From positions 1 through 60,291 of the IMG/VR virus record IMGVR_UViG_3300024346_000063: a stretch of DNA of 60,291 nt. The stretch is one strand, 5' to 3'. The notes below the pieces were generated by a model. It was not told the DNA's origin. It saw nothing but the letters and a program-made list of their open reading frames with translations, and searched no databases. Positions 1 through 60,291 of this stretch are shown piece after piece (the first letter of the stretch is position 1; each line of letters begins with the position of its first letter). The translations under genes were made by a program, and so were the position numbers. This stretch comes from a virus.

Positions 1-13
1 TTTAAAATTAAAA

Positions 14-93
14 ACGGAAAAAATTGAAAACATTATAAATGGATATTTATAATACGGAAAAACTTGGGAACATAAAGAAAGGGATATATAAGG
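14..93. repeat. Degenerate 40-nt tandem repeat upstream of terL
   Basis: Positions 14-33 and 54-73 match at 17 of 20 bases (both begin ACGGAAAAA and contain TTG and AACAT) and lie exactly 40 nt apart. Similarity fades into the following ATAT-rich stretch. It is in the non-coding leader before the first late gene, so a duplicated promoter or regulator-binding site is plausible. No function can be assigned from sequence alone. Confidence 0.5.
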
Positions 94-119
94 GAAAGGG
101 AAATAAAATTAAAATTATA

Positions 120-127
120 TATCTTTG
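120..127 (+). promoter_or_regulatory. Candidate -7 promoter element before terL
   Basis: TATCTTTG fits the Bacteroidota -7 consensus TAnnTTTG and lies 21 nt before the terL start codon. No convincing TTG-type -33 element is seen about 19 nt upstream, so host sigma use is uncertain. A phage-specific promoter could be in the same leader. Confidence 0.4.
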
Positions 128-148
128 ATAAGTAAATTAAACGAATAA

Positions 149-2437
149 ATGAGTGTAGTTACAAAACGATTTGACCCAAAGAGTGTTTTAAAAAATAATC
201 TAAATGTTCGTTCTAAAGTATATCATACTACAAAGAAGAACAATTACTTTGAATTTGAGATACCAGAAATTGATGGTTTTGATGCACGTAATTATTCACC
301 ATTAGTCTATCAGGAGATACCACCATTAGAGCGAGGTACATTAGCATATGATGATTTTTGGGATGAACAGGATAGGCGTTGTTTGGAGGGATATGAACCT
401 ACTATTAACGGTGTCAAATATCCACGTATAACTGGTCCACATTATTTTTATCTGAATATGCTTCAGATAATGATGTTAAAGCAAGGAGCTACACAGAAGA
501 AATTGGATTATCCATTTTACAGAGTGTTAGATCACTTGCTTTTTTTAGAGATAGAGAAAGCTGGACTGTTAGGTTACGGAATTATTATTGGTAAGGCAAG
601 ACGTATGGGATTGAGTTATATTGGTGACTGTATGACTTTATACAACTTGTTATTTTTCTTAGATGCAGAAACAGCTATTGGAGCTGGTAAGGAAGATAAG
701 GCTACAGATTTATTCAAAAAGGTTATAAAGTCTTTAGAGAATTTACGTGAGGAATATAGAGTAAGCTACAGAAAAAACAAGACAGAATTAAAGTTGTCTT
801 ATAAAATCAATGAGAACAAAGTACAGCAAGATGCTGGTATCAATTCTCAATTAACAGTGAAAACATTTTTCAGTGACCCATCAGCATTTGAGGGTGGTAG
901 TTACAAGTTCTTTATTTTTGAAGAGATAGGACTACAAGACAATTTGATAAAATCATATAAGGCGAGTGAGCCTTGTTTTATGGAGGGTGGTACTCAATTC
1001 GGAGTTCCTTTAATGTATGGAACAGGTGGAGAAGTAGATAAGGGTTCGCGTGATATGAAAATTATCTATGAGAAACCTGAAGCATACAATATGAAGAAGT
1101 TGTTTATTCCTGCATATTTATATTATCCTGGTTCTGTAGATAGTGAAGATGAGGAAGAAGACAATGTAAACTTCTTTAACCCTATTACTGGGCGTACAGA
1201 TGAAGTAGCTGCATTAAAGCATATTTTAGAGAGAAGAAAAAGAGCGAGTACATCGCGTGATGGTTATATCAAAGAGGTACAGAGTAGGCCAACGGAAGAG
1301 GCTCATTTATTTCTAAAGACATCAGGAGGGCAGTTGAATCGTATTATCTTAAACGGACAACTACAAAATCTTTATGATGGTGTTAGAGCTTACACACCTA
1401 AAAGGGGTAGATTAGAATGGGTTTATGACAAGTCTTTAAACTCTCAACTATCAAGATGTCAAACACAAAAGGAAAAAGACAAAATACATATTCTATACAA
1501 GAGTAAAGTAGATTTTATAGAAGATGAAAACGGTACTTTTTGGGAGATAGTAAAACCTATCAATACTGATGAAATGCCTTATCCAGCAGATATAGGTGGT
1601 ACAGATAGTTACGATGAGATTGTTCCTGAAGATACAGGTTCTATGGGTGCTACATTAGGGTATCGTGTTTTCAATGGAACTACTAAAGATTACAATATGC
1701 CTGTTGGATTGGTGTATGAGCGTGGTGATGCAAGTAGTGACGATACGTTCTATTCTAATTCTTTAAAGTTCTGTGTACGTTACAATATGCAGACATTAGT
1801 AGAATACTCAAAAATTCTCATTATCAATTACTTTGAAGATTGTGGAGCGCAAAAGTATCTAAAGTTAAAACCTATCTTACGTAATGAGGCTATCGCTAAT
1901 AAAGGTAGGCAGACTTATGGTGTTCACGTAAAAGGAGAAATGAAAGGTATTATTACCAGGTTATTAAAGCACGAAGTAAATCATAATACGATGAATTATT
2001 GGTTAGATTTAATTTTATTAGATTTGATAGAATATGGAGATGGTAATACGGATATAGCAATGGCTTTAGGAATGTGTTTAATTTCTAAATTGGATATGTT
2101 CGAAGAGATCACTGATGATTTAGATGGGGAATATGACGAAGGTGATGTATTACGAGATATGGAATATTACACTTTGGATAGTGCTGGTAATTTGGTAGCT
2201 GAAACTTATGGGTTAAGTCCAAGCAGTAATTCAGATATTGATATCTTTGACCCACGAAAACATCTCACCGGAGAGGAAAGAGAAAAATATCTTAACTTTA
2301 TAGCGATTAAAAAGGAAAAGATAAAGGAACAGAAAGAACAGCAACGAGAAAAGCTAAACAATTCTGAAGACCCATTTCAGAAATCAATACAAAATGAAAT
2401 CCTAAAACGAGAAAAAAATGACTTACGAACAGTTTGA
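149..2437 (+). CDS. terL: Terminase large subunit (TerL)
   Basis: DNA-packaging motor protein: an ATPase that drives DNA into the prohead plus a nuclease that cuts the concatemer. A Walker-A-like loop GKARRMGLS is at residues 148-156, a variant of the terminase RxxGxS form. Walker B FFIFEE is at 254-259. An RNase-H-like nuclease motif starts ADIGGTDSYDE with Asp481, and further acidic residues follow (DASSDD; a late DIAMALG). The C-terminal ~60 residues are charged and probably helical. At 762 residues it is long for a terminase but suits crAss-like phages. It opens the late operon behind a 148-nt leader, and its end overlaps the portal start by 20 nt. Assignment as TerL is firm; the exact loop residues are not tested. 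Confidence 0.9.
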   Translation: MSVVTKRFDPKSVLKNNLNVRSKVYHTTKKNNYFEFEIPEIDGFDARNYSPLVYQEIPPLERGTLAYDDFWDEQDRRCLEGYEPTINGVKYPRITGPHYFYLNMLQIMMLKQGATQKKLDYPFYRVLDHLLFLEIEKAGLLGYGIIIGKARRMGLSYIGDCMTLYNLLFFLDAETAIGAGKEDKATDLFKKVIKSLENLREEYRVSYRKNKTELKLSYKINENKVQQDAGINSQLTVKTFFSDPSAFEGGSYKFFIFEEIGLQDNLIKSYKASEPCFMEGGTQFGVPLMYGTGGEVDKGSRDMKIIYEKPEAYNMKKLFIPAYLYYPGSVDSEDEEEDNVNFFNPITGRTDEVAALKHILERRKRASTSRDGYIKEVQSRPTEEAHLFLKTSGGQLNRIILNGQLQNLYDGVRAYTPKRGRLEWVYDKSLNSQLSRCQTQKEKDKIHILYKSKVDFIEDENGTFWEIVKPINTDEMPYPADIGGTDSYDEIVPEDTGSMGATLGYRVFNGTTKDYNMPVGLVYERGDASSDDTFYSNSLKFCVRYNMQTLVEYSKILIINYFEDCGAQKYLKLKPILRNEAIANKGRQTYGVHVKGEMKGIITRLLKHEVNHNTMNYWLDLILLDLIEYGDGNTDIAMALGMCLISKLDMFEEITDDLDGEYDEGDVLRDMEYYTLDSAGNLVAETYGLSPSSNSDIDIFDPRKHLTGEEREKYLNFIAIKKEKIKEQKEQQREKLNNSEDPFQKSIQNEILKREKNDLRTV

Positions 2438-4706
2438 ATTGCCAAATCAAAGGATGCCAGAATCTAAATGGACAAAGAAGTTGTATTTAGAGCACGCTAA
2501 CAAAATGATTGAATATATCGGTAATGATGTTTTCACAAGACGTAATGATAGTATTTCAAAATATTACAGACGTTATTCTTGTGAACTAAGTCCGAAAGAA
2601 GTACAAGCCAATGACTCTTTAACCAAACAGTATGGTTTTGATTTAGGTGTTGAGTATATGATTTATCCATTATGTGAAATGGTAGTAGACCAATTGGTTA
2701 GTGAGTATATTTCTGTTCCTATGCGAAAGAAACTATATTCTATTAATAAATCGGCTATCAATTCAAAACTTGATGAGAAAGTTAAGTATATCAATGAAGA
2801 AATATTTAGGGCAGAGAATGAGAAGCTTGAAAACGAATTAGGTTTCATTCCTGAAACAGAAGATCCCGATATAGATTTACCTGACGATATAGAAGAATTT
2901 TTCGCTAAAGATTATAAGACCCAAGCGGAAGAAATTGGAGACGATATCATAGAACAGTTTTTAGAAGTTCTTAAAGAAAAGCGAAAAGTAAAAACCTTAC
3001 TTCAAGATTATCTTATCAGTGAGCAAGTTATAGCTACTATAGAAGAAAAAGATGGACACCCAACTATTCGCAGAGCTAAATATGATGAATGTTATATTGA
3101 TGTTAATCCAGATGAAGAGATACAAAATGACATTAATATTTTTGCATATTTCCCTTACTACACAAAGAATGAAATTCTAAACAAATACAATCTTGATACA
3201 GAGCAATTAAAAACGCTTGATGAGATATTCGCTAAAATGGAAAGTGGAAAGCTTACCAATGAACCGTTTGATTTCGGAAGAAATAATGGTGTAGATAGTG
3301 TTGGCTTTAACAATTCTAAATCTGGAGTTTCTTATAGAAACTGGTACGATACCAATAGTAGAAATAGAATACGCGTTATGAAAATGCAATGGAAGTCACG
3401 TAAAGAGATACGTGCTAAAGTGCATACTAATCAGCATACTGGCGAAGAAATTTACACACTGATAGGAAAAGATGAGAAACCAAGAGCGCGTGATGTTATT
3501 AAAAAAACTACGATAGAAGTTATTCGTGAAGTAGAAATGATAGGTCCAGAATTGGTTTTAAAATATGGGGAGTGTAAAGAGCGTTTATCTTTTATAGATA
3601 ACAAGAAGAAAGTAATGTTACCTGTTGTGAGTCTTATTGGAAGAAATACTATGTACACTGGAGAGATACGTTCTGTAGTAGCGAAAATAGAACCGCTACA
3701 AAAAATGGCTTCTGACTTACTATTTGAATTAAGACTTGCAATGAAAGCTAATGATGGGCGTATCTTAGTGTATGATACGGCTCAAACACCAAAGCAGTTT
3801 TTAGATCAAGGACCAGGAAAAGCATTAAACAGAGTATTGCATCACATCAAAAAAGATAAGATGTTATTATTCAATTCTAAAGACCATAAGTCCAGAGCTA
3901 CTTTTAATCAGTTTACAGCATTAGATTTAAGTAATAGAGGTCAGGTAAAAGACATTATGGATGCTCTTATGTTGATGGAAGATTTAGGTAGAAAATTTGT
4001 AGGTTTATCTAAAGAGCGACAAGGAGAAGTAGGGCAGTATCAAACTAAAGGTGGAACAGATAGAGCTGTACAAGCTTCTAATGCACGTACAGAAGTTTAC
4101 TTCAATCCTTTTGACGAATTTCTACAAGACCTATTAGGTAGAATGCTTATAAAATCTAAGTCTATATACAAATCAGGACAAGTATTCCAATATATATTTG
4201 GTGACTTAAAGACCAAGTTCCTTACAGTATTCCAAGAGTACTTTAATTCTGATTTAGGTATTTATTTTGGTAATAGATTTAAAGACCAAAAAGACAAACA
4301 GATTATTGATGGGGCAGCTCAACAAGCATTATCTAATGCTTCAGATAAAGAACTAATATTAGATTTGATAAATGTACTTCAGGGAGAAAGTGCATCAGAG
4401 AGTAAAGCTATTTTAGAGAAAGGATTGAGTACTTTCCAAAAGTTACAAGCTGAAAATGCAAAAGCAGCACAAGCCGCTGAAGAAGCTAAGATGGCTCATG
4501 AAATGGCTATTGAAGATAAGATAGATGAAAGAGGAAGAGAGAAAAACATCAACAATATTGAGGTTGCTCAAATCTATGCAGACAATAAAACGTTTAATGA
4601 TACTCAAAAAATCAATTCACAAGAAGTACAAACTCTTGCTAAATTAAGTGTAGACCAATTAAAAGCAGAGAAAGATAGTATCGCTAAAGAGAAGAAAAGT
4701 GAATAG
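2418..4706 (+). CDS. Portal protein
   Basis: Portal ring subunit at the unique capsid vertex, through which DNA is packaged and ejected. The call rests on position directly after TerL and before scaffold and capsid, on length (762 residues), and on portal-like architecture: a mixed alpha/beta N-terminal body, a central region with PLQKMASDLLFELRLAMKAN and VGLSKERQGEVGQYQ, and a long Lys/Gln/Ala-rich coiled-coil tail from about residue 655 to the end that could form the barrel or tail-interacting part. The start overlaps terL by 20 nt, which implies translational coupling. No simple motif proves portal function. Its identical length to TerL is coincidental. Confidence 0.8.
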   Translation: MTYEQFELPNQRMPESKWTKKLYLEHANKMIEYIGNDVFTRRNDSISKYYRRYSCELSPKEVQANDSLTKQYGFDLGVEYMIYPLCEMVVDQLVSEYISVPMRKKLYSINKSAINSKLDEKVKYINEEIFRAENEKLENELGFIPETEDPDIDLPDDIEEFFAKDYKTQAEEIGDDIIEQFLEVLKEKRKVKTLLQDYLISEQVIATIEEKDGHPTIRRAKYDECYIDVNPDEEIQNDINIFAYFPYYTKNEILNKYNLDTEQLKTLDEIFAKMESGKLTNEPFDFGRNNGVDSVGFNNSKSGVSYRNWYDTNSRNRIRVMKMQWKSRKEIRAKVHTNQHTGEEIYTLIGKDEKPRARDVIKKTTIEVIREVEMIGPELVLKYGECKERLSFIDNKKKVMLPVVSLIGRNTMYTGEIRSVVAKIEPLQKMASDLLFELRLAMKANDGRILVYDTAQTPKQFLDQGPGKALNRVLHHIKKDKMLLFNSKDHKSRATFNQFTALDLSNRGQVKDIMDALMLMEDLGRKFVGLSKERQGEVGQYQTKGGTDRAVQASNARTEVYFNPFDEFLQDLLGRMLIKSKSIYKSGQVFQYIFGDLKTKFLTVFQEYFNSDLGIYFGNRFKDQKDKQIIDGAAQQALSNASDKELILDLINVLQGESASESKAILEKGLSTFQKLQAENAKAAQAAEEAKMAHEMAIEDKIDERGREKNINNIEVAQIYADNKTFNDTQKINSQEVQTLAKLSVDQLKAEKDSIAKEKKSE

Positions 4707-4718
4707 TTAAATATTTGC

Positions 4719-4726
4719 TACATTTG
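4719..4726 (+). promoter_or_regulatory. Candidate -7 promoter element before scaffold gene
   Basis: TACATTTG matches TAnnTTTG in the 50-nt gap between portal and scaffold genes, 30 nt before the start codon. No clear -33 TTG is present. A separate promoter would allow extra expression of scaffold and capsid. Confidence 0.4.
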
Positions 4727-4730
4727 TTAT

Positions 4731-4747
4731 AAATAAAAATCAGAAAA
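4731..4747 (+). repeat. 17-nt leader motif, copy 1
   Basis: AAATAAAAATCAGAAAA occurs here, ending 9 nt before the scaffold ATG, and again at 7613-7629, ending 3 nt before the gene after the capsid. Such A-rich, SD-less leaders are usual in Bacteroidota. Exact sharing of 17 nt suggests a common translation-initiation or RNA-processing signal. Confidence 0.5.
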
Positions 4748-4756
4748 ACAAAAATT

Positions 4757-5728
4757 ATGGACCCAAACAACATTCAATTAGAAGAAGGACATTTCCAAAA
4801 AGAAAATGATGCCCTTGAAAATGAGTTTAAAGAGCAATTTGAACAAAAGAACGTTCCTTACACTGGAGGTATTAATCCTGACGATAAAGATATTGATGCA
4901 GCTGATGAACCGAATGGTGATGAAATCGTTGACTTTAAGTATGATGATGCTTTAGCACAAGAGGAAGCAGAAGAATTGGCAGAATTAAATATGAAATTAG
5001 GTTCTGACTTTAAGACTTTAAACGAACTTAAATCAAGTCTAAAAACTGCAGATACTAAAGATGAGCAAACAAGTATTGATAGAGAGAAACGTTATATCAC
5101 TTATTTCAAAGACCTTTTAAACGAATCAAAGTATAATGATTTGCAATTAGTTACAGAAGATAAGAGGATAGCCGCTATTAATAATAACGAAGACCCTAAC
5201 GATCCTTTTGTAAAAGAACGTATTGAGGAAGAAGTGGAAACATTAAGCAATAGTGGTATGATGCAATATGCAGCAAAAGCTATTAAAGATAGTTTACGAA
5301 ATTCTTTAAAAGAAAAAGAAACAGTAGTGAACGCTTATGAAAATGGAAAACAATTAAGTGAGAAAGAAAAAGCTGATGCTTTTAAACAGAACTTGCAAGA
5401 AGGATTGAATGACATTTACAAACAAGGAAAATTTTTAGGTGTACAACCTACAAAAGAAGATATGATTAATATCTATAAAGATATTAGCAAAAACAAACAT
5501 ATTGAACATTTGAAAGCAAATCCAAAAGATGCTGTCGAGTTTGCGTTATTTAAGAAATATCGTGAGGTAATCATGAAAAACTTAGAGAAACCAAACTTTA
5601 ATGCTGGAGTTCAGAGCGCTCTAAACGAGTTAGGAATGTCAAGTTCTGAACCAGGCAAATCAGGGGGCGACACCTCCAAAAACAGCGATGATGGCGAGCT
5701 TAGTTTTTTACAAAGGTTTGCAAAATAA
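4757..5728 (+). CDS. Putative capsid scaffold protein
   Basis: Acidic, strongly helical 323-residue protein between portal and major capsid genes, the usual place for the internal scaffold of HK97-type proheads. The first ~110 residues are Asp/Glu-rich (for example DDKDIDAADEPNGDE and EEAEELAELN). The middle is helical and charged. Residues about 296-315 are a flexible Ser/Gly/Asp linker, and the C-terminus is short and basic (SFLQRFAK), as in scaffolds whose basic tail docks on the capsid protein. No protease motif is visible here. The role is inferred from position and composition. Confidence 0.65.
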   Translation: MDPNNIQLEEGHFQKENDALENEFKEQFEQKNVPYTGGINPDDKDIDAADEPNGDEIVDFKYDDALAQEEAEELAELNMKLGSDFKTLNELKSSLKTADTKDEQTSIDREKRYITYFKDLLNESKYNDLQLVTEDKRIAAINNNEDPNDPFVKERIEEEVETLSNSGMMQYAAKAIKDSLRNSLKEKETVVNAYENGKQLSEKEKADAFKQNLQEGLNDIYKQGKFLGVQPTKEDMINIYKDISKNKHIEHLKANPKDAVEFALFKKYREVIMKNLEKPNFNAGVQSALNELGMSSSEPGKSGGDTSKNSDDGELSFLQRFAK

Positions 5729-5749
5729 ACGGTAGGCAAAGCTAACCGT
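5729..5749 (+). promoter_or_regulatory. Hairpin in the leader of the capsid gene
   Basis: ACGGT (5729-5733) pairs with ACCGT (5745-5749); with an inner GGC/GCT pairing it forms a short hairpin with an AAA loop directly after the scaffold stop codon. A weak TCTTTT run follows several bases later. It could attenuate transcription, protect the capsid mRNA or be chance. It starts the 137-nt non-coding leader of the capsid gene. Confidence 0.35.
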
Positions 5750-5865
5750 AGCAAATCTTTTAAAATTCAAAGAATGTAAGATATGAGGTGCCATTCCTAA
5801 AGGCAAAGCTATTAGGGATTAAACCATTTTTAAAAACAATTTATAAACCCTTTAAAAATTTAAAA

Positions 5866-7563
5866 ATGGGAACATTATTAAGAGGTATTAGCGAGAGATT
5901 TAATCCGCAAATACACACTGAAGATAAGTCTTTGACCGTTAATATGGCAAAGCATATGGAAATCAAAAATAAATCTTTTGATTTATTCGCAACTAAAAAC
6001 AAATTCATCTCCTGGCTTTATGCTACAGGTCGTGTGAATATGGGTGCTCAAAATGGAAAAGTAATGAAAGCTTCTAATAGCATTCATGATAATGCTTTTC
6101 GTATAGCTTATAAAGGCTCTTTGTTTATCCCTGCTTATTCTTGGGGGAAAGCTACTTTCTCTACATCAAAAGCAGAACTTGCATCTATTATTGATATGAC
6201 AGCATCAGGTGCTGGTGTAACTTATGGAACTGGAGTTGCTGTAGCAGCTGATATTTCACATAACGTATTATGTGCTATATCTGTAATGCATGACCCTGCT
6301 AACAATATATTTGGTGACAAGTATAATGAAGGTGATGTTATTGCTTTAGGAAATTACTTGGGAACAAGTATTATCGTTGCTGGAGATATTGGACCAGATG
6401 GTGGTTCAAAAAAAGCTGCAAGTGGAGATCACTATGTAGTTTATGGTAAAGTAAGTTCTAAATCAGGACTTTTTGATGCGGATCATTTAGCAGCCGGAGA
6501 ATTATTAAGTGAAGCTGGTAACAGATTTGGTGAAGGTTCTGAAAGAGGTTTCCAAAGAGAAAGACGTACTAAATGGAGAATTAACTATTCTTTTATTTCA
6601 AGAGCTACGTTGACTATTACTGGTTCAGCTTTAAATCAAAAAGTTGCGATTATCTATAACGATGAAACTAAAGCCACTATGTGGGAATTAGAAGCTGTTA
6701 TGGACTTACGTGAGAAACACGCTATTGATATGGAAATGGGTGCTCGTCATTCAAGAATGTCAATGGACCCAAGTTCTCATTCATGGTACGAAAATTACGG
6801 TACTAACTTACTTACATTAGAAGGTTTCACTTCTTCTATGGGTATTGTTGCTCCTGTAGTTGGTGATGGTTGGATTCCTCAATTAGAGGATAGTTTCACT
6901 ATTGGTTATGATCCTAACAATGATTTAGATATCGCTGTTATTGAATTGTTCATTACTATTCTTGCTCAAAGAGCTCCGAATGGTTCTACTGGAAATACGT
7001 TTGTTATTTTAGGAGATAAGTTAGCTCATATCAAGATTGATAAAGCGCTTAAATTACTTATTGGTTTCTCACAACCAGGAGTTACTTCTACTAACAATAC
7101 CAGAATGGTATTTAACGAAAGAACAGGAACTTCAAATAAAGTTGGTTTCACTATTGATAAGTACACGTACTTAGAGAATGATATTATCTTTATTGAAGAT
7201 GAATTATCTAACCACCCAGCCTTTGCACCACAAAATGGTGGTATCATAGGTACTGGAACAATGTATGTGCTTAATGCATCTATGGTAAACGGTGTTTCTA
7301 ACATTGACTTGTTAGCTCGTAACGATAGAGAATTGAGAGCAAAATATATTGATGGTATGCACTCATTAGATGCATCAAGAAACAACTCTTCTGTTGCTTT
7401 TAGTGGATTTGATGGTGGTCGTTTTGACTTATTAAGTGAAGTATTACCAATTATATACTCAACTGAAAGTTGTGGTATCATAAAAGCAACTGCGAAGTTT
7501 GCTGGTGGTGCTTTACAAGCTGAAGCTGTAGCCAGTGAGAAAGCTGCTGTTTGGCATTATTAG
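5866..7563 (+). CDS. Major capsid protein (HK97-fold, crAss-like)
   Basis: Main shell protein. The ATG at 5866 is chosen because it follows an A-rich leader and gives MGTLLRGISERFNPQI. An in-frame GTG at 5788 would add 26 Lys/Phe-rich residues that look like non-coding leader. The 565-residue product follows the scaffold gene, the usual HK97-type order. It contains capsid-like beta-rich segments and a region of charged residues around GERFGEGSERGFQRERRTKW in abridged form (GFQRERRTKW is the core), resembling crAss-like major capsid proteins as remembered. A strong hairpin follows the stop codon, consistent with a heavily expressed message. No searched alignment supports the family call, but context makes another role unlikely. 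Confidence 0.85.
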   Translation: MGTLLRGISERFNPQIHTEDKSLTVNMAKHMEIKNKSFDLFATKNKFISWLYATGRVNMGAQNGKVMKASNSIHDNAFRIAYKGSLFIPAYSWGKATFSTSKAELASIIDMTASGAGVTYGTGVAVAADISHNVLCAISVMHDPANNIFGDKYNEGDVIALGNYLGTSIIVAGDIGPDGGSKKAASGDHYVVYGKVSSKSGLFDADHLAAGELLSEAGNRFGEGSERGFQRERRTKWRINYSFISRATLTITGSALNQKVAIIYNDETKATMWELEAVMDLREKHAIDMEMGARHSRMSMDPSSHSWYENYGTNLLTLEGFTSSMGIVAPVVGDGWIPQLEDSFTIGYDPNNDLDIAVIELFITILAQRAPNGSTGNTFVILGDKLAHIKIDKALKLLIGFSQPGVTSTNNTRMVFNERTGTSNKVGFTIDKYTYLENDIIFIEDELSNHPAFAPQNGGIIGTGTMYVLNASMVNGVSNIDLLARNDRELRAKYIDGMHSLDASRNNSSVAFSGFDGGRFDLLSEVLPIIYSTESCGIIKATAKFAGGALQAEAVASEKAAVWHY

Positions 7564-7577
7564 AATACCTTTGGATA

Positions 7578-7599
7578 AGGGGAGCAATACTGCTCCCCT
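7578..7599 (+). terminator. Hairpin after capsid gene
   Basis: A perfect 9-bp stem, AGGGGAGCA with TGCTCCCCT around a 4-nt loop ATAC, lies 14 nt after the capsid stop. The downstream sequence is T-rich (CATTCATTT) without a true T-run. It may be a weak terminator or an mRNA 3'-end stabiliser letting capsid transcripts outnumber the downstream ones. Confidence 0.6.
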
Positions 7600-7612
7600 C
7601 ATTCATTTAATT

Positions 7613-7629
7613 AAATAAAAATCAGAAAA
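7613..7629 (+). repeat. 17-nt leader motif, copy 2
   Basis: Exact second copy of the 4731-4747 motif, placed just before the ATG at 7633. Both copies precede head-gene start codons, which argues for a shared initiation or processing role. Confidence 0.5.
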
Positions 7630-7632
7630 CAA

Positions 7633-8448
7633 ATGGAAAATTTAGAAGAAAAGATTAGAAAGCCGCAAGCGTGGCACACTATTGACATTAAAGGGAAATG
7701 GAAATTAGTCTACAGAGTAGGGAACAGTCAAGGTTCATCTGCTTTTGGTGGATATCATTTAGGAACTTATTCAAATCCTTTCAATGGACAGAAAACATTT
7801 TTAAGAAATGTTGATAACCAAGCGTTACAAGGAATAATGATAGACAAGATTGTCAGAATATTAAAGCCAGAAGAAAATGAAAATGAAAAGCTTTTAATAA
7901 GTTGGTTATTATGTCACCCTGAAGTTGCAGTATCTGGAGTTCCTGATTTAGATGCTAAAATTTTAGCAAAAAAAGTAACAGGAAAATTAACATTGACTTA
8001 TACTGACTACGAAGAAGTAGGAAGATTAGAACAAGAAGATTACATAGATAAGTTGGTAGGTCTTTTAAGTTTAGATGGAGGTACTAAAGCAATCTCATTG
8101 ACTAAACTTAGATACATTATGGCTCATCTTAATTTAACATATAGGGTTCCAAGATTTGATTCTGAAACAGAGAAAAAATCATTGCGTTCTATGTTAAAAG
8201 CATATGCAAGAAATTCTATGTCTAATGCTAAAGCTGTTAATCAAGCTATAAAGCATATAGATATGGCACAAGACACTTATGAATTTAAAGAAATGGTACG
8301 CTTGAAAGTTATCGAGTTTGTATCAGGAGTATATAGATTCAATAATACACCTATTGGTGGTTCACAAGAAGCTGTTACAAATTTCTTTGATTCGCATCCA
8401 GAAGTTAAAACAGAAATCTTAACATTATTGTACAAACAATTAACATAA
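7633..8448 (+). CDS. Head-associated protein of unknown function
   Basis: A 271-residue soluble protein following the capsid gene. The N-terminus has HTIDIKGKWKLVYRVG and then a Gly/Ser-rich stretch GSSAFGGYHLGTYSNPFNG. The remainder is mixed helical, with the phrase KLLISWLLCHPEV. The gene lies 6 nt before the next one and belongs to the connector block. Crassvirales often have a conserved gene at this position; candidate roles are a capsid auxiliary, a decoration protein or a head-vertex protein. No catalytic motif, signal peptide or membrane segment is seen. Confidence 0.55.
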   Translation: MENLEEKIRKPQAWHTIDIKGKWKLVYRVGNSQGSSAFGGYHLGTYSNPFNGQKTFLRNVDNQALQGIMIDKIVRILKPEENENEKLLISWLLCHPEVAVSGVPDLDAKILAKKVTGKLTLTYTDYEEVGRLEQEDYIDKLVGLLSLDGGTKAISLTKLRYIMAHLNLTYRVPRFDSETEKKSLRSMLKAYARNSMSNAKAVNQAIKHIDMAQDTYEFKEMVRLKVIEFVSGVYRFNNTPIGGSQEAVTNFFDSHPEVKTEILTLLYKQLT

Positions 8449-8454
8449 TTTATT

Positions 8455-9105
8455 ATGGCTTATACAGTAGATTATCTTTATAAAAAAGTATTAGATGGAA
8501 CTGATAAGATTGGTTCTGATTTTTTTACCATTCCTTATGTAATGAGTAAATTAGAAGCGGCTACATATGGCTTCATAGGAGAAACGATAAAGTATGTGGA
8601 GAATACCCAAGAAATAAGAGATGATTTATCAACACTGTATAAGCCTTTTAAATTACCTGTAGTACAAGATAGTGAAAACCCTGATTTTAAAGTTGTAGCA
8701 ACGCCTAAAGACTATGTTCATTTACTTACTGCTAAAGTAGTAGATGCTGATGTTCAAGTAAGAGAAACTACATTGATAAGAAATGGTCAAGACGAAATTT
8801 ACACTATAGACCCTGACACTAAACCAAGTGCCGAATATCCATTGCTTTCAGTATATGCTAATTACTTTAAGATATTATCACCTGGCAATCCAACTCATTT
8901 ACAAGGAGCTTATATTAAGAAACCTACTTTTGGGAAGTTTGGGCCACAAGATGATATAGAAACTGAAATTGCAGTAGACTTACCAGACAACTCAACAGAG
9001 AAAGTTATAAAGATACTTATCAAAGATATTTTTGTATCGACTGCTGACCCAAGAGCTGAATTAGGTTTTAAAAATGAAGAAACATATAGACATAGACGTA
9101 ACTAA
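8455..9105 (+). CDS. Putative head-tail connector/ring protein
   Basis: A 216-residue protein with helical N-terminus (VDYLYKKVLDGTDKIGSD) and a conserved-looking C-terminus with DLPDNSTEKVIKILIKDI and STADPRAELGFKNEETYRHR. I recall that ending in structural proteins encoded after the capsid in Bacteroidota phages, where such genes encode ring or adaptor proteins between portal and tail. Its stop overlaps the next start by one base (TAATG), implying coupled translation. The ring role is inferred from location and this resemblance. Confidence 0.6.
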   Translation: MAYTVDYLYKKVLDGTDKIGSDFFTIPYVMSKLEAATYGFIGETIKYVENTQEIRDDLSTLYKPFKLPVVQDSENPDFKVVATPKDYVHLLTAKVVDADVQVRETTLIRNGQDEIYTIDPDTKPSAEYPLLSVYANYFKILSPGNPTHLQGAYIKKPTFGKFGPQDDIETEIAVDLPDNSTEKVIKILIKDIFVSTADPRAELGFKNEETYRHRRN

Positions 9106-9803
9106 TGGGAACAACTGAAGAAAGTATTGTATATCAATTATTAAGTGCTGTTAGAGCTTCTGAATTAAGCAATGATGAAGTTATTACAGAAAGACGTATT
9201 CGTTCTTATTTAAGAACACATAGAGCAAACTTAATAAGCAAATCTACTCTTGAAGGTAGATTGATTGGAGATGATTGTTTTCAGTCAGTGCCATTATCGT
9301 TTAGTAGATTAAATAAATTAGAATGGATATCAGTAGTTCCAAGTATCATAGGTTTATATGATAATTTTGGAATGAAACTAACAAGTCCAGGTTTTGAAAA
9401 CATCACAATTCTTTCAGAAGAAGATTATCATTTAAACAAGAAAAACCCTGTCAATAAATTTTTAGCTTCTGCAAAAGTCTTTAATTCTGTATTGACTATT
9501 CGTGTTCCAGACCCATCACCATATGCTATGAATGGAGGGAACTCAAATAAGACGATGCTATCTTGTTTAGTCAATAATAAAGATAAGATAATGATGTCAG
9601 CAGTATTAGACAATCCAGATGATGCTATTGATTATGATTGGACTAAAGATGCATATCCTTGTCCACCTGAATTAATACAGGAGATAAAAAATGAAGTTCT
9701 TAAAAGAGAATTTAATATTATATTAAGTACAAAACCAGACCAAGTACCGAATGCTAAGAATGATAATTTAAGATACCATGATCAAGGCCAAGTACAGCAA
9801 TAA
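9105..9803 (+). CDS. Putative connector/ring protein
   Basis: A 232-residue protein in the connector cluster, overlapping the previous gene by one base and the next by 26. The first half is charged and helical (ERRIRSYLRTHRANLISKST). A hydrophobic/beta segment follows, then an acidic Pro-rich part (YPCPPELIQEIKNEVLKREF) and a polar tail. No enzyme motif is visible. By synteny with crAss-like phages it is likely one of the ring or tail-connector proteins; which one cannot be told from sequence. Confidence 0.55.
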   Translation: MGTTEESIVYQLLSAVRASELSNDEVITERRIRSYLRTHRANLISKSTLEGRLIGDDCFQSVPLSFSRLNKLEWISVVPSIIGLYDNFGMKLTSPGFENITILSEEDYHLNKKNPVNKFLASAKVFNSVLTIRVPDPSPYAMNGGNSNKTMLSCLVNNKDKIMMSAVLDNPDDAIDYDWTKDAYPCPPELIQEIKNEVLKREFNIILSTKPDQVPNAKNDNLRYHDQGQVQQ

Positions 9804-10263
9804 TGTTGGTATAGATTATTTCTATGAGAAATTTAAGAAAGGAAAACACTTCTTTCCTAAACATTTCTTTTTTGGGTTAAAGACTTTAAAGAAGAAAGTA
9901 CCTGTAGATGAGAAATTACATATGCGCATTGTTAAAACGTATTTAGATATTTATTTTAAAGATTTCTACAAGAGTAAAGAGCCTTTTTACTTTCCATTAT
10001 CAGGAGAGATAGTAAAAGTTAAAGGAGCTAACTTTCTAAGAAAAAAATCAGAGAGTGTTGTTACAGATGTTATTAATTGGGTATGGTATTTAAGACCAGC
10101 TTTTAATTACTTTAGTAACATTAAGATAATAAAATTAAGAGGGAACTCAAAAATAACATCACTAGAGAAACAATACAAAGAAGATAATGATGTAGCTTTA
10201 TTAATGGACACCTCAAAATTTTTAGAGCAATTGAATTTAAACAATAAACTATACATACAATGA
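9778..10263 (+). CDS. Conserved crAss-like virion-block protein
   Basis: A 161-residue, very basic protein (dense in Lys and Phe) overlapping both neighbours (26 nt and 4 nt). The N-terminal pattern YSNNVGIDYFYEKFKKGK followed by a short basic helix and a segment FYFPLSGEIVKVKG resembles a small family found among crAss-like tail/connector genes. Its strong positive charge could serve nucleic-acid or protein binding inside the tail. Function is unknown. The extensive overlaps suggest strict co-expression with the ring genes. Confidence 0.55.
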   Translation: MIKAKYSNNVGIDYFYEKFKKGKHFFPKHFFFGLKTLKKKVPVDEKLHMRIVKTYLDIYFKDFYKSKEPFYFPLSGEIVKVKGANFLRKKSESVVTDVINWVWYLRPAFNYFSNIKIIKLRGNSKITSLEKQYKEDNDVALLMDTSKFLEQLNLNNKLYIQ

Positions 10264-11738
10264 CAAGCGGAATCGTATATTTTGAAGAGATTGTAGAAAA
10301 CATCAAAGATGCTACTGGCTATGGTAACTTACGACCTTATTACAATCGAATAAAAAGATTTATATTCAACGTGGAGAATGAAATCGGTTATGGTGGTGTC
10401 GTTGTTTTAAAGAAAAAAGAATATACTAAAGGAGACCAATTATATGATGGAAATCGTTTAATAGTTCCTTTTGATTTTTTATCTGAATGGAGTGCTGGAG
10501 ATTTATCTTTAGGAGTAGTTCAAGGAAATGTATTACAACTTTATGATAACGGTCCTGACAAATTAGACTTCAAATATTTAGGTTTTCTATTAGATGAAAA
10601 TGGCAATCCGTTTACTACAAGAAACAGACTTAATGCTGTAGTAGCTTATGCTGTTTATAGATTATATTCTCAACAAGTATTTATGCGTAAGGGAGCTGCT
10701 AATCAATATCAAATGTATCGTGAAGAATATTTTGATAGAGTATTAGAAGCAAGAGGTGATGATGCTTTCCCAACAGAAGAACAATGGAATCAACTTGGTG
10801 CTATTAAAAATGGTGGAGCATTTGAAGCTATGACAAATTGTGGAATGAGAACTATTTATCAAGGTGTTTATGATCCTTCTGTTTTAAATACTGATGGAGC
10901 ACAAGAAGAATTAACGTGTGTAACATTCATAGAAGCTATTAGCACTACGAATATGACCGTTATAGGTGTTATATCTCAATTAACAAAAACATTTATTATA
11001 GGTGTATCTAATGGTGATACAATGCTATATGGTAATATATGGGATAAAGACACAATGGTTGGTGTATCAAATGGTAAAACAACTATCGCTGATGCTACAT
11101 TATTAAGTCCTACAGAAGCTACAGGAACAACAATACAGATAAGTGGTAGTGCTAATGGTAGTTCTAATATTATTGCTTATACAGTTAAAAACAGTAAGCT
11201 TGAAGGTCGTAGTATTGCTAATTCTTATGTTCCAGGAACATTATCTCCACAAGCAACAATACGTTGTTATACTGGTATATATGAATTTGGAGACCCTCAA
11301 CATTTGTTAGGTGGTGTTGTACATTATGTTGATGAATATGGAAACAATCAAGTGAAAGGAAATATATGGCTTAATGAAAGTGTTACTTTCCTTGCTAGAT
11401 CAATTATAAGTGTTACAGATTGTTACGTATGTGGTAAAACTATTGCAGAGTCAGTAAATGTTCAATTTATAATTACGATAAATCCAAATGAATTATGGGA
11501 AGGACAAAAATTATCAGATTGGTATGTAGATTTTAATACATCTATACAAAATGGTGTAAGAAAAAGGTTTAATCAATTGCTTTCAGATGCAAGTTCTCCT
11601 GATGGAAGTCTACAAGTATATTATATATGCGGTACAAAAATTAATGGATATGCTAAAACATCTATTGCTCCTTTACAATTAATAGGAGCAACTATTATTG
11701 TAGATGAAACAAATTCCCCTTGTGACTTTATAACATAG
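10260..11738 (+). CDS. Ring/tail-stabilisation-like protein with inserted fibre repeats
   Basis: A 492-residue protein. Residues 1-~200 look like a connector/stabilisation domain (IVYFEEIVENIKDATGYGN, then RLNAVVAYAVYRLYSQQVFM, then QYQMYREEYFDRVLEARGDD). From about residue 220 the style changes to Thr/Ser/Gly-rich beta repeats including IGVSNGDTM and VGVSNGKTTIADA, the unit that forms the 12338-16267 fibre. Residues ~340-492 form another beta-rich domain. It starts with a 4-nt overlap (ATGA) with the previous gene. The composition suggests an exposed appendage grafted onto a ring protein. Domain limits are approximate. Confidence 0.6.
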   Translation: MTSGIVYFEEIVENIKDATGYGNLRPYYNRIKRFIFNVENEIGYGGVVVLKKKEYTKGDQLYDGNRLIVPFDFLSEWSAGDLSLGVVQGNVLQLYDNGPDKLDFKYLGFLLDENGNPFTTRNRLNAVVAYAVYRLYSQQVFMRKGAANQYQMYREEYFDRVLEARGDDAFPTEEQWNQLGAIKNGGAFEAMTNCGMRTIYQGVYDPSVLNTDGAQEELTCVTFIEAISTTNMTVIGVISQLTKTFIIGVSNGDTMLYGNIWDKDTMVGVSNGKTTIADATLLSPTEATGTTIQISGSANGSSNIIAYTVKNSKLEGRSIANSYVPGTLSPQATIRCYTGIYEFGDPQHLLGGVVHYVDEYGNNQVKGNIWLNESVTFLARSIISVTDCYVCGKTIAESVNVQFIITINPNELWEGQKLSDWYVDFNTSIQNGVRKRFNQLLSDASSPDGSLQVYYICGTKINGYAKTSIAPLQLIGATIIVDETNSPCDFIT

Positions 11739-11763
11739 TAAAATTAATTAAAAATAAAAATAG

Positions 11764-11771
11764 TAAATTTG
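11764..11771 (+). promoter_or_regulatory. Candidate -7 promoter element before the 150-aa gene
   Basis: TAAATTTG fits TAnnTTTG, 33 nt before the ATG at 11805, in a 66-nt AT-rich gap. No clear -33 element is seen. With the strong terminator at 12279-12317 it frames one gene as its own transcription unit. Confidence 0.45.
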
Positions 11772-11804
11772 AATATTAATAATAATCCTTAAATTTTTTA
11801 AATC

Positions 11805-12257
11805 ATGAGTAAATCAAATTCATTCGAAACACAGTTGTTACAACATTTGTTCAACAACACATCTATCGCCAATGTAGGTGATGCTACAGGATTGCCTGCA
11901 GCAGCAGCACCTGGAAACCTTTATGTAAGATTGTACACTTCTGCCGTAGTTGTAGATGATGCTACTATCGGTACTGAATGTGCATACACAGGGTATGTAG
12001 CAAGAGGTGTAGCCGTACCACGTACAGCTGGTGGTTGGACCGTTGCAGGAAATAACGCTTCTAATACAGCAGCAGTTACTTTTGGTGCTTGTTCAGCTGG
12101 TTCTGAAACAGTACGTTACTTTGCTATCTGGAAGGACAATACAACTACAGCAGATGCTCAACGTTTGTATTGGGGTCAGTTAACTTCTGACTTAGCTGTT
12201 AGTGCTGGTATCACACCTGAATTTGCTATTGGAGCATTAGATGTGAACGAGGACTAA
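11805..12257 (+). CDS. Small virion-type beta protein (phage fibre/decoration-like)
   Basis: A 150-residue protein resembling a widespread family of small phage structural proteins with the pattern NLYVRLYTSA...GTECAYTGYVARGVAV...RYFAIWKD. That family places an N-terminal helix (SFETQLLQHLFNN) before an Ig/jelly-roll-like beta domain. Ala/Thr-rich composition and codons richer in G and C than the neighbours suggest high expression. Its own candidate promoter and a strong terminator isolate it from the flanking operons. It may be a capsid decoration or fibre component. The functional call comes from family resemblance only. Confidence 0.6.
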   Translation: MSKSNSFETQLLQHLFNNTSIANVGDATGLPAAAAPGNLYVRLYTSAVVVDDATIGTECAYTGYVARGVAVPRTAGGWTVAGNNASNTAAVTFGACSAGSETVRYFAIWKDNTTTADAQRLYWGQLTSDLAVSAGITPEFAIGALDVNED

Positions 12258-12278
12258 ACCTTGTAATCTTATTACTAA

Positions 12279-12317
12279 AGCTGACCTCAATGTGCTACCT
12301 TGGGGTTGGCTTTTTTT
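12279..12317 (+). terminator. Rho-independent terminator
   Basis: AGCTGACCTCAA (12279-12290) pairs with TTGGGGTTGGCT (12300-12311) as a 12-bp stem including three G-U pairs, with a 9-nt loop, directly followed by a run of seven T (12311-12317). It lies 22 nt after the 150-aa gene's stop and would end its transcript before the fibre gene. Confidence 0.85.
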
Positions 12318-12337
12318 AAACTTTTCAATATTGGTTT

Positions 12338-15300
12338 ATGGCTATATTAACAAAATTTGCATCAGCGTTTACACTAACAACTGGGTTTAATGATAACTTC
12401 ACTAATCCACAAAATGCGTATGCAACAGATGGAGTTTTTGCCACTAATACAGATAGTAAACCGAGAAACAGAGAATTTGCTACGAATTGGAGAGGTTTTG
12501 ATTTTTCAGCTATTCCAACGGGATCAGTAATAAATTATGTTACGATTACAAATTGGGTAAAAATATCCTCAGCTAATACTTCAGGGCAATGGCGTAGTTC
12601 TGTTTGGGCTGATGTTACGGTTGCAGCAGCTTTAACAGCAGGGGTAACTGGTGCTATTGGAGATAATCAACAAGTGTTTCCTACTACAAGCACAACTCTT
12701 GCGAATTGGAATTATAATATGCCTACTCTTCCAACATTAGCACAATTAAAAGGAGCTAATTTTGGAGTAAGAGTTCAAGCGGCACAAGGTGGTAATGGAA
12801 CGATTTATACCTATTCAATAGATTCGATTTCTATAACCGTTGATTATACGCCACCTAATTTTAAGCCAACAATAGTTTTAAATACACCAGCTAACTCAGC
12901 TATAGGGCAAAGCCTAACCCCAAAATTAGAATTTACGGGTTCTGATGTAGATTTAGATACTTTAGAATATGAAGTTCAGATTGATACTGTTAATACATTT
13001 GACAGTCAAGGTTCTACACCTTTAATAAATGCCTTATCTTCTGTACCCGATGCAGGTTTTTTAAATACTGTTAATGGTGGAGATACGCATCCGTTTAATA
13101 ATAATGAGAAAATAAGTTATACGGTTCAAAGTGCTAATAAATTAACCGCAGTAACACAACACTATTGGAGAGCAAGAGCATTTGATGGTATTGATTGGAG
13201 TGATTGGAGTGCCTTTAGAAGTTTTACTACCCTTAATAATAGATTAATAGGTTTATCCTCTTCTGCAATAACAGTCACAGGTAATTTAACTGTTCAAGTA
13301 AGTGGGGAAATTTCTGGTAATACAAATAAGAGGTTAATTTATACTTATGATTTCGATGGGAGTGATGCTACCGCACTTGATGCTGATGGGGTTTGGACTG
13401 ACGAAATAAATATACAAGATGGGAGTCTTGCTACTTATGGTTCTACATCTACTGAAGGTAGTAATACTCTTAATAATGTTAAAATTGAGGGTACAAATGC
13501 ACCTTTATTAGCTATTCCTATTGATTATGTAGCAGCAAGAATGGATGTAGAAATAGATTCATTAGGAATGGATTCTACGGATAACTACATATTAAATACA
13601 CCTACAGGTGGTTGGACTTGGGCTAAAATTCAAGCATTAGAAGTTATTCTATGGAAAAGTAATGTAATCACTTATACCAATATCCGTAGTGAAATTTATA
13701 CTGATGGCTTAGGAGAAAAAGTATCACCTACTTATCTTACTCTAATAAAGATAGGAACAGTAGCTAAAGTATATAGAACTCAAATTGTAGTTGCTACTTT
13801 TGAAGAGATCGTATCTGGAACTACAACTACAGGTATTTTAACGGAAGCTGAAAATAGTGGAGCTCTTAGAGGTGTTATAAATAATGTTACCACTACAGTA
13901 GGTATTTTAAAAGGTAAGGCAAATTTAATAGGTGTTATTAATAGTTCTACTACTACAACGGTTACTTCTATAACTTTAAAAATTTATGTAGCTTCTAATG
14001 GTATTGCTACAGTTACAGGAGTTATTCATGCATATGCAAAAGCTTTTGGTGTATCAAATGGTGTTACTACAACCGTTGGTGTTATATTAGGTTACGCTAA
14101 AATATTTGGTATTTCTGATGTTATAGTATCTACACAAGGTATTTTAAGAGGTATAGCTAAAATGAATGGCGCTTCTAATACTTCTTCAACTACAGAAGGG
14201 ATATTGGCTAATGGAGTTATCATACAGCCTATTGATGGAATTATAAATGGCATTGCTACGACTAATGCTATTTTAACAGCTAAAGGGATTGTACAAGCTG
14301 TATCTAATGTTGCTTTAACTGTTAGTGGTGTACTAAATGCAAGAGGTTATTTAGTTGGTGCAATCAATACATCTACTAATCTTACAGCTATACTTTTAGC
14401 AAAGGGAAAGCTGGTTGGTTCTGCCGATGGTTTAGGTTCTTGTGCAGGACTTCTAAATTCTAACCTACAAGGGAGTGTTATCGTTAATACAACGACTAAC
14501 ACTTTTGGTATTTTAACAGGTGATGGTGCACTTGTTGGTTCTTCAAATGCAACTAATCAACTTATAGGTTTACTTTCTTCTTCACTTCAAGCTGTAGGAA
14601 CTACCAATGGTACTACAACAATTTCTGGAATATTACAAGCAAAAGGGGAGTTGAATGGGTTGAGTTTCAACCAATCAACCGAAGAGGGTATCTTAAATGC
14701 TATCGGACAATGTATTGGACAATCTATTGGACAGTGTACGATAGAAGGCTTATTAGTATCTAATATTATTTTTGGTACTGCTAATGGTAGTACTACTATA
14801 AGTGGTCTTATTTCACAAATAGTAAGTATTAGTGCTGTTAGTAATAATACGGCTTCAACATCAGGTTTACTAAATTCAAATCTTCAAGGTTCTGTAGTTG
14901 TCAATACAACTACAATAACCTTCGGTATATTAACTGCAAGTGGTTCACTTATAAGTGAAATTACATCAGTAACAACATTACAAGGTTTATTAAATGCTAT
15001 AACGCAAATTCATGCTGAATCCAACGGTCTGACGACTTCTGTTGGTGTATTGCTTGGTAAAGCGAGTTTGAGTGCAAGCGTTAATAGTTCATCGTCAGTA
15101 TCAGCAACATTAAATGGATTAGGAGTTAATGAAGGAACGAGTCAAGGTGCCACTTTGATTTCTGGAGTACTCTTAGCAAAAGGATCACTGAACGCAACTA
15201 TTAACGCCACTGCCTCAACAACTGCTACTATCGGTAGTGGTGCTATGTCAGCTACCTCAAATGGTAGTAGTTTATTATCAGGGTTACTAAACTCTAATTT

Positions 15301-16267
15301 ACAAGGCTCTGTAGTGGTTAATACTACTACGATTACAACAGCTACATTAACAGGTTTAGGACTACTTGAAAGCGTTACCAACGCTTTTGCGTATGTAGAA
15401 GGAATTATAAGTTCATTCGCTTTTATAATTGGAGAGAGCAATGGTCAGGCAACAACAGAAGGGATACTTACAAGTAATGCTATAAATGGAAACTCTTATG
15501 GTAGCACTACAACAAATGGTATTCTTACTGCTAAAGGAAATTTAAACGGAGAAATAAATACGTTAAGTATAGTTACTGCTATTCTTAATGCACTATCAAA
15601 TACAATAGGTACTTCTAATGGATTAACAACGATAACCTCAATACTTAAAGGTAAAGGATTATTATTAGGTATATCGAATGGTGTTACTACGACCAGTGCT
15701 TCTATAAAGTCTATAGGAGCATTGGAGGGTAGTAGTTCATCACTAACAATTTTATTAGGTTTCTTAGAAGGAGTAGGCTCAATAGCTGGTAGTTCCAATG
15801 GACAGGCCTCAACAGAAGGTATTCTTATTAGCGATGCTATGGCTGGGATTGCTAATGGAACAGCTACAACACAAGGAATACTATCAGCTATAGGCTTATT
15901 ATCAGGAGAGAGTAATGGTGTTACAGAACTGATTGCAGGACTATATCAAACAAACCCTATTTTCGGAACGATTGATGGAGATACTATATTGATAGGTATC
16001 TTAACGCAATCTACAGCTCTTTCAGGCACTTCTAATGGACTTTCTATTGTAAGTGGAATACTATTAGGTAAACGAGGTTTAGACGTTAAATGCTTCTATG
16101 AAGTGCATTATGTAGACCACCAATATTTGATTAAATATATTAATGTTAATTTTATAGTGCAATATTTGAAAGTTGAATATCTCACAAAATATAAGATTAC
16201 TAATTTTGTAGTACAATATCTAACCGAAAAATATAACTCAAAATATAAATGCGATAAAAATGGATAA
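12338..16267 (+). CDS. Large repetitive tail/appendage fibre
   Basis: A 1309-residue fibre. Residues 1-~175 form a beta-sandwich-like domain. Residues ~176-300 are fibronectin/Ig-like, with the typical phrases KPTIVLNTPANSA and HYWRARAFDGIDWSDWSAF. A further beta domain runs to ~490. From ~491 to ~1245 there are roughly 38 units of about 20 residues, consensus G-I-L-x-A-K-G-x-L-x-G-x-S-N-G-x-T-T-x-x, probably a continuous beta-solenoid or trimeric fibre shaft. A 139-residue super-repeat is marked by LLNSNLQGSVVVNTTT at residues 705, 844 and 983. The last ~60 residues change to an aromatic/basic repeat. No enzymatic motif is seen. The gene overlaps the next by 8 nt. It likely makes a host-binding appendage (inference). 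Confidence 0.75.
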   Translation: MAILTKFASAFTLTTGFNDNFTNPQNAYATDGVFATNTDSKPRNREFATNWRGFDFSAIPTGSVINYVTITNWVKISSANTSGQWRSSVWADVTVAAALTAGVTGAIGDNQQVFPTTSTTLANWNYNMPTLPTLAQLKGANFGVRVQAAQGGNGTIYTYSIDSISITVDYTPPNFKPTIVLNTPANSAIGQSLTPKLEFTGSDVDLDTLEYEVQIDTVNTFDSQGSTPLINALSSVPDAGFLNTVNGGDTHPFNNNEKISYTVQSANKLTAVTQHYWRARAFDGIDWSDWSAFRSFTTLNNRLIGLSSSAITVTGNLTVQVSGEISGNTNKRLIYTYDFDGSDATALDADGVWTDEINIQDGSLATYGSTSTEGSNTLNNVKIEGTNAPLLAIPIDYVAARMDVEIDSLGMDSTDNYILNTPTGGWTWAKIQALEVILWKSNVITYTNIRSEIYTDGLGEKVSPTYLTLIKIGTVAKVYRTQIVVATFEEIVSGTTTTGILTEAENSGALRGVINNVTTTVGILKGKANLIGVINSSTTTTVTSITLKIYVASNGIATVTGVIHAYAKAFGVSNGVTTTVGVILGYAKIFGISDVIVSTQGILRGIAKMNGASNTSSTTEGILANGVIIQPIDGIINGIATTNAILTAKGIVQAVSNVALTVSGVLNARGYLVGAINTSTNLTAILLAKGKLVGSADGLGSCAGLLNSNLQGSVIVNTTTNTFGILTGDGALVGSSNATNQLIGLLSSSLQAVGTTNGTTTISGILQAKGELNGLSFNQSTEEGILNAIGQCIGQSIGQCTIEGLLVSNIIFGTANGSTTISGLISQIVSISAVSNNTASTSGLLNSNLQGSVVVNTTTITFGILTASGSLISEITSVTTLQGLLNAITQIHAESNGLTTSVGVLLGKASLSASVNSSSSVSATLNGLGVNEGTSQGATLISGVLLAKGSLNATINATASTTATIGSGAMSATSNGSSLLSGLLNSNLQGSVVVNTTTITTATLTGLGLLESVTNAFAYVEGIISSFAFIIGESNGQATTEGILTSNAINGNSYGSTTTNGILTAKGNLNGEINTLSIVTAILNALSNTIGTSNGLTTITSILKGKGLLLGISNGVTTTSASIKSIGALEGSSSSLTILLGFLEGVGSIAGSSNGQASTEGILISDAMAGIANGTATTQGILSAIGLLSGESNGVTELIAGLYQTNPIFGTIDGDTILIGILTQSTALSGTSNGLSIVSGILLGKRGLDVKCFYEVHYVDHQYLIKYINVNFIVQYLKVEYLTKYKITNFVVQYLTEKYNSKYKCDKNG
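13810..16070 (+). repeat. Array of about 38 SNG-type 20-residue coding repeats
   Basis: Protein-level tandem array within the fibre gene, with a unit of about 60 nt. Conserved positions are a Gly-Ile/Val-Leu turn, an Ala-Lys-Gly or similar, and a Ser-Asn-Gly followed by Thr-Thr. DNA copies have diverged strongly at synonymous sites. Three 417-nt super-repeats begin at 14450, 14867 and 15284. Confidence 0.85.
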
Positions 16268-16622
16268 GAATAAAATCAAAAGAATAGATCGTGATACCAG
16301 CAAATTGAATTTTGTAATACGTTTTCCAAAAGGAAAGACTTATACAGATATTCAGGATATCATATTTTTGGTAAAAGAAACAGATGCTACTGCATTGGAA
16401 AACGCTTTAATTACAAAGCTGATGTCTAATTCAGAAATAGAATTGGTAGCACCTGAATCAGCATTAGTAAGCTTTACTACGAATGATTACGACCCTTTAG
16501 AAATAGCGACTCTTTATAGAGCTGCTTTATTCTGTAAGTGGAATGATACAGATGATTTTGATGAAAATGTAGAAAGGCTATTTGACTTTGAAATAACACA
16601 AAACTTTCATAATAATAATTAA
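16260..16622 (+). CDS. Small baseplate/fibre-base-type protein
   Basis: A 120-residue protein overlapping the fibre gene by 8 nt. It starts MDKNKIKRIDRDTSKLNFVI and alternates strands with acidic turns (DIQDIIFLVKETDATALENA, then a long segment ending in LFDFEITQNF). This is reminiscent of the N-terminal immunoglobulin-like domain of phage upper-baseplate (BppU-type) proteins, which describe a directive phrase with VKET and a 'Y..AL' strand. It may attach the fibre to the particle. The similarity is a memory-level judgement, and an unrelated small structural protein is also possible. Confidence 0.45.
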   Translation: MDKNKIKRIDRDTSKLNFVIRFPKGKTYTDIQDIIFLVKETDATALENALITKLMSNSEIELVAPESALVSFTTNDYDPLEIATLYRAALFCKWNDTDDFDENVERLFDFEITQNFHNNN

Positions 16623-16624
16623 AA

Positions 16625-16861
16625 ATGACAGAGTACCTAAAAGATATTAATGGTAAAATCAGCATCAAAAGAATTTGGGCTAATAGGCTTATTTGGATTG
16701 GTGTAGCGATGAATATCGTTTATTTTATCTTATGGTGCCACGCTTATTATAGCGAAAAGAAATTGCTTGAATATCCAACAGAAATGATTTGGGGAATGTT
16801 AGGAAGTGGATTAGGTGCCATTGGTTTAACTGTAGTAGAACAAAAAACAAATATAACGTAG
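16625..16861 (+). CDS. Putative holin (two membrane segments)
   Basis: A 78-residue protein with two predicted membrane helices, about residues 22-42 (LIWIGVAMNIVYFILWCHAY) and 52-70 (IWGMLGSGLGAIGLTVVEQ), separated by a short charged loop. The size, helices and place at the start of a lysis-type cluster fit a phage holin that would let lysis enzymes reach the cell wall. It starts 3 nt after the previous gene. Holins share little sequence, so the call rests on topology and context. Confidence 0.55.
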   Translation: MTEYLKDINGKISIKRIWANRLIWIGVAMNIVYFILWCHAYYSEKKLLEYPTEMIWGMLGSGLGAIGLTVVEQKTNIT

Positions 16862-16885
16862 TAGTAATAATTAATCATCCCAATA

Positions 16886-17200
16886 ATGACACAAGAAAAA
16901 AAACAACAATTGAAAGAGATATTGCCAACATGGCTAACATTAGGAAACATGATTTTGTTAATAGGCTTATTCTATGCAAGAGGACAAACAGATGAAGGTA
17001 TGAGAAAAGACATTATTAATAATTCGAAAGAAATCATAGAAATTAGTCGTAAAATAGAAACGCATAAAAGCTCTGCTTATGAACATAGGTCTATGGATGA
17101 TTTAATGATTAAATTTGTTCCGAGAGAGGAATTAAAAGCGACACTTGATAATATTGTAAAATCCCAAGACGAGATAAAGCAATTAATTAAAGAAAAATAA
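16886..17200 (+). CDS. Membrane-anchored coiled-coil protein of the lysis cassette
   Basis: A 104-residue protein with one membrane helix near residues 14-32 (TWLTLGNMILLIGLFYA) and then a long charged coiled coil to the end (GMRKDIINNSKEIIEISRKI onward). This layout resembles XhlA-type or antiholin-like accessory proteins beside phage holins. No signal-peptidase site or Cys lipobox is present. It sits between the holin-like and DUF5675-type genes. The exact role is unknown; lysis timing or membrane anchoring is inferred. Confidence 0.5.
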   Translation: MTQEKKQQLKEILPTWLTLGNMILLIGLFYARGQTDEGMRKDIINNSKEIIEISRKIETHKSSAYEHRSMDDLMIKFVPREELKATLDNIVKSQDEIKQLIKEK

Positions 17201-17206
17201 TAAGTT

Positions 17207-17647
17207 ATGAAACCAATCGTGAAAGTACATAGATTTTGGCAAGATGAAAATCAAACATCAGGAAATATTACTGTTATTAGTGCTGATGATAATTTTCCAT
17301 TATATGCTTCTTTAGGTTTAGAAAGAGGCTGGAAAAATAATCAGAACAATATTAGTTGTATTCCTATTGGAACATATCAATTAAAGTTAGAATACTCACC
17401 GAGATTTAAAACAGACCTTTGGGAAGTTAAAGGTGTTCCGGGAAGAGCTGAATGCAAATTTCACGCAAGTAATTACTGGTTTCAATTAAACGGTTGCATA
17501 GCACCAGGTTTAAGATATAAAAATATGAACAACGACAATTATCGTGATGTTACTAATAGTTCTGATTCATTAAGAGCATTTCACGAAGCACTAAAACCCC
17601 ATACGGAAGCAATTTTAATTATAACAGGAGAACACAAAATTAAATAG
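17207..17647 (+). CDS. DUF5675-type putative peptidoglycan-active protein
   Basis: A 146-residue protein. The core pattern SCIPIGTYQLKLEYSPRFKT, then LWEVKGVPGRAECKFHASNY and NGCIAPGLRY matches the DUF5675 layout that I recall: a G-T-Y, an SPRF, a VPGR followed by an H in a short strand, and a GCI near the end. The H and C arrangement resembles the YkuD L,D-transpeptidase-like fold, so a cell-wall cutting or linking activity is plausible. Here the His is His91 in KFHASN and the Cys is in NGCIAPG. No signal peptide is seen, so it would rely on the holin-like partner upstream. Family membership is likely; activity is inference. Confidence 0.65.
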   Translation: MKPIVKVHRFWQDENQTSGNITVISADDNFPLYASLGLERGWKNNQNNISCIPIGTYQLKLEYSPRFKTDLWEVKGVPGRAECKFHASNYWFQLNGCIAPGLRYKNMNNDNYRDVTNSSDSLRAFHEALKPHTEAILIITGEHKIK

Positions 17648-17648
17648 T

Positions 17649-17750
17649 ATGAAAGAGGTTAAACGTTATTTAGTAAACTTAACAAGAGTAGATAAAGTTA
17701 TTCTCATAATCTCTTTAATGTTATTAATATTTTTAATAAAAGAAATATGA
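17649..17750 (+). CDS. 33-residue single-pass membrane peptide
   Basis: A short gene encoding a basic N-terminus (MKEVKRYLVNLTRVDK) and one hydrophobic helix (VILIISLMLLIFLIKEI). It starts one base after the previous stop codon, and its stop overlaps the next gene's start (ATGA at 17747-17750). The tight fit between two lysis-type genes supports it being real. It could be a pinholin-like or antiholin-like regulator; nothing more specific is visible. Confidence 0.6.
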   Translation: MKEVKRYLVNLTRVDKVILIISLMLLIFLIKEI

Positions 17751-18115
17751 AAGTAAAATTCGCAAATCGTTCAGAGAAATTATTAGTGATAGCAGCTTTT
17801 ATAGTTTTAACTCTGATAACTTTAACAGCTATTCAATCAACAAGGAATAAATCTTTACGTGATACCATAAAAAGAAACACTGTTATTGTAAAAGAGCTTG
17901 AAGCTGTAAATGAAGATTTGATGGAACAGATAGATATCTCTGAAACATCAAAAGAAATTATGTTCCAGAAAATGGATAGTGTAGAGAAAAGTGAAACTTA
18001 TTTTAAAAACAAGTATTATGCAACAAATGAAAAACTTAAAAGTATTCTTGGTAATTATAATAGCTCTTCTAATGCTACCAAAAATGAGCTATTCACAAAC
18101 GCTGTCAATAACTGA
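17747..18115 (+). CDS. Spanin-like inner-membrane protein
   Basis: A 122-residue protein with an N-terminal membrane helix (about residues 12-30: LLVIAAFIVLTLITLTAIQ) and a long charged coiled coil (residues ~40-105) expected in the periplasm. The topology is that of an i-spanin (Rz-like), which joins inner and outer membranes during lysis of Gram-negative hosts. The next gene begins within it in another frame, as in Rz/Rz1 systems. No sequence-level spanin match is claimed. Confidence 0.5.
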   Translation: MKVKFANRSEKLLVIAAFIVLTLITLTAIQSTRNKSLRDTIKRNTVIVKELEAVNEDLMEQIDISETSKEIMFQKMDSVEKSETYFKNKYYATNEKLKSILGNYNSSSNATKNELFTNAVNN

Positions 18116-18431
18116 AGTACAGAGAGATAGTATTTTTAATAAGATACAAAGAGGTGTTATCAATGCTGAACGTGTAGTTCATTTAAGAAGTGCTTTAAAT
18201 TCTTGTGACTCTGTAAAGAAAATACAAACAGATATCATAGGAGTACTTGAATTTCAGAATAAAACAAAAGACATTATCATAACTAATAACCAGGTTATGA
18301 TAAAATTATTAAAAGAGAATGCTACACTTGAAAAAAAGAGAGGTCGTAAGAAAGCCTTTTGGAGTTTTATTAAAGGAGTAGGAGTAGGAGCTGGGTTAGC
18401 TACTGCAGCAATAATTGTAATAAGTATATAA
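18018..18431 (+). CDS. Exported protein with C-terminal membrane anchor, overlapping the spanin-like gene
   Basis: A 138-residue product starting inside the previous gene (98-nt overlap, different frame). The start at 18018 is preferred because it gives a signal peptide (KNLKVFLVIIIALLMLPKMS, likely cleaved near SYSQ). The longer frame from 17991 adds nine residues. A coiled-coil-like middle follows, then a Lys/Arg patch (KKRGRKK) and a C-terminal hydrophobic helix (FIKGVGVGAGLATAAIIVIS). An outer-membrane spanin would carry a lipobox Cys, and none is present in the signal region. It therefore may act as a signal-peptide plus tail-anchored, unimolecular-type spanin variant or as another membrane component of lysis. 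Confidence 0.5.
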   Translation: MQQMKNLKVFLVIIIALLMLPKMSYSQTLSITEVQRDSIFNKIQRGVINAERVVHLRSALNSCDSVKKIQTDIIGVLEFQNKTKDIIITNNQVMIKLLKENATLEKKRGRKKAFWSFIKGVGVGAGLATAAIIVISI

Positions 18432-18432
18432 G

Positions 18433-19011
18433 ATGGCAATAATCAAATTTAAAATAACAAGACTACCTAAACGAGCTATTCTAAAAGTAGATGCTGTTCC
18501 AATGGTATTAGGTCAAGAATATACGATACCTCAACAAGCTCAAATGACTTGTGATGTTTCAGACTTAGGTGTTCCTTATGATGATTTTGGTTATAAATTA
18601 GGTAACGATAAAAATATTTGGAGTGCTGAATATAAGTGTACTGTAAATGCAAATGTAGATACAGGTGCTTTCATTATCACTAATGAAGTCTTTGATGTTA
18701 CTATCAATAATACAACAGCTATTCCTATTACGTTAGAGGACCAAGTAGACAGAATAACTATAGTTTCTCATAGTCCAAAATACGGAGAGCTTCTTATCAA
18801 TGGTAGTCAAGCTATATTGGGTAAAACATATATGAGATATAATTATTTCAACCTACAATTTAGCTCTAATGCTAATTTGGACACGCAAAATATAGAGTCA
18901 ATATTATCATATACAAAAGGAAATAAAAATGGTACCTCATCAGCGTGTACTTATACTTTTAAGACCACATCGAATTTATCAGGAAGTATTAATGGAATAG
19001 CAACAACATAA
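18433..19011 (+). CDS. Beta-rich virion protein ending in one SNG-type unit
   Basis: A 192-residue protein beginning two bases after the lysis cassette. It consists mainly of beta strands: FKITRLPKRAILKVDAVPMV is a PKD/Ig-like opening, with a second similar module near DRITIVSHSPKYGELLINGS. The last residues, SGSINGIATT, match the fibre repeat found in 12338-16267 and then stop. No signal peptide or enzyme motif is present. It most likely forms a small fibre or adaptor near the giant tail protein encoded next. Confidence 0.5.
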   Translation: MAIIKFKITRLPKRAILKVDAVPMVLGQEYTIPQQAQMTCDVSDLGVPYDDFGYKLGNDKNIWSAEYKCTVNANVDTGAFIITNEVFDVTINNTTAIPITLEDQVDRITIVSHSPKYGELLINGSQAILGKTYMRYNYFNLQFSSNANLDTQNIESILSYTKGNKNGTSSACTYTFKTTSNLSGSINGIATT

Positions 19012-19013
19012 TC

Positions 19014-19505
19014 ATGAGCACACTTATAGGAAAAACAATAGTAGAAGAAGTAGGTAGTTCATTATATAGCTTTCCTCATGCGAACGCATATTATGAAAAT
19101 AATGTTACAGAAACAGTTATAATTTCAATAGGAGCATTTATCAAACCAGCAGGAAGTTGGCTGTCATCAATCTCAGAAGAGTTTACTGTAAATGGTACAG
19201 GAAAAATGACTTACAATGGAACAATTCCAAAGCATTTTCATATTGTTTCTAATTTTGATATGACCACTTCATCTAATAGTCAGGTAATAGCTTTTAAATG
19301 GTTTAAAAACGGAACAACACCTTTACCGGCTCAGGTAAAAAGAAAAGTTGGTACAGGTTCGGATTTAGGTGCTGGTTCAGTACATGCAGATGCAATGCTT
19401 AATCAAAATGATTATGTAGAATTAAAAGTAGCAAACACTACTTCAATAACTAATATAACATTACAAAATGTATATTGTTTTGTTATGGGTATGCCAATGA
19501 TATAA
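19014..19505 (+). CDS. C1q/TNF-like jelly-roll fibre tip protein
   Basis: A 163-residue protein. The C-terminal ~120 residues follow the pattern of the C1q/TNF-like jelly-roll common in phage fibres: FTVNGTGKMTYNG, KHFHIVSNFDMTT, VIAFKWFKNGT, a VKRKVGTGSDLGAGSVHADA strand-turn and DYVELKVANTTSITNITLQN. Such domains trimerise and often cap fibres or heads. It starts 3 nt after the previous gene and 11 nt before the giant tail gene, so it may decorate the same structure. Confidence 0.65.
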   Translation: MSTLIGKTIVEEVGSSLYSFPHANAYYENNVTETVIISIGAFIKPAGSWLSSISEEFTVNGTGKMTYNGTIPKHFHIVSNFDMTTSSNSQVIAFKWFKNGTTPLPAQVKRKVGTGSDLGAGSVHADAMLNQNDYVELKVANTTSITNITLQNVYCFVMGMPMI

Positions 19506-19515
19506 ATAAAAGATT

Positions 19516-22500
19516 ATGGAATTAAATTTCGAACAATTACATCTGTTTGTAGAGGGAATGAAAAGTTCCAGAGAACAAAATGCAGAAGAGCCAAGTTCTT
19601 ATGAATATGGTTTAAATGGTAGATTATATTCTGAAAATGGGAAGCTATCTTATTCTTCTATAAAAGGAACTGTTCCTATTTATAACAATCCTAAAATCAT
19701 AAAGTATTTAGGGTTTTATGCTTTTCCTGATGAATTATTGTTACTTGTAAAGTATGATGAAAATGCTACAGCCAATTTAACATCAGAAATTTCAACACAA
19801 ATTATAGCAAATGATATTTCTATCAATCTTGATTTTGGAACTACACAATATGTATTCAGTAATGAATTAAGTATAGGCGCTATTGAAAATATAAATCAAG
19901 CTACTGTTCAATCTTCTCCACAACCTGTAGAACCATTAACAGAAAATTACAATCAATCTGGTGAAATCAAAACGATTGATTTTAACGAGTATTATTTACT
20001 AAGTGGTAAAACAGTACCAAATTATCAAATATGCACATTAGGTAACGCTAATACTATTCCTGAATACAACAAACAGTACTCTGATGCTTTTATAGTTTTA
20101 AAGAATGATGGTTATCATGCTTTTAAAGGTAGATTAGCCTGGAAAGGAAATCTAAATTGGGATATAAATCGTAAGATAACAACAGTAGGAATTGATGAGG
20201 GTATTCATTACAAGCGTGTATATTTTACAGATAACTTAAATCCTTTACGTGTTATCAATTTAAAAGACAAAAATTTATTCTATAGAACATCAGAAGAATT
20301 TAATGTATTACAAGATGCTACATTATTACAACCTAAAGTAAGAAAAATTACTGAAGGAGGTTCTATAAAGGCTATGTCTGTACAATATGCGTATCGTTTA
20401 ATGACTGACAATGGACAAGTGACTTCTTTTTCTCCTTTTTCAGAACTTATAAAAATAGTAAAAGATGAAGATGGTTATGATTTTGCAGGTGGTGCAATTG
20501 ATAGTTTAACCTCTAAACGTGTAGAATTAGATTGCCCTATAATTTCAACACTATATTCAAAAGTTCAATGTATAGCTATAGAATTTAAAACTGATAGCAC
20601 ACCTACGTCTTTTAGAAATTTAGGAATACAAAATGTTGATAGTGTTGTTTCTTTTATCCACAGTGGAAATGAAAGTGAATTAGAAGATATTTTAACTATA
20701 GAAGAAGTTATTGAAACTAAACACATCTGGACATATTGTAATGATATAACTATTAAAAATAACAAATTAATAGCAGCAGGACTTAGAAACAAACCTTATT
20801 CTCTTCAAGAAAAATATGTAGAAGATTTATTCTTATTTAAAGGTTGGGATGAATTAGGTGCATCTCATGATAATGCTTTAATAAATCCAACTCCTACTAC
20901 ATATAAATATTTTGATCCTACATATACTGGGGATATGATATATGTAGAGAAACAATTATATACTCGTTTCCTATTTTTTGGAAATGTAACATTGACTTTA
21001 AATAACAAGTTAAATCCAAATATTAGAGAGTCTATAACTTTTAAAAGCAGTGCTGACCAATATATAGATTATACATTAGATGTTGGGGCTTGGTTAAAAG
21101 GATTAAGTGCTGGAAAGTTAGAATTGTTTCCAAATCTAAAAATAGAACAAATAGATTACTCTATTTTATTTAGTCCTATAGACGAGCTTATAAAAACTAA
21201 TATGTCTAACTATTATTTTACAACTTCTGTAACACAAGTTATTATAGATTTTGAAAATCAATATAGCATATTAGACACAGCTGTTAATCCTTCAGCTTTA
21301 GTTTTTGGAGCTCAAAGTATTGGCTTTAATCAAGGAACAGGTATAAGAGTTAGTTTCGAACAGCAGGAAGAAGCTATTTTAAATAAGTCACCAGAATTAT
21401 ATGATGGTGGAGAGCTTTTAAAATTACAAACACCATCTTTAAAAAAGACTTTTGTAAAAGATGAAATATACCGTTTAGGAATACAATGCTATAAATCAGG
21501 CTCACCTCTATTTACAATCGTATGTGGAGATATTAAAACACCAGCTGTAGGAGAGTTAGATTATAAGAACCAATCTGATGATGGAAATCAATTATTCGTA
21601 CATAGACTTGAATTAAAAGTTGAGGTAAGAATACCATGTGAATTTAAAGACTATATAGACTCTTATCAGATTGTTTATGTGGAACGTACAGAAAACAATA
21701 GGACTATTTTAGCACAAGGATTAGCTGGTCCACTTATTAGATTAGCAACTATAAACCACCCTTCTGTTAATGGTACAGCATATGCGCCTGATGTATATGA
21801 TAAATGGACACTTCCTTTCAATGGTGGGCCTTTATATTCAGTTAATGGCTTATTGACTTATACTATGTTAGGTGAGAATTGGGATGATTTTGAAGAATGG
21901 TCAGATGATTGGGGTGATACTTCAGATATACGCCAAAGAGTTTTCACACGTGAAATTGTAAATAGAAGAATGTTTTATTTTGATTCTCCTGATGCTATTT
22001 ATTCTAAAATTTCAGACCGTAATTTTAAAAATGGAAAGATAGAAGTCTTAGGTAGAGTGAATACAGACCATACAGGACATCTTATTAGAAGTCGTTTTCC
22101 TGGAGATGAAATTCACCCAGCTTATGTTCTTGACGTAGGCACTGGCATTGGACTTACATTTGTCAGTGTGCCTCCTGGATTTCAAGAAAGTGAAATTTAT
22201 AAATCATTGGCTTATTCTAAAAAGATAGGTTATACAAATGTTAGTGGTACAAGTTCATCTAAACCATATCACGTCAATGTAAGTGTATTCTCACAATTTA
22301 CATTAGATAAAAAAACAATAGAAATAGATAAGACTACAGATTTATTAGCTAAAGGTGAAGTGTTACCATCAGCGATATTAGGAACTTCATTTGATATTTC
22401 AAATATGGCTTTAACATTATTTGCTCAAAATGCTTATAACAGTTCACTATTTTTAAGTGCTGTTTATCATGATAGGTTACAGCGGATATTATGTGGTTCA

Positions 22501-25500
22501 CATAAATCCTCAAATAATAGTGAAGGATATCCATCTATATTTATTCGTGCTAAAGAAGATGTTTTTACAGATGATTTTATAGGTGCGCATAGATACAATC
22601 CAATAAAATCTAAACCTCATACTTGGGAAGGTGTAAGTAAGCTTGTAGATATTAATGGAGATTTAACAACTGAAGGTGTTCCCTCTACTGATGCACATGC
22701 TATTATCAATATAAAAATGGATAATGAAGGTAGCATATATGGAGGAAGAACAAAGTATGCTTTTTCTAAAAATGTATTTATACCATTGAGTGAAGTTATT
22801 CCATTAAAAGGAGCTACAGGAGATAACCAATCACAAAAATTTAATGTGCAAGGAGATTTTTATGTATCATTATTTTTAAGAACAAAAAATGACTACTCAA
22901 ATGCTTTACCTCCAGAAAAACACGATATGCATCAAAACAATAATTATGTTGACGAGCATTATTTTGCTTCAATAGATGATTGGAACAGAGGTGGTGCATG
23001 GGCTTATGCTGTAGTTTTAGAAACAGAAATAGAAAGTAGATTAGCAGATAGCTATCGTTTTTATAGAGCATCAGGTGGTGTTAATTTTGATTTAGGTATT
23101 AATGAATTTATCAATTCAGCATACTATAAGAAAAATGATTTAAGAAAATACATACCGGTTCCATTTAATTTTAAAGATGATCCTTTAATGGTAAGTAGTA
23201 TATCAGCATCTAAAACAAAATTAACAGGAGATTATGTTGATGCTTGGACTACATTCTTACTATATGAGTTCTATGAATTAGAAAAAAGTAAAGGTATCAT
23301 TACCAATATAACAAATTGGAAAGATGAAATCTTTGCTATTCAAGAATATGAAACCAATCAAATAAATGTTGATACTACTAATTTTGTAACAACTAATGAA
23401 GGTCAAAGTGTAGCTATACAAAAAGGAACAGGCTCTACTTTTACAAATCATAAGAAAGTAAGTGATTTTGGTACTTCTATTCGTAGAGCTTTAGCAGAGG
23501 GAGAATTTGGGTTTAGCTTTATAGATGAGAAGAACAAAGCTTTCGTAAAATTCGGAGAAAGTCTTAGTTTACCTTTAGAGATACAATTAAAACTACAAGA
23601 ATTATTCCAATACAATAAGATTATAGATACAGAAGGTTACTATGATGTAAAATATAAAGAGACAAACATTCGTATTCGTACAGAAAGTGGTCTTACTTAT
23701 CTACTATCATACAATGAACTTTTACAAAAATTCAATGGTTGGTTAGCTTATGATAATGACATTTATATCACTTATGACAAACGTGTGTTTGCACCATCTT
23801 GTCAAATCAGAACTGTTGTTTTAGAATTGCCAGAAATTTCAAGTAATCTACAAGTGGAAATGCAAGTAGGAAAATATTCTGAATATCAGATAACTGTTGC
23901 TGAAGAAGTTTCAGGAAAAGGAACAGCACCAAAACCAGTTAGCTATACAGCTACGAATTTACCTGATGGATTAAATATCAATATCAATACAGGATTGATT
24001 TATGGAGTTCCTACTACAGTCGGTACTTACAATGTTCCTATTGTCGTAACAAATAGCGTAGGAGTTTCACAAGTAATATTGATAGTTATTGTAAACCCAG
24101 CTACATTAGTTGGAGAAACTAATGGTAGTTCAGAAGTTATAGGAGTACTTGGTTATTTAGAAACTGTAAATATTGAAGGTATTTCAAATGGTCAAGCTGA
24201 TGTTTATGGTAAGCTAAAAGCTAAAGGTTTATTAGAGGTTACTATTAACGGTATAGCTACCACAAATGGAACTCTTATAGGTAGAGCATATTTCGATGAA
24301 GATATAAATGGTAGTAGTACTGTCACAGGTCAAATAGAAGCTATAGGAAGTCTTTTGGGAATATCTAATGGCGTAACATCAGTTGTAGGAGAAATCACTG
24401 GTAAGAGCTTTATTTACGGTATTTCAAATAATGTAGCAACAGTAGTAGGAGTATTATTACAACCATTAGAATTTACAGGTTATGCAACTACATATGATAT
24501 TACTAACGATTGTAGAATATTAGTAACTGGTACATTCTCTCAATATGGTACACCACATTCAAAACAAACTGTTAATGATATTGCAATTATTGATAGCTGT
24601 GGTAATTTAGATGAAACATTCAATGCGAATATAGGTCTTGGGTTCAATGACTTTATGTATTGGGGTTATGGTTCTGCAATAAGTCACGATGGCTCTATAT
24701 TTGTTGGTGGTTCATTTACTACCTTTAATGGAGTTAGCACAAATAGACTTGTCAAATTAAATCCTGATGGAACAAGAGATTGGTCTTTTGATATAGGAAC
24801 AGGTTTCAATAAAGCCTCTGCTATACCACTTATAAATAAAGATGGTAGTGTATTCTATTTCGGTAGATTCGATACTTACAAAGGTGCGTGGAGAGGTCAA
24901 ATAGTCAAACTAACTCCTAATGGAACAATAGACTATTCATTCAGTGGTTACTTTACGAGCAATATCCCTATACAGTTAATGGATGTTGGATATAACCAAA
25001 TGATAGCTCATGGATATACTGTTGGATATAATGGTAGCTATATCCCTCATATCGTTAGAATAGATAAAACAACAGGTCAACGAGATTGGACTTTTAATGT
25101 GCCAGTAGGACCTAACATTGCCGGAGAAGGAAAAGTAATGTTCAGTTTTGTCGATGGAGAAAAAATTATAATGCTTAGTCAATTCTTTACTCAATGGGAT
25201 AATTTACCGGCTGGTGGTATTGTAAGGTTAAATAGAAATGGTTCAAGAGATGAAACATTTGTTACAGGTACAGGTTTCACTGGTGGAGTAGTTTATAAAG
25301 GTGCTGTATTTGAAGGAAAATATATTATATCTGGTACGTTTACTGCATACAATGGAACACCTTGTCCTCGATTGGTACGATTAAATCAAGATGGTTCATT
25401 AGATAATACATTCAATTGGAATAATAATTATGGTGATTATGGACCTTACAATATGGTTGTAATGGGTGAGAACATTTATGTTTCTGAAGCAAGAGGTGCT

Positions 25501-28500
25501 GGAACAGCACAGTATCTGTTAGTTGTAGATAGAGATGGTAATGCTAAGAGAATGAAGAAAAACCCTAATAAGTGTATTCCTTTCTCTTGTGGTAGTAGAT
25601 TAAAAGGTGTTATTTATGCAAAAACATATCCTTATGGTATTTTAGGTGTTAGACCTAACGACCAAATAATAGGAGTAAGTAATGGTAGTGCTGTAGTAAG
25701 TGCTGATATAATTGACATGCCTAATCCAAACTTAATGGTAGGAGCAAGTAATAGTAGTTCTACAGCAGAATTATATGTAATTACTTTTGATACAACTTGG
25801 AATGTTAATTTGAGTGGTGGTCAGTCTTCTCCATCCGGTACATTATATTTTCCTCTAAATATTGAAGAAACTTATGATTTCATTATAGAATGGGGTGATG
25901 GAACATCAGATAGACTTACTAATGCTGGTCAAGCTGATAGACATCATACTTATGTTAGTACTGGAACAAGTATTTATAATGTAAAAATAAATGGTATTAT
26001 TCCTTTTCATTTTATTTTTGCAGCTTATGGTGTAACTTATACTGATGCAGCAAAATTAATATCTGTTGATAGATTTGGTCCTATGAAATTTTCTCAATTT
26101 GGAAGAACATTTAACGGTTGTATGAATTTAACAACTTTAGCTGATGATCCTAATTTTGAAACATTTACAAGTGGTGAACTTGTATTTCAAGATAATGAAA
26201 AATTAGTATCAGATATTACTAATTGGGATACGAGTAGAGTAACTACTATGAAAGGAATGTTTTCATACACCTCTAATTTCAATCAAGATATTACTAATTG
26301 GGATACAAGTAATGTAACGAATATGGAAGATATGTTCTTAAGTTGTTATGATTTTAGTATAAATCTTTTTGGGTTAGATGTTAGTAAGGTTACAAATACT
26401 AACCACATGTTTTACAAATGTTTTAAATTTAATGGTACAGTACCAGCATTTGGTCCTCTTTTGCAGAGTGCAATTCGAATGTTTTATGACTGTACAATAT
26501 TCAACCAACCTTTAAGTCATTTAGATGTAAGTGGATTGCAAAACGCAAATAGTATGTTTCTAGCTTGTACAACTTTTAATCAAGATATTAGCGGTTGGAG
26601 ACCTCAAATTACAAATGCAAATAGTATGTTTAATTATACTCCATTTTTCAATTCAGATCTTAATGATTGGGATATGAGTAATTGTGAAGAAATGACCTCA
26701 ATGTTTAGTGGTTCAGCCTTTAATAAACCATTAAATCTTTGGAATACAAGTAGTTTAAAACTTACTCGATTTATGTTTGACTATAATCAGGTCTTTAATC
26801 AAGATATTAGTAGTTGGGATATGAGAAAAGTAGAAGACGCAGAAGCCATGTTTCAATATGCTAATGCTTTTAATCAAGACCTTAGTGGTTGGCAGTTTGA
26901 AAATTTAAAACATGCAGGCTTTATGGCTGGTAACAAAGGATATACTGATGAATGGAATTTCTCTAAATTAGAGACTGTTAGACGCTTCTTTGGAGATGTT
27001 TATAAAGGAGACCTAAATAAATTTGATATAAGTAATATAACAGACTTTACTTGGATTTTTGGAGGAAGTAATATTAATAAAGATTTTTCAAGTTGGGATG
27101 TTAGTCATGTAACTACAATCAATTTTTTTGCAGGAAATAACGCTGCTTTCAATCAACCTTTAAATCATTGGGATGTTAGTAATGTTACAGATATGAGTCA
27201 AGCATTTTGGAATACACCATCTTTTAAACAAGATATTAGTGACTGGAATATTAGTAATGTTACAAATATATCTACATTCTTTGGTGGTACTACTAATTAC
27301 CCTACACATCTTGTTGATGCTTGTATAATAAAATGGAGTCAATTACCTTCTTTAAAAATCACTAGCATAACATTTGGAATTGGGAAGCATTCTGAAGCTT
27401 CGGTAGCTGCAAAAGCATTACTATTAAGTAATGGTGTAAATGTTACTACTGGTGGTTTGATGGCTGGAAAATGGTGTATAGGGAAATCTATAAAAGCTAA
27501 AGCTACAACAATAGGCTCTTTAAGACAAACAGTATCTATGGCCGCTACTTCAAACGGATTAGCTACTATAGATAACACTATGATAAGATTAGGAATATTA
27601 TCAATACAAGGAATTTCTAATGGTTTAAGTACAAGTTCACTTGCTACAAATCCTTTTATCCTTGAAGTTACAACTACTACACAAAACCAAAATGTGATAT
27701 TGCCTCTTGCTAAAACTTATAATTATGCTACTAATACAAGTCTTGTAGTTGAGTCAAATGTTGATTGGGGTGATGGTGTTGAACAATATATTGAGTCTAA
27801 TACTTCTCTTAATAAATCTCACATTTATGCTGAACCAGGAGTTTATCAAGTTAAACTAACAGGAAGAATAGATGCTTTATATCCACTTAGTTATGGAAAT
27901 ACTAATAGTGCCTTTACTGATATAATTCAATGGGGAACTAATGAATTTAAAGAATTAACAGGAGCATTTAAAGGTTATCCAAATTTAAAATCTACAGGAG
28001 TAGGACCAATATTTTTTTCAGGAGAACATCTTACAGGTTTATTTCAAGATTCTACTTTAATAACTTCTGTATCTGAAAATTTATTTACTAAATGTCCAAA
28101 TTTAAAATCAAATGCTTTTAAACAAACATTTAAAAATTGTAGATTAACAACAATTCATGAAGACTTATTTAAATCTAATACTGGAGTTTATAATTCAGCT
28201 TTTTATGAAACTTTTAAAGATAATAAGTTAATTTCAATACCTGAAAATTTATTCAGATATAATACAGAAGTACATGATTATGCATTCTATGGTACTTTTC
28301 AAAATAATGAAATAACAACAATACCAGTTGATTTATTTAAGTATAATACTAAAGCATTAAATTATACTTTTACACATACGTTTAATGGTAATTCACTTTT
28401 AACAGTAATTCCAGATAATATTTTCACGAATTTCAAAGGTACATTAGCTCCTTTTACTTCAACGTTCTCTAATACGGGTATTCTATCAATACCAGAAACC

Positions 28501-29322
28501 TTATTTGCAGGATTAGTAGATATAAAAGGTGGTGCTTTTTCAAGTACTTTTTCAGGTAGTCAAATAACATCAATACCAGCTGATTTATTTAAGGATAATA
28601 TAAATGTAACTTCTTTTGCGGGTACTTTTGCAGGTACTAAAATAACAACAATACCAGCCGATTTATTTAGATATAACACAAAGGTTGGTGTATCTGCTTT
28701 TAGTTCTTGTTTTAATTCTTGTTCAGAATTAGAAATAGTTCCTTCTGATTTATTTAGATATAATACAGAAGCTTCTGCTTCTGCTTTTATTTTTACATTT
28801 GCACAAACACCTAAATTAAAAACAATACCAGCTGATTTATTTAGGTACAATACTAAAGTAACGACAAATGCATTTCAATATCTTTTTTATCTTAGTGGTA
28901 TAACAACTTTACCAGCTGATTTATTTAGATATAATGTTTTAGCTAGTAATTACGCTTTTTATCTTATGTGTTATGGTGCAAACGAATTATTAACATTACC
29001 AGAAGGTTTATTTAGATATAATGTGAATGCTAATGTTGGTGCTTTTGATTACACTTTTTATGATTGTAATAAATTACAATTAAATAGAAATATATTTTAT
29101 AATGATGGAGAACAGGCAACACGCTTTGCAGGTAGTACTGATATAACTTTTTCTGCTACTTTCAATAAATCAGAAGATTTAGGATTACCAGGAGAAGCCC
29201 CTGATTTATGGAATTGTAACTTAGGTACTACACCGGGAGCACATTCAGGTACTTTTGGTGGATTAGGGAATAACTCAACTAGTTTAAGTAATTATAATTT
29301 AATACCTGTAGATTGGAAATAA
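19516..29322 (+). CDS. Giant modular tail protein: muzzle-like N-terminus plus adhesin ectodomains
   Basis: A 3268-residue protein. Residues 1-~1445 begin LFVEGMKSSREQN and SYEYGLNGRLYSENGK and contain a sequence like SYNELLQKFNGWLAYDNDIY near the end, a layout I recognise from the large crAss-like muzzle protein. Then come: an Ig-like (He-PIG) domain (~1445-1530; LPDGLNININTGLIYGVPTT); SNG repeats (~1531-1652); a beta-propeller of delta-60 type (~1654-2047; GGSFTTFNGVSTNRLVKLNP); SNG units (~2050-2088); a PKD-like strand plus BspA/DUF285 leucine-rich repeats (~2091-2605; NWDTSRVTTMKGMFS); SNG units (~2660-2710); and a PKD-like opening with a second leucine-rich array (~2715-3205; IPADLFRYNTKV). 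Host-surface binding is inferred from these modules. Confidence 0.75.
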   Translation: MELNFEQLHLFVEGMKSSREQNAEEPSSYEYGLNGRLYSENGKLSYSSIKGTVPIYNNPKIIKYLGFYAFPDELLLLVKYDENATANLTSEISTQIIANDISINLDFGTTQYVFSNELSIGAIENINQATVQSSPQPVEPLTENYNQSGEIKTIDFNEYYLLSGKTVPNYQICTLGNANTIPEYNKQYSDAFIVLKNDGYHAFKGRLAWKGNLNWDINRKITTVGIDEGIHYKRVYFTDNLNPLRVINLKDKNLFYRTSEEFNVLQDATLLQPKVRKITEGGSIKAMSVQYAYRLMTDNGQVTSFSPFSELIKIVKDEDGYDFAGGAIDSLTSKRVELDCPIISTLYSKVQCIAIEFKTDSTPTSFRNLGIQNVDSVVSFIHSGNESELEDILTIEEVIETKHIWTYCNDITIKNNKLIAAGLRNKPYSLQEKYVEDLFLFKGWDELGASHDNALINPTPTTYKYFDPTYTGDMIYVEKQLYTRFLFFGNVTLTLNNKLNPNIRESITFKSSADQYIDYTLDVGAWLKGLSAGKLELFPNLKIEQIDYSILFSPIDELIKTNMSNYYFTTSVTQVIIDFENQYSILDTAVNPSALVFGAQSIGFNQGTGIRVSFEQQEEAILNKSPELYDGGELLKLQTPSLKKTFVKDEIYRLGIQCYKSGSPLFTIVCGDIKTPAVGELDYKNQSDDGNQLFVHRLELKVEVRIPCEFKDYIDSYQIVYVERTENNRTILAQGLAGPLIRLATINHPSVNGTAYAPDVYDKWTLPFNGGPLYSVNGLLTYTMLGENWDDFEEWSDDWGDTSDIRQRVFTREIVNRRMFYFDSPDAIYSKISDRNFKNGKIEVLGRVNTDHTGHLIRSRFPGDEIHPAYVLDVGTGIGLTFVSVPPGFQESEIYKSLAYSKKIGYTNVSGTSSSKPYHVNVSVFSQFTLDKKTIEIDKTTDLLAKGEVLPSAILGTSFDISNMALTLFAQNAYNSSLFLSAVYHDRLQRILCGSHKSSNNSEGYPSIFIRAKEDVFTDDFIGAHRYNPIKSKPHTWEGVSKLVDINGDLTTEGVPSTDAHAIINIKMDNEGSIYGGRTKYAFSKNVFIPLSEVIPLKGATGDNQSQKFNVQGDFYVSLFLRTKNDYSNALPPEKHDMHQNNNYVDEHYFASIDDWNRGGAWAYAVVLETEIESRLADSYRFYRASGGVNFDLGINEFINSAYYKKNDLRKYIPVPFNFKDDPLMVSSISASKTKLTGDYVDAWTTFLLYEFYELEKSKGIITNITNWKDEIFAIQEYETNQINVDTTNFVTTNEGQSVAIQKGTGSTFTNHKKVSDFGTSIRRALAEGEFGFSFIDEKNKAFVKFGESLSLPLEIQLKLQELFQYNKIIDTEGYYDVKYKETNIRIRTESGLTYLLSYNELLQKFNGWLAYDNDIYITYDKRVFAPSCQIRTVVLELPEISSNLQVEMQVGKYSEYQITVAEEVSGKGTAPKPVSYTATNLPDGLNININTGLIYGVPTTVGTYNVPIVVTNSVGVSQVILIVIVNPATLVGETNGSSEVIGVLGYLETVNIEGISNGQADVYGKLKAKGLLEVTINGIATTNGTLIGRAYFDEDINGSSTVTGQIEAIGSLLGISNGVTSVVGEITGKSFIYGISNNVATVVGVLLQPLEFTGYATTYDITNDCRILVTGTFSQYGTPHSKQTVNDIAIIDSCGNLDETFNANIGLGFNDFMYWGYGSAISHDGSIFVGGSFTTFNGVSTNRLVKLNPDGTRDWSFDIGTGFNKASAIPLINKDGSVFYFGRFDTYKGAWRGQIVKLTPNGTIDYSFSGYFTSNIPIQLMDVGYNQMIAHGYTVGYNGSYIPHIVRIDKTTGQRDWTFNVPVGPNIAGEGKVMFSFVDGEKIIMLSQFFTQWDNLPAGGIVRLNRNGSRDETFVTGTGFTGGVVYKGAVFEGKYIISGTFTAYNGTPCPRLVRLNQDGSLDNTFNWNNNYGDYGPYNMVVMGENIYVSEARGAGTAQYLLVVDRDGNAKRMKKNPNKCIPFSCGSRLKGVIYAKTYPYGILGVRPNDQIIGVSNGSAVVSADIIDMPNPNLMVGASNSSSTAELYVITFDTTWNVNLSGGQSSPSGTLYFPLNIEETYDFIIEWGDGTSDRLTNAGQADRHHTYVSTGTSIYNVKINGIIPFHFIFAAYGVTYTDAAKLISVDRFGPMKFSQFGRTFNGCMNLTTLADDPNFETFTSGELVFQDNEKLVSDITNWDTSRVTTMKGMFSYTSNFNQDITNWDTSNVTNMEDMFLSCYDFSINLFGLDVSKVTNTNHMFYKCFKFNGTVPAFGPLLQSAIRMFYDCTIFNQPLSHLDVSGLQNANSMFLACTTFNQDISGWRPQITNANSMFNYTPFFNSDLNDWDMSNCEEMTSMFSGSAFNKPLNLWNTSSLKLTRFMFDYNQVFNQDISSWDMRKVEDAEAMFQYANAFNQDLSGWQFENLKHAGFMAGNKGYTDEWNFSKLETVRRFFGDVYKGDLNKFDISNITDFTWIFGGSNINKDFSSWDVSHVTTINFFAGNNAAFNQPLNHWDVSNVTDMSQAFWNTPSFKQDISDWNISNVTNISTFFGGTTNYPTHLVDACIIKWSQLPSLKITSITFGIGKHSEASVAAKALLLSNGVNVTTGGLMAGKWCIGKSIKAKATTIGSLRQTVSMAATSNGLATIDNTMIRLGILSIQGISNGLSTSSLATNPFILEVTTTTQNQNVILPLAKTYNYATNTSLVVESNVDWGDGVEQYIESNTSLNKSHIYAEPGVYQVKLTGRIDALYPLSYGNTNSAFTDIIQWGTNEFKELTGAFKGYPNLKSTGVGPIFFSGEHLTGLFQDSTLITSVSENLFTKCPNLKSNAFKQTFKNCRLTTIHEDLFKSNTGVYNSAFYETFKDNKLISIPENLFRYNTEVHDYAFYGTFQNNEITTIPVDLFKYNTKALNYTFTHTFNGNSLLTVIPDNIFTNFKGTLAPFTSTFSNTGILSIPETLFAGLVDIKGGAFSSTFSGSQITSIPADLFKDNINVTSFAGTFAGTKITTIPADLFRYNTKVGVSAFSSCFNSCSELEIVPSDLFRYNTEASASAFIFTFAQTPKLKTIPADLFRYNTKVTTNAFQYLFYLSGITTLPADLFRYNVLASNYAFYLMCYGANELLTLPEGLFRYNVNANVGAFDYTFYDCNKLQLNRNIFYNDGEQATRFAGSTDITFSATFNKSEDLGLPGEAPDLWNCNLGTTPGAHSGTFGGLGNNSTSLSNYNLIPVDWK
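24107..24470 (+). repeat. SNG-type repeats, linker 1 of the giant tail protein
   Basis: About six units of the same 20-residue repeat as the 12338-16267 fibre, including GISNGQADVYGKLKAKG, GISNGVTSVVGEITGKS and GISNNVATVVGVLLQ, between the Ig-like and propeller domains. Confidence 0.8.
25665..25780 (+). repeat. SNG-type repeats, linker 2
   Basis: Two units (IIGVSNGSAVVSADI and MVGASNSSSTAELY) separate the delta-60 propeller from the BspA-type array. Confidence 0.7.
27495..27645 (+). repeat. SNG-type repeats, linker 3
   Basis: Units with AATSNGLATIDN and IQGISNGLSTSSLATN lie between the two leucine-rich arrays. Confidence 0.7.
28560..29060 (+). repeat. Near-identical ~85-nt DNA repeats coding leucine-rich units
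   Basis: The phrase ACCAGCTGATTTATTTAGAT or a near copy recurs at about 28577, 28656, 28830, 28914 and, more changed, 28743 and 29000, one per 26-29-residue unit (IPADLFRYNTKV). Unlike the SNG array, nucleotide identity is high, which suggests recent expansion or gene conversion. Confidence 0.7.
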
Positions 29323-29347
29323 ATTTAACTAATGCAACACCTTAATT

Positions 29348-30607
29348 ATGGCAAAGAGTAAAATAGTAATAAAGTTTTTATCAATATGTGAACAAGGAGA
29401 TAGACTTGATATCGTAGTTGATAGACAAAGTGGACCAGTTTTATTAAGAGAAAGTTTTACAAGAACTTTAAGTACAAGTGGAGTTTCTAATACTGGTTTA
29501 GTTGCATATTCAACAAGTCCATCAAGAGCCGCATCAAATTACTATGATGCTTTAGTAAGAGATTATAGCGGTTATACTTTTTTGACTTTTAGTTACAATT
29601 CTGTTCTTGGTACAGTAACAATATCAGCGGTTGATGAATGTACTATCTTAACAACATTTCGTGTTGCTTCAATACCAATAGCAAACCCAGATACTAAAGT
29701 AGAACCTACTATTACAAATGAAGATTGTCGTGGAGATATAGTTGCTGAATTTGAGAGTGCTGTTTATTTTAACCATATTTATTATCCTTGTGATAAAGTA
29801 ACTGCAGAGATTAAAACAACAGTCCAATTAGCTACTTCTGACCAATTTGATTATAGTTTAGGATTAGAAAATCCTTTAAGTCTATCATTAGACAGAGGTA
29901 TTACTTATCGAATGACAGGGTTAGATATTAATGGTAATGCTTATGATTTTTCATTTCAGACACCTTCAATATTAAATGTGAGTTTAGTTACTATAAATGT
30001 TCGTAATGAAGTAGGACAAGCAGTAGTAGATATTATTAATGAAACTAATTTAGAACTTCAATATAATATTGATAATGGAGCTTGGCAAGTTGGAACTACT
30101 TTTTATGTTCCTTTAGGAGCTTCCTATGTATTGTATGTAAAAGATGCTTATGGTTGTGAAGACTCATTAAGTTTTACAGTAGATGAAACTGTTATCAGTA
30201 CCCCATTAATAGGGGAAAGTAGGTACTGTCCAGACCTTCATGAATTAAATGTAGGAAAATTCTTAAATTTGTTCGGTAAGCAACACACAATGAAATTAGG
30301 TTTCGTATGTAATGCAAGTCCACAGTACACTAAAATATTTAAACATATTCAAATGATATTAAGCACTGATTATGCTATCAAGAACGTTCAAGTAAAGACT
30401 TCTTTGAAACAAGAAAGATTTGTTCCGGGTAGTCATATGACTTATAGAATACGAGAAGGTATGCACTCTGTTCCTTTAAAGAACCCACAAGATGTGGCTG
30501 ATTTAAGAGGTAGCTGGGCTTATATCGAATTAGAAATAGAATCTATTAATAACACTAAGGTTGATTTATTCTCTGTAATAATGCACCTAAGAAAAAGTAC
30601 AACATAA
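29348..30607 (+). CDS. Muzzle C-terminal-like tail protein
   Basis: A 419-residue protein. Residues ~1-285 are beta-rich modules, including two segments resembling small Ig-like repeats (VTINVRNEVGQAVVDIINET and LQYNIDNGAWQVGTTFYVPL). Residues ~295-419 (FLNLFGKQHTMKLGFVCNAS, FKHIQMILSTDYAIKNVQVK, YRIREGMHSVPLKNPQDVAD, RGSWAYIELEIESINNTKVD) resemble the carboxy end of crAss-like muzzle proteins, where that segment follows the large body in one chain. Here it is a separate gene 25 nt after the giant gene, so it may complete the same ring in trans. Its stop overlaps the next start by one base. Confidence 0.6.
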   Translation: MAKSKIVIKFLSICEQGDRLDIVVDRQSGPVLLRESFTRTLSTSGVSNTGLVAYSTSPSRAASNYYDALVRDYSGYTFLTFSYNSVLGTVTISAVDECTILTTFRVASIPIANPDTKVEPTITNEDCRGDIVAEFESAVYFNHIYYPCDKVTAEIKTTVQLATSDQFDYSLGLENPLSLSLDRGITYRMTGLDINGNAYDFSFQTPSILNVSLVTINVRNEVGQAVVDIINETNLELQYNIDNGAWQVGTTFYVPLGASYVLYVKDAYGCEDSLSFTVDETVISTPLIGESRYCPDLHELNVGKFLNLFGKQHTMKLGFVCNASPQYTKIFKHIQMILSTDYAIKNVQVKTSLKQERFVPGSHMTYRIREGMHSVPLKNPQDVADLRGSWAYIELEIESINNTKVDLFSVIMHLRKSTT

Positions 30608-31404
30608 TGGCACTAACAGACACACCTCCGAGTTACTTAGACAATTTAAGAAACAATTTCGATGCATGGAAAGAAAAAGCTGATAAAGCTCAAAAGATAA
30701 AAAACCCATCTTATGAGCCTGTTAGTTTAAATCCTCCTGAAAAAAGTTTATCTGATGAACCTGGTTATGTAGACTATAAAGACTTTGATGAATCAGCTGA
30801 CCCTAACTATCAACCAAGTACAGAACAAGGGATAAAAAGGACTGAGAAACTTATTGATAGACACGTCAATAAGAGTATTAAGATGAAAGATAAAGCTGAT
30901 AGCCTTAGAGCAACAAACCCTGATAGGGCTAATAGAATAATGGATAGAAGTGAGAAACGATTGAATAGAGTATCTGAAAAAGCAGAAGGTCTTATGGACC
31001 CTGAATATGCAAGTTCATTAGGTAGTGATGTAGCCGCTGGTGGTATCGCCGCTTTAGGAGAACTACCGAGTATTGTAAATCAGTTTTCTGATAAACCAGA
31101 GTCGGCAAAAGAAGCTACCGGTAAAAGTTTATCTTTAACAGCGAGTGGAGCAAAAATAGGAATGGCAGCAGCTGGACCTTGGGGTGCGGCAGTTGGAGCA
31201 GTAGTTGGTTTTGGTAGTGGTATTATTGCTAATTCAGGTTGGAGAAAAGATCTTATGGAAAAAAACGATAAGATAGCACAAGTAGATTTAGATAATCAAA
31301 AGCAAGATAGAATGAAGCAATTATTTGAGAACTCTAATTCTGAACAATTACAGCAAGAGCAAAAAATGTTAGCACAATCATTAGGATATACACGAATTTC
31401 TTAA
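30607..31404 (+). CDS. Putative cargo/ejection protein with Gly-rich hydrophobic segment
   Basis: A 265-residue protein. The N-terminal half is charged and helical, with DRANRIMDRSEKRLNRVSEK. Residues ~175-215 are a Gly/Ala-rich hydrophobic stretch (SGAKIGMAAAGPWGAAVGAV), like membrane-inserting segments of podovirus ejection proteins, and a Gln-rich tail follows. It starts at a TAATG overlap with the muzzle C-terminal-like gene and heads the cargo block. Inference: it is packed in the tail barrel and delivered into the host envelope. Confidence 0.5.
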   Translation: MALTDTPPSYLDNLRNNFDAWKEKADKAQKIKNPSYEPVSLNPPEKSLSDEPGYVDYKDFDESADPNYQPSTEQGIKRTEKLIDRHVNKSIKMKDKADSLRATNPDRANRIMDRSEKRLNRVSEKAEGLMDPEYASSLGSDVAAGGIAALGELPSIVNQFSDKPESAKEATGKSLSLTASGAKIGMAAAGPWGAAVGAVVGFGSGIIANSGWRKDLMEKNDKIAQVDLDNQKQDRMKQLFENSNSEQLQQEQKMLAQSLGYTRIS

Positions 31405-31414
31405 ACATAATATT

Positions 31415-33796
31415 ATGGCAGTACCAACAGTAACAGCATTAGATAGACTTCTAATAGACAATATGAAAAAAGGTCTTGGGATAGAGTCTGGAGAAAAAAA
31501 ATACAAGGCCCTTAATACTTATAAAGGTCCTAATGGAGATAAGAAACCTACCTATGCATTTGGATTATATCAATTCGTTCCTTATTCTCATTTAGAAGAT
31601 ATGAGAAAGTATGCTGAAAAATATCCAGAATTAGGTATGGATATTAAAGATATGCCTACTTATGCTCAATTTAAAAAATTGCAAAATGCTAAAGATGATA
31701 AAGCAGTAGATGAATTATTTCAAGTTTTATATAATAATAAAGAATTTCAAGATGCTTTTTATGACCAATGGATGACTAAAGATATCATCCCTAATTCCAA
31801 AAAGTTACATGCTGAATTTGGTGAAAAGTATAATTTACCATTAGAAGCTTTTATTGCTTCTTCACATATTATGGGTTCTACAGGTGCAAGAACGAAATGG
31901 CTTGAAGCAGAGAAAAACCCAGCTGTTTTAGATGAAATTATTGATCCTCAAAATCCTATTTCAACTAATGATTACATTAAGAAATTCACAAAAGGAATTA
32001 CAGATAAAGGTGGACAGTTAACTTATACTACACCTGAAGAAGATGCTATATTAGACCCTAATTACACCAATGTTGAAAACATTAAAAACAGTGTTCTTGA
32101 TAATGCAGTAACACCAGAACAAAAAGGTTGGAAAAAGCATTTCACTGAATATGATGAATTAAAGAAGATTTATATTCAAAAGCAAAACGACTTACAAAAA
32201 GCAGAAGAAGATGGTTTAGACGCTTCAATAATACAAGCAGAAAAAGATGTTAAAGACGCTGAATATAATCTATATAAAAAAGGATATACTTTACAAAATG
32301 TTATAGACGAGAAAAGACTTAAACAAGCTGAAGAAGATGTTAAGTTGTATAGGAAAGGACATCAAAAAGAAAAAGATGCTCAACAAGTAATTAAAGAGCT
32401 TAAAGGGAATGTTTTAGGAAAACCTAAACAAGTAGCTAATAAAGCTGAATGGTTAGAAGGTAGACAGCCTAATTCTGGTTGGAAACTCAATAGTGGTTTA
32501 AGTCCTAAAGCAGTTAAAGAAGATAGAGATAAGAGAGAACTTTATTTAGAACAACACAGGAATATTTTAGTAGGAGATCCGATTAATCCTACAGACCCCT
32601 CTATTATTCAGAAGATAGACCAAGAAAAAGATAAGAGAGAAAAAGCTAAGGTCGTTATTCAGAATAAAGTAAAGAAAGCTAAAGATAATATCAAATCTAT
32701 TACTGATGATAAAAAAGATGTAACAGAAGATTTACCTCCAGAAGAAGAAGTACTTCCTGATGCTCCTATAGACCCTTTAGAAATTGCTAAAATAAATAAG
32801 GAGGCTGGTGATTACCTTTCACGTTTTGATGAGCCTATCGAAAATATAAGGCCTGATGTATTTGATTATGATGCTGGTAATTGGAAACAAGAAATTCCAT
32901 TTGAAGCTATCGGTGCTGGTGCTTTAGGTTTAATGGGAATGGCTGATGCTAAAACACCATTGCCAGAGAGAGATGATAAGATTTCAAATGCTATTTTACA
33001 ATATAGCAATGATTTGAAAATGATGGCTCAAATGGGATTAAAACCCGAAGAGGAAGCTAAGATGAAGCAAGAGATAGCCGAAGCTTATCAGCAAGGAATT
33101 ACAAATATTGTAAAAGCATCAGGTGGAAATAGAAATTTAGTATTGGGTGCTTTAGGTGGTTTAAATAAAGGTGTTATTGATGGTATTTCAAATATAGGTT
33201 TATTAGATATGACTAAGAAAGCTGATGCTTTTGATAAGTATGGAAAGACCTTAGAATATATTGATAACTTCAATAGAACTAAATCTATAGACAACTACAA
33301 GGTAAAACTTGAAGATGCTCAATCAAAAAGATTAAGTGGTGCTCAATTAGCTTCTTCTGCTTTCGCTAAAATGGCTGATGATATTCAATATGCTAAAGAG
33401 AATGGTCCAGGTTCTATAAACCATAGATATAAACAAGCTATGCTGTATGAAATAACAGGTGTTAATGCTGGTATCAAAGATGATGGTAGTGGAACAATAC
33501 CCGGAACAGCAAGTTACGTCAGAGCGCAACGTGCTATTGCTGATCAAGCTTACTACGATAGAAAGATAAAATACGATACAGAAGTAAACGCTCAAAATAG
33601 CTTTTTAGCATTACCTGAAAAAGATAAAATCTATTGGAAAAATAATGGTGGCTATGTGAATTTTAGACAACAATATCAAAGCCCTAAAGAACAAGACTCC
33701 AATGGTTCATTAACACCAACTCCAATGGAGGAAGTAATAAATAGAACATCACAGTATAGCCCTGATGATGATTTTAACTCATACTCTAAAATATAA
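31415..33796 (+). CDS. Ejected virion protein with N-terminal lysozyme-like domain
   Basis: A 793-residue protein. Residues ~10-175 resemble a lytic-transglycosylase/lysozyme-like domain: a likely catalytic Glu24 in LGIESGEKKY, the typical YAFGLYQFVPYSH core at residues 47-59, and a helical lobe with AFIASSHIMGSTGARTKW. Residues ~235-440 are a long Lys/Glu coiled coil, and ~440-793 a helical Ala/Gly-containing body (FEAIGAGALGLMGMADAKT). Position in the cargo block suggests it opens peptidoglycan as DNA enters. It is separated from the next gene by 3 nt. No signal peptide is seen, as expected for an ejected protein. Confidence 0.6.
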   Translation: MAVPTVTALDRLLIDNMKKGLGIESGEKKYKALNTYKGPNGDKKPTYAFGLYQFVPYSHLEDMRKYAEKYPELGMDIKDMPTYAQFKKLQNAKDDKAVDELFQVLYNNKEFQDAFYDQWMTKDIIPNSKKLHAEFGEKYNLPLEAFIASSHIMGSTGARTKWLEAEKNPAVLDEIIDPQNPISTNDYIKKFTKGITDKGGQLTYTTPEEDAILDPNYTNVENIKNSVLDNAVTPEQKGWKKHFTEYDELKKIYIQKQNDLQKAEEDGLDASIIQAEKDVKDAEYNLYKKGYTLQNVIDEKRLKQAEEDVKLYRKGHQKEKDAQQVIKELKGNVLGKPKQVANKAEWLEGRQPNSGWKLNSGLSPKAVKEDRDKRELYLEQHRNILVGDPINPTDPSIIQKIDQEKDKREKAKVVIQNKVKKAKDNIKSITDDKKDVTEDLPPEEEVLPDAPIDPLEIAKINKEAGDYLSRFDEPIENIRPDVFDYDAGNWKQEIPFEAIGAGALGLMGMADAKTPLPERDDKISNAILQYSNDLKMMAQMGLKPEEEAKMKQEIAEAYQQGITNIVKASGGNRNLVLGALGGLNKGVIDGISNIGLLDMTKKADAFDKYGKTLEYIDNFNRTKSIDNYKVKLEDAQSKRLSGAQLASSAFAKMADDIQYAKENGPGSINHRYKQAMLYEITGVNAGIKDDGSGTIPGTASYVRAQRAIADQAYYDRKIKYDTEVNAQNSFLALPEKDKIYWKNNGGYVNFRQQYQSPKEQDSNGSLTPTPMEEVINRTSQYSPDDDFNSYSKI

Positions 33797-33799
33797 ATT

Positions 33800-36016
33800 A
33801 TGTCAGAAGGATTAGCATCAGCAGGTTTAACAGGTTTAACAGCAAATGTTGGTAGACGTGAATCAGCTCAACAAGAATTAGCCACTTTGGGTAAACTTGT
33901 TGAAATGAAAAAACAGAAAGAAGTAGAAGAACAACAAGCAGCTTTAATAGAACAGCAATACTATGATAAGATTAGAGCTGAAGCTGATAAGATGCTTGTA
34001 GGAGATAGAAAAGCTATCAATGAAAAGAGCAAGTCTATTCAAGGCCAAATCAGACAGCAGATAAAAGCTTTTGGAGGTTCCAGAGCTAAATTTATGGCTA
34101 ATGGTGGTTTAAGTATGATAGGTGACTATACTAATCAAGTACTTAATTCTGACGAAGTACAACAATATAAAGAGAACAAAATAAATCTTGAACGCTTGTT
34201 TGATGCACAAGGGAAAAAGTTAGGACACTTAATTTCTGATGGAGATATGCAGAGTTTACGTAACTACCAAAGTGAGGGTAAAGGCAAAATTAAATATAGT
34301 GGTTTAATGAATGAATTAGTTATGCCTGATGAAATGGCTTTTGCTTTTGGTACTCAGGCTACCGCTACAGACATTCTTTATAATGAAGAAAATTTTATGA
34401 AAACTGTAGGGAACTTCCAAATAGATCACCCTGAAATGGCAGAGGAAATGCAAACTTGGTCACAAGCAAAATTACACGAAGAAATGAGAGCTTATGCTAC
34501 GGCTAAAGGATATGCTGTTCATGGTAAAAATACAGCTATGGCAGCTGCAATGAACCAGTCAAGAGGTACTGGTGGTAATCCTGCAAATGCAAAAGAAACC
34601 TTAGTTAAAAAAGTAAGTGGTGCTTTAGCTTGGAGTTTGAAAATGGAAAATAAGGTAGTTTCAATAGACCAAATAAGAAATCAATCATTAGCGAATAATG
34701 AAATGCTTAGAGGTTTATATGGAACTGTTGGTAATGAGAAATATTCAAGTGTAGGTAAGATAAATGGTACTATTATTGAATCAGTAGGAGAAGTTGCAGG
34801 AGAAGTATTTACATTAGGTTTATGGGATTATGACAACAATGCAAGTTACAGAATAAAAGGTGGTCTTAAACTAAGTTCTCAAATCGCTAATGCGGCTTTT
34901 AAAACACAAAACGGAGAAAGCTATACTATGGTAAATGGTGTTTATGAAAACTTTGACCCTATGGTTATGGATAACTTACACGCTGCAAATGGTGTGCCTA
35001 TTGGAGATAAATCAAAGCTACCTAAAGGAGCTTGGAGAAACAAAGGTGCTGTTATGGCATATAAGATAAAAGCACAAGATGGTAAAGGTTATCTGGTTGT
35101 AGAAGCTACAGATAATCATGGTAAGATAGATAATGGTGCTGCTAAAAGAAACAAGACTATGTATTCCAATGATATGAAAGATGAAGATGGTAACGATTTA
35201 CCAATTGAAGGAATGATGAGTATGTATGTTGCTTTACAAGACCCTAAAGGCTTAACGTATTATCAAGAGATAGATTTTCAAGGAGAAGAAAGACAAAGTA
35301 CTTTCGGAACACATATGGGAGATTACGATGAATTATCTGACCAATTATTAGAGAACAAACAAGTAAAAGATACTTATGACAGAAACTTGTTAAGAGCTAA
35401 AGTACAAAGAGAAGGTAAAGCTGAAATACCTATTGCTCATGAAACATTTGATAATAACCCTGTATTCAAAGCACAAACTTTATTAAACGAGAAAACAGTT
35501 GGTGGTGATGGTCGTTCAAGATTAATGAAAGCATTCTATATGTCTTACTTTGATTTATATACTAAAAATGAAGACTCTCCAGGTTATGATATAGATAAAG
35601 GTATTGAAGAAAATCATTTCAAAACTGTACTTGATGGTATGGGTATGGGTACTTATTTGAGAAGTCCAAAATATGATGATTATCAGATATTGAGTCAAAT
35701 GAGAGTTGAACTTTCAAAACCTCAACATAATACATCTGATGAAATGACTGAAAATAATCAGATATTACTTGAAAAAATAAGCAATTATTTTACTCAAACA
35801 GATATCGTAAAAGGACAGAAACCTAAATTAAGAGAAGGTGCTGACTTTGGATTTACACCTGGTAGTAGTTGGGAAGTGGTAAAAGATTTCAAAGGTAAAT
35901 CTCATGAAGAAGGTGGTATTGATATTACCATAGACCGTAAAGGTGTAAATATTAATAAAGGCAAAGTAAAAGCCAAAAAAGGTGTTGTATTTAACGGTAA
36001 ACATTTTCAATTATGA
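33800..36016 (+). CDS. Ejected/cargo virion protein
   Basis: A 738-residue protein with a helical N-terminus (residues ~20-90 coiled coil, EMKKQKEVEEQQAALIEQQY) and a large mixed body without a recognised catalytic motif. The C-terminus has the phrase FKGKSHEEGGIDITIDRKGV, which I recall beside a VEVEGGE phrase in other Bacteroidota phage virion proteins. Here the second phrase lies at the start of the next gene, and the two genes overlap by 4 nt (ATGA). Cargo status is inferred from neighbours. Confidence 0.55.
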   Translation: MSEGLASAGLTGLTANVGRRESAQQELATLGKLVEMKKQKEVEEQQAALIEQQYYDKIRAEADKMLVGDRKAINEKSKSIQGQIRQQIKAFGGSRAKFMANGGLSMIGDYTNQVLNSDEVQQYKENKINLERLFDAQGKKLGHLISDGDMQSLRNYQSEGKGKIKYSGLMNELVMPDEMAFAFGTQATATDILYNEENFMKTVGNFQIDHPEMAEEMQTWSQAKLHEEMRAYATAKGYAVHGKNTAMAAAMNQSRGTGGNPANAKETLVKKVSGALAWSLKMENKVVSIDQIRNQSLANNEMLRGLYGTVGNEKYSSVGKINGTIIESVGEVAGEVFTLGLWDYDNNASYRIKGGLKLSSQIANAAFKTQNGESYTMVNGVYENFDPMVMDNLHAANGVPIGDKSKLPKGAWRNKGAVMAYKIKAQDGKGYLVVEATDNHGKIDNGAAKRNKTMYSNDMKDEDGNDLPIEGMMSMYVALQDPKGLTYYQEIDFQGEERQSTFGTHMGDYDELSDQLLENKQVKDTYDRNLLRAKVQREGKAEIPIAHETFDNNPVFKAQTLLNEKTVGGDGRSRLMKAFYMSYFDLYTKNEDSPGYDIDKGIEENHFKTVLDGMGMGTYLRSPKYDDYQILSQMRVELSKPQHNTSDEMTENNQILLEKISNYFTQTDIVKGQKPKLREGADFGFTPGSSWEVVKDFKGKSHEEGGIDITIDRKGVNINKGKVKAKKGVVFNGKHFQL

Positions 36017-37314
36017 AAAATCAGAAAGTAGAAGTTGAAGGTGGAGAAGTAGCAATAAAAAACAGTAATGGAGATATTGCTATTATTCCTAAAGAAAAGA
36101 AAGAATTGATAGAGCAACTAATAGCACAAGGACTACACGAAGAAGTAGATGCATTAGTTTCATTTTTACCTAAGATGAAAGACTATGCAGCTGGTGGTAG
36201 TTTATTTGAAGCTGAAACAGGAGAAGACCCAATTAAGCCTGGTGAATCTAAAGCGGCCTATTGGAAGCGTATGGAGAATACTTATGGCTCTGGTGTTAAA
36301 CATCGTCAAATCTATATGGACCTTTGGGATAAGCCTATTCCAGCTACTCAAATAAGAGATAGCTATCATATTGGAAATACTACTTCAAACACTAAAAACA
36401 ACCCTGAACTTCAATCTTTAAAAAATCAATATGAAAGTACTTTTGCAGAGCAACAACAAGCAAGGTTAAATGCTGAAAATGCTTTAAACCAACAACCTGA
36501 TTTTTCGAAACCTTTTGATCCAAAAATTCAAGAGCTCAACAAACTTAGAGCAATGACACCGAGAGAGCGTGAGGCAAACTGGCAACAATTTGACAAATAT
36601 TATCAAAATGCAGTAATGCCTTTTTATGATAAAAGACAAACATTAATAGACCAATTTAATAATAATCCAGCAAGTAGAATATCTGTTGATAATCCTGAAA
36701 CATCTTGGAAAGAAATAATAAACAACAATCCTGATATAGAAGATAGAGAATTATTATTTGCTTCGTTAATGGATGAAGGTGCTGATTTTTTTACAAATAA
36801 TAATATAGGCGGAGAAAGGGCATCTTATGATGGCTATCATACATTTGGATTAGACTCTTTCGGAGAACGTTTTCATGAATTTGAGAAAAAAGGTTATATC
36901 CCTAAAGATATGAGACAAAGAATAAAATTCAAATATGCTATTAATGAAAAAGGTGAAGAAAGAATTTCCGCAGATTTCACTAATTTAAAAGATATAATTA
37001 TAGCTAAGAATGCTTTTATGAAACAAGGTAAAAGTACTGTACTTGCAAAAGCAAAAGAATTAGGTATTACTTTATCGCCACAAGCATTAGACTACTTTAC
37101 TGTATCTTCGTATAATCTTGGAGAAGGTGGTGCGCGTAAAATGATGGAATCTTATCATAAAGCTGGTATATTAGATGAAAATGATACTTTCTTAAATGAT
37201 GATGCATATCCGGGATATAGAGCAAATGCACAAGGAATATCAGCACACGCCAATGCAAAAAGAAGAGTACAAGCCACCAATATGTTAAGAGGTGAAAAAA
37301 CATTAAAAAAATAA
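36013..37314 (+). CDS. Virion protein with C-terminal lytic-transglycosylase-like domain
   Basis: A 433-residue protein. The N-terminus begins MKNQKVEVEGGEVAIKN, completing a motif whose first half ends the previous protein. Residues ~60-240 are polar and helical. Residues ~245-433 look lysozyme-like: LLFASLMDEGADFF with candidate catalytic Glu255, a GYHTFGLDSFGERF turn, and SSYNLGEGGARKMMESY around Tyr367-Asn368, like the AYNAG motif of soluble lytic transglycosylases. It would complement the lysozyme-like domain at 31415. Activity is not proven. Confidence 0.55.
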   Translation: MKNQKVEVEGGEVAIKNSNGDIAIIPKEKKELIEQLIAQGLHEEVDALVSFLPKMKDYAAGGSLFEAETGEDPIKPGESKAAYWKRMENTYGSGVKHRQIYMDLWDKPIPATQIRDSYHIGNTTSNTKNNPELQSLKNQYESTFAEQQQARLNAENALNQQPDFSKPFDPKIQELNKLRAMTPREREANWQQFDKYYQNAVMPFYDKRQTLIDQFNNNPASRISVDNPETSWKEIINNNPDIEDRELLFASLMDEGADFFTNNNIGGERASYDGYHTFGLDSFGERFHEFEKKGYIPKDMRQRIKFKYAINEKGEERISADFTNLKDIIIAKNAFMKQGKSTVLAKAKELGITLSPQALDYFTVSSYNLGEGGARKMMESYHKAGILDENDTFLNDDAYPGYRANAQGISAHANAKRRVQATNMLRGEKTLKK

Positions 37315-37332
37315 GTCTAAAAAGTTAGTATT

Positions 37333-40300
37333 ATGACCGATTTCCTAAAAGTATTACAGCAAGCACAAGTCGATAAAAATGTTTCTAAAAGAAACCCTGT
37401 AGGTTCTCCAACAGATGGTGAGAATGAAATCACTTTAACAGAACAAGATATAGATAACGCTAATAAGCCACAAGGTAGATTAGTAAAAGACCCTACGAAT
37501 GTTAATGTGCAAGATGGTCCTAACTATCCTGGCAATGGTATTTCGCCTGAAGAAGATCCGACAGCTGGTATGACTCCTGAACAAATTGCTTTAGAGCAAA
37601 CACGTATGGATAGAACACCTGTTCAGGGAGAGATATCAGAGCCTCTTCCTGAAAACCCTTATACGTGGACACCTGAATACACTCAAAGAGGTTTCGTAGA
37701 AGAAATAGGAACAAGTTTAATGCGTGGTTTTGGGAAACACGTTGTTGGTGGTACTGGAGATATTTTAGCTTTAGTAAATGGTCTTATTCCTGGTTGGGAA
37801 ATCAGAGAGGGAAATGCACTTTCAAGAGGACTTCAAGAAGTAGGTAAAGAGTTTGAAGAAAACTACAAAGTCTTTATGCCTGATGAATTAAAAGACAATG
37901 AGTTTACATTAGCCACTTTTACCAATCCTAATTTCTGGACTAAAACTGCAGCTGAATACATACCTCAATTAGTAGAAATGATTATCCTTTCCAAAGGTGC
38001 TGGTGGTGTTGCTAAAAGAACAGCCCAAAGTGGTGTTAAAGGATTGTCTAAAGGAATGACAAGAGAGAGCTTAGAACGAATAGGTTCTAAAGTTGTTGCT
38101 AATTCAGAAGCACAAGTTATGAAAGGTGTTGCTGCTCAATCAAACAAAATATTAGGTCAAGGTCCTAAAGGTTGGAGAGCACTCTTTATGGATACAACAG
38201 GAGAAGCTACTGCTGGGTTTGCTACAGGTGCTGAAATGTTTGGTGGTGGTTTAGGTATGAACTTACTTGCAGGATTGCAAAATGCTGGTGGATTAATGAA
38301 TGAAATGAAAGATTTAAGAGACTCTGATGGTAATCTTTTATATACAGAAGAGCAATTAGCTGATATGGCATCAAGTACTATGATAGAGAATCTGAAGTAC
38401 TTACCAGTTGATATGTTATCCTATGGTATGGTATATGCTAAATCTACAGGTCAATTCAATAAACTTTTAAATCCTTTCAATAAAACACAAGGAAAGAAAT
38501 TCTTTAATTCAGCAGAGCAATTAACAGCATCAAGTAAATCTTTTACAAGAAGTATTACTCCTATTATGCAAGCTGTAAATGCAACAGAAAGCAAACTTCT
38601 TAAATATGGTAAGAAACTTAAAAATACTGCAAGTGCTGTATCTAAACCATTGTTTGAGGGATATGAAGAAACCTTTCAAGAAACATTCGAAGATTGGGCT
38701 AAAAAGAAAGCTGTAGCGAAAGTTACAGGACAACCTATAACCATTGATGGAAAGAAAAGTGATGGCTCTATGCCTTCTTATTTTGAGTTCTATTTATCTA
38801 AAGAAAATGAAGCTACACGTACCATTGCATTTGCATTAGGTATGTTAGGTGGTGCTGGTTCCAATATTGTAGAAGCTGTAAATAAGAAAGCTGAAATAGC
38901 AGCTAAAAATTATAGCAGAGCAGAACTTATGAAACGTGCTGCAAAGAACGAACTTGAATATGACTATCAAGCTATATTTCTTAAAGAGCAATTAGTAGAT
39001 AATGCTATGGATGGTAATGTCGATAGTGTAGCAATGCTTGAAGCTATGGCAGAAGAAGGTATTATCAGTGAGGATATGAAATCTGATTACATAACATTTG
39101 CTAAAAATATGACTTTAGAAGCTGTTAAAGCAAAGTCACTTGGTCTTAATGATTTAGGAAAGGTAGCTTACTTAAACCATAAGTTCAATGAACAAGCGAA
39201 TAAGAACGGTTACAAATTTGAAAAAGCTAAAGTAGATGAGAAGATAAAAAATCTTAATGAAGAGTATCAAGGAAAAGAAGATACCAAAGAGTATAAAGCT
39301 AAAATGAAAGATGTAGAAGACTCTTGGGAAACTATGGAGAATATGTTTGCTAGAGATATTCATGAAGCTCAACAAGGTATTTTAGGAATTTTATCAGGTA
39401 AGAAAGGTGACGTTTCTAATATTACACATGAAAAACTTAAAGCTGTACAAAATCAAGAAGGAAATACTGTAGCGATAGCTTTAAGTGAGCAAGATTATAA
39501 TGACTACTATAACAAAACCAATGATGAAATCTATAAAGATGCAAGGAACAAGAAATACGACCCGAGAGGTATGTTTTCTAAATTAGGTTCCGGCGTTAAA
39601 AATGCTTTCAAAACAGTTAAAGAAGGTCTTATAGGTTTTAAAGAAAAAACAGAAGAGAAGATCGCTGAAATCAAGAATAAAGGTCTTGATGGTTTGACAC
39701 CAGAACAACGAACTCAATACGACAAAGCTAAGGCATCAAAAGAAGCTATTGATACAGAATTAGCGTCTATGAAAATAGGTGAAGATGGAGTCACTAAAGA
39801 TAGCTACAATGCGAAGAAAGCAGAAGCTACAGCTCTTGAAGTTGAGATGGCTGACTTATTAGCTAAATCTAAAGCGAATATTCAGTCTACTATTAAAAAT
39901 GCAAAAGGTGGTAGAGCTTATATGGACCCTCTACTTGAACCTGAAGAAGAAGCAGATGAAGAAGCTCCTGTTCGTAAGCCTGGTATGATGGATAAGTTAA
40001 TCAAATCGTTATTTACCAAGAAAAATCAAACAGAAGAAAATATCATAGCTACTGAAGAAGAGATAGCTAAGAAATTAGAAGATGCAAAGATTGACTTTAC
40101 AGATGAAGTAAAAGCTAAAAAAGCTTTAGAGAGATTGATAAGTACAGAAGATGGTGTTATTCAATCACTTCAAACAAAAGATGATTTCAATAAGGAAGAG
40201 TTCATAGCTTACCTTATGAAGATGGGTAAAGAAGGAAATTTCAAATCAGAAACTAAAATTGAGAAAGAAGCTCGTATAGACCGTAATGCTAAAAAGAAGA

Positions 40301-43300
40301 AGAAAACAGAAGAAATTAAAAAAGCACAACGTGAAACGCCTACAGGTAAGAATGTAAGACAACACGATTTAGGGAAGAAATTTAACGACCCTAACTGGAA
40401 TAAAGAATACAAGAAGATAGTTAAGCAAGACCCTACACAAGCTACGCTATTGCAAGAAGAATATGATGAATATTTGTCAAGCATACAAGCTGGACTAAAA
40501 TATGGGCCAACAGCTATCATTCAACAAGTAGCTGTAAACCAACATTTACGACAATTATATCCTGATAGTAAAATTCAAGCATATGCTATGAACAATATGG
40601 TAGATGCTTTAGGTGGAACAAAAGCATTAGGTTACGCTGCTTTAGCTGGTATTTTTATTGATGAGAAAGTTTGGTTTCAAAGTGAAATCTTTATGCACGA
40701 ATTTGCACATATCCATTATTCACTTTCTAAAAATGACCCTGCAACAGTAGAGCTTATGAAACAAGCGTTGAATGATAAGCAATTGGTAAGTAGAATAGAA
40801 GATGAATATGCTGATGATGTCGTTTACTATTATGCACAACCGGGTTGGAAATCTGGTATGAAAAAGGATAAAATCTTTTTTGGAGATATGACTGCTGAAC
40901 AGAAAGATCAATTAGGGAAACCCCATAGGAACGGTGTTCTTATGGCTCGTAAAGCTCCTATGCACGAACAACCTGTTATTATGGATGAATTGTTTGCTAA
41001 TTACTTACAAGGACCTATGTCTAAAAAGTTCTCTAAATATTTCAATCCAAGAACAGATTTACCAAGACAAGCACAAGTTAAAAATTGGTGGAGACGTATT
41101 AAAGATAAAGCTAAAAAGCAAGAAGATAACAACTTCAATTTAGCTCAAAAATTATCTGAAGAAAAATTAGATGGTACTAATATCAACGACCATATCATGA
41201 ATAACTTTGTATCTATGATACAAGGAAAGCCTGTTACTGTAGGTGGTAGATTTGCTCTTGACAATGAAAAGAGTACAATTACCAAAGAGGATAATTTAGA
41301 TATTATGAAAAGGCTACGTGAAGAGCAAGCTAAATCAAGAAATAAGCAAAACAAAGCAGATATAAAAATGGTAGAGGCTTTTTATGCTCCTATCAAAATA
41401 GATGAGGATAAAAAGGGTACTCTTGTAGATGATTGGGATTTATGGGATAGACCTTTACCAGAAGCGAATGAAGAGTTTTCACAAGTTGATGCGTTAGAGA
41501 AATTAAATCAAGACATAGAAACTAACATAGGAACAATGTGGGATGATAATTACAATGCCACAATGATGAAAACTACAGAAGTTATAAAACACTTTGTAGA
41601 GCAATTTAATAAAGTATCTAACGAAAGAAAATCAGCTGAAATAGAAGCTGTTAAAAATGATCCTAAAGCTAAAAAAGTTGATGCTATGTACACTGAAGGT
41701 ATTAACCTTAATAAGTTTACAGAGGGATTAATGGATTTAGCTTATATGTATGATTCACCTATTGATTTTATCAGAGTTTTAGAACAAACAAATGATATTC
41801 ATCAAAAAGAATTTATGAAACATCTTAATGCTGAATTTAAACAAGATGCATTACAGAGGTTAGTAACTATGCATTTGCTATATGGAAATACAGCAATAAT
41901 ACCTGGTATCATTCATACTGTTGATAAGAATGGAGAATACACTTCTGTAACAGCTCAATCAGCTAATGACCCTATTATCATTAAAAGAACATTAAAACAA
42001 TTATCTCGTAAAACTATAGAACAGAAAAATCTATTAGAAGATGCTATTGATATTTTAGAGAGAGGTGATATTGAAACTAGAGAAGTTCAAGAAGCTGCTG
42101 CTGAAATAATCAAGTTCTATGGTCATGATTTAAACATTGCTAAAAAGATAATTGGAAATGGATATCTTATTATAAATAAGAAAAACGTTCCTATTGTATC
42201 AGCTTTAAAGCAATTATTAAATGCTACTGAACAGGAGATTATTCCTTTTACTGGAAACAAGTCTAATGATGAATTTATGATGGCTGGTACTGTGAGAACT
42301 AAGTTAAAGCCTATAAAAGATAGAAATGAGAGAATTATATCATCTATTCTATTAACAGGAAAACGTTTTGGTTCTACAAGTGTTGTTAAGGGGCCTACTG
42401 GGAACAATGTTACCACAAGAATGTTTAGCAATCACGCTATTAAATTATTCAATAAGATTGTTGTTGATTTAAAAAACTCTGAATATACTGGTAAAGCTAA
42501 GAAAGAATTTATCACGAAATATTCTAATAGTGATAAATCTGTAACAGTATCTTCTTTTAACCCTCTTTTAGAGTCGTTTTATGACAACTTCCATTTGAAA
42601 GGAGAGTTGCCTTTAATGGTTCTTGACTTTGGTAGTAAGAATGAAATGTTCAATAAAGCTAAAAATTATAAAGATATGTCTGCTGAACAGCAACTTATCA
42701 ATGAGTTGTTACAATTTACAGAGAGTATCAAGAATGAAGATTCTAATTATTTAGGCTCTATGGATATTTTAGGGAACTCATCAAGACGTTTATTAGTAGG
42801 ATTGCCACGTATTGAAAATATACTTACTGCTGATGGCAATTTCAATGCTAAAGGAGCCTCCCATCTTAATAAGATTTTTAGTATTTATGAGTCTTTAAAC
42901 AAGGATAAGAAAAAAGCAATGGAAGGCATACCTAATAAAATAGGTGCTAACTTTCCTCAATTTGAAAAAGCCATTAAAAAGGATGCTGACAAATGGATAA
43001 AATATCTTGCTGAACATTCTGAAAGCTTATCTAAAGTAAAAAGTTTACAGCCATTCTATCAAACTAAAGATGGAACAGTCCTTAATAAACTAACTAAAGA
43101 AGGAGAAACTTTAATAAAGAACTTTATCTTTAATAGAGTAGCCAATACATTCTATGTTCACGAAATGATGAGTCCAGGTTTATTTTTAGATGGACTTACC
43201 AAAAATAACAAAGGACATGTAGCGCCTGTAATAGCATTAGACCCTCGATTAAGAGTTGAAATGCTACCTATGGATGATGAGTTTAAATTAACCAGACCAT

Positions 43301-46300
43301 TAAAAGATGAAAATGGTAAGGAAACAGAAGCTGCTTTTAGAAAGCGTTTTAAGCAATGGGAGAAAAATGTTATCGTTAGTAATGATGGTATTCAATATAT
43401 CTTACCAGAACACGCTGATGCTATACAAGCTTTAAATAAAGATTTCAATAAAGGTTATAAGCTATACTCACATACTATAGAGAAAGAGAATGCTTGGTTT
43501 GCAAATCAGACTTCTCAAATGAAAGGTTATACCACTGTACTTACAGAAGAAGCTGTGACTAATGGTAATCAACAGCATCTGTACCCTATATGGAAAATTC
43601 TTACCAATAGAAATGAGAAGTTTAAAGCCGACTATCTAAAGAAATATGGAGAAGAATATGATCCTAATTTCAGAACTCAAACAAGTGTTGATAGTGATAG
43701 ACCTAAATACATTCCAATAGTAACACCTGTAAGTGCTGAAAAAGCTGGGTTATTTCATACAAAAGAACTATTAGGTTTAAAGACTAAATTCAGTTTAGAG
43801 CAACTTAAAAACCCTGAAGTACAAAAAGAATATGAAGCTTTATTAGATAAACTATACTATACTGAAAGTGGTTTTGTAGGATTAGATGGTTCTAATTTTG
43901 GACCTCAACAGATAATGGATAAGCGTTATACACAAGCGACATTCGGAACGCAAGTATTAACGTCTATACCACACGCTAAGAAAGGAGCGCCACTGAATAA
44001 TGCATTGCGTATACAAGAGCTTATCAATCAACAGAAATGGGTAAACTTTAAAAAGGCTGTTCTTGATGAAATGGCGAGTTATGAAATTGATGATGATTTT
44101 AAATACAGTAGATTTATAAGAGAAGCTGCTAATAAATTAAATTCAGACCCTTATACTATTGCGGCTTTAACTTATGGAGAGTTACCTTATTCACCTCACG
44201 TTGCTGATTTCGCAGGAAACCAATTTAGAGCTCAAATTATCAGACATGGTAACAATCTAAAAGTAACAGGTACTTATGGACAGACCATTTCAGATATGGG
44301 ATATAAATTTGTAACTGATAAAAATGTAGAAGGTTTTATAAATAGACCGAATAGAGATAAAACTTATCCAGCTGTAGAACAGTTTATAGATGAGCAAGGG
44401 AATGTAAGAAGAAAAAACAATCCTAAAGTATCTAAAGAATATATAAATGGTACTTCAAAGCTAAACTCTTATGGTTGGAAAATTGTCGATGGGAAACAAG
44501 TTACTGTTCCATTTGAAATTGTACTTCCTGAACCATTACCTGGAGATCAGACTGTAGCAAGAGAGTCTATATATGATGAGTTTGGCGGTGTTGATAATGC
44601 AAGAGGAAAGTTATTACATAGAAATAAAAAAGGTTTTTTAACGAATTTCAATACCTTAAAAAGATTAAAGTTATTACATCCTAATGGTACTGTAAATACA
44701 GAAGCTATGGATTTAATGCTTGAAGAAAATGGTATCTACTCATCTCCTGTAAAAAACGAAAGAAATCGTATTGGTACTTATATACCTGGAGAAACAGTAA
44801 TGCTTACAAGAATACCACATAACGGACCAGCTTTCGTAGGTGTTGCAGAAGTGGTAGGTTTTCACGATACTGGAGCTTCAAATATTATTGTTCCTGCTGA
44901 ATATAGTTGGTTAGTCGGAGCTGACCACGATGGAGATGCTTTATTTATTTATCAAGCCTCTAAAAGAAAAGATGGTTCTATAGATGAGAGAATGGGAGAC
45001 TCTTCGGCTGCTAAGGATAAAGGTACTATTAGAGAAGCTGGATATGGAAATTGGAATAAAGCATTTGATATGTTAATAGAACAATGGACAGCTGAAGATA
45101 TGCGTATAACTTTAGAAACACCATTGCGTTTTGAGAGTAATATGGATGCTATCATAGAAGAAAATAATGAAGCTTTAAATCCAGAGCAATATAAACAACA
45201 AAGAGCATTAGAAGAAAAACTAAATAGAGGTCTTATAGACCAAAAAGCTTTTGAAAAAAAGTTAGCTGTTATAAAAGCGGAGGCAGACTTTGTTATTCCT
45301 TTTGGTACTGAACATTACACAAAGCAATATAACAACTCTGTAGTTGCTCAACAGACTATTGGTATCGCTTTTAATACGCATAGAGCCTTGAACTTATTAG
45401 CTACCTATGAAACAATGTTATCTAATGGTACTGTTAAAGGTAAAAATTCAAAAGGTGAAATAACTGAAAAACCAAAATTAGTAAACATCAATATAGATGG
45501 ACAAGTAGAGAGAGGTTTTACAGATAGGAATGCAGACAAACCAATAAATAAGAATAAAGGTATTAATTCACGTATTCACTTATCTACTATTCTTGCCAAT
45601 ATCGTATTGGATAGTACTAAGAATGGACACGCTGATGCTTTAAACTTAAACATTAATAGTATTTCTTCAGCAATGATATTAGTGAACTTAGGGTTTGATA
45701 TTCAGAAAATAGGGTTACTATTTAATCACCCTATGGCAAAAGAATACATAGAGAAACGTAATGAAATGGGGAATGACTATTTGGAAACTGGTAGTTATAA
45801 GTCTATAATTTATAAATATAAAGAGAAGTATGAAAATACCTCTTTAGAGATCTATAGCAATCCAAGTGAATTTAGTGTTACTGTAGACCCAAAGTCAAAT
45901 CGTTATAATAGTGATGAAAATGGATTTGCTATTCTAAGACTGATGCATTATTTATCCAAAATAAGTGATGATATTTCAATCATAACTGATATTACTTCAG
46001 GTCATAACAAGATGGAATTAAATGTATTTGCTTTAGAGAAGCAAGTAACGGATCTAAATGCTTTAATAACTAACAAGAAGCGTGAAGCTGAAATGGTTGG
46101 TAAAAAAGAAGGAAAGAAAAATTCTACTCTTTATTTTAGAGAGAAATCTGATTTAGCTGAAAATTCAATAGAACCATTAATTATAGATAGTCCTGAATTA
46201 AAGCATTATAAGAGAATGGCTTTAGAATTTATCAAGCATCAAAGACGTTTGAGTATTATTGAAAACCCTTCTATTAGAGATATTATTACACTTGTAAAAG

Positions 46301-49300
46301 ATAAAGTGACAGCTTCTGCTTTAAGTGGTAGAGAGTTAAAGCATTTTTCTGAATATCTTGTTCCTTTTATCTATGGTAGATTGTTAGGTGTTAATAATAT
46401 TGACGTATCAGAGATAAATGATATTTTCCAATATGAAGATGAAATTGCAGTTGGAGAAGATGCGCTATTGCCATTAGCTACAGAGTTGAAGAATTATGCA
46501 GAAATGTTAGATGATGAGCTACATACTTATTGGGAAGACCCAAACAATGTTGGAAATAAAGATACTGATTATACACGTTCTCGTTTATTCAAGCAAGGTA
46601 TCATTATAGAAGCTGGAAAAATAAAACTAAATCCACAAGTATTACAACAACATTATACGCACCCTGATAGAATAATGCTACAGAATGAATTTTCTGAATT
46701 GCCATTAGCCTTACAACGTAAATTAGTATTGTATGATTTAGTGAAAAATGGTTGGAATGGAGAAGAGTCTTTATATCCTATTTTCCCTTATGATATTACA
46801 TCTTATATAACTTCAAGAGCTAAAATGTTTAAAGAAAATGAAGAAGAATTTGCTGATAATATCATTAAAAAAGCGTACAAAAGAATACGTGATTTAGAAT
46901 CATTAGCGGCAGAAGAAAATGATATGAACTATTTGCCAAGTGTCTTTTTAAATAAAGAGCTTCCAAATTTAACAGACGATCCAAGCTCTAAATCTTTTGA
47001 AGAGTTGTATAAAAAATTAGGGCACAATAAAGCTGTTACCAATAGGATAAATGGTAGAGAAAACTTTAGAGTAAATGTATCTTATATCAGTGGTGGTAAG
47101 AGAATAAATAAGGTTATCGAAATTAATGCTATTGGCCCTTATGTTACTAAAGATGATGGTATAACCGAGTATAGTGAGTCTAAAGCTAAAGATAATGACG
47201 AATGGTCAGCTATAGCAAGAGATTTAATAACAAGTAAAACAAGTAGAGGTTTTAAACTTGTTGGAGAACCTAAATTAGAATTATTAGAAACAAGTAATAA
47301 TGTGCCTAAGAGAGCTCATATGATATTGATTAATGATAATTCAACTGATGATAATGGTGGTTTTATAAAAGATGATGGTGTAGTTCCTAACATATTGAGT
47401 AAAGAGGCTATTGATGAAGATGCTATTTTGCAAGAAGAAAAGAACTCTAAAAAAAAAAGTAGTGTCGTAGGTAGATTTTTTAAAGATGATTACTATAATT
47501 ATACAAGAGAGGACTCACTAGACCAATCAGAACTAATGAACGCTTATGAATATAAGCAATCTTTAACATACATTCAGGAGGCTCGTATTTGGCTTAATTA
47601 TCTAAGAGATAAGAAAAAGACAAACAGCTTCCTGGAAAAGTATAAAGAAGGAGAATTTAAAAAGCATCTACAAGATATAGATACTGAAGAAGTTTTAAAA
47701 CTTTATAACACTTGGGGTAGATATGATGCTTATGCAGCGGCTAACATTATGGTTCCTGTTATGCTTGAACTTACCCAACGTGCTTCCAATGAACAATCAG
47801 CACTTACTAAAGTACAAGAAGGTCAAAATGATATTGGTGTAATCAAAGCTTGGTTTCAAACTAATAACATAGACTCTACACATCCAGCAACACAAGCTGT
47901 ACAACGTGAATTAGAGACAGAGTTTAAAGGCTTTATGAATGAACGTAAGAAATATCTTACGCGTATCAATGATGCTACAGAAAACTTATATGCTGAAAAA
48001 TTCAATTACAATCCAGCTAAAAATAGTTTCATAAAGAAAATACAGAGAGCTGCAGTATTACTATTTAAAAATCGTGATGATATTTACCGTATTCTTTATG
48101 GCAATATTATTACTACAGAATATCGTACAGAACGTGGTAAAGACCAAAAACGATATGCATTATTATCTGATAATATCTTACGACAAAAATTAGCTAATAA
48201 TGAAATCACACAAGTTGAATACAACTTTGCTAAAACATTTCGTGAGATCACTAATGAGTTAGACCCAAAGATAAATGACGATAAATATATTGGTGGAGGA
48301 ATACCAGCGATTGGTATGGGAAGATTAGAGTCTTTTGGTAGGAAAGGACTATTAGGTGTCTTAATTAACTCTCGACCAATAGATGAGGCTATAGGTGATG
48401 TAGAGTTAGAGTTTGAAGGTCAATTAATGAGATTTAAACATATAGAAGATATCTTTAGACAAGATAAAAAGAGCAGTTGGAAAACTAATAAAGAGTATAT
48501 ACAACTTCGCAATAAAGCAAAGAAACTCTTTAAAGTTAAAAAGAATGAAGATGGCTCTATGTTTAAGCATGAAGATGTGTTCAACCATACTATCTTAGGT
48601 GATGGAATGGTAAACAACTTTGCGAATGGTGGTTGGATAAATGCAGACCATATGGCTTCATTAGATTTAAACAAAGCACTCTCTGATTTTACACATACTC
48701 AACTATTCATTACAGGTAATAAGAACTTTAAAGGTTTTAAAGCACTACAAGCTACTGTAGATGGACTTTTATTACATAACAAGATGAAAGGCTTTGTAAA
48801 CCAAAACAAGTTCGTTAGAAAGGTTTATAAGGAGTATTTCTTAAAAGCTAAGAAATTACAAAAAGACAGTTCTGGAGATAGAGTGATAGATGCTATTGTT
48901 AGAGGAAACCTATTATACATAATGGGTTGGAAACTATTAGCAGTAGGTAAAGGAATGTACACTATTGGAAATGTTGTAGTAGGAAAGTATAACAACATTA
49001 AAAATCAAGGTGGTAAAGCCTGGTTAATGGGAGAGAGTAGATTTTGGGGTAAACATAAAAAAGCTATGGGTATCTTAAAAACTATAAACTTTACAGATGC
49101 TAATTTCTATGACGATGTGAACTTACAATCCTCATCAGGATTAGATTCTATATTTACTGATATTGCTCTTTGGCCTATGATGGCTTCAGAGAAATGGATT
49201 CAAGGTGTACACTTTTTAGGAATGTTATCAAAAGAGCAATATGATAAATTTGATGAAAATGGTAACTACAAAGTAGGAGAGACTGAAATAACAGCACAAG

Positions 49301-49824
49301 AGCTTACTAAAATGGAGAATGAAGTTAAGAACTCACATGGTAAAGGTTACACACCTACAGACCAGAGATTGATACAACGTTACTCTTGGGGTAGAGCTAT
49401 TATGCAGTTCAGTCGTTTTATACCTACAATGGTATATGACAAGTTTGCTAAAGAAGATGTAAATATCTACGGAGAAAAACATATTGGTAGCTTAACAGCT
49501 GTATGGGAAATGATAGCTAAGTTTACAGGTGGTGAAATACCTATCGGTCAACTTGGTGCTTACCGGGCAGGATTAGAACCTCAAATAAGAGCTCGTTTTG
49601 ATGCAGGACTAAAAGGATTGGCAATGATTTCTGTAGCTATTATAGCAGGAGAAACTATGAATTTAGGTGTAGCAAGAGAGCTTACTGGTGATGCTAATTA
49701 TTTAGTAAATACCAGCAAGCTTGAATTTAAAGCTATGCCATCTTCAGTAAGAACAATTTTAAATATGCTAAGTGGTCTTGCACCAACATCTGATGCAGTA
49801 GCTATGGAAGGGAAAGGATTATAA
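37333..49824 (+). CDS. Giant virion RNA polymerase with zincin-like domain
   Basis: A 4163-residue protein. The N-terminal ~500 residues have Gly-rich hydrophobic stretches (GGGLGMNLLAGLQNAGGLM). Residues ~540-1030 are a Lys/Glu coiled-coil region. Then comes a zincin-like motif MHEFAHIHYS with H1122, E1123 and H1126, and a possible third ligand E1219 in MDELFANYL. The RNA polymerase signature SWLVGADHDGDALFIY puts D2531-H-D2533-G-D2535 in the double-psi barrel that binds the catalytic metal in crAss-like, YonO-like and QDE-1-like enzymes; it is preceded by MLTRIPHNGPAFVGVAEVV. The C-terminal ~500 residues have hydrophobic helices. It is the last gene of the late operon. In this family the polymerase is thought to be delivered with DNA to transcribe early genes. 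Whether this chain is cut is unknown. Confidence 0.85.
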   Translation: MTDFLKVLQQAQVDKNVSKRNPVGSPTDGENEITLTEQDIDNANKPQGRLVKDPTNVNVQDGPNYPGNGISPEEDPTAGMTPEQIALEQTRMDRTPVQGEISEPLPENPYTWTPEYTQRGFVEEIGTSLMRGFGKHVVGGTGDILALVNGLIPGWEIREGNALSRGLQEVGKEFEENYKVFMPDELKDNEFTLATFTNPNFWTKTAAEYIPQLVEMIILSKGAGGVAKRTAQSGVKGLSKGMTRESLERIGSKVVANSEAQVMKGVAAQSNKILGQGPKGWRALFMDTTGEATAGFATGAEMFGGGLGMNLLAGLQNAGGLMNEMKDLRDSDGNLLYTEEQLADMASSTMIENLKYLPVDMLSYGMVYAKSTGQFNKLLNPFNKTQGKKFFNSAEQLTASSKSFTRSITPIMQAVNATESKLLKYGKKLKNTASAVSKPLFEGYEETFQETFEDWAKKKAVAKVTGQPITIDGKKSDGSMPSYFEFYLSKENEATRTIAFALGMLGGAGSNIVEAVNKKAEIAAKNYSRAELMKRAAKNELEYDYQAIFLKEQLVDNAMDGNVDSVAMLEAMAEEGIISEDMKSDYITFAKNMTLEAVKAKSLGLNDLGKVAYLNHKFNEQANKNGYKFEKAKVDEKIKNLNEEYQGKEDTKEYKAKMKDVEDSWETMENMFARDIHEAQQGILGILSGKKGDVSNITHEKLKAVQNQEGNTVAIALSEQDYNDYYNKTNDEIYKDARNKKYDPRGMFSKLGSGVKNAFKTVKEGLIGFKEKTEEKIAEIKNKGLDGLTPEQRTQYDKAKASKEAIDTELASMKIGEDGVTKDSYNAKKAEATALEVEMADLLAKSKANIQSTIKNAKGGRAYMDPLLEPEEEADEEAPVRKPGMMDKLIKSLFTKKNQTEENIIATEEEIAKKLEDAKIDFTDEVKAKKALERLISTEDGVIQSLQTKDDFNKEEFIAYLMKMGKEGNFKSETKIEKEARIDRNAKKKKKTEEIKKAQRETPTGKNVRQHDLGKKFNDPNWNKEYKKIVKQDPTQATLLQEEYDEYLSSIQAGLKYGPTAIIQQVAVNQHLRQLYPDSKIQAYAMNNMVDALGGTKALGYAALAGIFIDEKVWFQSEIFMHEFAHIHYSLSKNDPATVELMKQALNDKQLVSRIEDEYADDVVYYYAQPGWKSGMKKDKIFFGDMTAEQKDQLGKPHRNGVLMARKAPMHEQPVIMDELFANYLQGPMSKKFSKYFNPRTDLPRQAQVKNWWRRIKDKAKKQEDNNFNLAQKLSEEKLDGTNINDHIMNNFVSMIQGKPVTVGGRFALDNEKSTITKEDNLDIMKRLREEQAKSRNKQNKADIKMVEAFYAPIKIDEDKKGTLVDDWDLWDRPLPEANEEFSQVDALEKLNQDIETNIGTMWDDNYNATMMKTTEVIKHFVEQFNKVSNERKSAEIEAVKNDPKAKKVDAMYTEGINLNKFTEGLMDLAYMYDSPIDFIRVLEQTNDIHQKEFMKHLNAEFKQDALQRLVTMHLLYGNTAIIPGIIHTVDKNGEYTSVTAQSANDPIIIKRTLKQLSRKTIEQKNLLEDAIDILERGDIETREVQEAAAEIIKFYGHDLNIAKKIIGNGYLIINKKNVPIVSALKQLLNATEQEIIPFTGNKSNDEFMMAGTVRTKLKPIKDRNERIISSILLTGKRFGSTSVVKGPTGNNVTTRMFSNHAIKLFNKIVVDLKNSEYTGKAKKEFITKYSNSDKSVTVSSFNPLLESFYDNFHLKGELPLMVLDFGSKNEMFNKAKNYKDMSAEQQLINELLQFTESIKNEDSNYLGSMDILGNSSRRLLVGLPRIENILTADGNFNAKGASHLNKIFSIYESLNKDKKKAMEGIPNKIGANFPQFEKAIKKDADKWIKYLAEHSESLSKVKSLQPFYQTKDGTVLNKLTKEGETLIKNFIFNRVANTFYVHEMMSPGLFLDGLTKNNKGHVAPVIALDPRLRVEMLPMDDEFKLTRPLKDENGKETEAAFRKRFKQWEKNVIVSNDGIQYILPEHADAIQALNKDFNKGYKLYSHTIEKENAWFANQTSQMKGYTTVLTEEAVTNGNQQHLYPIWKILTNRNEKFKADYLKKYGEEYDPNFRTQTSVDSDRPKYIPIVTPVSAEKAGLFHTKELLGLKTKFSLEQLKNPEVQKEYEALLDKLYYTESGFVGLDGSNFGPQQIMDKRYTQATFGTQVLTSIPHAKKGAPLNNALRIQELINQQKWVNFKKAVLDEMASYEIDDDFKYSRFIREAANKLNSDPYTIAALTYGELPYSPHVADFAGNQFRAQIIRHGNNLKVTGTYGQTISDMGYKFVTDKNVEGFINRPNRDKTYPAVEQFIDEQGNVRRKNNPKVSKEYINGTSKLNSYGWKIVDGKQVTVPFEIVLPEPLPGDQTVARESIYDEFGGVDNARGKLLHRNKKGFLTNFNTLKRLKLLHPNGTVNTEAMDLMLEENGIYSSPVKNERNRIGTYIPGETVMLTRIPHNGPAFVGVAEVVGFHDTGASNIIVPAEYSWLVGADHDGDALFIYQASKRKDGSIDERMGDSSAAKDKGTIREAGYGNWNKAFDMLIEQWTAEDMRITLETPLRFESNMDAIIEENNEALNPEQYKQQRALEEKLNRGLIDQKAFEKKLAVIKAEADFVIPFGTEHYTKQYNNSVVAQQTIGIAFNTHRALNLLATYETMLSNGTVKGKNSKGEITEKPKLVNINIDGQVERGFTDRNADKPINKNKGINSRIHLSTILANIVLDSTKNGHADALNLNINSISSAMILVNLGFDIQKIGLLFNHPMAKEYIEKRNEMGNDYLETGSYKSIIYKYKEKYENTSLEIYSNPSEFSVTVDPKSNRYNSDENGFAILRLMHYLSKISDDISIITDITSGHNKMELNVFALEKQVTDLNALITNKKREAEMVGKKEGKKNSTLYFREKSDLAENSIEPLIIDSPELKHYKRMALEFIKHQRRLSIIENPSIRDIITLVKDKVTASALSGRELKHFSEYLVPFIYGRLLGVNNIDVSEINDIFQYEDEIAVGEDALLPLATELKNYAEMLDDELHTYWEDPNNVGNKDTDYTRSRLFKQGIIIEAGKIKLNPQVLQQHYTHPDRIMLQNEFSELPLALQRKLVLYDLVKNGWNGEESLYPIFPYDITSYITSRAKMFKENEEEFADNIIKKAYKRIRDLESLAAEENDMNYLPSVFLNKELPNLTDDPSSKSFEELYKKLGHNKAVTNRINGRENFRVNVSYISGGKRINKVIEINAIGPYVTKDDGITEYSESKAKDNDEWSAIARDLITSKTSRGFKLVGEPKLELLETSNNVPKRAHMILINDNSTDDNGGFIKDDGVVPNILSKEAIDEDAILQEEKNSKKKSSVVGRFFKDDYYNYTREDSLDQSELMNAYEYKQSLTYIQEARIWLNYLRDKKKTNSFLEKYKEGEFKKHLQDIDTEEVLKLYNTWGRYDAYAAANIMVPVMLELTQRASNEQSALTKVQEGQNDIGVIKAWFQTNNIDSTHPATQAVQRELETEFKGFMNERKKYLTRINDATENLYAEKFNYNPAKNSFIKKIQRAAVLLFKNRDDIYRILYGNIITTEYRTERGKDQKRYALLSDNILRQKLANNEITQVEYNFAKTFREITNELDPKINDDKYIGGGIPAIGMGRLESFGRKGLLGVLINSRPIDEAIGDVELEFEGQLMRFKHIEDIFRQDKKSSWKTNKEYIQLRNKAKKLFKVKKNEDGSMFKHEDVFNHTILGDGMVNNFANGGWINADHMASLDLNKALSDFTHTQLFITGNKNFKGFKALQATVDGLLLHNKMKGFVNQNKFVRKVYKEYFLKAKKLQKDSSGDRVIDAIVRGNLLYIMGWKLLAVGKGMYTIGNVVVGKYNNIKNQGGKAWLMGESRFWGKHKKAMGILKTINFTDANFYDDVNLQSSSGLDSIFTDIALWPMMASEKWIQGVHFLGMLSKEQYDKFDENGNYKVGETEITAQELTKMENEVKNSHGKGYTPTDQRLIQRYSWGRAIMQFSRFIPTMVYDKFAKEDVNIYGEKHIGSLTAVWEMIAKFTGGEIPIGQLGAYRAGLEPQIRARFDAGLKGLAMISVAIIAGETMNLGVARELTGDANYLVNTSKLEFKAMPSSVRTILNMLSGLAPTSDAVAMEGKGL

Positions 49825-50004
49825 TTTCTTCCATTTAATATTTTTAGCTTCCCTTTTAAGCGCCTCATCAAAAGCTTTTCTTTGTTGGGGCGTTAAATTT
49901 TCATCTAATTCTTTCCAATAATTTTTAGGACGATTTTTAGAAAGTTCATTCATAAGTTCTTCTAAATCTTTTATTGTCGTTATATATTTTTTCTTTTTAG
50001 TCAT
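49819..50004 (-). CDS. Small basic helical protein
   Basis: A 61-residue, strongly charged helical protein (TKKKKYITTIKDLEELMNEL, then RKAFDEALKREAKNIKWKKL). It is the last gene of the - strand block. Its stop codon shares the six bases TTATAA with the stop of the converging polymerase gene. The start lies 3 nt after the previous stop. No homology is recognised. Confidence 0.55.
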   Translation of the reverse strand: MTKKKKYITTIKDLEELMNELSKNRPKNYWKELDENLTPQQRKAFDEALKREAKNIKWKKL

Positions 50005-50007
50005 AAT

Positions 50008-50379
50008 TTATAAATTAGGTGGTGGAGGTGGAGGCGGTGGTGGTGCCATTCTTTTTGGTGGAGGTGGTGGAAAACTTATTATCTTTTTTGGTGCCTGTAC
50101 AATATTGTTTTGCCTCTCAATTTCAGGCTTGACTTTCTTCTCATAAAGAAGTTTATAGAGTTGATGTATCTCATACCCTAAATACTTTTGGACAAACGGT
50201 TCTTTTTTTGATAGTACAGGTCTTTCATATCTATATTGATAAGCTAATCGGACTAAAGGCCAATGTTTGCTATAATTATCTATATGTGGATATACCTGAT
50301 ATCCATATTTTAAGCATATAGACATTATCTTGACTTCTTTTTTTGTTGCAAAGTAATGAGCTTTAGCCTTATTAGCCAT
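50008..50379 (-). CDS. Small protein with poly-proline tail
   Basis: A 123-residue protein. The first ~85 residues are basic and Tyr-rich, with YFATKKEVKIMSICLKYGYQ. The tail carries two proline runs (PPPPPKRMAPPPPPPPPPNL). A run of nine Pro before the end is unusual in a phage; proline runs slow ribosomes and bind SH3-like or WW-like partners. It is tightly packed with its neighbours (3 nt each side). Function is unknown. Length of the DNA repeat (GGTGGTGGAGGTGG...) could vary between isolates. Confidence 0.6.
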   Translation of the reverse strand: MANKAKAHYFATKKEVKIMSICLKYGYQVYPHIDNYSKHWPLVRLAYQYRYERPVLSKKEPFVQKYLGYEIHQLYKLLYEKKVKPEIERQNNIVQAPKKIISFPPPPPKRMAPPPPPPPPPNL

Positions 50380-50382
50380 TGT

Positions 50383-50814
50383 TTATAATTTGATTTTAAT
50401 TTGTTCTTCTGGTAAAGGTATTTCACAAGTAAAGATTTCCATTGCTAAACGTCTACATTTTTCGTGGAACTCTTCTTGATCTGTAGTACTATTCTCTTTA
50501 GTGCTTTTAGACATTCTTACATATTCTCCTGTATCTGTATGCTTTTCTTCATAGTTACAATTGAACTTTAGAAATTCGTGAACTTCTTGTGCTGTAAGAT
50601 ACTCTCCCCATTCTTGCTCTAACAACTTCTGCCAGATAACAACAATAACACCAAAGTAATATCTGTTCTGCTTAACGCTACGCTCTTTACTATTGACTTT
50701 AATAGTTAGAGTTACTGTCTTGCCATTAAAAGAAGTGATAGCTTCTCTAATACGATTAATATTACGAGAGAAGCTACCATTCTTTATTTCAGTTATGATT
50801 TCAAACTGTTTCAT
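50383..50814 (-). CDS. NinB-like recombination protein (putative)
   Basis: A 143-residue protein whose central part VTLTIKVNSKERSVKQNRYY, then an aromatic helix and AQEVHEFLKFNCN, resembles the phage lambda NinB (Orf) family of recombination mediators. In that family the KxRS..QNR phrase and following helices load strand-annealing or RecA-type proteins onto SSB-bound DNA. It lies in the - strand replication block with SSB and exonuclease genes, which fits. The start overlaps the upstream stop by one base. Another small DNA-metabolism role cannot be excluded. Confidence 0.5.
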   Translation of the reverse strand: MKQFEIITEIKNGSFSRNINRIREAITSFNGKTVTLTIKVNSKERSVKQNRYYFGVIVVIWQKLLEQEWGEYLTAQEVHEFLKFNCNYEEKHTDTGEYVRMSKSTKENSTTDQEEFHEKCRRLAMEIFTCEIPLPEEQIKIKL

Positions 50815-51131
50815 TACACTAAGTCTTCAAATTTTTGTCCTTTTAATAATGCTACCATTTTTAATGCAAATTCTTCACTCACATGAGGTCTATGTAATGG
50901 AACTCCTATTGGTTGTTCAAATTTGATTGGTTGCTTATGCATTTCTTCACTTGCTTGTTTAAACTCCAAAGATTTAAGTTCATCATACGGTGCTACATAT
51001 ATAACAAAATCTTTGCTCACATATATAACTACATTGGCTTGTGTATTATAAAACAAACCAGTATGTGGATATTTCTCTTTAAGATAAACATCAGAGACAT
51101 CTATCTTACTTTCATGAATTTCTATTTTCAT
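50814..51131 (-). CDS. Conserved-looking hypothetical protein
   Basis: A 105-residue soluble protein starting MKIEIHESKIDVSDVYLKEK. It has short strands (NVVIYVSKDFVIYVAPYDEL) and an acidic helix, ending LKGQKFEDLV. One-base overlaps at both ends put it in a translationally coupled run. No motif is recognised. Confidence 0.5.
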   Translation of the reverse strand: MKIEIHESKIDVSDVYLKEKYPHTGLFYNTQANVVIYVSKDFVIYVAPYDELKSLEFKQASEEMHKQPIKFEQPIGVPLHRPHVSEEFALKMVALLKGQKFEDLV

Positions 51132-51358
51132 TATTCTTTAATATTTGAAACGATAATATTTGTTACATAAATATCATCATTAAGTTTATAAAAATTAACA
51201 TCATAATTTATTTTCATTGGAATATTCAAGAAGTTTACAAAAACAGGATAGTAGTTTTTTATACCTAATGACTTCGTAAATTCATTCAATGTATTCTCAA
51301 ACATATCTTCATGTTCTTGTATTAATATCTTGTTGCGTTCCGAAAAATAAATAACCAT
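51131..51358 (-). CDS. Hypothetical protein
   Basis: A 75-residue protein with a helical first half (NKILIQEHEDMFENTLNEF) and beta-like second half (MKINYDVNFYKLNDDIYVTN). It overlaps both neighbours by one base (TAATG type at 51358). No known family is seen. Confidence 0.5.
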   Translation of the reverse strand: MVIYFSERNKILIQEHEDMFENTLNEFTKSLGIKNYYPVFVNFLNIPMKINYDVNFYKLNDDIYVTNIIVSNIKE

Positions 51359-51504
51359 TAGTAAGTAGTTTTCTTTAGCTTTAAAATTCTACCTGTTAGT
51401 TGTCCACTTACAAGTTCTACGCTATGAATAGCGAAATCTTCTGTTACTTCATTATCTTGATTTAAAACGATAACTCTGTCTACTTTTGATAAGTCTATTT
51501 TCAT
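51358..51504 (-). CDS. Short 48-residue hypothetical protein
   Basis: A small frame starting MKIDLSKVDRVIVLNQDNEV and ending SGQLTGRILKLKKTTY. It fills what would otherwise be a 150-nt gap in a gap-free run. Its TAA overlaps the next ATG (TAATG), and it starts 3 nt after the upstream stop codon; this packing supports its reality. It looks like a small beta protein of unknown role. Confidence 0.55.
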   Translation of the reverse strand: MKIDLSKVDRVIVLNQDNEVTEDFAIHSVELVSGQLTGRILKLKKTTY

Positions 51505-51507
51505 AAT

Positions 51508-52023
51508 TTATTGTGTTATAAATAAGGTGCAATACCAATATCTGTTACTACTACTTTTTACAATTCCTATACCTATGTAATCCCATTCAGCATTAAGCAT
51601 ATTCTTTCTATGGCTTTCACTTTTTACCCAAGCATTAAATACACCATCAGGACTGTTATAGCCAAAACCTATATTCTCTCCTACACTATCAGCACCAAGC
51701 TGAATTAACTCATTAGCTTCATCTACCCATTGTAAATGACTCAATTCATTTTGAGATATCATTTCAAGGCATCTTAGTTTAGATAATTCAGTAGCATAGC
51801 TATCAGCTTTTAATACCTTATCAACATTACAGTCTTTCCTATAAGTATTAATAAGTGTAAATAAATGCTGTTCTAAAGTTCCTAATTTAGCTGGTATGTA
51901 ATGATAGTCAAGCCCTTTTGTAAAAGGATTGTTTCTTGACCTAAAAGTTACATATTGATAAATTACAGCTGTAGCAAGTGCGATACAGAATAAGGTAATA
52001 ATTATAATAGCAATTGGACTCAT
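51508..52023 (-). CDS. Membrane-anchored CAP-domain (SCP/PR-1-like) protein
   Basis: A 171-residue protein with an N-terminal membrane helix (residues ~3-24, PIAIIIITLFCIALATAVIY). A CAP domain follows at ~50-171. The tetrad-type residues appear present: His96 in LSHLQW, Glu116 in GENIGFGYN, Trp132 and His138 in FNAWVKSESHRKNML, and the closing strand YWYCTLFITQ. CAP domains are secreted or surface proteins binding sterols, lipids or other ligands, and some are proteases. In a phage early/replication block this is unusual. It may act in the host envelope, for example in superinfection exclusion; that is inference. It overlaps the next gene's end by 4 nt. Confidence 0.7.
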   Translation of the reverse strand: MSPIAIIIITLFCIALATAVIYQYVTFRSRNNPFTKGLDYHYIPAKLGTLEQHLFTLINTYRKDCNVDKVLKADSYATELSKLRCLEMISQNELSHLQWVDEANELIQLGADSVGENIGFGYNSPDGVFNAWVKSESHRKNMLNAEWDYIGIGIVKSSSNRYWYCTLFITQ

Positions 52024-52691
52024 ATAGTGTTTTTTAATAAGGTTTCTATTTCTGTTTTTTGTTTGTTTACATAGGCTAACATTGTTGTTACTGGATATTT
52101 AATCTTTCGTAACTGTTTACCACCATCAGTTAATAAATAACGTTGAGGTGTAAAGGTTTTAATAAATAAGGCTGACTTAAATCCTGTTCCACTCATAGGC
52201 ATAGGAACTACCTTATTGATATAAATTCTACTCCTATCCCAAAGTATTCTATTCTTTAAAGGAAAGGTTATACTTGAACTTACTTTGCCACCTTTACGTT
52301 GTACGCTATTGGTTGGCTTAACGTCTACATATGATACTATTGGATAGTCATCATTTTCATCTGTTTGCTCATGTTTATTTTTATGAGCTACAAAAACAGG
52401 TCTTCCGAATTGAAATATTTCTGATTCATTTATTTCTTCATAAAATAGATATTCAGCTTCTTTATTCCAATATATTTTATAATCATATGAATACTCAATC
52501 TTTGGAAATAAAGCAAAAGCTTCTATCTCTTTTTCTTTCCTTTTAAAGCGTTTGTAACGCCCATATTCTGCTATGGGCGCTACTAAGAACACTTCTGTTT
52601 CTCTTTCGAATGATTTTATATAGCCTGAACTTTGCATTTCTAAAAGCCACCATTCAAAATAGGTTTCTATGCCATTAATTTCCGTCTTCAT
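52020..52691 (-). CDS. Putative PD-(D/E)XK-type nuclease/resolvase
   Basis: A 223-residue protein. EYSYDYKIYWNKEAEYLFYE followed by IVSYVDVKPTNSV gives an Asp plus a D-x-K pair in the spacing expected of PD-(D/E)XK nucleases. Similar proteins are remembered beside crAss-like replication genes and may act as Holliday-junction or phage endonuclease I-like enzymes. A basic region, VQRKGGKVSS, and the ending LFIKTFTPQRYLLTD follow. It overlaps both neighbours. The catalytic assignment is from pattern only. Confidence 0.45.
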   Translation of the reverse strand: MKTEINGIETYFEWWLLEMQSSGYIKSFERETEVFLVAPIAEYGRYKRFKRKEKEIEAFALFPKIEYSYDYKIYWNKEAEYLFYEEINESEIFQFGRPVFVAHKNKHEQTDENDDYPIVSYVDVKPTNSVQRKGGKVSSSITFPLKNRILWDRSRIYINKVVPMPMSGTGFKSALFIKTFTPQRYLLTDGGKQLRKIKYPVTTMLAYVNKQKTEIETLLKNTI

Positions 52692-53721
52692 TATTCAAGA
52701 AGTTTAAGATTTTAAGCATATAATTTCCTAATCCAGCTACTGCTGAACTTTTAGCTTTTTCTTCTTTTTCACAAGTAGTAGGTAGTTCTCCTATATATTC
52801 TATAAGAGCTTCCATAGCACCTTTAAAGTTCTCTCCAAAAGTAATATCAGGACCAGGAACTTGTGGTATATCATCGTCAATAACTGGTGCTATCATTTCT
52901 TTTATACCATAATTCTCTGTGCTTTCAATTTTCTCCTTTGCTTTTTCTAATTCAATTTTCTGATGTATATCATCAATCTTTGAATTAATTAATCGCAATG
53001 AAGTTGAAATAATACCATTGTATGAGGCTTTTAAGTTCTCTACTTGGTCTGGTAACAATGTATTAATATGTTCTTCAGGTAAAGAAAATTCAGAGGCTTC
53101 AAGTATATGTTTTTCATTATCCAATGCTTTTATAGAATAATGGTCTATCTTTTCAATAGTAGCATTTAATATCTCTTGATATTCTCTGCTATACTTTCCA
53201 AAAACATTAGAGCGTTCTAAAGCTATCTTTTGTTCTGTTGTTTCTTCACTAAGCTCTGCTATCTTCGCTGTAGTCGCTGCATTCTTTTTAGCTAATGCTT
53301 CTTCTTTCTTTCTTTCTTCCTCATCTATATAAGGCTTAAATTCAACGTCTAAATACTTTTCTTGTATTTCCTTAGCTTCCTCTAAGAAAGTCTTCTCTAT
53401 ACGGTCTAAATCCTTTCCTGTGGCAAGTAAAGGTGCTTTGATTTCTTTCTTAGCCTTACGTGTACTCGCATTAAATGAACGAATAGTAGCTTTCGCATCT
53501 TTATACTGCTGAATAGTCTCTGCATTTTCAGCATCGTATTTGATAGCTTTAAAGCCATCAATAATAACCATACTCTCCACTAAAGGATTTAGTAGGTTCA
53601 ATCCACTTACCTTTAAATCTTTGGTAAGTTTGGTTATTAACTTCTGTGTAGAAGGTGGTAACTTTTTAAATTCATCTGTATTAATTACAGTGATCATAGT
53701 TGGTTCTTCATTTTTGGACAT
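52675..53721 (-). CDS. DUF1351-like coiled-coil protein
   Basis: A 348-residue, almost wholly helical and charged protein. The stretch AENAETIQQYKDAKATIRSF followed by STRKAKKEIKAPLLATGKDL and a long Lys/Glu coil is typical of the DUF1351-like family, often encoded next to single-strand annealing proteins or SSB genes in phages. Its role may be in recombination or replication complexes. It overlaps the next gene by 17 nt and the previous by 14 nt. No catalytic motif is present. Confidence 0.55.
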   Translation of the reverse strand: MSKNEEPTMITVINTDEFKKLPPSTQKLITKLTKDLKVSGLNLLNPLVESMVIIDGFKAIKYDAENAETIQQYKDAKATIRSFNASTRKAKKEIKAPLLATGKDLDRIEKTFLEEAKEIQEKYLDVEFKPYIDEEERKKEEALAKKNAATTAKIAELSEETTEQKIALERSNVFGKYSREYQEILNATIEKIDHYSIKALDNEKHILEASEFSLPEEHINTLLPDQVENLKASYNGIISTSLRLINSKIDDIHQKIELEKAKEKIESTENYGIKEMIAPVIDDDIPQVPGPDITFGENFKGAMEALIEYIGELPTTCEKEEKAKSSAVAGLGNYMLKILNFLNNEDGN

Positions 53722-53986
53722 TATATTCTGCTTTTAATAATTCCTCTTTTATTGTTTTTAAATCTTTGATATACGTTTCCATTGTTAGCATATTATCTGT
53801 ATGTAGTTCGTTCATACGTAATCGTATAATCTTTGCTACTGCGTTCTCTACTGAATTGTAGTACCCTATAATTTCTGTAATAGGTATGTCTTTATCATTT
53901 CTTCTACCTGTGGCAAATTTCAATGTATGATTGTAATTATCAACTTCAATGAAATATGAACCAAATTCTTTAGCTGTTATTATCAT
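53708..53986 (-). CDS. Hypothetical protein
   Basis: A 92-residue protein: short strands (MIITAKEFGSYFIEVDNYNH) then a helical segment (NAVAKIIRLRMNELHTDNML) and an ending ELLKAEYNVQK. It overlaps both neighbours by a few bases in the replication operon. The family is not recognised. Confidence 0.5.
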   Translation of the reverse strand: MIITAKEFGSYFIEVDNYNHTLKFATGRRNDKDIPITEIIGYYNSVENAVAKIIRLRMNELHTDNMLTMETYIKDLKTIKEELLKAEYNVQK

Positions 53987-54843
53987 TTTTGTAGTTTTAT
54001 CATTTCTAATGTATCGAATGCTAATTGATATTTACTTTTAAAATAAGTACCTCTGTTCAATCTTAATTTAACAAGGTTCCAAGTTTCTGTAAATCTATCT
54101 ATACCCTCTGTAAGACCATAGATATCTGTATAGGCTTTAAGTACAGCTGTATGATAATCAGATACCTTAGTATTTGTTAATAACTCATATACAGTTATCT
54201 CACCATAAGACTTTAATCCTCCTATGTTATCAACAGTGTCACCTAAAAGCATCTGTCTCATTAAAAATACCCAAGCATCTTTTTTAGATATTTCTTTAAA
54301 TTCACCTTTCTTCATATCGAAATGTGTACCCGGACATTGCTCTGCATCTTTATCTTCTGACAAGATAAAAGTATCTTCATCTTGTAGCATAGATATTAAA
54401 TCGTCTGCTTCTAAATCTTTGAATAGAAGTGTTGGATATCGTTCCTTAATGTATTTTATAACACTAAACTTATCATCTTCTTGTTTCTCATATAAGAGCT
54501 GACTGGTTCTGTTTCCTTTATACTTTTTCTCATAAGCAACATTATATCTGTATGTATGCTCTGTAACACCTGAAAAACAAAAGATTAGTCCTTTAGGGTT
54601 AAACCAATCCAATAATCTATCTATCTCTTGTTGAGTATAGGTAGCTATATTGTTAGTGGTCTTATCATAAATTTTAATCTCTTTGCTCTCCATTTCTTTA
54701 AGAACTTTATTGATAACTCTATACTTAATAAAATCAGCATCTATAAGTCCAATCTTATTAATCATCAAAGGTGTGTGCATTGGTACTATGATATCCATTG
54801 TCTGATTTTTACAATTACATAAATTATAAGCATAGGCAACCAA
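53983..54843 (-). CDS. 5'-3' exonuclease / flap endonuclease (T5 exonuclease-like)
   Basis: A 286-residue nuclease of the PIN-like FEN/Pol I N-terminal family. Visible motifs: IGLIDADFIKYR (first metal-binding Asp), YEKKYKGNRTSQLLYEKQED (arch region), FKDLEADDLISML, TFILSEDKDAEQ, and LLGDTVDNIGGLKSYGEITV (helix-hairpin-helix-like DNA binding). It would remove primers and flaps during phage replication. Two starts are possible, ATG 54843 and ATG 54798; the second begins MDIIVPMHTPLM and is compact. The gene overlaps its neighbours (13-58 nt) in the replication operon. Confidence 0.8.
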   Translation of the reverse strand: MVAYAYNLCNCKNQTMDIIVPMHTPLMINKIGLIDADFIKYRVINKVLKEMESKEIKIYDKTTNNIATYTQQEIDRLLDWFNPKGLIFCFSGVTEHTYRYNVAYEKKYKGNRTSQLLYEKQEDDKFSVIKYIKERYPTLLFKDLEADDLISMLQDEDTFILSEDKDAEQCPGTHFDMKKGEFKEISKKDAWVFLMRQMLLGDTVDNIGGLKSYGEITVYELLTNTKVSDYHTAVLKAYTDIYGLTEGIDRFTETWNLVKLRLNRGTYFKSKYQLAFDTLEMIKLQK

Positions 54844-54989
54844 AATACATAGTCTAATAGTAATGTAATAAAGTTGCTTCTTGAATAGTCCATAAAATGA
54901 CGTTTACGTAATAAAGGTTCTGTTTCATGATGTATTAATACTCCGATTAATACATAGATTGCTACATATATAATGATATTAATAATCAT
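54786..54989 (-). CDS. Small two-helix membrane protein
   Basis: A 67-residue protein with two hydrophobic helices (residues ~2-20, IINIIIYVAIYVLIGVLIHH, and ~44-60, LDYVFWLPMLIIYVIV) separated by a charged loop. The gene starts within the end of the upstream gene (11-nt overlap) and ends inside the start region of the exonuclease gene. Function is unknown; early membrane peptides of this kind sometimes affect host envelope or exclusion. Confidence 0.5.
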   Translation of the reverse strand: MIINIIIYVAIYVLIGVLIHHETEPLLRKRHFMDYSRSNFITLLLDYVFWLPMLIIYVIVKIRQWIS

Positions 54990-55254
54990 TCGTTACTCGA
55001 TTTATTTCCTGAATACATTGTATTGTTTTCATTCTTCTTGTTTTAAATTGATAAGATTTCATCTGTTGGATAATTTGAGGTGGATTATCAGCTTTAATAG
55101 TTGGGATAACTGTTTCCCTATTGCTCTCCATATCATTCATAATTTTGAAGTAAGCCAATATAGAAATAGACTGATAAACGTTTCTTGCTTTTCTTGAAGT
55201 CGCCCATACTCTACCTAAACTACCTAATAGAATTAACCCTCTTAATATTTGCAT
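54979..55254 (-). CDS. Hypothetical basic protein
   Basis: A 91-residue basic protein: a hydrophobic N-terminus (MQILRGLILLGSLGRVWATS), then a helix with Arg/Lys patches (MKSYQFKTRRMKTIQCIQEI). It begins 17 nt after the structured RNA at 55272-55336. No family is recognised, and the N-terminal segment is too short to be sure of membrane insertion. Confidence 0.5.
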   Translation of the reverse strand: MQILRGLILLGSLGRVWATSRKARNVYQSISILAYFKIMNDMESNRETVIPTIKADNPPQIIQQMKSYQFKTRRMKTIQCIQEINRVTNDY

Positions 55255-55271
55255 AGAATTGTTGTTAAAAA

Positions 55272-55336
55272 TGAAGAGAGGCGGTAAGGAAAATTGCTGT
55301 AAACCTTACCCATTGCTCAGGCGAGACCTCTCTTCA
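55272..55336 (-). ncRNA. Structured RNA element, possible terminator or regulatory fold
   Basis: A perfect 10-bp outer stem, TGAAGAGAGG (55272-55281) with CCTCTCTTCA (55327-55336), encloses a perfect 7-bp stem GGTAAGG (55283-55289) with CCTTACC (55304-55310), and a possible 3-bp stem CTC/GAG (55317-55319 with 55324-55326) with loop AGGC. This gives a three-way-junction-like fold in the ssb-downstream gap. On the - strand it is followed by five T, as in a terminator. It is larger than a plain terminator, and no known riboswitch consensus was recognised. Confidence 0.5.
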
Positions 55337-55344
55337 AAAGTTAA

Positions 55345-56289
55345 TTAAAATGGTACATCATCTTCATTTTCATCTACCATATCTAATGTAGGTGCTGAAG
55401 AAACAGGAGCTGTTGGTGCTGCTGCTGGTGCTGGTGGTGTAGCAACTTTAGGTGGCTGAATTATTTCCATCTTACCATGTGCTACTAATAAATCATCTGT
55501 CCAATTTGAAGCTATATATTCTTCATATGTGAAATCAGTTACAAGCATTTGCTTGATAGGTTCTGTTGAAGATACAGGTGCTCTCTGAATAGGTGGAGCT
55601 GCTTTAGGTGCTTGTCCTGTACCATTATTAGTAAATTGTTCTCTTGTAGCAAAAGCACCACCATTATTTGCGTAACGTACTGCTTCCTCACTTTCTTTTA
55701 TCATTTTTTGAAGATAATCAGGTAGTTTAGTAAACTCTTCAGTTCTAAAACATTCTCCTTTTTCATCAATCATAAAAGATAATAAATCATTAGTTCTCAC
55801 TACTGATTCCCAATCAAAATTATAAGTTGTTCTCAACTTATCAGTAAGACCTTTAATACTTCCAATGTTATTATAAATAATAGTTGGGTCGTCTTTCTTT
55901 GGTCTATTTATGATATCAACAATAAATGTTCTACCTAAATATTGACCTATACTCCAACCATTTTTGTATTCGCTTTTAGGTACAATTCTACCTTCTGCTC
56001 CATCAATAATCTTGGTCTTTAAGTTTGAGGTTTCCCCTAACATAAAAGTGTACTCTTGGCTCACTACTGTTGAGCGTGCTTCTGTATCTCCCTCATTAAA
56101 TAATTGCTTTAATAAAGGAAATTCAAATATCAATCTCACTATACGTGAGCTTTTGTCAAAGTACTTATTGTACTGTGTTCCACAATCAACTATGGAATAT
56201 AAAATACCAGGATTTGGTCCTGCTTCTAAAACTTGTTTGTCTAATCTCTTCTTTGAAGAATTAGGTACTATAAAATCATTTGCGTTCAT
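55345..56289 (-). CDS. ssb: Single-stranded DNA-binding protein
   Basis: A 314-residue protein. The N-terminal ~190 residues look like a phage SSB of OB-fold type (ILYSIVDCGTQYNKYFDKSS, FIVDIINRPKKDD, NIGSIKGLTDKL). The middle is flexible and Ala/Pro-rich, and the acidic end DMVDENEDDVPF is the typical SSB tail that recruits partner proteins. It covers ssDNA in replication and recombination. The gene overlaps the upstream HU-like gene by 4 nt, and the structured RNA at 55272-55336 follows its stop. Confidence 0.75.
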   Translation of the reverse strand: MNANDFIVPNSSKKRLDKQVLEAGPNPGILYSIVDCGTQYNKYFDKSSRIVRLIFEFPLLKQLFNEGDTEARSTVVSQEYTFMLGETSNLKTKIIDGAEGRIVPKSEYKNGWSIGQYLGRTFIVDIINRPKKDDPTIIYNNIGSIKGLTDKLRTTYNFDWESVVRTNDLLSFMIDEKGECFRTEEFTKLPDYLQKMIKESEEAVRYANNGGAFATREQFTNNGTGQAPKAAPPIQRAPVSSTEPIKQMLVTDFTYEEYIASNWTDDLLVAHGKMEIIQPPKVATPPAPAAAPTAPVSSAPTLDMVDENEDDVPF

Positions 56290-56624
56290 TTCTGTACTGT
56301 TTTTAAATATGAATATAATCGTTTACTTGCATTGAGTCTAAAACCAATCAATATGGAGAAATAACTATGAATGCGAATTTTGCTCTTTTTTCTTTTGGAT
56401 ATTATTTGTGTGTCTACTTCATATAAGATATTGTTTAAATAATTAGTTATTACTGTGTATGCTACTATATAGCTAACATTGTTAGCCTTAGCCGTATCAG
56501 TTACGTGCCTAATGAAGTCCTCTTTTAAAAAGACCTCATTAGTTAAGTAACTGTAACAATCGGATTGTGAAGTAAATTTTCTGACATTTTTACTTTTGTC
56601 TTGTGATAAGTCTTTAATGTACAT
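56286..56624 (-). CDS. HU/IHF-like DNA-bending protein, second copy (putative)
   Basis: A 112-residue basic protein. The run DFIRHVTDTAKANNVSYIVA and YTVITNYLNNILYEV, then basic RKKSKIRIHSYFSILIGFRL gives the two-helix plus strand pattern of the HU/IHF fold. It is adjacent to another HU-like gene, and crAss-like phages commonly carry two IHF-type genes side by side. It overlaps the ssb start by 4 nt. The similarity is weak and depends on fold pattern. Confidence 0.45.
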   Translation of the reverse strand: MYIKDLSQDKSKNVRKFTSQSDCYSYLTNEVFLKEDFIRHVTDTAKANNVSYIVAYTVITNYLNNILYEVDTQIISKRKKSKIRIHSYFSILIGFRLNASKRLYSYLKTVQK

Positions 56625-56911
56625 TAATAACAGACTTTTTCTGATAAGAATTTCTTCAGCTTTTTAGGTACTCTAAAGTATATGTAGTATTTCTTTGGTG
56701 ATGTAACCATTACATCTTTCTGAAAGTTTAAATACTTTTTCTTCTGTCTTACTTTTATTAGAATAGTACCTAACTCTCTAAATGTAATATGAGTACCAAA
56801 CTTTATCTTTTCTAACATACTGTTTTCCACAAATGCTAAAATATCTTTGCTTTGTTTAAGAGAAAGACCAAACTTTTCTGATACTTCTCTATTAAATTCT
56901 TTAAAATGCAT
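56624..56911 (-). CDS. HU/IHF-like DNA-bending protein
   Basis: A 95-residue protein. The start MHFKEFNREVSEKFG at 56911 is chosen over an upstream ATG at 56986 because the longer form adds a hydrophobic run that covers the hairpin/promoter region. The first ~40 residues form the helix-turn-helix of HU/IHF; KIKFGTHITFRELGTILIKV and VTSPKKYYIYFRVPKKLKKF fit the beta-arm and C-terminal strand. It would bend phage DNA in replication, packaging or transcription. The stop overlaps the next start by one base. A TAnnTTTG element is upstream. Confidence 0.65.
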   Translation of the reverse strand: MHFKEFNREVSEKFGLSLKQSKDILAFVENSMLEKIKFGTHITFRELGTILIKVRQKKKYLNFQKDVMVTSPKKYYIYFRVPKKLKKFLSEKVCY

Positions 56912-56925
56912 ATCTGATTTTTTAA

Positions 56926-56933
56926 CAAATATA
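56926..56933 (-). promoter_or_regulatory. Candidate -7 promoter element before the HU-like gene
   Basis: On the - strand, TATATTTG matches TAnnTTTG, 14 nt before the ATG at 56911. The predicted leader would be only a few bases, so transcription could be almost leaderless or the real start codon different. No clear -33 element is seen. Confidence 0.35.
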
Positions 56934-56945
56934 AACAAAAAATAG

Positions 56946-56970
56946 AAACAACACCATAGTAGTGTTGTTT
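56946..56970 (-). terminator. Hairpin between helicase and HU-like genes
   Basis: AAACAACAC (56946-56954) pairs with GTGTTGTTT (56962-56970), a 9-bp stem with a 7-nt loop. On the - strand it is followed after three bases by six T, a reasonable terminator for the helicase transcript. Confidence 0.5.
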
Positions 56971-57044
56971 TAATAAAAAAAAACAACTACCTTTGGCTCG
57001 AAGTTCTACAAAATGTGAGATAATCACTACTTCATTAGATATAT

Positions 57045-57078
57045 AAAGAGAGGCTATTTGGATATTAAGCCTCTCTTT
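57045..57078 (-). terminator. Hairpin directly after dnaB stop codon
   Basis: AAAGAGAGGCT (57045-57055) pairs with AGCCTCTCTTT (57068-57078), an 11-bp perfect stem with a 12-nt loop, immediately after the helicase stop on the - strand. The stem ends in three T followed by ATATA. Its AGAGAGG/CCTCTCT arm resembles the outer arm at 55272-55336. Confidence 0.6.
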
Positions 57079-57079
57079 T

Positions 57080-58444
57080 TTATTCATACTTACCACTAAA
57101 ATTATAACTATTAATAGTCATATTAATAGGATTAATAAACAAGTGAATAGTAGTAGTTCCAATATCTCTCCCCTTACCTATAATAAACTCCGTATGGAAC
57201 AGTTCAGAGAAACCAGGTGTTTGTCCTTTCTGTTCATCATAATAAGCTTCTCTATATAAGAATGCTACAATATCAGCATCTTCTTCTATACTACTTGACT
57301 CTTTTAAATCTGATAGTTTAGGTCTTTTATTCTCTCTGTTCTCTACTGCTCTACTTAATTGAGATAAAGCAACAAAAGCAACATAAAGCTCTTTAGCTAT
57401 AGATTTCAACTCTCTTGTAATAATAGTCACTAATACTCTTAGTTCCATCTTATCAACACTACCAGTTCTTTGTATGTAATCTAAAAAGAATAGCTTAGTA
57501 TTAAACTTAGCTACATATTCTTTAGACTTTCGTACTATGTCCTCAATAGTTCTGATTTTATCATCAATAACAAGATTTGATTGCTCTATATACCTATCAG
57601 CTTGTATTACTTTCATCAATTCATCATTAGACAGTTCCCCTTTTTTTATTCTTTTGTATTCAATACCAGTGATCAGTCCAATCAATTTAGATTTCAACTG
57701 ATTACGTGCCATTTCTAATGAAAAGAATACTACGTGATTACCTTCCATTGCAGAGTTCCAAGCTGATATTAAAGCATAGGTAGTTTTACCCATACCTGGT
57801 CTTGCTGCTATGATAACTAATTCGCCTAAAGAATAACCGCCTGTAAATGAATCAATAGCATCTACAGAGGTAGTAATACCTGTAGACTTACCTTCTGATT
57901 TATTTTTAACCTTATTACGTATTTCAGTTTCGTAATCATTTTCTTGTTGCGTAGTAATATTAACAGTTAACCTATTATAAAGTTTATTATAGGCACTAAT
58001 AATATTATCTCCAACTTGAAGTACATCTCGATTGTTCCAATTCCCATAAAGCACATCGTAGGCTTTATGGTTCCAGAAATCAAATAACACATATTGTTTA
58101 AGCATCATTATGTGATGCTCTAATAGTACGTGAGAGTTAATTCCTTTTTGTAGAATATCAATAACTTCATACTCAAAAGTCTTTGCATTATTAAATCTAA
58201 ACTTATCAGGTCTAAATTGACAAATAGTAACTACTGTTGGTATAATGCCATTCTCATAACATTCTAATACTGCTTTAAAAATAAATTGGTGAGTAAAAGA
58301 ATGAAAGTCTAATATAGTAAGGTTGTGTTTTAGAACAAGTTCTTTAACACCACTCTTATTATCGGCTCCTATAATACTTGCCAATACTTGTATCTCAATA
58401 TTTATCCTATGATAGACATCATAATTTTTCTCTGTTTTTTCCAT
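57080..58444 (-). CDS. dnaB: Replicative DNA helicase (DnaB-like)
   Basis: A 454-residue hexameric helicase of the DnaB family that unwinds duplex DNA at the fork. An N-terminal DnaB-type helical domain occupies residues ~15-125. The RecA-like domain has Walker A ARPGMGKTT (residues 214-222), Walker B LFFLDYIQ and the trailing motif LSDLKESSSIEEDADIVAFL. The linker helix is around 165-190. It sits 3 nt after the PcfJ-like gene; two hairpins and a candidate promoter separate it from the HU-like genes. No primase or DNA polymerase is present in this window, so those must lie elsewhere or be supplied by the host. Confidence 0.85.
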   Translation of the reverse strand: MEKTEKNYDVYHRINIEIQVLASIIGADNKSGVKELVLKHNLTILDFHSFTHQFIFKAVLECYENGIIPTVVTICQFRPDKFRFNNAKTFEYEVIDILQKGINSHVLLEHHIMMLKQYVLFDFWNHKAYDVLYGNWNNRDVLQVGDNIISAYNKLYNRLTVNITTQQENDYETEIRNKVKNKSEGKSTGITTSVDAIDSFTGGYSLGELVIIAARPGMGKTTYALISAWNSAMEGNHVVFFSLEMARNQLKSKLIGLITGIEYKRIKKGELSNDELMKVIQADRYIEQSNLVIDDKIRTIEDIVRKSKEYVAKFNTKLFFLDYIQRTGSVDKMELRVLVTIITRELKSIAKELYVAFVALSQLSRAVENRENKRPKLSDLKESSSIEEDADIVAFLYREAYYDEQKGQTPGFSELFHTEFIIGKGRDIGTTTIHLFINPINMTINSYNFSGKYE

Positions 58445-58447
58445 AAT

Positions 58448-59782
58448 CTATGCTGATTTTAATTTGACTTCTTTTTGCTTTGCTATCTTCTTGATAGTTC
58501 TAAGGTTCTTTGTAAGAGTAGCTATAATAGGTTTATTATACCTTGATGCTTTATTGCCTAAACCTCTGGATTGAACTATGGTAAAATTCTCTAATGAAAC
58601 TTCTATAGTTTCTTTAGGTTTTCCTTTATAGTAACCACAAAGTAATAGTGCATCTTCTTCTCTATGATATCCATTAGTATGAATACAATGCTTAAAAAGA
58701 TTACCTAATTTCTCTACTTCATCTACAGTTTTTATAACTGTGATCATTACATCTCCATTTTTAAATTCAAGTTCTTTCCATCGTTCCATACGTTTACTAT
58801 ACCACTCTTTATCTTTACGTAATTTTTCAAGCTCTGCTTGTTTACGTTCTTCATCTTTCATTCTTCTTATAGCTTCATATTGCTTTTGTTTTTTCTTGAC
58901 ATAGACATTATGAGCTTCTTTAAAGTTCTCTGGACAAACATATTTAGGACTTCTTAAATCTTTACCAAATTCTTCTAAAAGCTTTAAGTAATCTAAATAA
59001 TTTTCCATTTTCTTTATCTTATATTTATTTCTAAATACTATCTTAAATGAAGACCAATATTTCTGTATCTGCTCTCTTCTGTAGCTATAACAACAAGTTT
59101 GAAAGCCATCTACATATCCAAGTTTTAGCAATGTTTCAGCTATTGGAAAAGTAAGCAATAACCAGAACGTAGTAAACGGTGTAATATTATCATCGTATTT
59201 TTCAAGACCATTTCTTTTAATGATAGGTAGATATTTAATACGTGGATAAGTATAGTTTACATGTTGGTCGTGTGCATTGATAGACTTGTTATTCTTTAGA
59301 GAGAACTCTCCAAAAAATCTACTACCATACCAACCAGCCATTCTACCATAACCAATGATAGCGTGTTTACCTTGTTCGTTAAGATATATTCTTGAATTTT
59401 CAAAAATCCAATAAACACCTTTCTCTTTCGTTTTGTAGGTACATCGTATTTCAAATAGTCTGATAACTTGATACTCTTTGAAAGTTGTTATTATTCTGAA
59501 CTCTCTTGTTTCTCCGTATGTTCTATGTTGCGTTGAAACTATTTTTAGTTTATGCTTACAGTTAGGACAGTTATCACCCATTACTTCATCTTGCCAACCT
59601 TGTGTAGTATGAACTTTATATACGTGACCACAATGTAGACAATGGATATTTCCTGACTTATTACGGAAAGCAACAAAGCTATGTGCGTTCTCTCTGGCCC
59701 ACTTCATTTGGGTTTGAGTTATCTTTGGTAGCTTTTTATCTAAAGCCACTATCTCTCTCTGAAATTTAGTCTTTGCTTGCAT
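58448..59782 (-). CDS. PcfJ-like protein with zinc-ribbon-type cysteines
   Basis: A 444-residue protein resembling PcfJ, a family first named from plasmid conjugation loci and found in Bacteroidota plasmids and crAss-like phages. A CxxC/CxxC pair (Cys48-Cys51 and Cys72-Cys75) suggests a zinc ribbon. Residues ~290-345 are a Lys/Glu coiled coil. The PcfJ-type end has VEKLGNLFKHCIHTNGYHRE and VSLENFTIVQSRGLGNKASR. Its molecular function is unknown; DNA processing is presumed from genetic context. It directly abuts the PcfK-like gene (one-base overlap), as the pair does elsewhere. Confidence 0.65.
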   Translation of the reverse strand: MQAKTKFQREIVALDKKLPKITQTQMKWARENAHSFVAFRNKSGNIHCLHCGHVYKVHTTQGWQDEVMGDNCPNCKHKLKIVSTQHRTYGETREFRIITTFKEYQVIRLFEIRCTYKTKEKGVYWIFENSRIYLNEQGKHAIIGYGRMAGWYGSRFFGEFSLKNNKSINAHDQHVNYTYPRIKYLPIIKRNGLEKYDDNITPFTTFWLLLTFPIAETLLKLGYVDGFQTCCYSYRREQIQKYWSSFKIVFRNKYKIKKMENYLDYLKLLEEFGKDLRSPKYVCPENFKEAHNVYVKKKQKQYEAIRRMKDEERKQAELEKLRKDKEWYSKRMERWKELEFKNGDVMITVIKTVDEVEKLGNLFKHCIHTNGYHREEDALLLCGYYKGKPKETIEVSLENFTIVQSRGLGNKASRYNKPIIATLTKNLRTIKKIAKQKEVKLKSA

Positions 59783-60192
59783 TAGAATAAAGTAGGTTCG
59801 TTATCACTTGATAATGTTGAGGTTTTAGGTGCCTCTGGTTTCTTTAACATTTTATTTCGTTCTTGTTGTATAAGACTGTCGATAGCTTTCTGTTTAGCTT
59901 CAGCTTTTTCTTCTTCTGTAAGAACTACTACGTGATTAACAACAACACTACCATTAAATGCACCACCTATTTCAATATTATCTTCATCGTAATAATGATA
60001 AGCCATATTGAATATCTCACTATCTTCAAATCCATTACATCCACTTTTCTGAACTTGATTTAGAATATAGGTAATACAATCATCTATATTCTTTTCTTCA
60101 TTTTGAAATCTAACCTCAAAGAAAGGATCTTCGGATGCTCTTTCATTTAAGTCTTTTAGAATTGCTTCCTTAAACGCTTTCGTTGTTTTCAT
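59782..60192 (-). CDS. PcfK-like protein
   Basis: A 136-residue acidic protein. The pattern KTTKAFKEAILKDLNERASE, IDDCITYILNQVQKSG and FEDSEIFNMAYHYYDEDNIE matches PcfK-like proteins that accompany PcfJ. A Lys/Glu helix and a short polar tail (SSDNEPTLF) follow. The role is unknown; it probably works with the PcfJ-like protein in DNA metabolism. The next upstream gene overlaps its start by 23 nt. Confidence 0.6.
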   Translation of the reverse strand: MKTTKAFKEAILKDLNERASEDPFFEVRFQNEEKNIDDCITYILNQVQKSGCNGFEDSEIFNMAYHYYDEDNIEIGGAFNGSVVVNHVVVLTEEEKAEAKQKAIDSLIQQERNKMLKKPEAPKTSTLSSDNEPTLF

Positions 60193-60291
60193 CTTCTATA
60201 TCTTCTATTGAATTATAATCTTCTATGTCTGTCATTTCATAGTACTTGCTAAATTCTTTAGCAAAAGTTCTTGATAATTTGTTCCTGTTTA
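60170..60291 (-). CDS. 3' end of a gene continuing beyond the window
   Basis: An open frame enters at the window edge and ends at 60170, overlapping the PcfK-like gene by 23 nt. The visible last ~39 residues are TFAKEFSKYYEMTDIEDYN followed by an acidic tail SIEDIEDENNESV. Overlap with coupled genes suggests it is real. Its identity is not readable from this piece. Confidence 0.5.
   Translation of the reverse strand, partial: NRNKLSRTFAKEFSKYYEMTDIEDYNSIEDIEDENNESV

Follow-up and report, generated by a model that had tools for sequence, protein, structure and literature searches.

Three copies of one short phrase in a viral tail gene, nearly alike in protein and spelled differently in DNA, raise two linked questions: what exactly is repeated here, and what has kept the amino acids while the codons changed? 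In the stretch of DNA analyzed (60,291 nucleotides; here, the window), the phrase LLNSNLQGSV(V/I)VNTTT occurs three times in a single open reading frame (ORF), from residues 705, 844, and 983 onward, at intervals of exactly 139 residues (417 nt). A first-pass annotation had reported these positions and the DNA differences at the three sites, and both are confirmed. It had further described a 139-residue super-repeat with near-perfect protein identity in which nearly every synonymous site had changed, and had proposed strong selection on the protein together with either selection against DNA identity or an old duplication under constraint. The locus contains the following features.

12338..16267, + strand: ORF of 1309 amino acids in a tail-gene cluster, encoding a probable tail-fiber-like protein with an array of 20-residue coils
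13847..16057, + strand: coil array, about residues 504-1240, delimited by segmentation
14201..14269, + strand: variant coil of 23 residues (622-644), closely matched in the related phages G007 and G034 and more loosely in G010
14450..14509, + strand: S coil 1, residues 705-724, LLNSNLQGSVIVNTTTNTFG
14867..14926, + strand: S coil 2, residues 844-863, LLNSNLQGSVVVNTTTITFG
15284..15343, + strand: S coil 3, residues 983-1002, LLNSNLQGSVVVNTTTITTA
16061..16264, + strand: C-terminal tail (residues 1242-1309) with a high content of Tyr, Val, and Lys
16260..16622, + strand: 120-amino-acid ORF overlapping the 3' end of the coil gene

The coil ORF sits beside other tail genes, with a PF23140 fiber protein upstream and a PF25731 muzzle protein downstream in Pfam searches. 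The muzzle gene occupies 19516-29322 of the window (E 5e-68); its extension has a few ordinary coils, beside DUF5122 and DUF285 stretches, and a scan of the protein found no S coil. The terminase large subunit of the window matches phrog_6681 (E 8e-60) and, by tblastn at 22-26% identity, uncultured crAss-type records whose cr-numbered names we take to denote crAss-like phages. Because of the large terminase and the muzzle protein, we assign the window, by sequence, to a crAss-like phage (Crassvirales). Neither the coil ORF, nor its N-terminal and C-terminal parts, nor the related coil proteins gave a convincing match to a known fiber family or any other family in Pfam or PHROGs. Searches of annotated phages by tblastn returned no relative of the window ORF at 1e-5 or of the G007 ORF at 0.1, with a low-complexity filter that may hide the array, and the G007 protein as a sequence query matched no solved structure at E up to 1.

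The array consists of about 36 coils. Twenty residues is the length of 30 of the 37 segmented coils, and 4 of the 37 have 19, the regular, near-constant coil length expected of a beta-solenoid. The recurring phrase is one 20-residue coil of this array, here called S. Pairs of S coils in the window are identical at 16, 18, and 18 of 20 residues, whereas the 663 other coil pairs average 5.4 and never exceed 12. No coil of the window array other than S has been kept in nearly identical copies. S shifts the glycine and hydrophobic positions relative to the ordinary coil pattern; S-like identity is not seen among other variant coils, for example those of 19 residues.

Protein identity does not extend across the proposed 139-residue unit. 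It is confined to roughly the first 24 residues, of which 19 to 22 are identical between pairs of units; among the other 115, only 24 to 31 are. When the three window units are compared, coils in matching positions share 5.78 of 20 residues, against 5.71 when coils are shuffled within units, and coil order across the units is not above shuffles (p 0.45; p 0.46 in a second run). The related phage G034 likewise has no significant unit signal among its coils (p 0.21). The length of 139 residues corresponds to seven coils, of which one has 19 residues; this short coil is placed differently in each of the three intervals. By NG86, the S coils combine a pS of 0.65-0.78 with a pN of 0.10-0.20, and the rest of the 139-residue units has a pS of 0.58-0.67 and a pN of 0.56-0.62. 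Equal frequencies of synonymous and nonsynonymous change, which the first-pass annotation had named as evidence against its proposal, are thus found in the parts of the unit outside S but not in S itself. The number of units, which it had suggested comparing between isolates, is constant in three other IMG/VR assemblies of the window phage, all with the same array and no more than a single base difference in the gene. The conserved element is one 20-residue coil, not a 139-residue unit.

Degenerate S patterns searched over IMG/VR identified the records of the window phage and only three further phages: G007 (3300022204_000004), G034 (3300020048_000349), and G010 (3300007344_000327, cut by the contig end). 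A search with the G007 protein found a match in 4 of 31 records, many of them short fragments (30 reached via the terminase, including G007's own, plus the G034 record). A further contig, G030, is nearly identical to G010 over the part that it covers and ends before S. Among genome contigs, the S pattern had one match, in a Lachnospiraceae contig; it lies by eye between coding stretches and was taken as chance.

The four phages differ in the number and spacing of their S coils. The window has three copies, 139 and 139 residues (7 coils) apart; G007 has three, at 120 and 119 residues (6 coils); G034 has four, at 179, 119, and 119 residues (9, 6, and 6 coils); and G010 has at least two, 180 residues (9 coils) apart. 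Core S residues are alike at 14-16 of 16 positions in most copies, and at 13 in the lowest case, while ordinary coils agree at about 5 to 7 of 20. Coil order is also shared between the window and G034 (alignment score 44.8, shuffle maximum 25.7) and between the window and G007 (40.4 and 27.9), more weakly between G007 and G034 (34.1 and 32.0), and not above shuffles in any of the three pairs that include G010. In the interval from S2 to S3, G034 has partners for five of the six ordinary window coils, and the sixth is extra. In the coil alignment, the S copies of G007 match individual S coils of the other phages ambiguously, and no such match could be established for G010. That alignment pairs the 23-residue variant coil (residues 622-644) with G007 only. 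The resemblance continues beyond the array: the G007 and G034 proteins end in a tail similar to the Tyr/Val/Lys-rich C terminus of the window ORF, and in both phages a homologue of the 120-amino-acid ORF follows the coil gene. Three random coils would be equally spaced with a probability of 0.03-0.04. As a selected feature, equal spacing of S is only suggestive, given the relatedness of the phages and the interval of 9 coils in G034.

Structure models of the coil proteins are all-beta, with two strands per coil, at low confidence (mean pLDDT 58 and 49). Part of the first, a low-confidence model of about residues 961-1240, superposes on the antifreeze solenoid 3p4g with a Z of 20.7 and an rmsd of 2.6 over 266 residues. 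Foldseek searches with this model offer a hint only: an E value of 0.001 or lower was reached by none of 12 PDB matches and by 2 of the 157 viral matches. The coil array is probably a beta-solenoid. The likeliest reading of the ORF is a putative tail-fiber shaft, that is, a tail-associated protein whose shaft would be formed by a row of coils of about 20 residues.

What, then, might S do on such a shaft? We lean toward S being a docking or structural coil over its mere chance survival. Docking to a partner protein or to a neighboring fiber would be, alongside a structurally special coil, the most likely role. That S is only structurally special, providing a turn or kink in the solenoid or a change of its register, and binding no partner, is possible but less favored. 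Its shifted glycine and hydrophobic positions would suit such a role, as would the G007 model, in which the regular strands are broken at the S coils, although model confidence there is under 50 and the 19-residue and other variant coils exist without comparable identity.

The history of the array is best preserved in G007. Same-place coils of its three six-coil units are identical at 11.1 of 20 residues, against 9.0 when shuffled (0 of 5000 shuffles), and their codons agree slightly above random (69/167 versus 60.1). Because the whole six-coil unit is still recognizable in G007, a super-repeat once existed, and its unit was duplicated long ago. In the window, only S is still recognizable of the unit, and the intervals are one coil longer. 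We propose that an ancestral unit of six coils, about 120 residues in length and with a single S, underwent an old tandem duplication. Since then, the ordinary coils would have drifted and the array would have gained or lost whole coils, while purifying selection on the amino acids of S preserved it in each position. The silent sites of S would have saturated over time, much like those elsewhere in the genome. We consider this evolutionary account, of old duplication, protein constraint, and saturated silent sites, likely to be correct. The best explanation as a whole, which adds the solenoid-shaft tail protein to the duplicated unit and the constrained S, is also probable, though we hold it a little less firmly. 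Counting against this explanation are the absence of a significant unit trace in the window or in G034 (p 0.45 and 0.21), the ambiguous matching of the G007 S copies, and the poor structure models.

The silent sites of S are at the random-codon level and saturated. Random codon choice alone gives a pS of 0.69 (5-95%: 0.46-0.91). Over a 26-codon stretch, the three pairs of window S regions have 22, 22, and 19 identical residues and spell 7, 10, and 7 of them with the same codon, where random codon use would give 10.0, 9.6, and 8.5, so that the claim of change at nearly every synonymous site was overstated. For 11 S coils of the four phages, leaving out the second, contig-end copy of G010, the same codon is used at 86 of 202 positions within genes (81.3 expected) and at 260 of 682 between phages (270.8 expected), and these two levels do not differ significantly (Fisher p 0.29). 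Ordinary coils are equally random: their codons agree at 1472/3555 in the window (0.414 versus 0.417 expected), 4416/12182 in G007 (0.363 versus 0.363), 2368/6401 in G034 (0.370 versus 0.373), and 1258/3147 in G010 (0.400 versus 0.382). Genome-wide, the window shares 0.485-0.533 of codons with G034, G006, G007, G010, and G030, where random use gives 0.452-0.468, and silent sites between the window and each of these sequences are near saturation. G006, a contig of G034's metagenome, may be the other part of the G034 phage. Preservation of S within and between four phages supports the original readings of strong protein selection and of an old duplication under constraint, and the latter is borne out by the six-coil unit still repeated in G007 and by the random-codon level of the S silent sites.

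One comparison stands apart. Between the window and G034, S coils have the same codon at only 18 of 52 positions, whereas ordinary coils between S1 and S3 do so at 73 of 105 (p 4e-5) and those after S3 at 55 of 99 (p 0.017 versus S). This comparison takes in all 20 aligned ordinary pairs from S1 onward, not 10 chosen for protein similarity, and leaves out pairs before S1, where the alignment is poor. Genome-wide, the window shares 2061/3870 codons with G034 (0.533, random 0.465) and 1019/2099 with G006 (0.485, random 0.452). Against these levels, S is low (z -2.0 or -1.4, depending on the baseline) and the ordinary coils between S copies are high (z 4.8), with identical runs of up to 35 nt. 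We attribute the difference chiefly to recent exchange or shared recent ancestry of the ordinary-coil stretches, or to overwriting of S. The low codon sharing of S itself is an unexplained remainder that plain ageing does not predict.

Overwriting would mean that S copies occasionally replace each other by within-genome recombination, so that place-matched S coils are not true counterparts while the coils around them are. This would explain both the low window-G034 sharing in S and the slight excess within G034 (47/99 versus 38.2). The fourth S residue, spelled AGT in 3 of 3 copies in G007, TCA in 4 of 4 in G034, and TCT, TCA, and TCT in the window, also points this way. We nevertheless think such overwriting unlikely, given that overall sharing within genes is near random (86/202 versus 81.3) and that the longest in-register identical run within genes, 13 nt, is short for homologous recombination.

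The same remainder is the main support for selection against DNA identity, under which silent changes between S copies are favored because matching DNA would let recombination delete about 400 nt. The deficit of S (18/52, against 73/105 between and 55/99 after the S copies) is in the predicted direction, and window S copies are identical to one another over at most 8 nt in a row, a shorter run than random codons would usually give (P 0.04). This run test is not low in G034 (P 0.46) or G007 (P 0.71), however, and within-gene sharing falls below neither the random expectation nor the between-phage level (86/202 versus 81.3; p 0.29), with the G034 copies leaning the opposite way (47/99 versus 38.2). 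Repeated 8- to 16-mers in the four arrays are similar in number to those of codon-shuffled versions and significantly depleted in none of the four genes; at k = 8, the G007, G034, and G010 genes stand out with more repeats than shuffled. The coils between S copies are the stronger outlier (z 4.8 versus -2.0), and ordinary coils are as random as S. Selection against DNA identity, one of the first-pass readings, is thus not supported and is improbable, though it could accommodate the window-G034 deficit. Just as improbable is its fuller form, in which S coils are regular contact points on the shaft and their silent sites change faster than those of their neighbors through selection against matching DNA; if true, it would mean that a functional repeat is protected in nature by the diversification of its codons. 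Repeated independent origin of S from ordinary coils is hardly credible: nothing directly favors it beyond the absence of coil-order similarity above shuffles in the three G010 pairs, and most S copies have 14-16 of 16 core residues in common versus about 5 to 7 of 20 in ordinary coils.

Old duplication with constraint on S has a more general implication. A protein-identical repeat with scrambled codons can arise from age and protein constraint alone, and explicit tests such as those used here separate these from selection against DNA identity. A single coil kept in four phages amid drifting coils marks a place to seek the function of the shaft, and the relatives provide a short natural series of S spacings that differ from one another by whole coils (6, 7, or 9).

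Among the papers retrieved by literature searches, we recognized none as describing this coil; its closest parallels lie in several known systems. For protein repeats, the study of Persi, Wolf and Koonin 2016 (PMC5120217), whose main text has no occurrence of viruses, describes fast divergence within proteins after duplication, followed by one-by-one conservation between species. The ordinary coils of the window array fit this two-phase course, whereas S differs in being conserved between copies as well. Tandem repeats of the BACON domain occur in tail-associated proteins of crAss-like phages, by the tail genes, with duplication and horizontal transfer, according to PMC6949934. The window array is alike in consisting of tandem repeats beside crAss-like tail genes and differs in its coil of about 20 residues and in having no Pfam BACON match at E up to 1. 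The Antarctic bacterial antifreeze protein solenoid (PDB 3p4g) resembles the low-confidence model in superposition (Z 20.7) and differs in sequence (8% identity, Foldseek E 9.5), and none of the five proteins scanned has the GGxGxD RTX calcium motif. Within the same phage, the crassvirus muzzle protein (PF25731) shares ordinary coils in its extension, without S. Duplication, divergence, and conservation of repeats are thus known, as are tandem repeats by crAss-like tail genes; what is distinctive here is that one coil escaped divergence.

The ordinary 20-residue coils, that is, all those other than the distinctive S coil, share codons between the window ORF and the relative G034 more than the genome average. 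Amino-acid changes in these coils lie close to stretches of identical DNA. Between window 13904-16057 and the corresponding locus of G034 (L075), the identical runs common to the ordinary coils reach lengths of 35 nt. The relative G007 has two adjacent coil-array frames (L078 6667-10146 and 10150-15336), and the S coil is found in the second of these only.

The N-terminal part of the ORF, about 500 residues (window 12338-13840), had no family match in Pfam or PHROGs. Because this part looks unlike the N-terminal parts of the relatives, our analysis suggests that it may have been swapped.

The tail cluster also includes a DUF5675 protein (window 17207-17647; E 5e-24). A longer record of the phage, IMGVR_UViG_3300027751_000009 (78,890 bases), is available; window 1-60291 belongs to this same phage. 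Downstream of the coil ORF, the crassvirus muzzle protein (PF25731; window 19516-29322) bears a C-terminal extension of approximately 1,800 residues. This extension, which contains ordinary 20-residue coils and matches the DUF5122 propeller family and DUF285 four times each, is likely an adhesive add-on to a tail part.

Follow-up and report, generated by a model that had tools for sequence, protein, structure and literature searches.

The locus raises the question of whether two adjacent genes of a virus may together encode one tail muzzle, a component which is among the most conserved and constrained parts of the crassvirus virion, as it must form hexamers, seal the DNA and open on contact. 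The window, i.e., the whole analyzed stretch of 60,291 nucleotides of viral DNA, contains two consecutive open reading frames, P0001 (3268 aa) and P0002 (419 aa) (Table 1). The muzzle of crAss001 includes a propeller and a ring-joining domain, the latter resembling that of the T7 nozzle gp12 (PMC10172136). We consider it quite probable that the window virus is a distant crAss-like phage with a two-gene muzzle that has undergone fission, carries additional modules at both new ends and has its second chain acting in trans. No published description of a split muzzle was found in the literature searched.

The crAss_MUZ profile (PF25731) matches residues 120–1425 of P0001 over profile positions 41–1219 out of 1224 (E = 1.4e-66; 225.9 bits against the curated cut-off of 27), and a search of the PDB with P0001 finds the solved structure of the crAss001 muzzle gp44 (7qok, E = 2.1e-14). 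The crAss_MUZ_C profile (PF25729) matches residues 306–376 of P0002 with 30.9 bits at a cut-off of 27 (E = 3.7e-7); P0002 had no match in the PDB (phmmer) or in the phage collection (tblastn), and its homology is visible to profiles only. Neither profile matched any of the 14 control genomes at E ≤ 0.001. A crassvirus muzzle gene is expected directly downstream of the gene for the ring protein R1 (tail tubular); here, the two genes upstream of P0001 (192 and 163 aa) show no alignment to R1, R2 or IHF, and a match to CrAss_Ring_2 is located farther upstream (9105–9803, 44.9 bits versus the cut-off of 27). Crass_capsid, with 26.0 bits versus 27, falls just short.

The position of the break was read from hhalign profiles, with muzzle bodies and C-terminal genes of the window virus and its relatives (the clade described below) aligned to 13 intact muzzles. 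Residues 1 to about 1428 of P0001 correspond to residues 1 to about 1236 of gp44 (E = 6.7e-64 over 1136 columns), and residues 296–416 of P0002 correspond to gp44 residues 1237–1371 (E = 5.5e-6). According to the profile alignment, the cut lies at about residues 1236/1237 of gp44, and both pieces jointly span gp44 completely. An earlier note on this DNA had assigned the N-terminal part of P0001 and residues 295–419 of P0002 to different ends of one crAss-like muzzle, and both assignments agree with these matches to complementary ends of gp44, the muzzle part of P0001 ending near residue 1428 rather than 1445. Over the body, P0001 and the reference muzzles share only 18% identity; both the N-terminal segment of P0001 and MUZ_C are conserved in the alignment with gp44. 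Within the clade, the edges of the break are conserved as well, as the motif DKRVF ends the chain 1 body and LHELNVGK opens MUZ_C. Both edges map to about one strand of gp44, which may be duplicated across both chains, a point that we do not claim. Taken together, the comparisons support P0001 and P0002 as two parts of one putative muzzle, each encoded by one of the adjoining genes.

Table 1. Features of the split-muzzle locus (positions in the window; domain roles are predictions).
Feature	Position	Strand	Basis
P0001, candidate chain 1 of the split muzzle (body and C-terminal surface array)	19516..29322	+	PF25731, DUF285, DUF5122, He_PIG matches
Muzzle body, residues 1–~1428 (N-terminal segment, beta-propeller, IG, crass domains)	19516..23799	+	hhalign
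N-terminal ~56 residues, corresponding to gp44 1–57; putative ring-joining barrel strands by analogy with T7 gp12	19516..19683	+	Alignment; PMC6702177
He_PIG Ig-like domain, residues 1451–1521	23866..24078	+	E = 8.9e-10 in the whole chain, 3.6e-12 in the segment alone
GxSNGxxTVxGxL short spacer repeats, residues ~1530–1680	24103..24555	+	BLAST of P0001 against P0004, E down to 5e-14
DUF5122 (delta-60) beta-propeller repeats, residues ~1700–2060, approximate limits	24613..25695	+	PF17164, E = 1.4e-38 on the segment
DUF285 (BspA-like) repeat domain, residues ~2199–2561, approximate limits	26110..27200	+	PF03382, E = 1.6e-86 on the segment, 4 stretches
Second leucine-rich-like array, ~28-residue repeats, residues ~2880–3200	28153..29115	+	Motif spacing, DNA self-matches, phrog_9915
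Intergenic gap, 25 nt; downstream frame +1	29323..29347	+	ORF coordinates
P0002, candidate chain 2 of the split muzzle	29348..30607	+	PF25729, E = 3.7e-7
Putative chain-2 N-terminal surface module, residues 1–294	29348..30229	+	L006–L008 matches, phrog_26672 E = 1.3e-5, Foldseek
MUZ_C, residues 295–419, corresponding to gp44 1237–1371; predicted ring-joining domain	30230..30604	+	crAss_MUZ_C, hhalign, dN/dS

In the reference phages with both matches, the two parts belong to one chain. All 22 reference records matching both profiles at E ≤ 0.001, from the Steigviridae, Suoliviridae, Elemovirus and unclassified phages, have them in a single polypeptide (for two unannotated records, this was judged from the open frame), in line with the statement in the earlier note that the two halves form one chain elsewhere, and hence the split looks derived. 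The distance between the MUZ and MUZ_C matches is at most 117 nt in 20 of these records. Elemovirus has a partial match to the MUZ profile, yet its alignment is continuous over the MUZ/MUZ_C junction, and MT835470 has a continuous 1594-aa frame in which about 191 residues separate the MUZ match from that of MUZ_C. Neither profile matched crAss002 (Intestiviridae). In the window and in two related genotypes (L004 and L005), the two parts are encoded by separate open reading frames; thus, as judged by homology, the window proteins are a crassvirus muzzle that lacks one defining feature, the single chain.

The split recurs in the relatives of the window virus. Two sibling contigs from other datasets contain the same two open reading frames (99.7–99.95% identity over the compared stretches), and the break falls at the same residue in each of the three genotypes in which both genes can be seen, namely the window, L004 (2733 + 534 aa) and L005 (1870 + 135 aa). 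The contig of a fourth genotype, L013, ends upstream of a P0002-like gene, which is consistent with the split; crAss_MUZ_C scores above the cut-off in L004, L005, and L013 as well. Extra scans of viral contigs, genome contigs, and plasmids yielded no further members, and thus the clade rests on four metagenomic genotypes, from whose sequences all evidence given here is derived. The muzzle body of the window virus is 60–62% identical to those of L004 and L005, and within chain 2, MUZ_C shows the strongest conservation, with 73–82% identity in the clade. The dN/dS ratio is about 0.2 (0.16–0.25) in the body, with dS near saturation, and about 0.12 in MUZ_C (window versus L013, dS 0.9). Judging by these low values, both genes are under purifying selection and hence maintained. 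The window record contains no muzzle homologue other than P0001, and the profile search found no second muzzle in any record of the clade, all of these being metagenomic and possibly incomplete contigs; with at most one muzzle per record, the two-gene reading of the earlier note holds against an intact muzzle gene elsewhere in the virus or its close relatives.

Beyond the muzzle part, chain 1 continues for 1840 residues in the window, 1294 in L004 and 412 in L005; the array of the window virus is larger than the 1.7 kilo-residues estimated previously, since the muzzle part ends at about residue 1428. The first module after the cut is He_PIG in all three genotypes, and the modules diverge beyond it. 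The He_PIG, DUF5122, and DUF285 matches all exceed the Pfam cut-offs (E = 1.8e-35 for the delta-60/DUF5122 propeller and 2.1e-83 for the BspA-like DUF285 in the whole of P0001), which confirms the Ig-like, delta-60 propeller and BspA-type modules named in advance. The second leucine-rich array named along with them does contain a repeat of about 28 residues (xPxxLFRYN) but matches nothing in Pfam above the cut-off, and we regard its leucine-rich nature as likely; in the AlphaFold model, the last 625 residues of P0001, with low confidence (pLDDT 45), show a repetitive beta pattern in this array. From the module types, the array would be surface-binding. The spacer repeats are common to P0001 and a 1309-aa protein, P0004, encoded at 12338–16267 (BLAST). 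A DGR was considered as a source of the differences between strains and rejected, as the Pfam scans of the tested ORFs yielded no reverse transcriptase and some of the changes affect bases other than A.

Chain 2 has 296 residues before MUZ_C in the window, 411 in L004 and 12 in L005, where the MUZ_C gene is almost bare (135 aa) and has no module. P0002 opens with MAKSKIVI, the same start being found in 645–667-aa proteins of the siphophage-like contigs L006–L008, and in L008 a tape-measure gene is among the neighbors. In the AlphaFold model of P0002, pLDDT is mostly 57–94 up to residue 280, and a Foldseek search with the N-terminal model finds a protein of Polaribacter phage P12002S (E = 1.2e-17) and also one of Nonlabens phage P12024S; against the PDB, Foldseek yields mainly Ig/FN3 folds and two weak matches to the T7 nozzle (E 5e-3 to 7e-3), which were not used. 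The tail proteins of phrog_26672 (P12002S, L006–L008), which include those of flavobacterial siphophages, are homologous to the P0002 module over about 280 N-terminal residues but have another C-terminus without MUZ_C, and the L008 gene adjoins the tape-measure gene. As the MAKSKIVI start is common to independent tail proteins, P0002 looks like the start of another tail gene fused onto an already separate MUZ_C gene. The MUZ_C part of the model (pLDDT 36–59) is unusable; such a poor model would fit a domain modeled without its partner, but the shallow alignment (four sequences) could equally cause low pLDDT, and we give it little weight.

These comparisons suggest that the fission dates back to the ancestor of the clade, with modules likely accrued later at both new ends. 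This order is favored because the residue at which the chain is split is the same, while the extensions of chain 1 differ (412, 1294, 1840) and MUZ_C of L005 is bare, and because the N-terminus of P0002 looks fused from the start of another tail gene. The earlier note had the muzzle broken by the adhesin array. Its view that the modules extend a muzzle now residing in two genes stands, whereas a chain broken by an inserted array is not the reading that we prefer, as the cut is constant and the extensions vary; fission followed by accretion fits better. The alternative order, in which a cassette entered the loop between the propeller and the ring-joining domain of a single chain, a stop and a start arising inside it later, seems to us unlikely, though worth keeping in mind. 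It is consistent with the added modules flanking the break on both sides in the window and L004, and MT835470, an unsplit chain with an insert of about 191 residues at the junction, shows that this site can take up sequence while staying intact. However, L005 has just a 12-residue lead before MUZ_C and no chain-2 module, independent tail proteins naturally begin with a homologue of the P0002 start of the window, and the other 21 intact muzzles have no junction insert of that size. Both routes give an identical end product, a two-chain muzzle.

We propose that the muzzle was originally a single chain and was cut by gene fission where the beta-propeller borders on the C-terminal ring-joining domain. 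At the tail tip, chain 1 (residues 1–1428 of P0001) would account for the propeller, the gate and the Ig-like and crass domains, and its new C-terminus, instead of returning to the tail barrel, would leave the assembly with the 1840-residue adhesin array. Chain 2 would provide the ring-joining domain fixing the muzzle to the last barrel ring, its new N-terminus bearing a smaller surface module of its own. In T7, the C-terminal domain of gp12 constitutes the platform contacting the adaptor, three strands of this platform are supplied by the 45 N-terminal residues, and the fibre dock lies on the outer surface between the propeller and the platform (PMC6702177). By analogy with T7, the ring-joining domain of gp44 may be placed at the C-terminus, and the cut between the beta-propeller and this domain would correspond to the fibre-dock position of gp12. 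Since the gp12 barrel takes three N-terminal strands, chain 2 probably completes in trans a barrel that the N-terminal end of chain 1 begins, so that the two chains would be mutually dependent, with six copies of each. Since the cut matches the fibre dock on the outer surface of gp12, both new ends would face outwards, and the tail tip would present about 11,000 module residues on six copies. The data show the homology, the position of the cut, its conservation within the clade, the intact chains of other phages and the purifying selection; we infer the order of events, the assembly of both chains together, the complementation of strands, the display to the outside and the binding function. 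A stronger version, in which fission at the fibre-dock position created an evolutionary port with free module exchange at either end, yielding a 12-chain platform with roughly 1.2 MDa of adhesin modules and a barrel closed in trans, has about even chances of being right.

It is very improbable that P0001 is an adhesin on a reused muzzle-derived base, an unrecognized protein closing the tail tip and P0002 being a relict. The low identity of the body to reference muzzles would agree with this, as would the divergent gene content around P0001. On the other hand, P0001 retains the full muzzle length including the N-terminal segment, its body is well conserved in the clade, MUZ_C is both the best conserved part of chain 2 and the one with dN/dS of about 0.12, and the records contain no other muzzle match.

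Still less credible is the rejoining of both genes at the protein or RNA level, by a programmed frameshift, read-through or splicing, into one virion chain. Some crassvirus groups do have many introns and split ORFs (PMC7886860), but the window and L004 have the downstream gene in frame +1, and L005 has it in frame 0, behind two tandem stops, while the gap is 3–25 nt with a fresh ATG in each downstream gene, leaving nothing intron-sized between the ORFs. Such differing frames and new ATG codons exclude one shared recoding signal, and the +1 frame of the window excludes simple read-through across its gap. Finally, we reject the possibility that the split is an assembly error, a frameshift or a degraded gene, conceivable as the source data are metagenomic, because the sibling contigs from other datasets repeat both ORFs, L004 and L005 are split too, with frame offsets that vary as above, and dN/dS is low in both genes.

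The two-gene muzzle with modules mounted at the cut looks like an undescribed way of mounting host-binding parts on a phage tail. It suggests that the domain boundary tolerates cutting without loss of function, and by this route phages might evolve host binding at the very tip of the tail. Two ideas become testable, namely that the ring-joining domain can work in trans and that the propeller–platform junction is a general attachment site, the latter being suggested by the fibre dock of T7 and the insert of MT835470.

Among the closest known systems, crAss001 gp44 (7qok/7qol/8ckb; crAss_MUZ + crAss_MUZ_C) is a full-length homologue of both chains combined, in the same order; in contrast to the two genes of the window with their 1840 + 296 extra residues, gp44 forms a single chain of 1371 aa and lacks a module array. 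The best tblastn match to the body in an isolated phage is g071 of Cellulophaga phage phi14:2 (1340 aa, E = 1e-10), from a marine flavobacterial host; unlike in the window, both domains form a single chain. Similarly, gp22 of Elemovirus (Flavobacterium phage vB_FspP_elemoF_6-3D, 1493 aa, MUZ_C E = 6.5e-21), the muzzle of a flavobacterial phage of about 60 kb, is a single chain, continuous over the junction and with no adhesin array there. The extra residues of MT835470, an uncultured gut phage, are located at the same junction as the window cut, but within one chain and without a recognized adhesin module. In the T7 nozzle gp12, the propeller is followed by the fibre dock and then the C-terminal platform, with the appendages attaching at the propeller–platform junction; however, gp12 is a single chain whose dock binds separate fibre proteins, while in the window the new chain ends themselves carry the modules as fusions. 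Lastly, the muzzle of Pipoluvirus cr108_1 (2031 aa) is, like P0001, greatly enlarged, but it is one chain with the extra sequence within the crAss_MUZ region, away from the MUZ/MUZ_C junction. With the extra sequence in that profile region, cr108_1 agrees with the published pattern, in which crassvirus muzzles vary in length due to insertions into the crass and IG2 regions (PMC10172136).

In the 3268-aa first chain of the split muzzle (P0001), the window and its two near-identical sibling contigs show six differences in total, five of which are crowded into a 253-nt stretch of the spacer repeats directly following the Ig-like domain (see the table), with no differences in the muzzle body. Such clustering was observed 0 times in 100,000 random placements. 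Four of the five clustered differences change the amino acid, and selection, recombination, or misassembly of the repeats could be the cause.

The repeats between the P0001 modules, GxSNGxxTxxGxL, are the same as those that make up most of a 1309-aa protein, and possibly serve as a shared substrate for exchanging modules. In the 793-aa gene, differences of one sibling (L003) are densely packed at residues ~190–330, with very few elsewhere, and this cluster looks like a recombined patch. In L013, another genotype of the clade, visual inspection suggests a candidate amidase in the gene's N-terminal part, which is different in the window.

Features of the window and their coordinates
Feature	Position	Strand	Remark
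Repeat protein, 1309 aa	12338–16267
Difference cluster in P0001	24124–24376
Short protein after MUZ_C	30607–31404		Also in L004, L005, L013 (all members)
Difference cluster in the 793-aa gene	31981–32398
4163-aa protein	37333–49824		No Pfam matches
CAP-family (cysteine-rich secretory protein) domain	51508–52023	minus	E = 8.8e-13

In the unannotated gut phage MT835470 (L069, 5660–6234), ~191 residues separate the MUZ and MUZ_C matches; these extra residues occupy the same junction at which the muzzle of the window is split, whereas the MT835470 muzzle is a single chain. A glycine-rich AAGPWGAAVGAVVG segment of the short protein following MUZ_C aligns with residues 125–155 of the crAss001 cargo protein gp45 (E = 2.9e-5), in sequence of low complexity.

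The 4163-aa protein contains an ADHDGD motif at residue 2531, resembling the catalytic motif of RNA polymerases, and a zincin-like HEFAH motif at residue 1122; it is a candidate for an RNA polymerase carried as virion cargo that also bears a protease-like motif.
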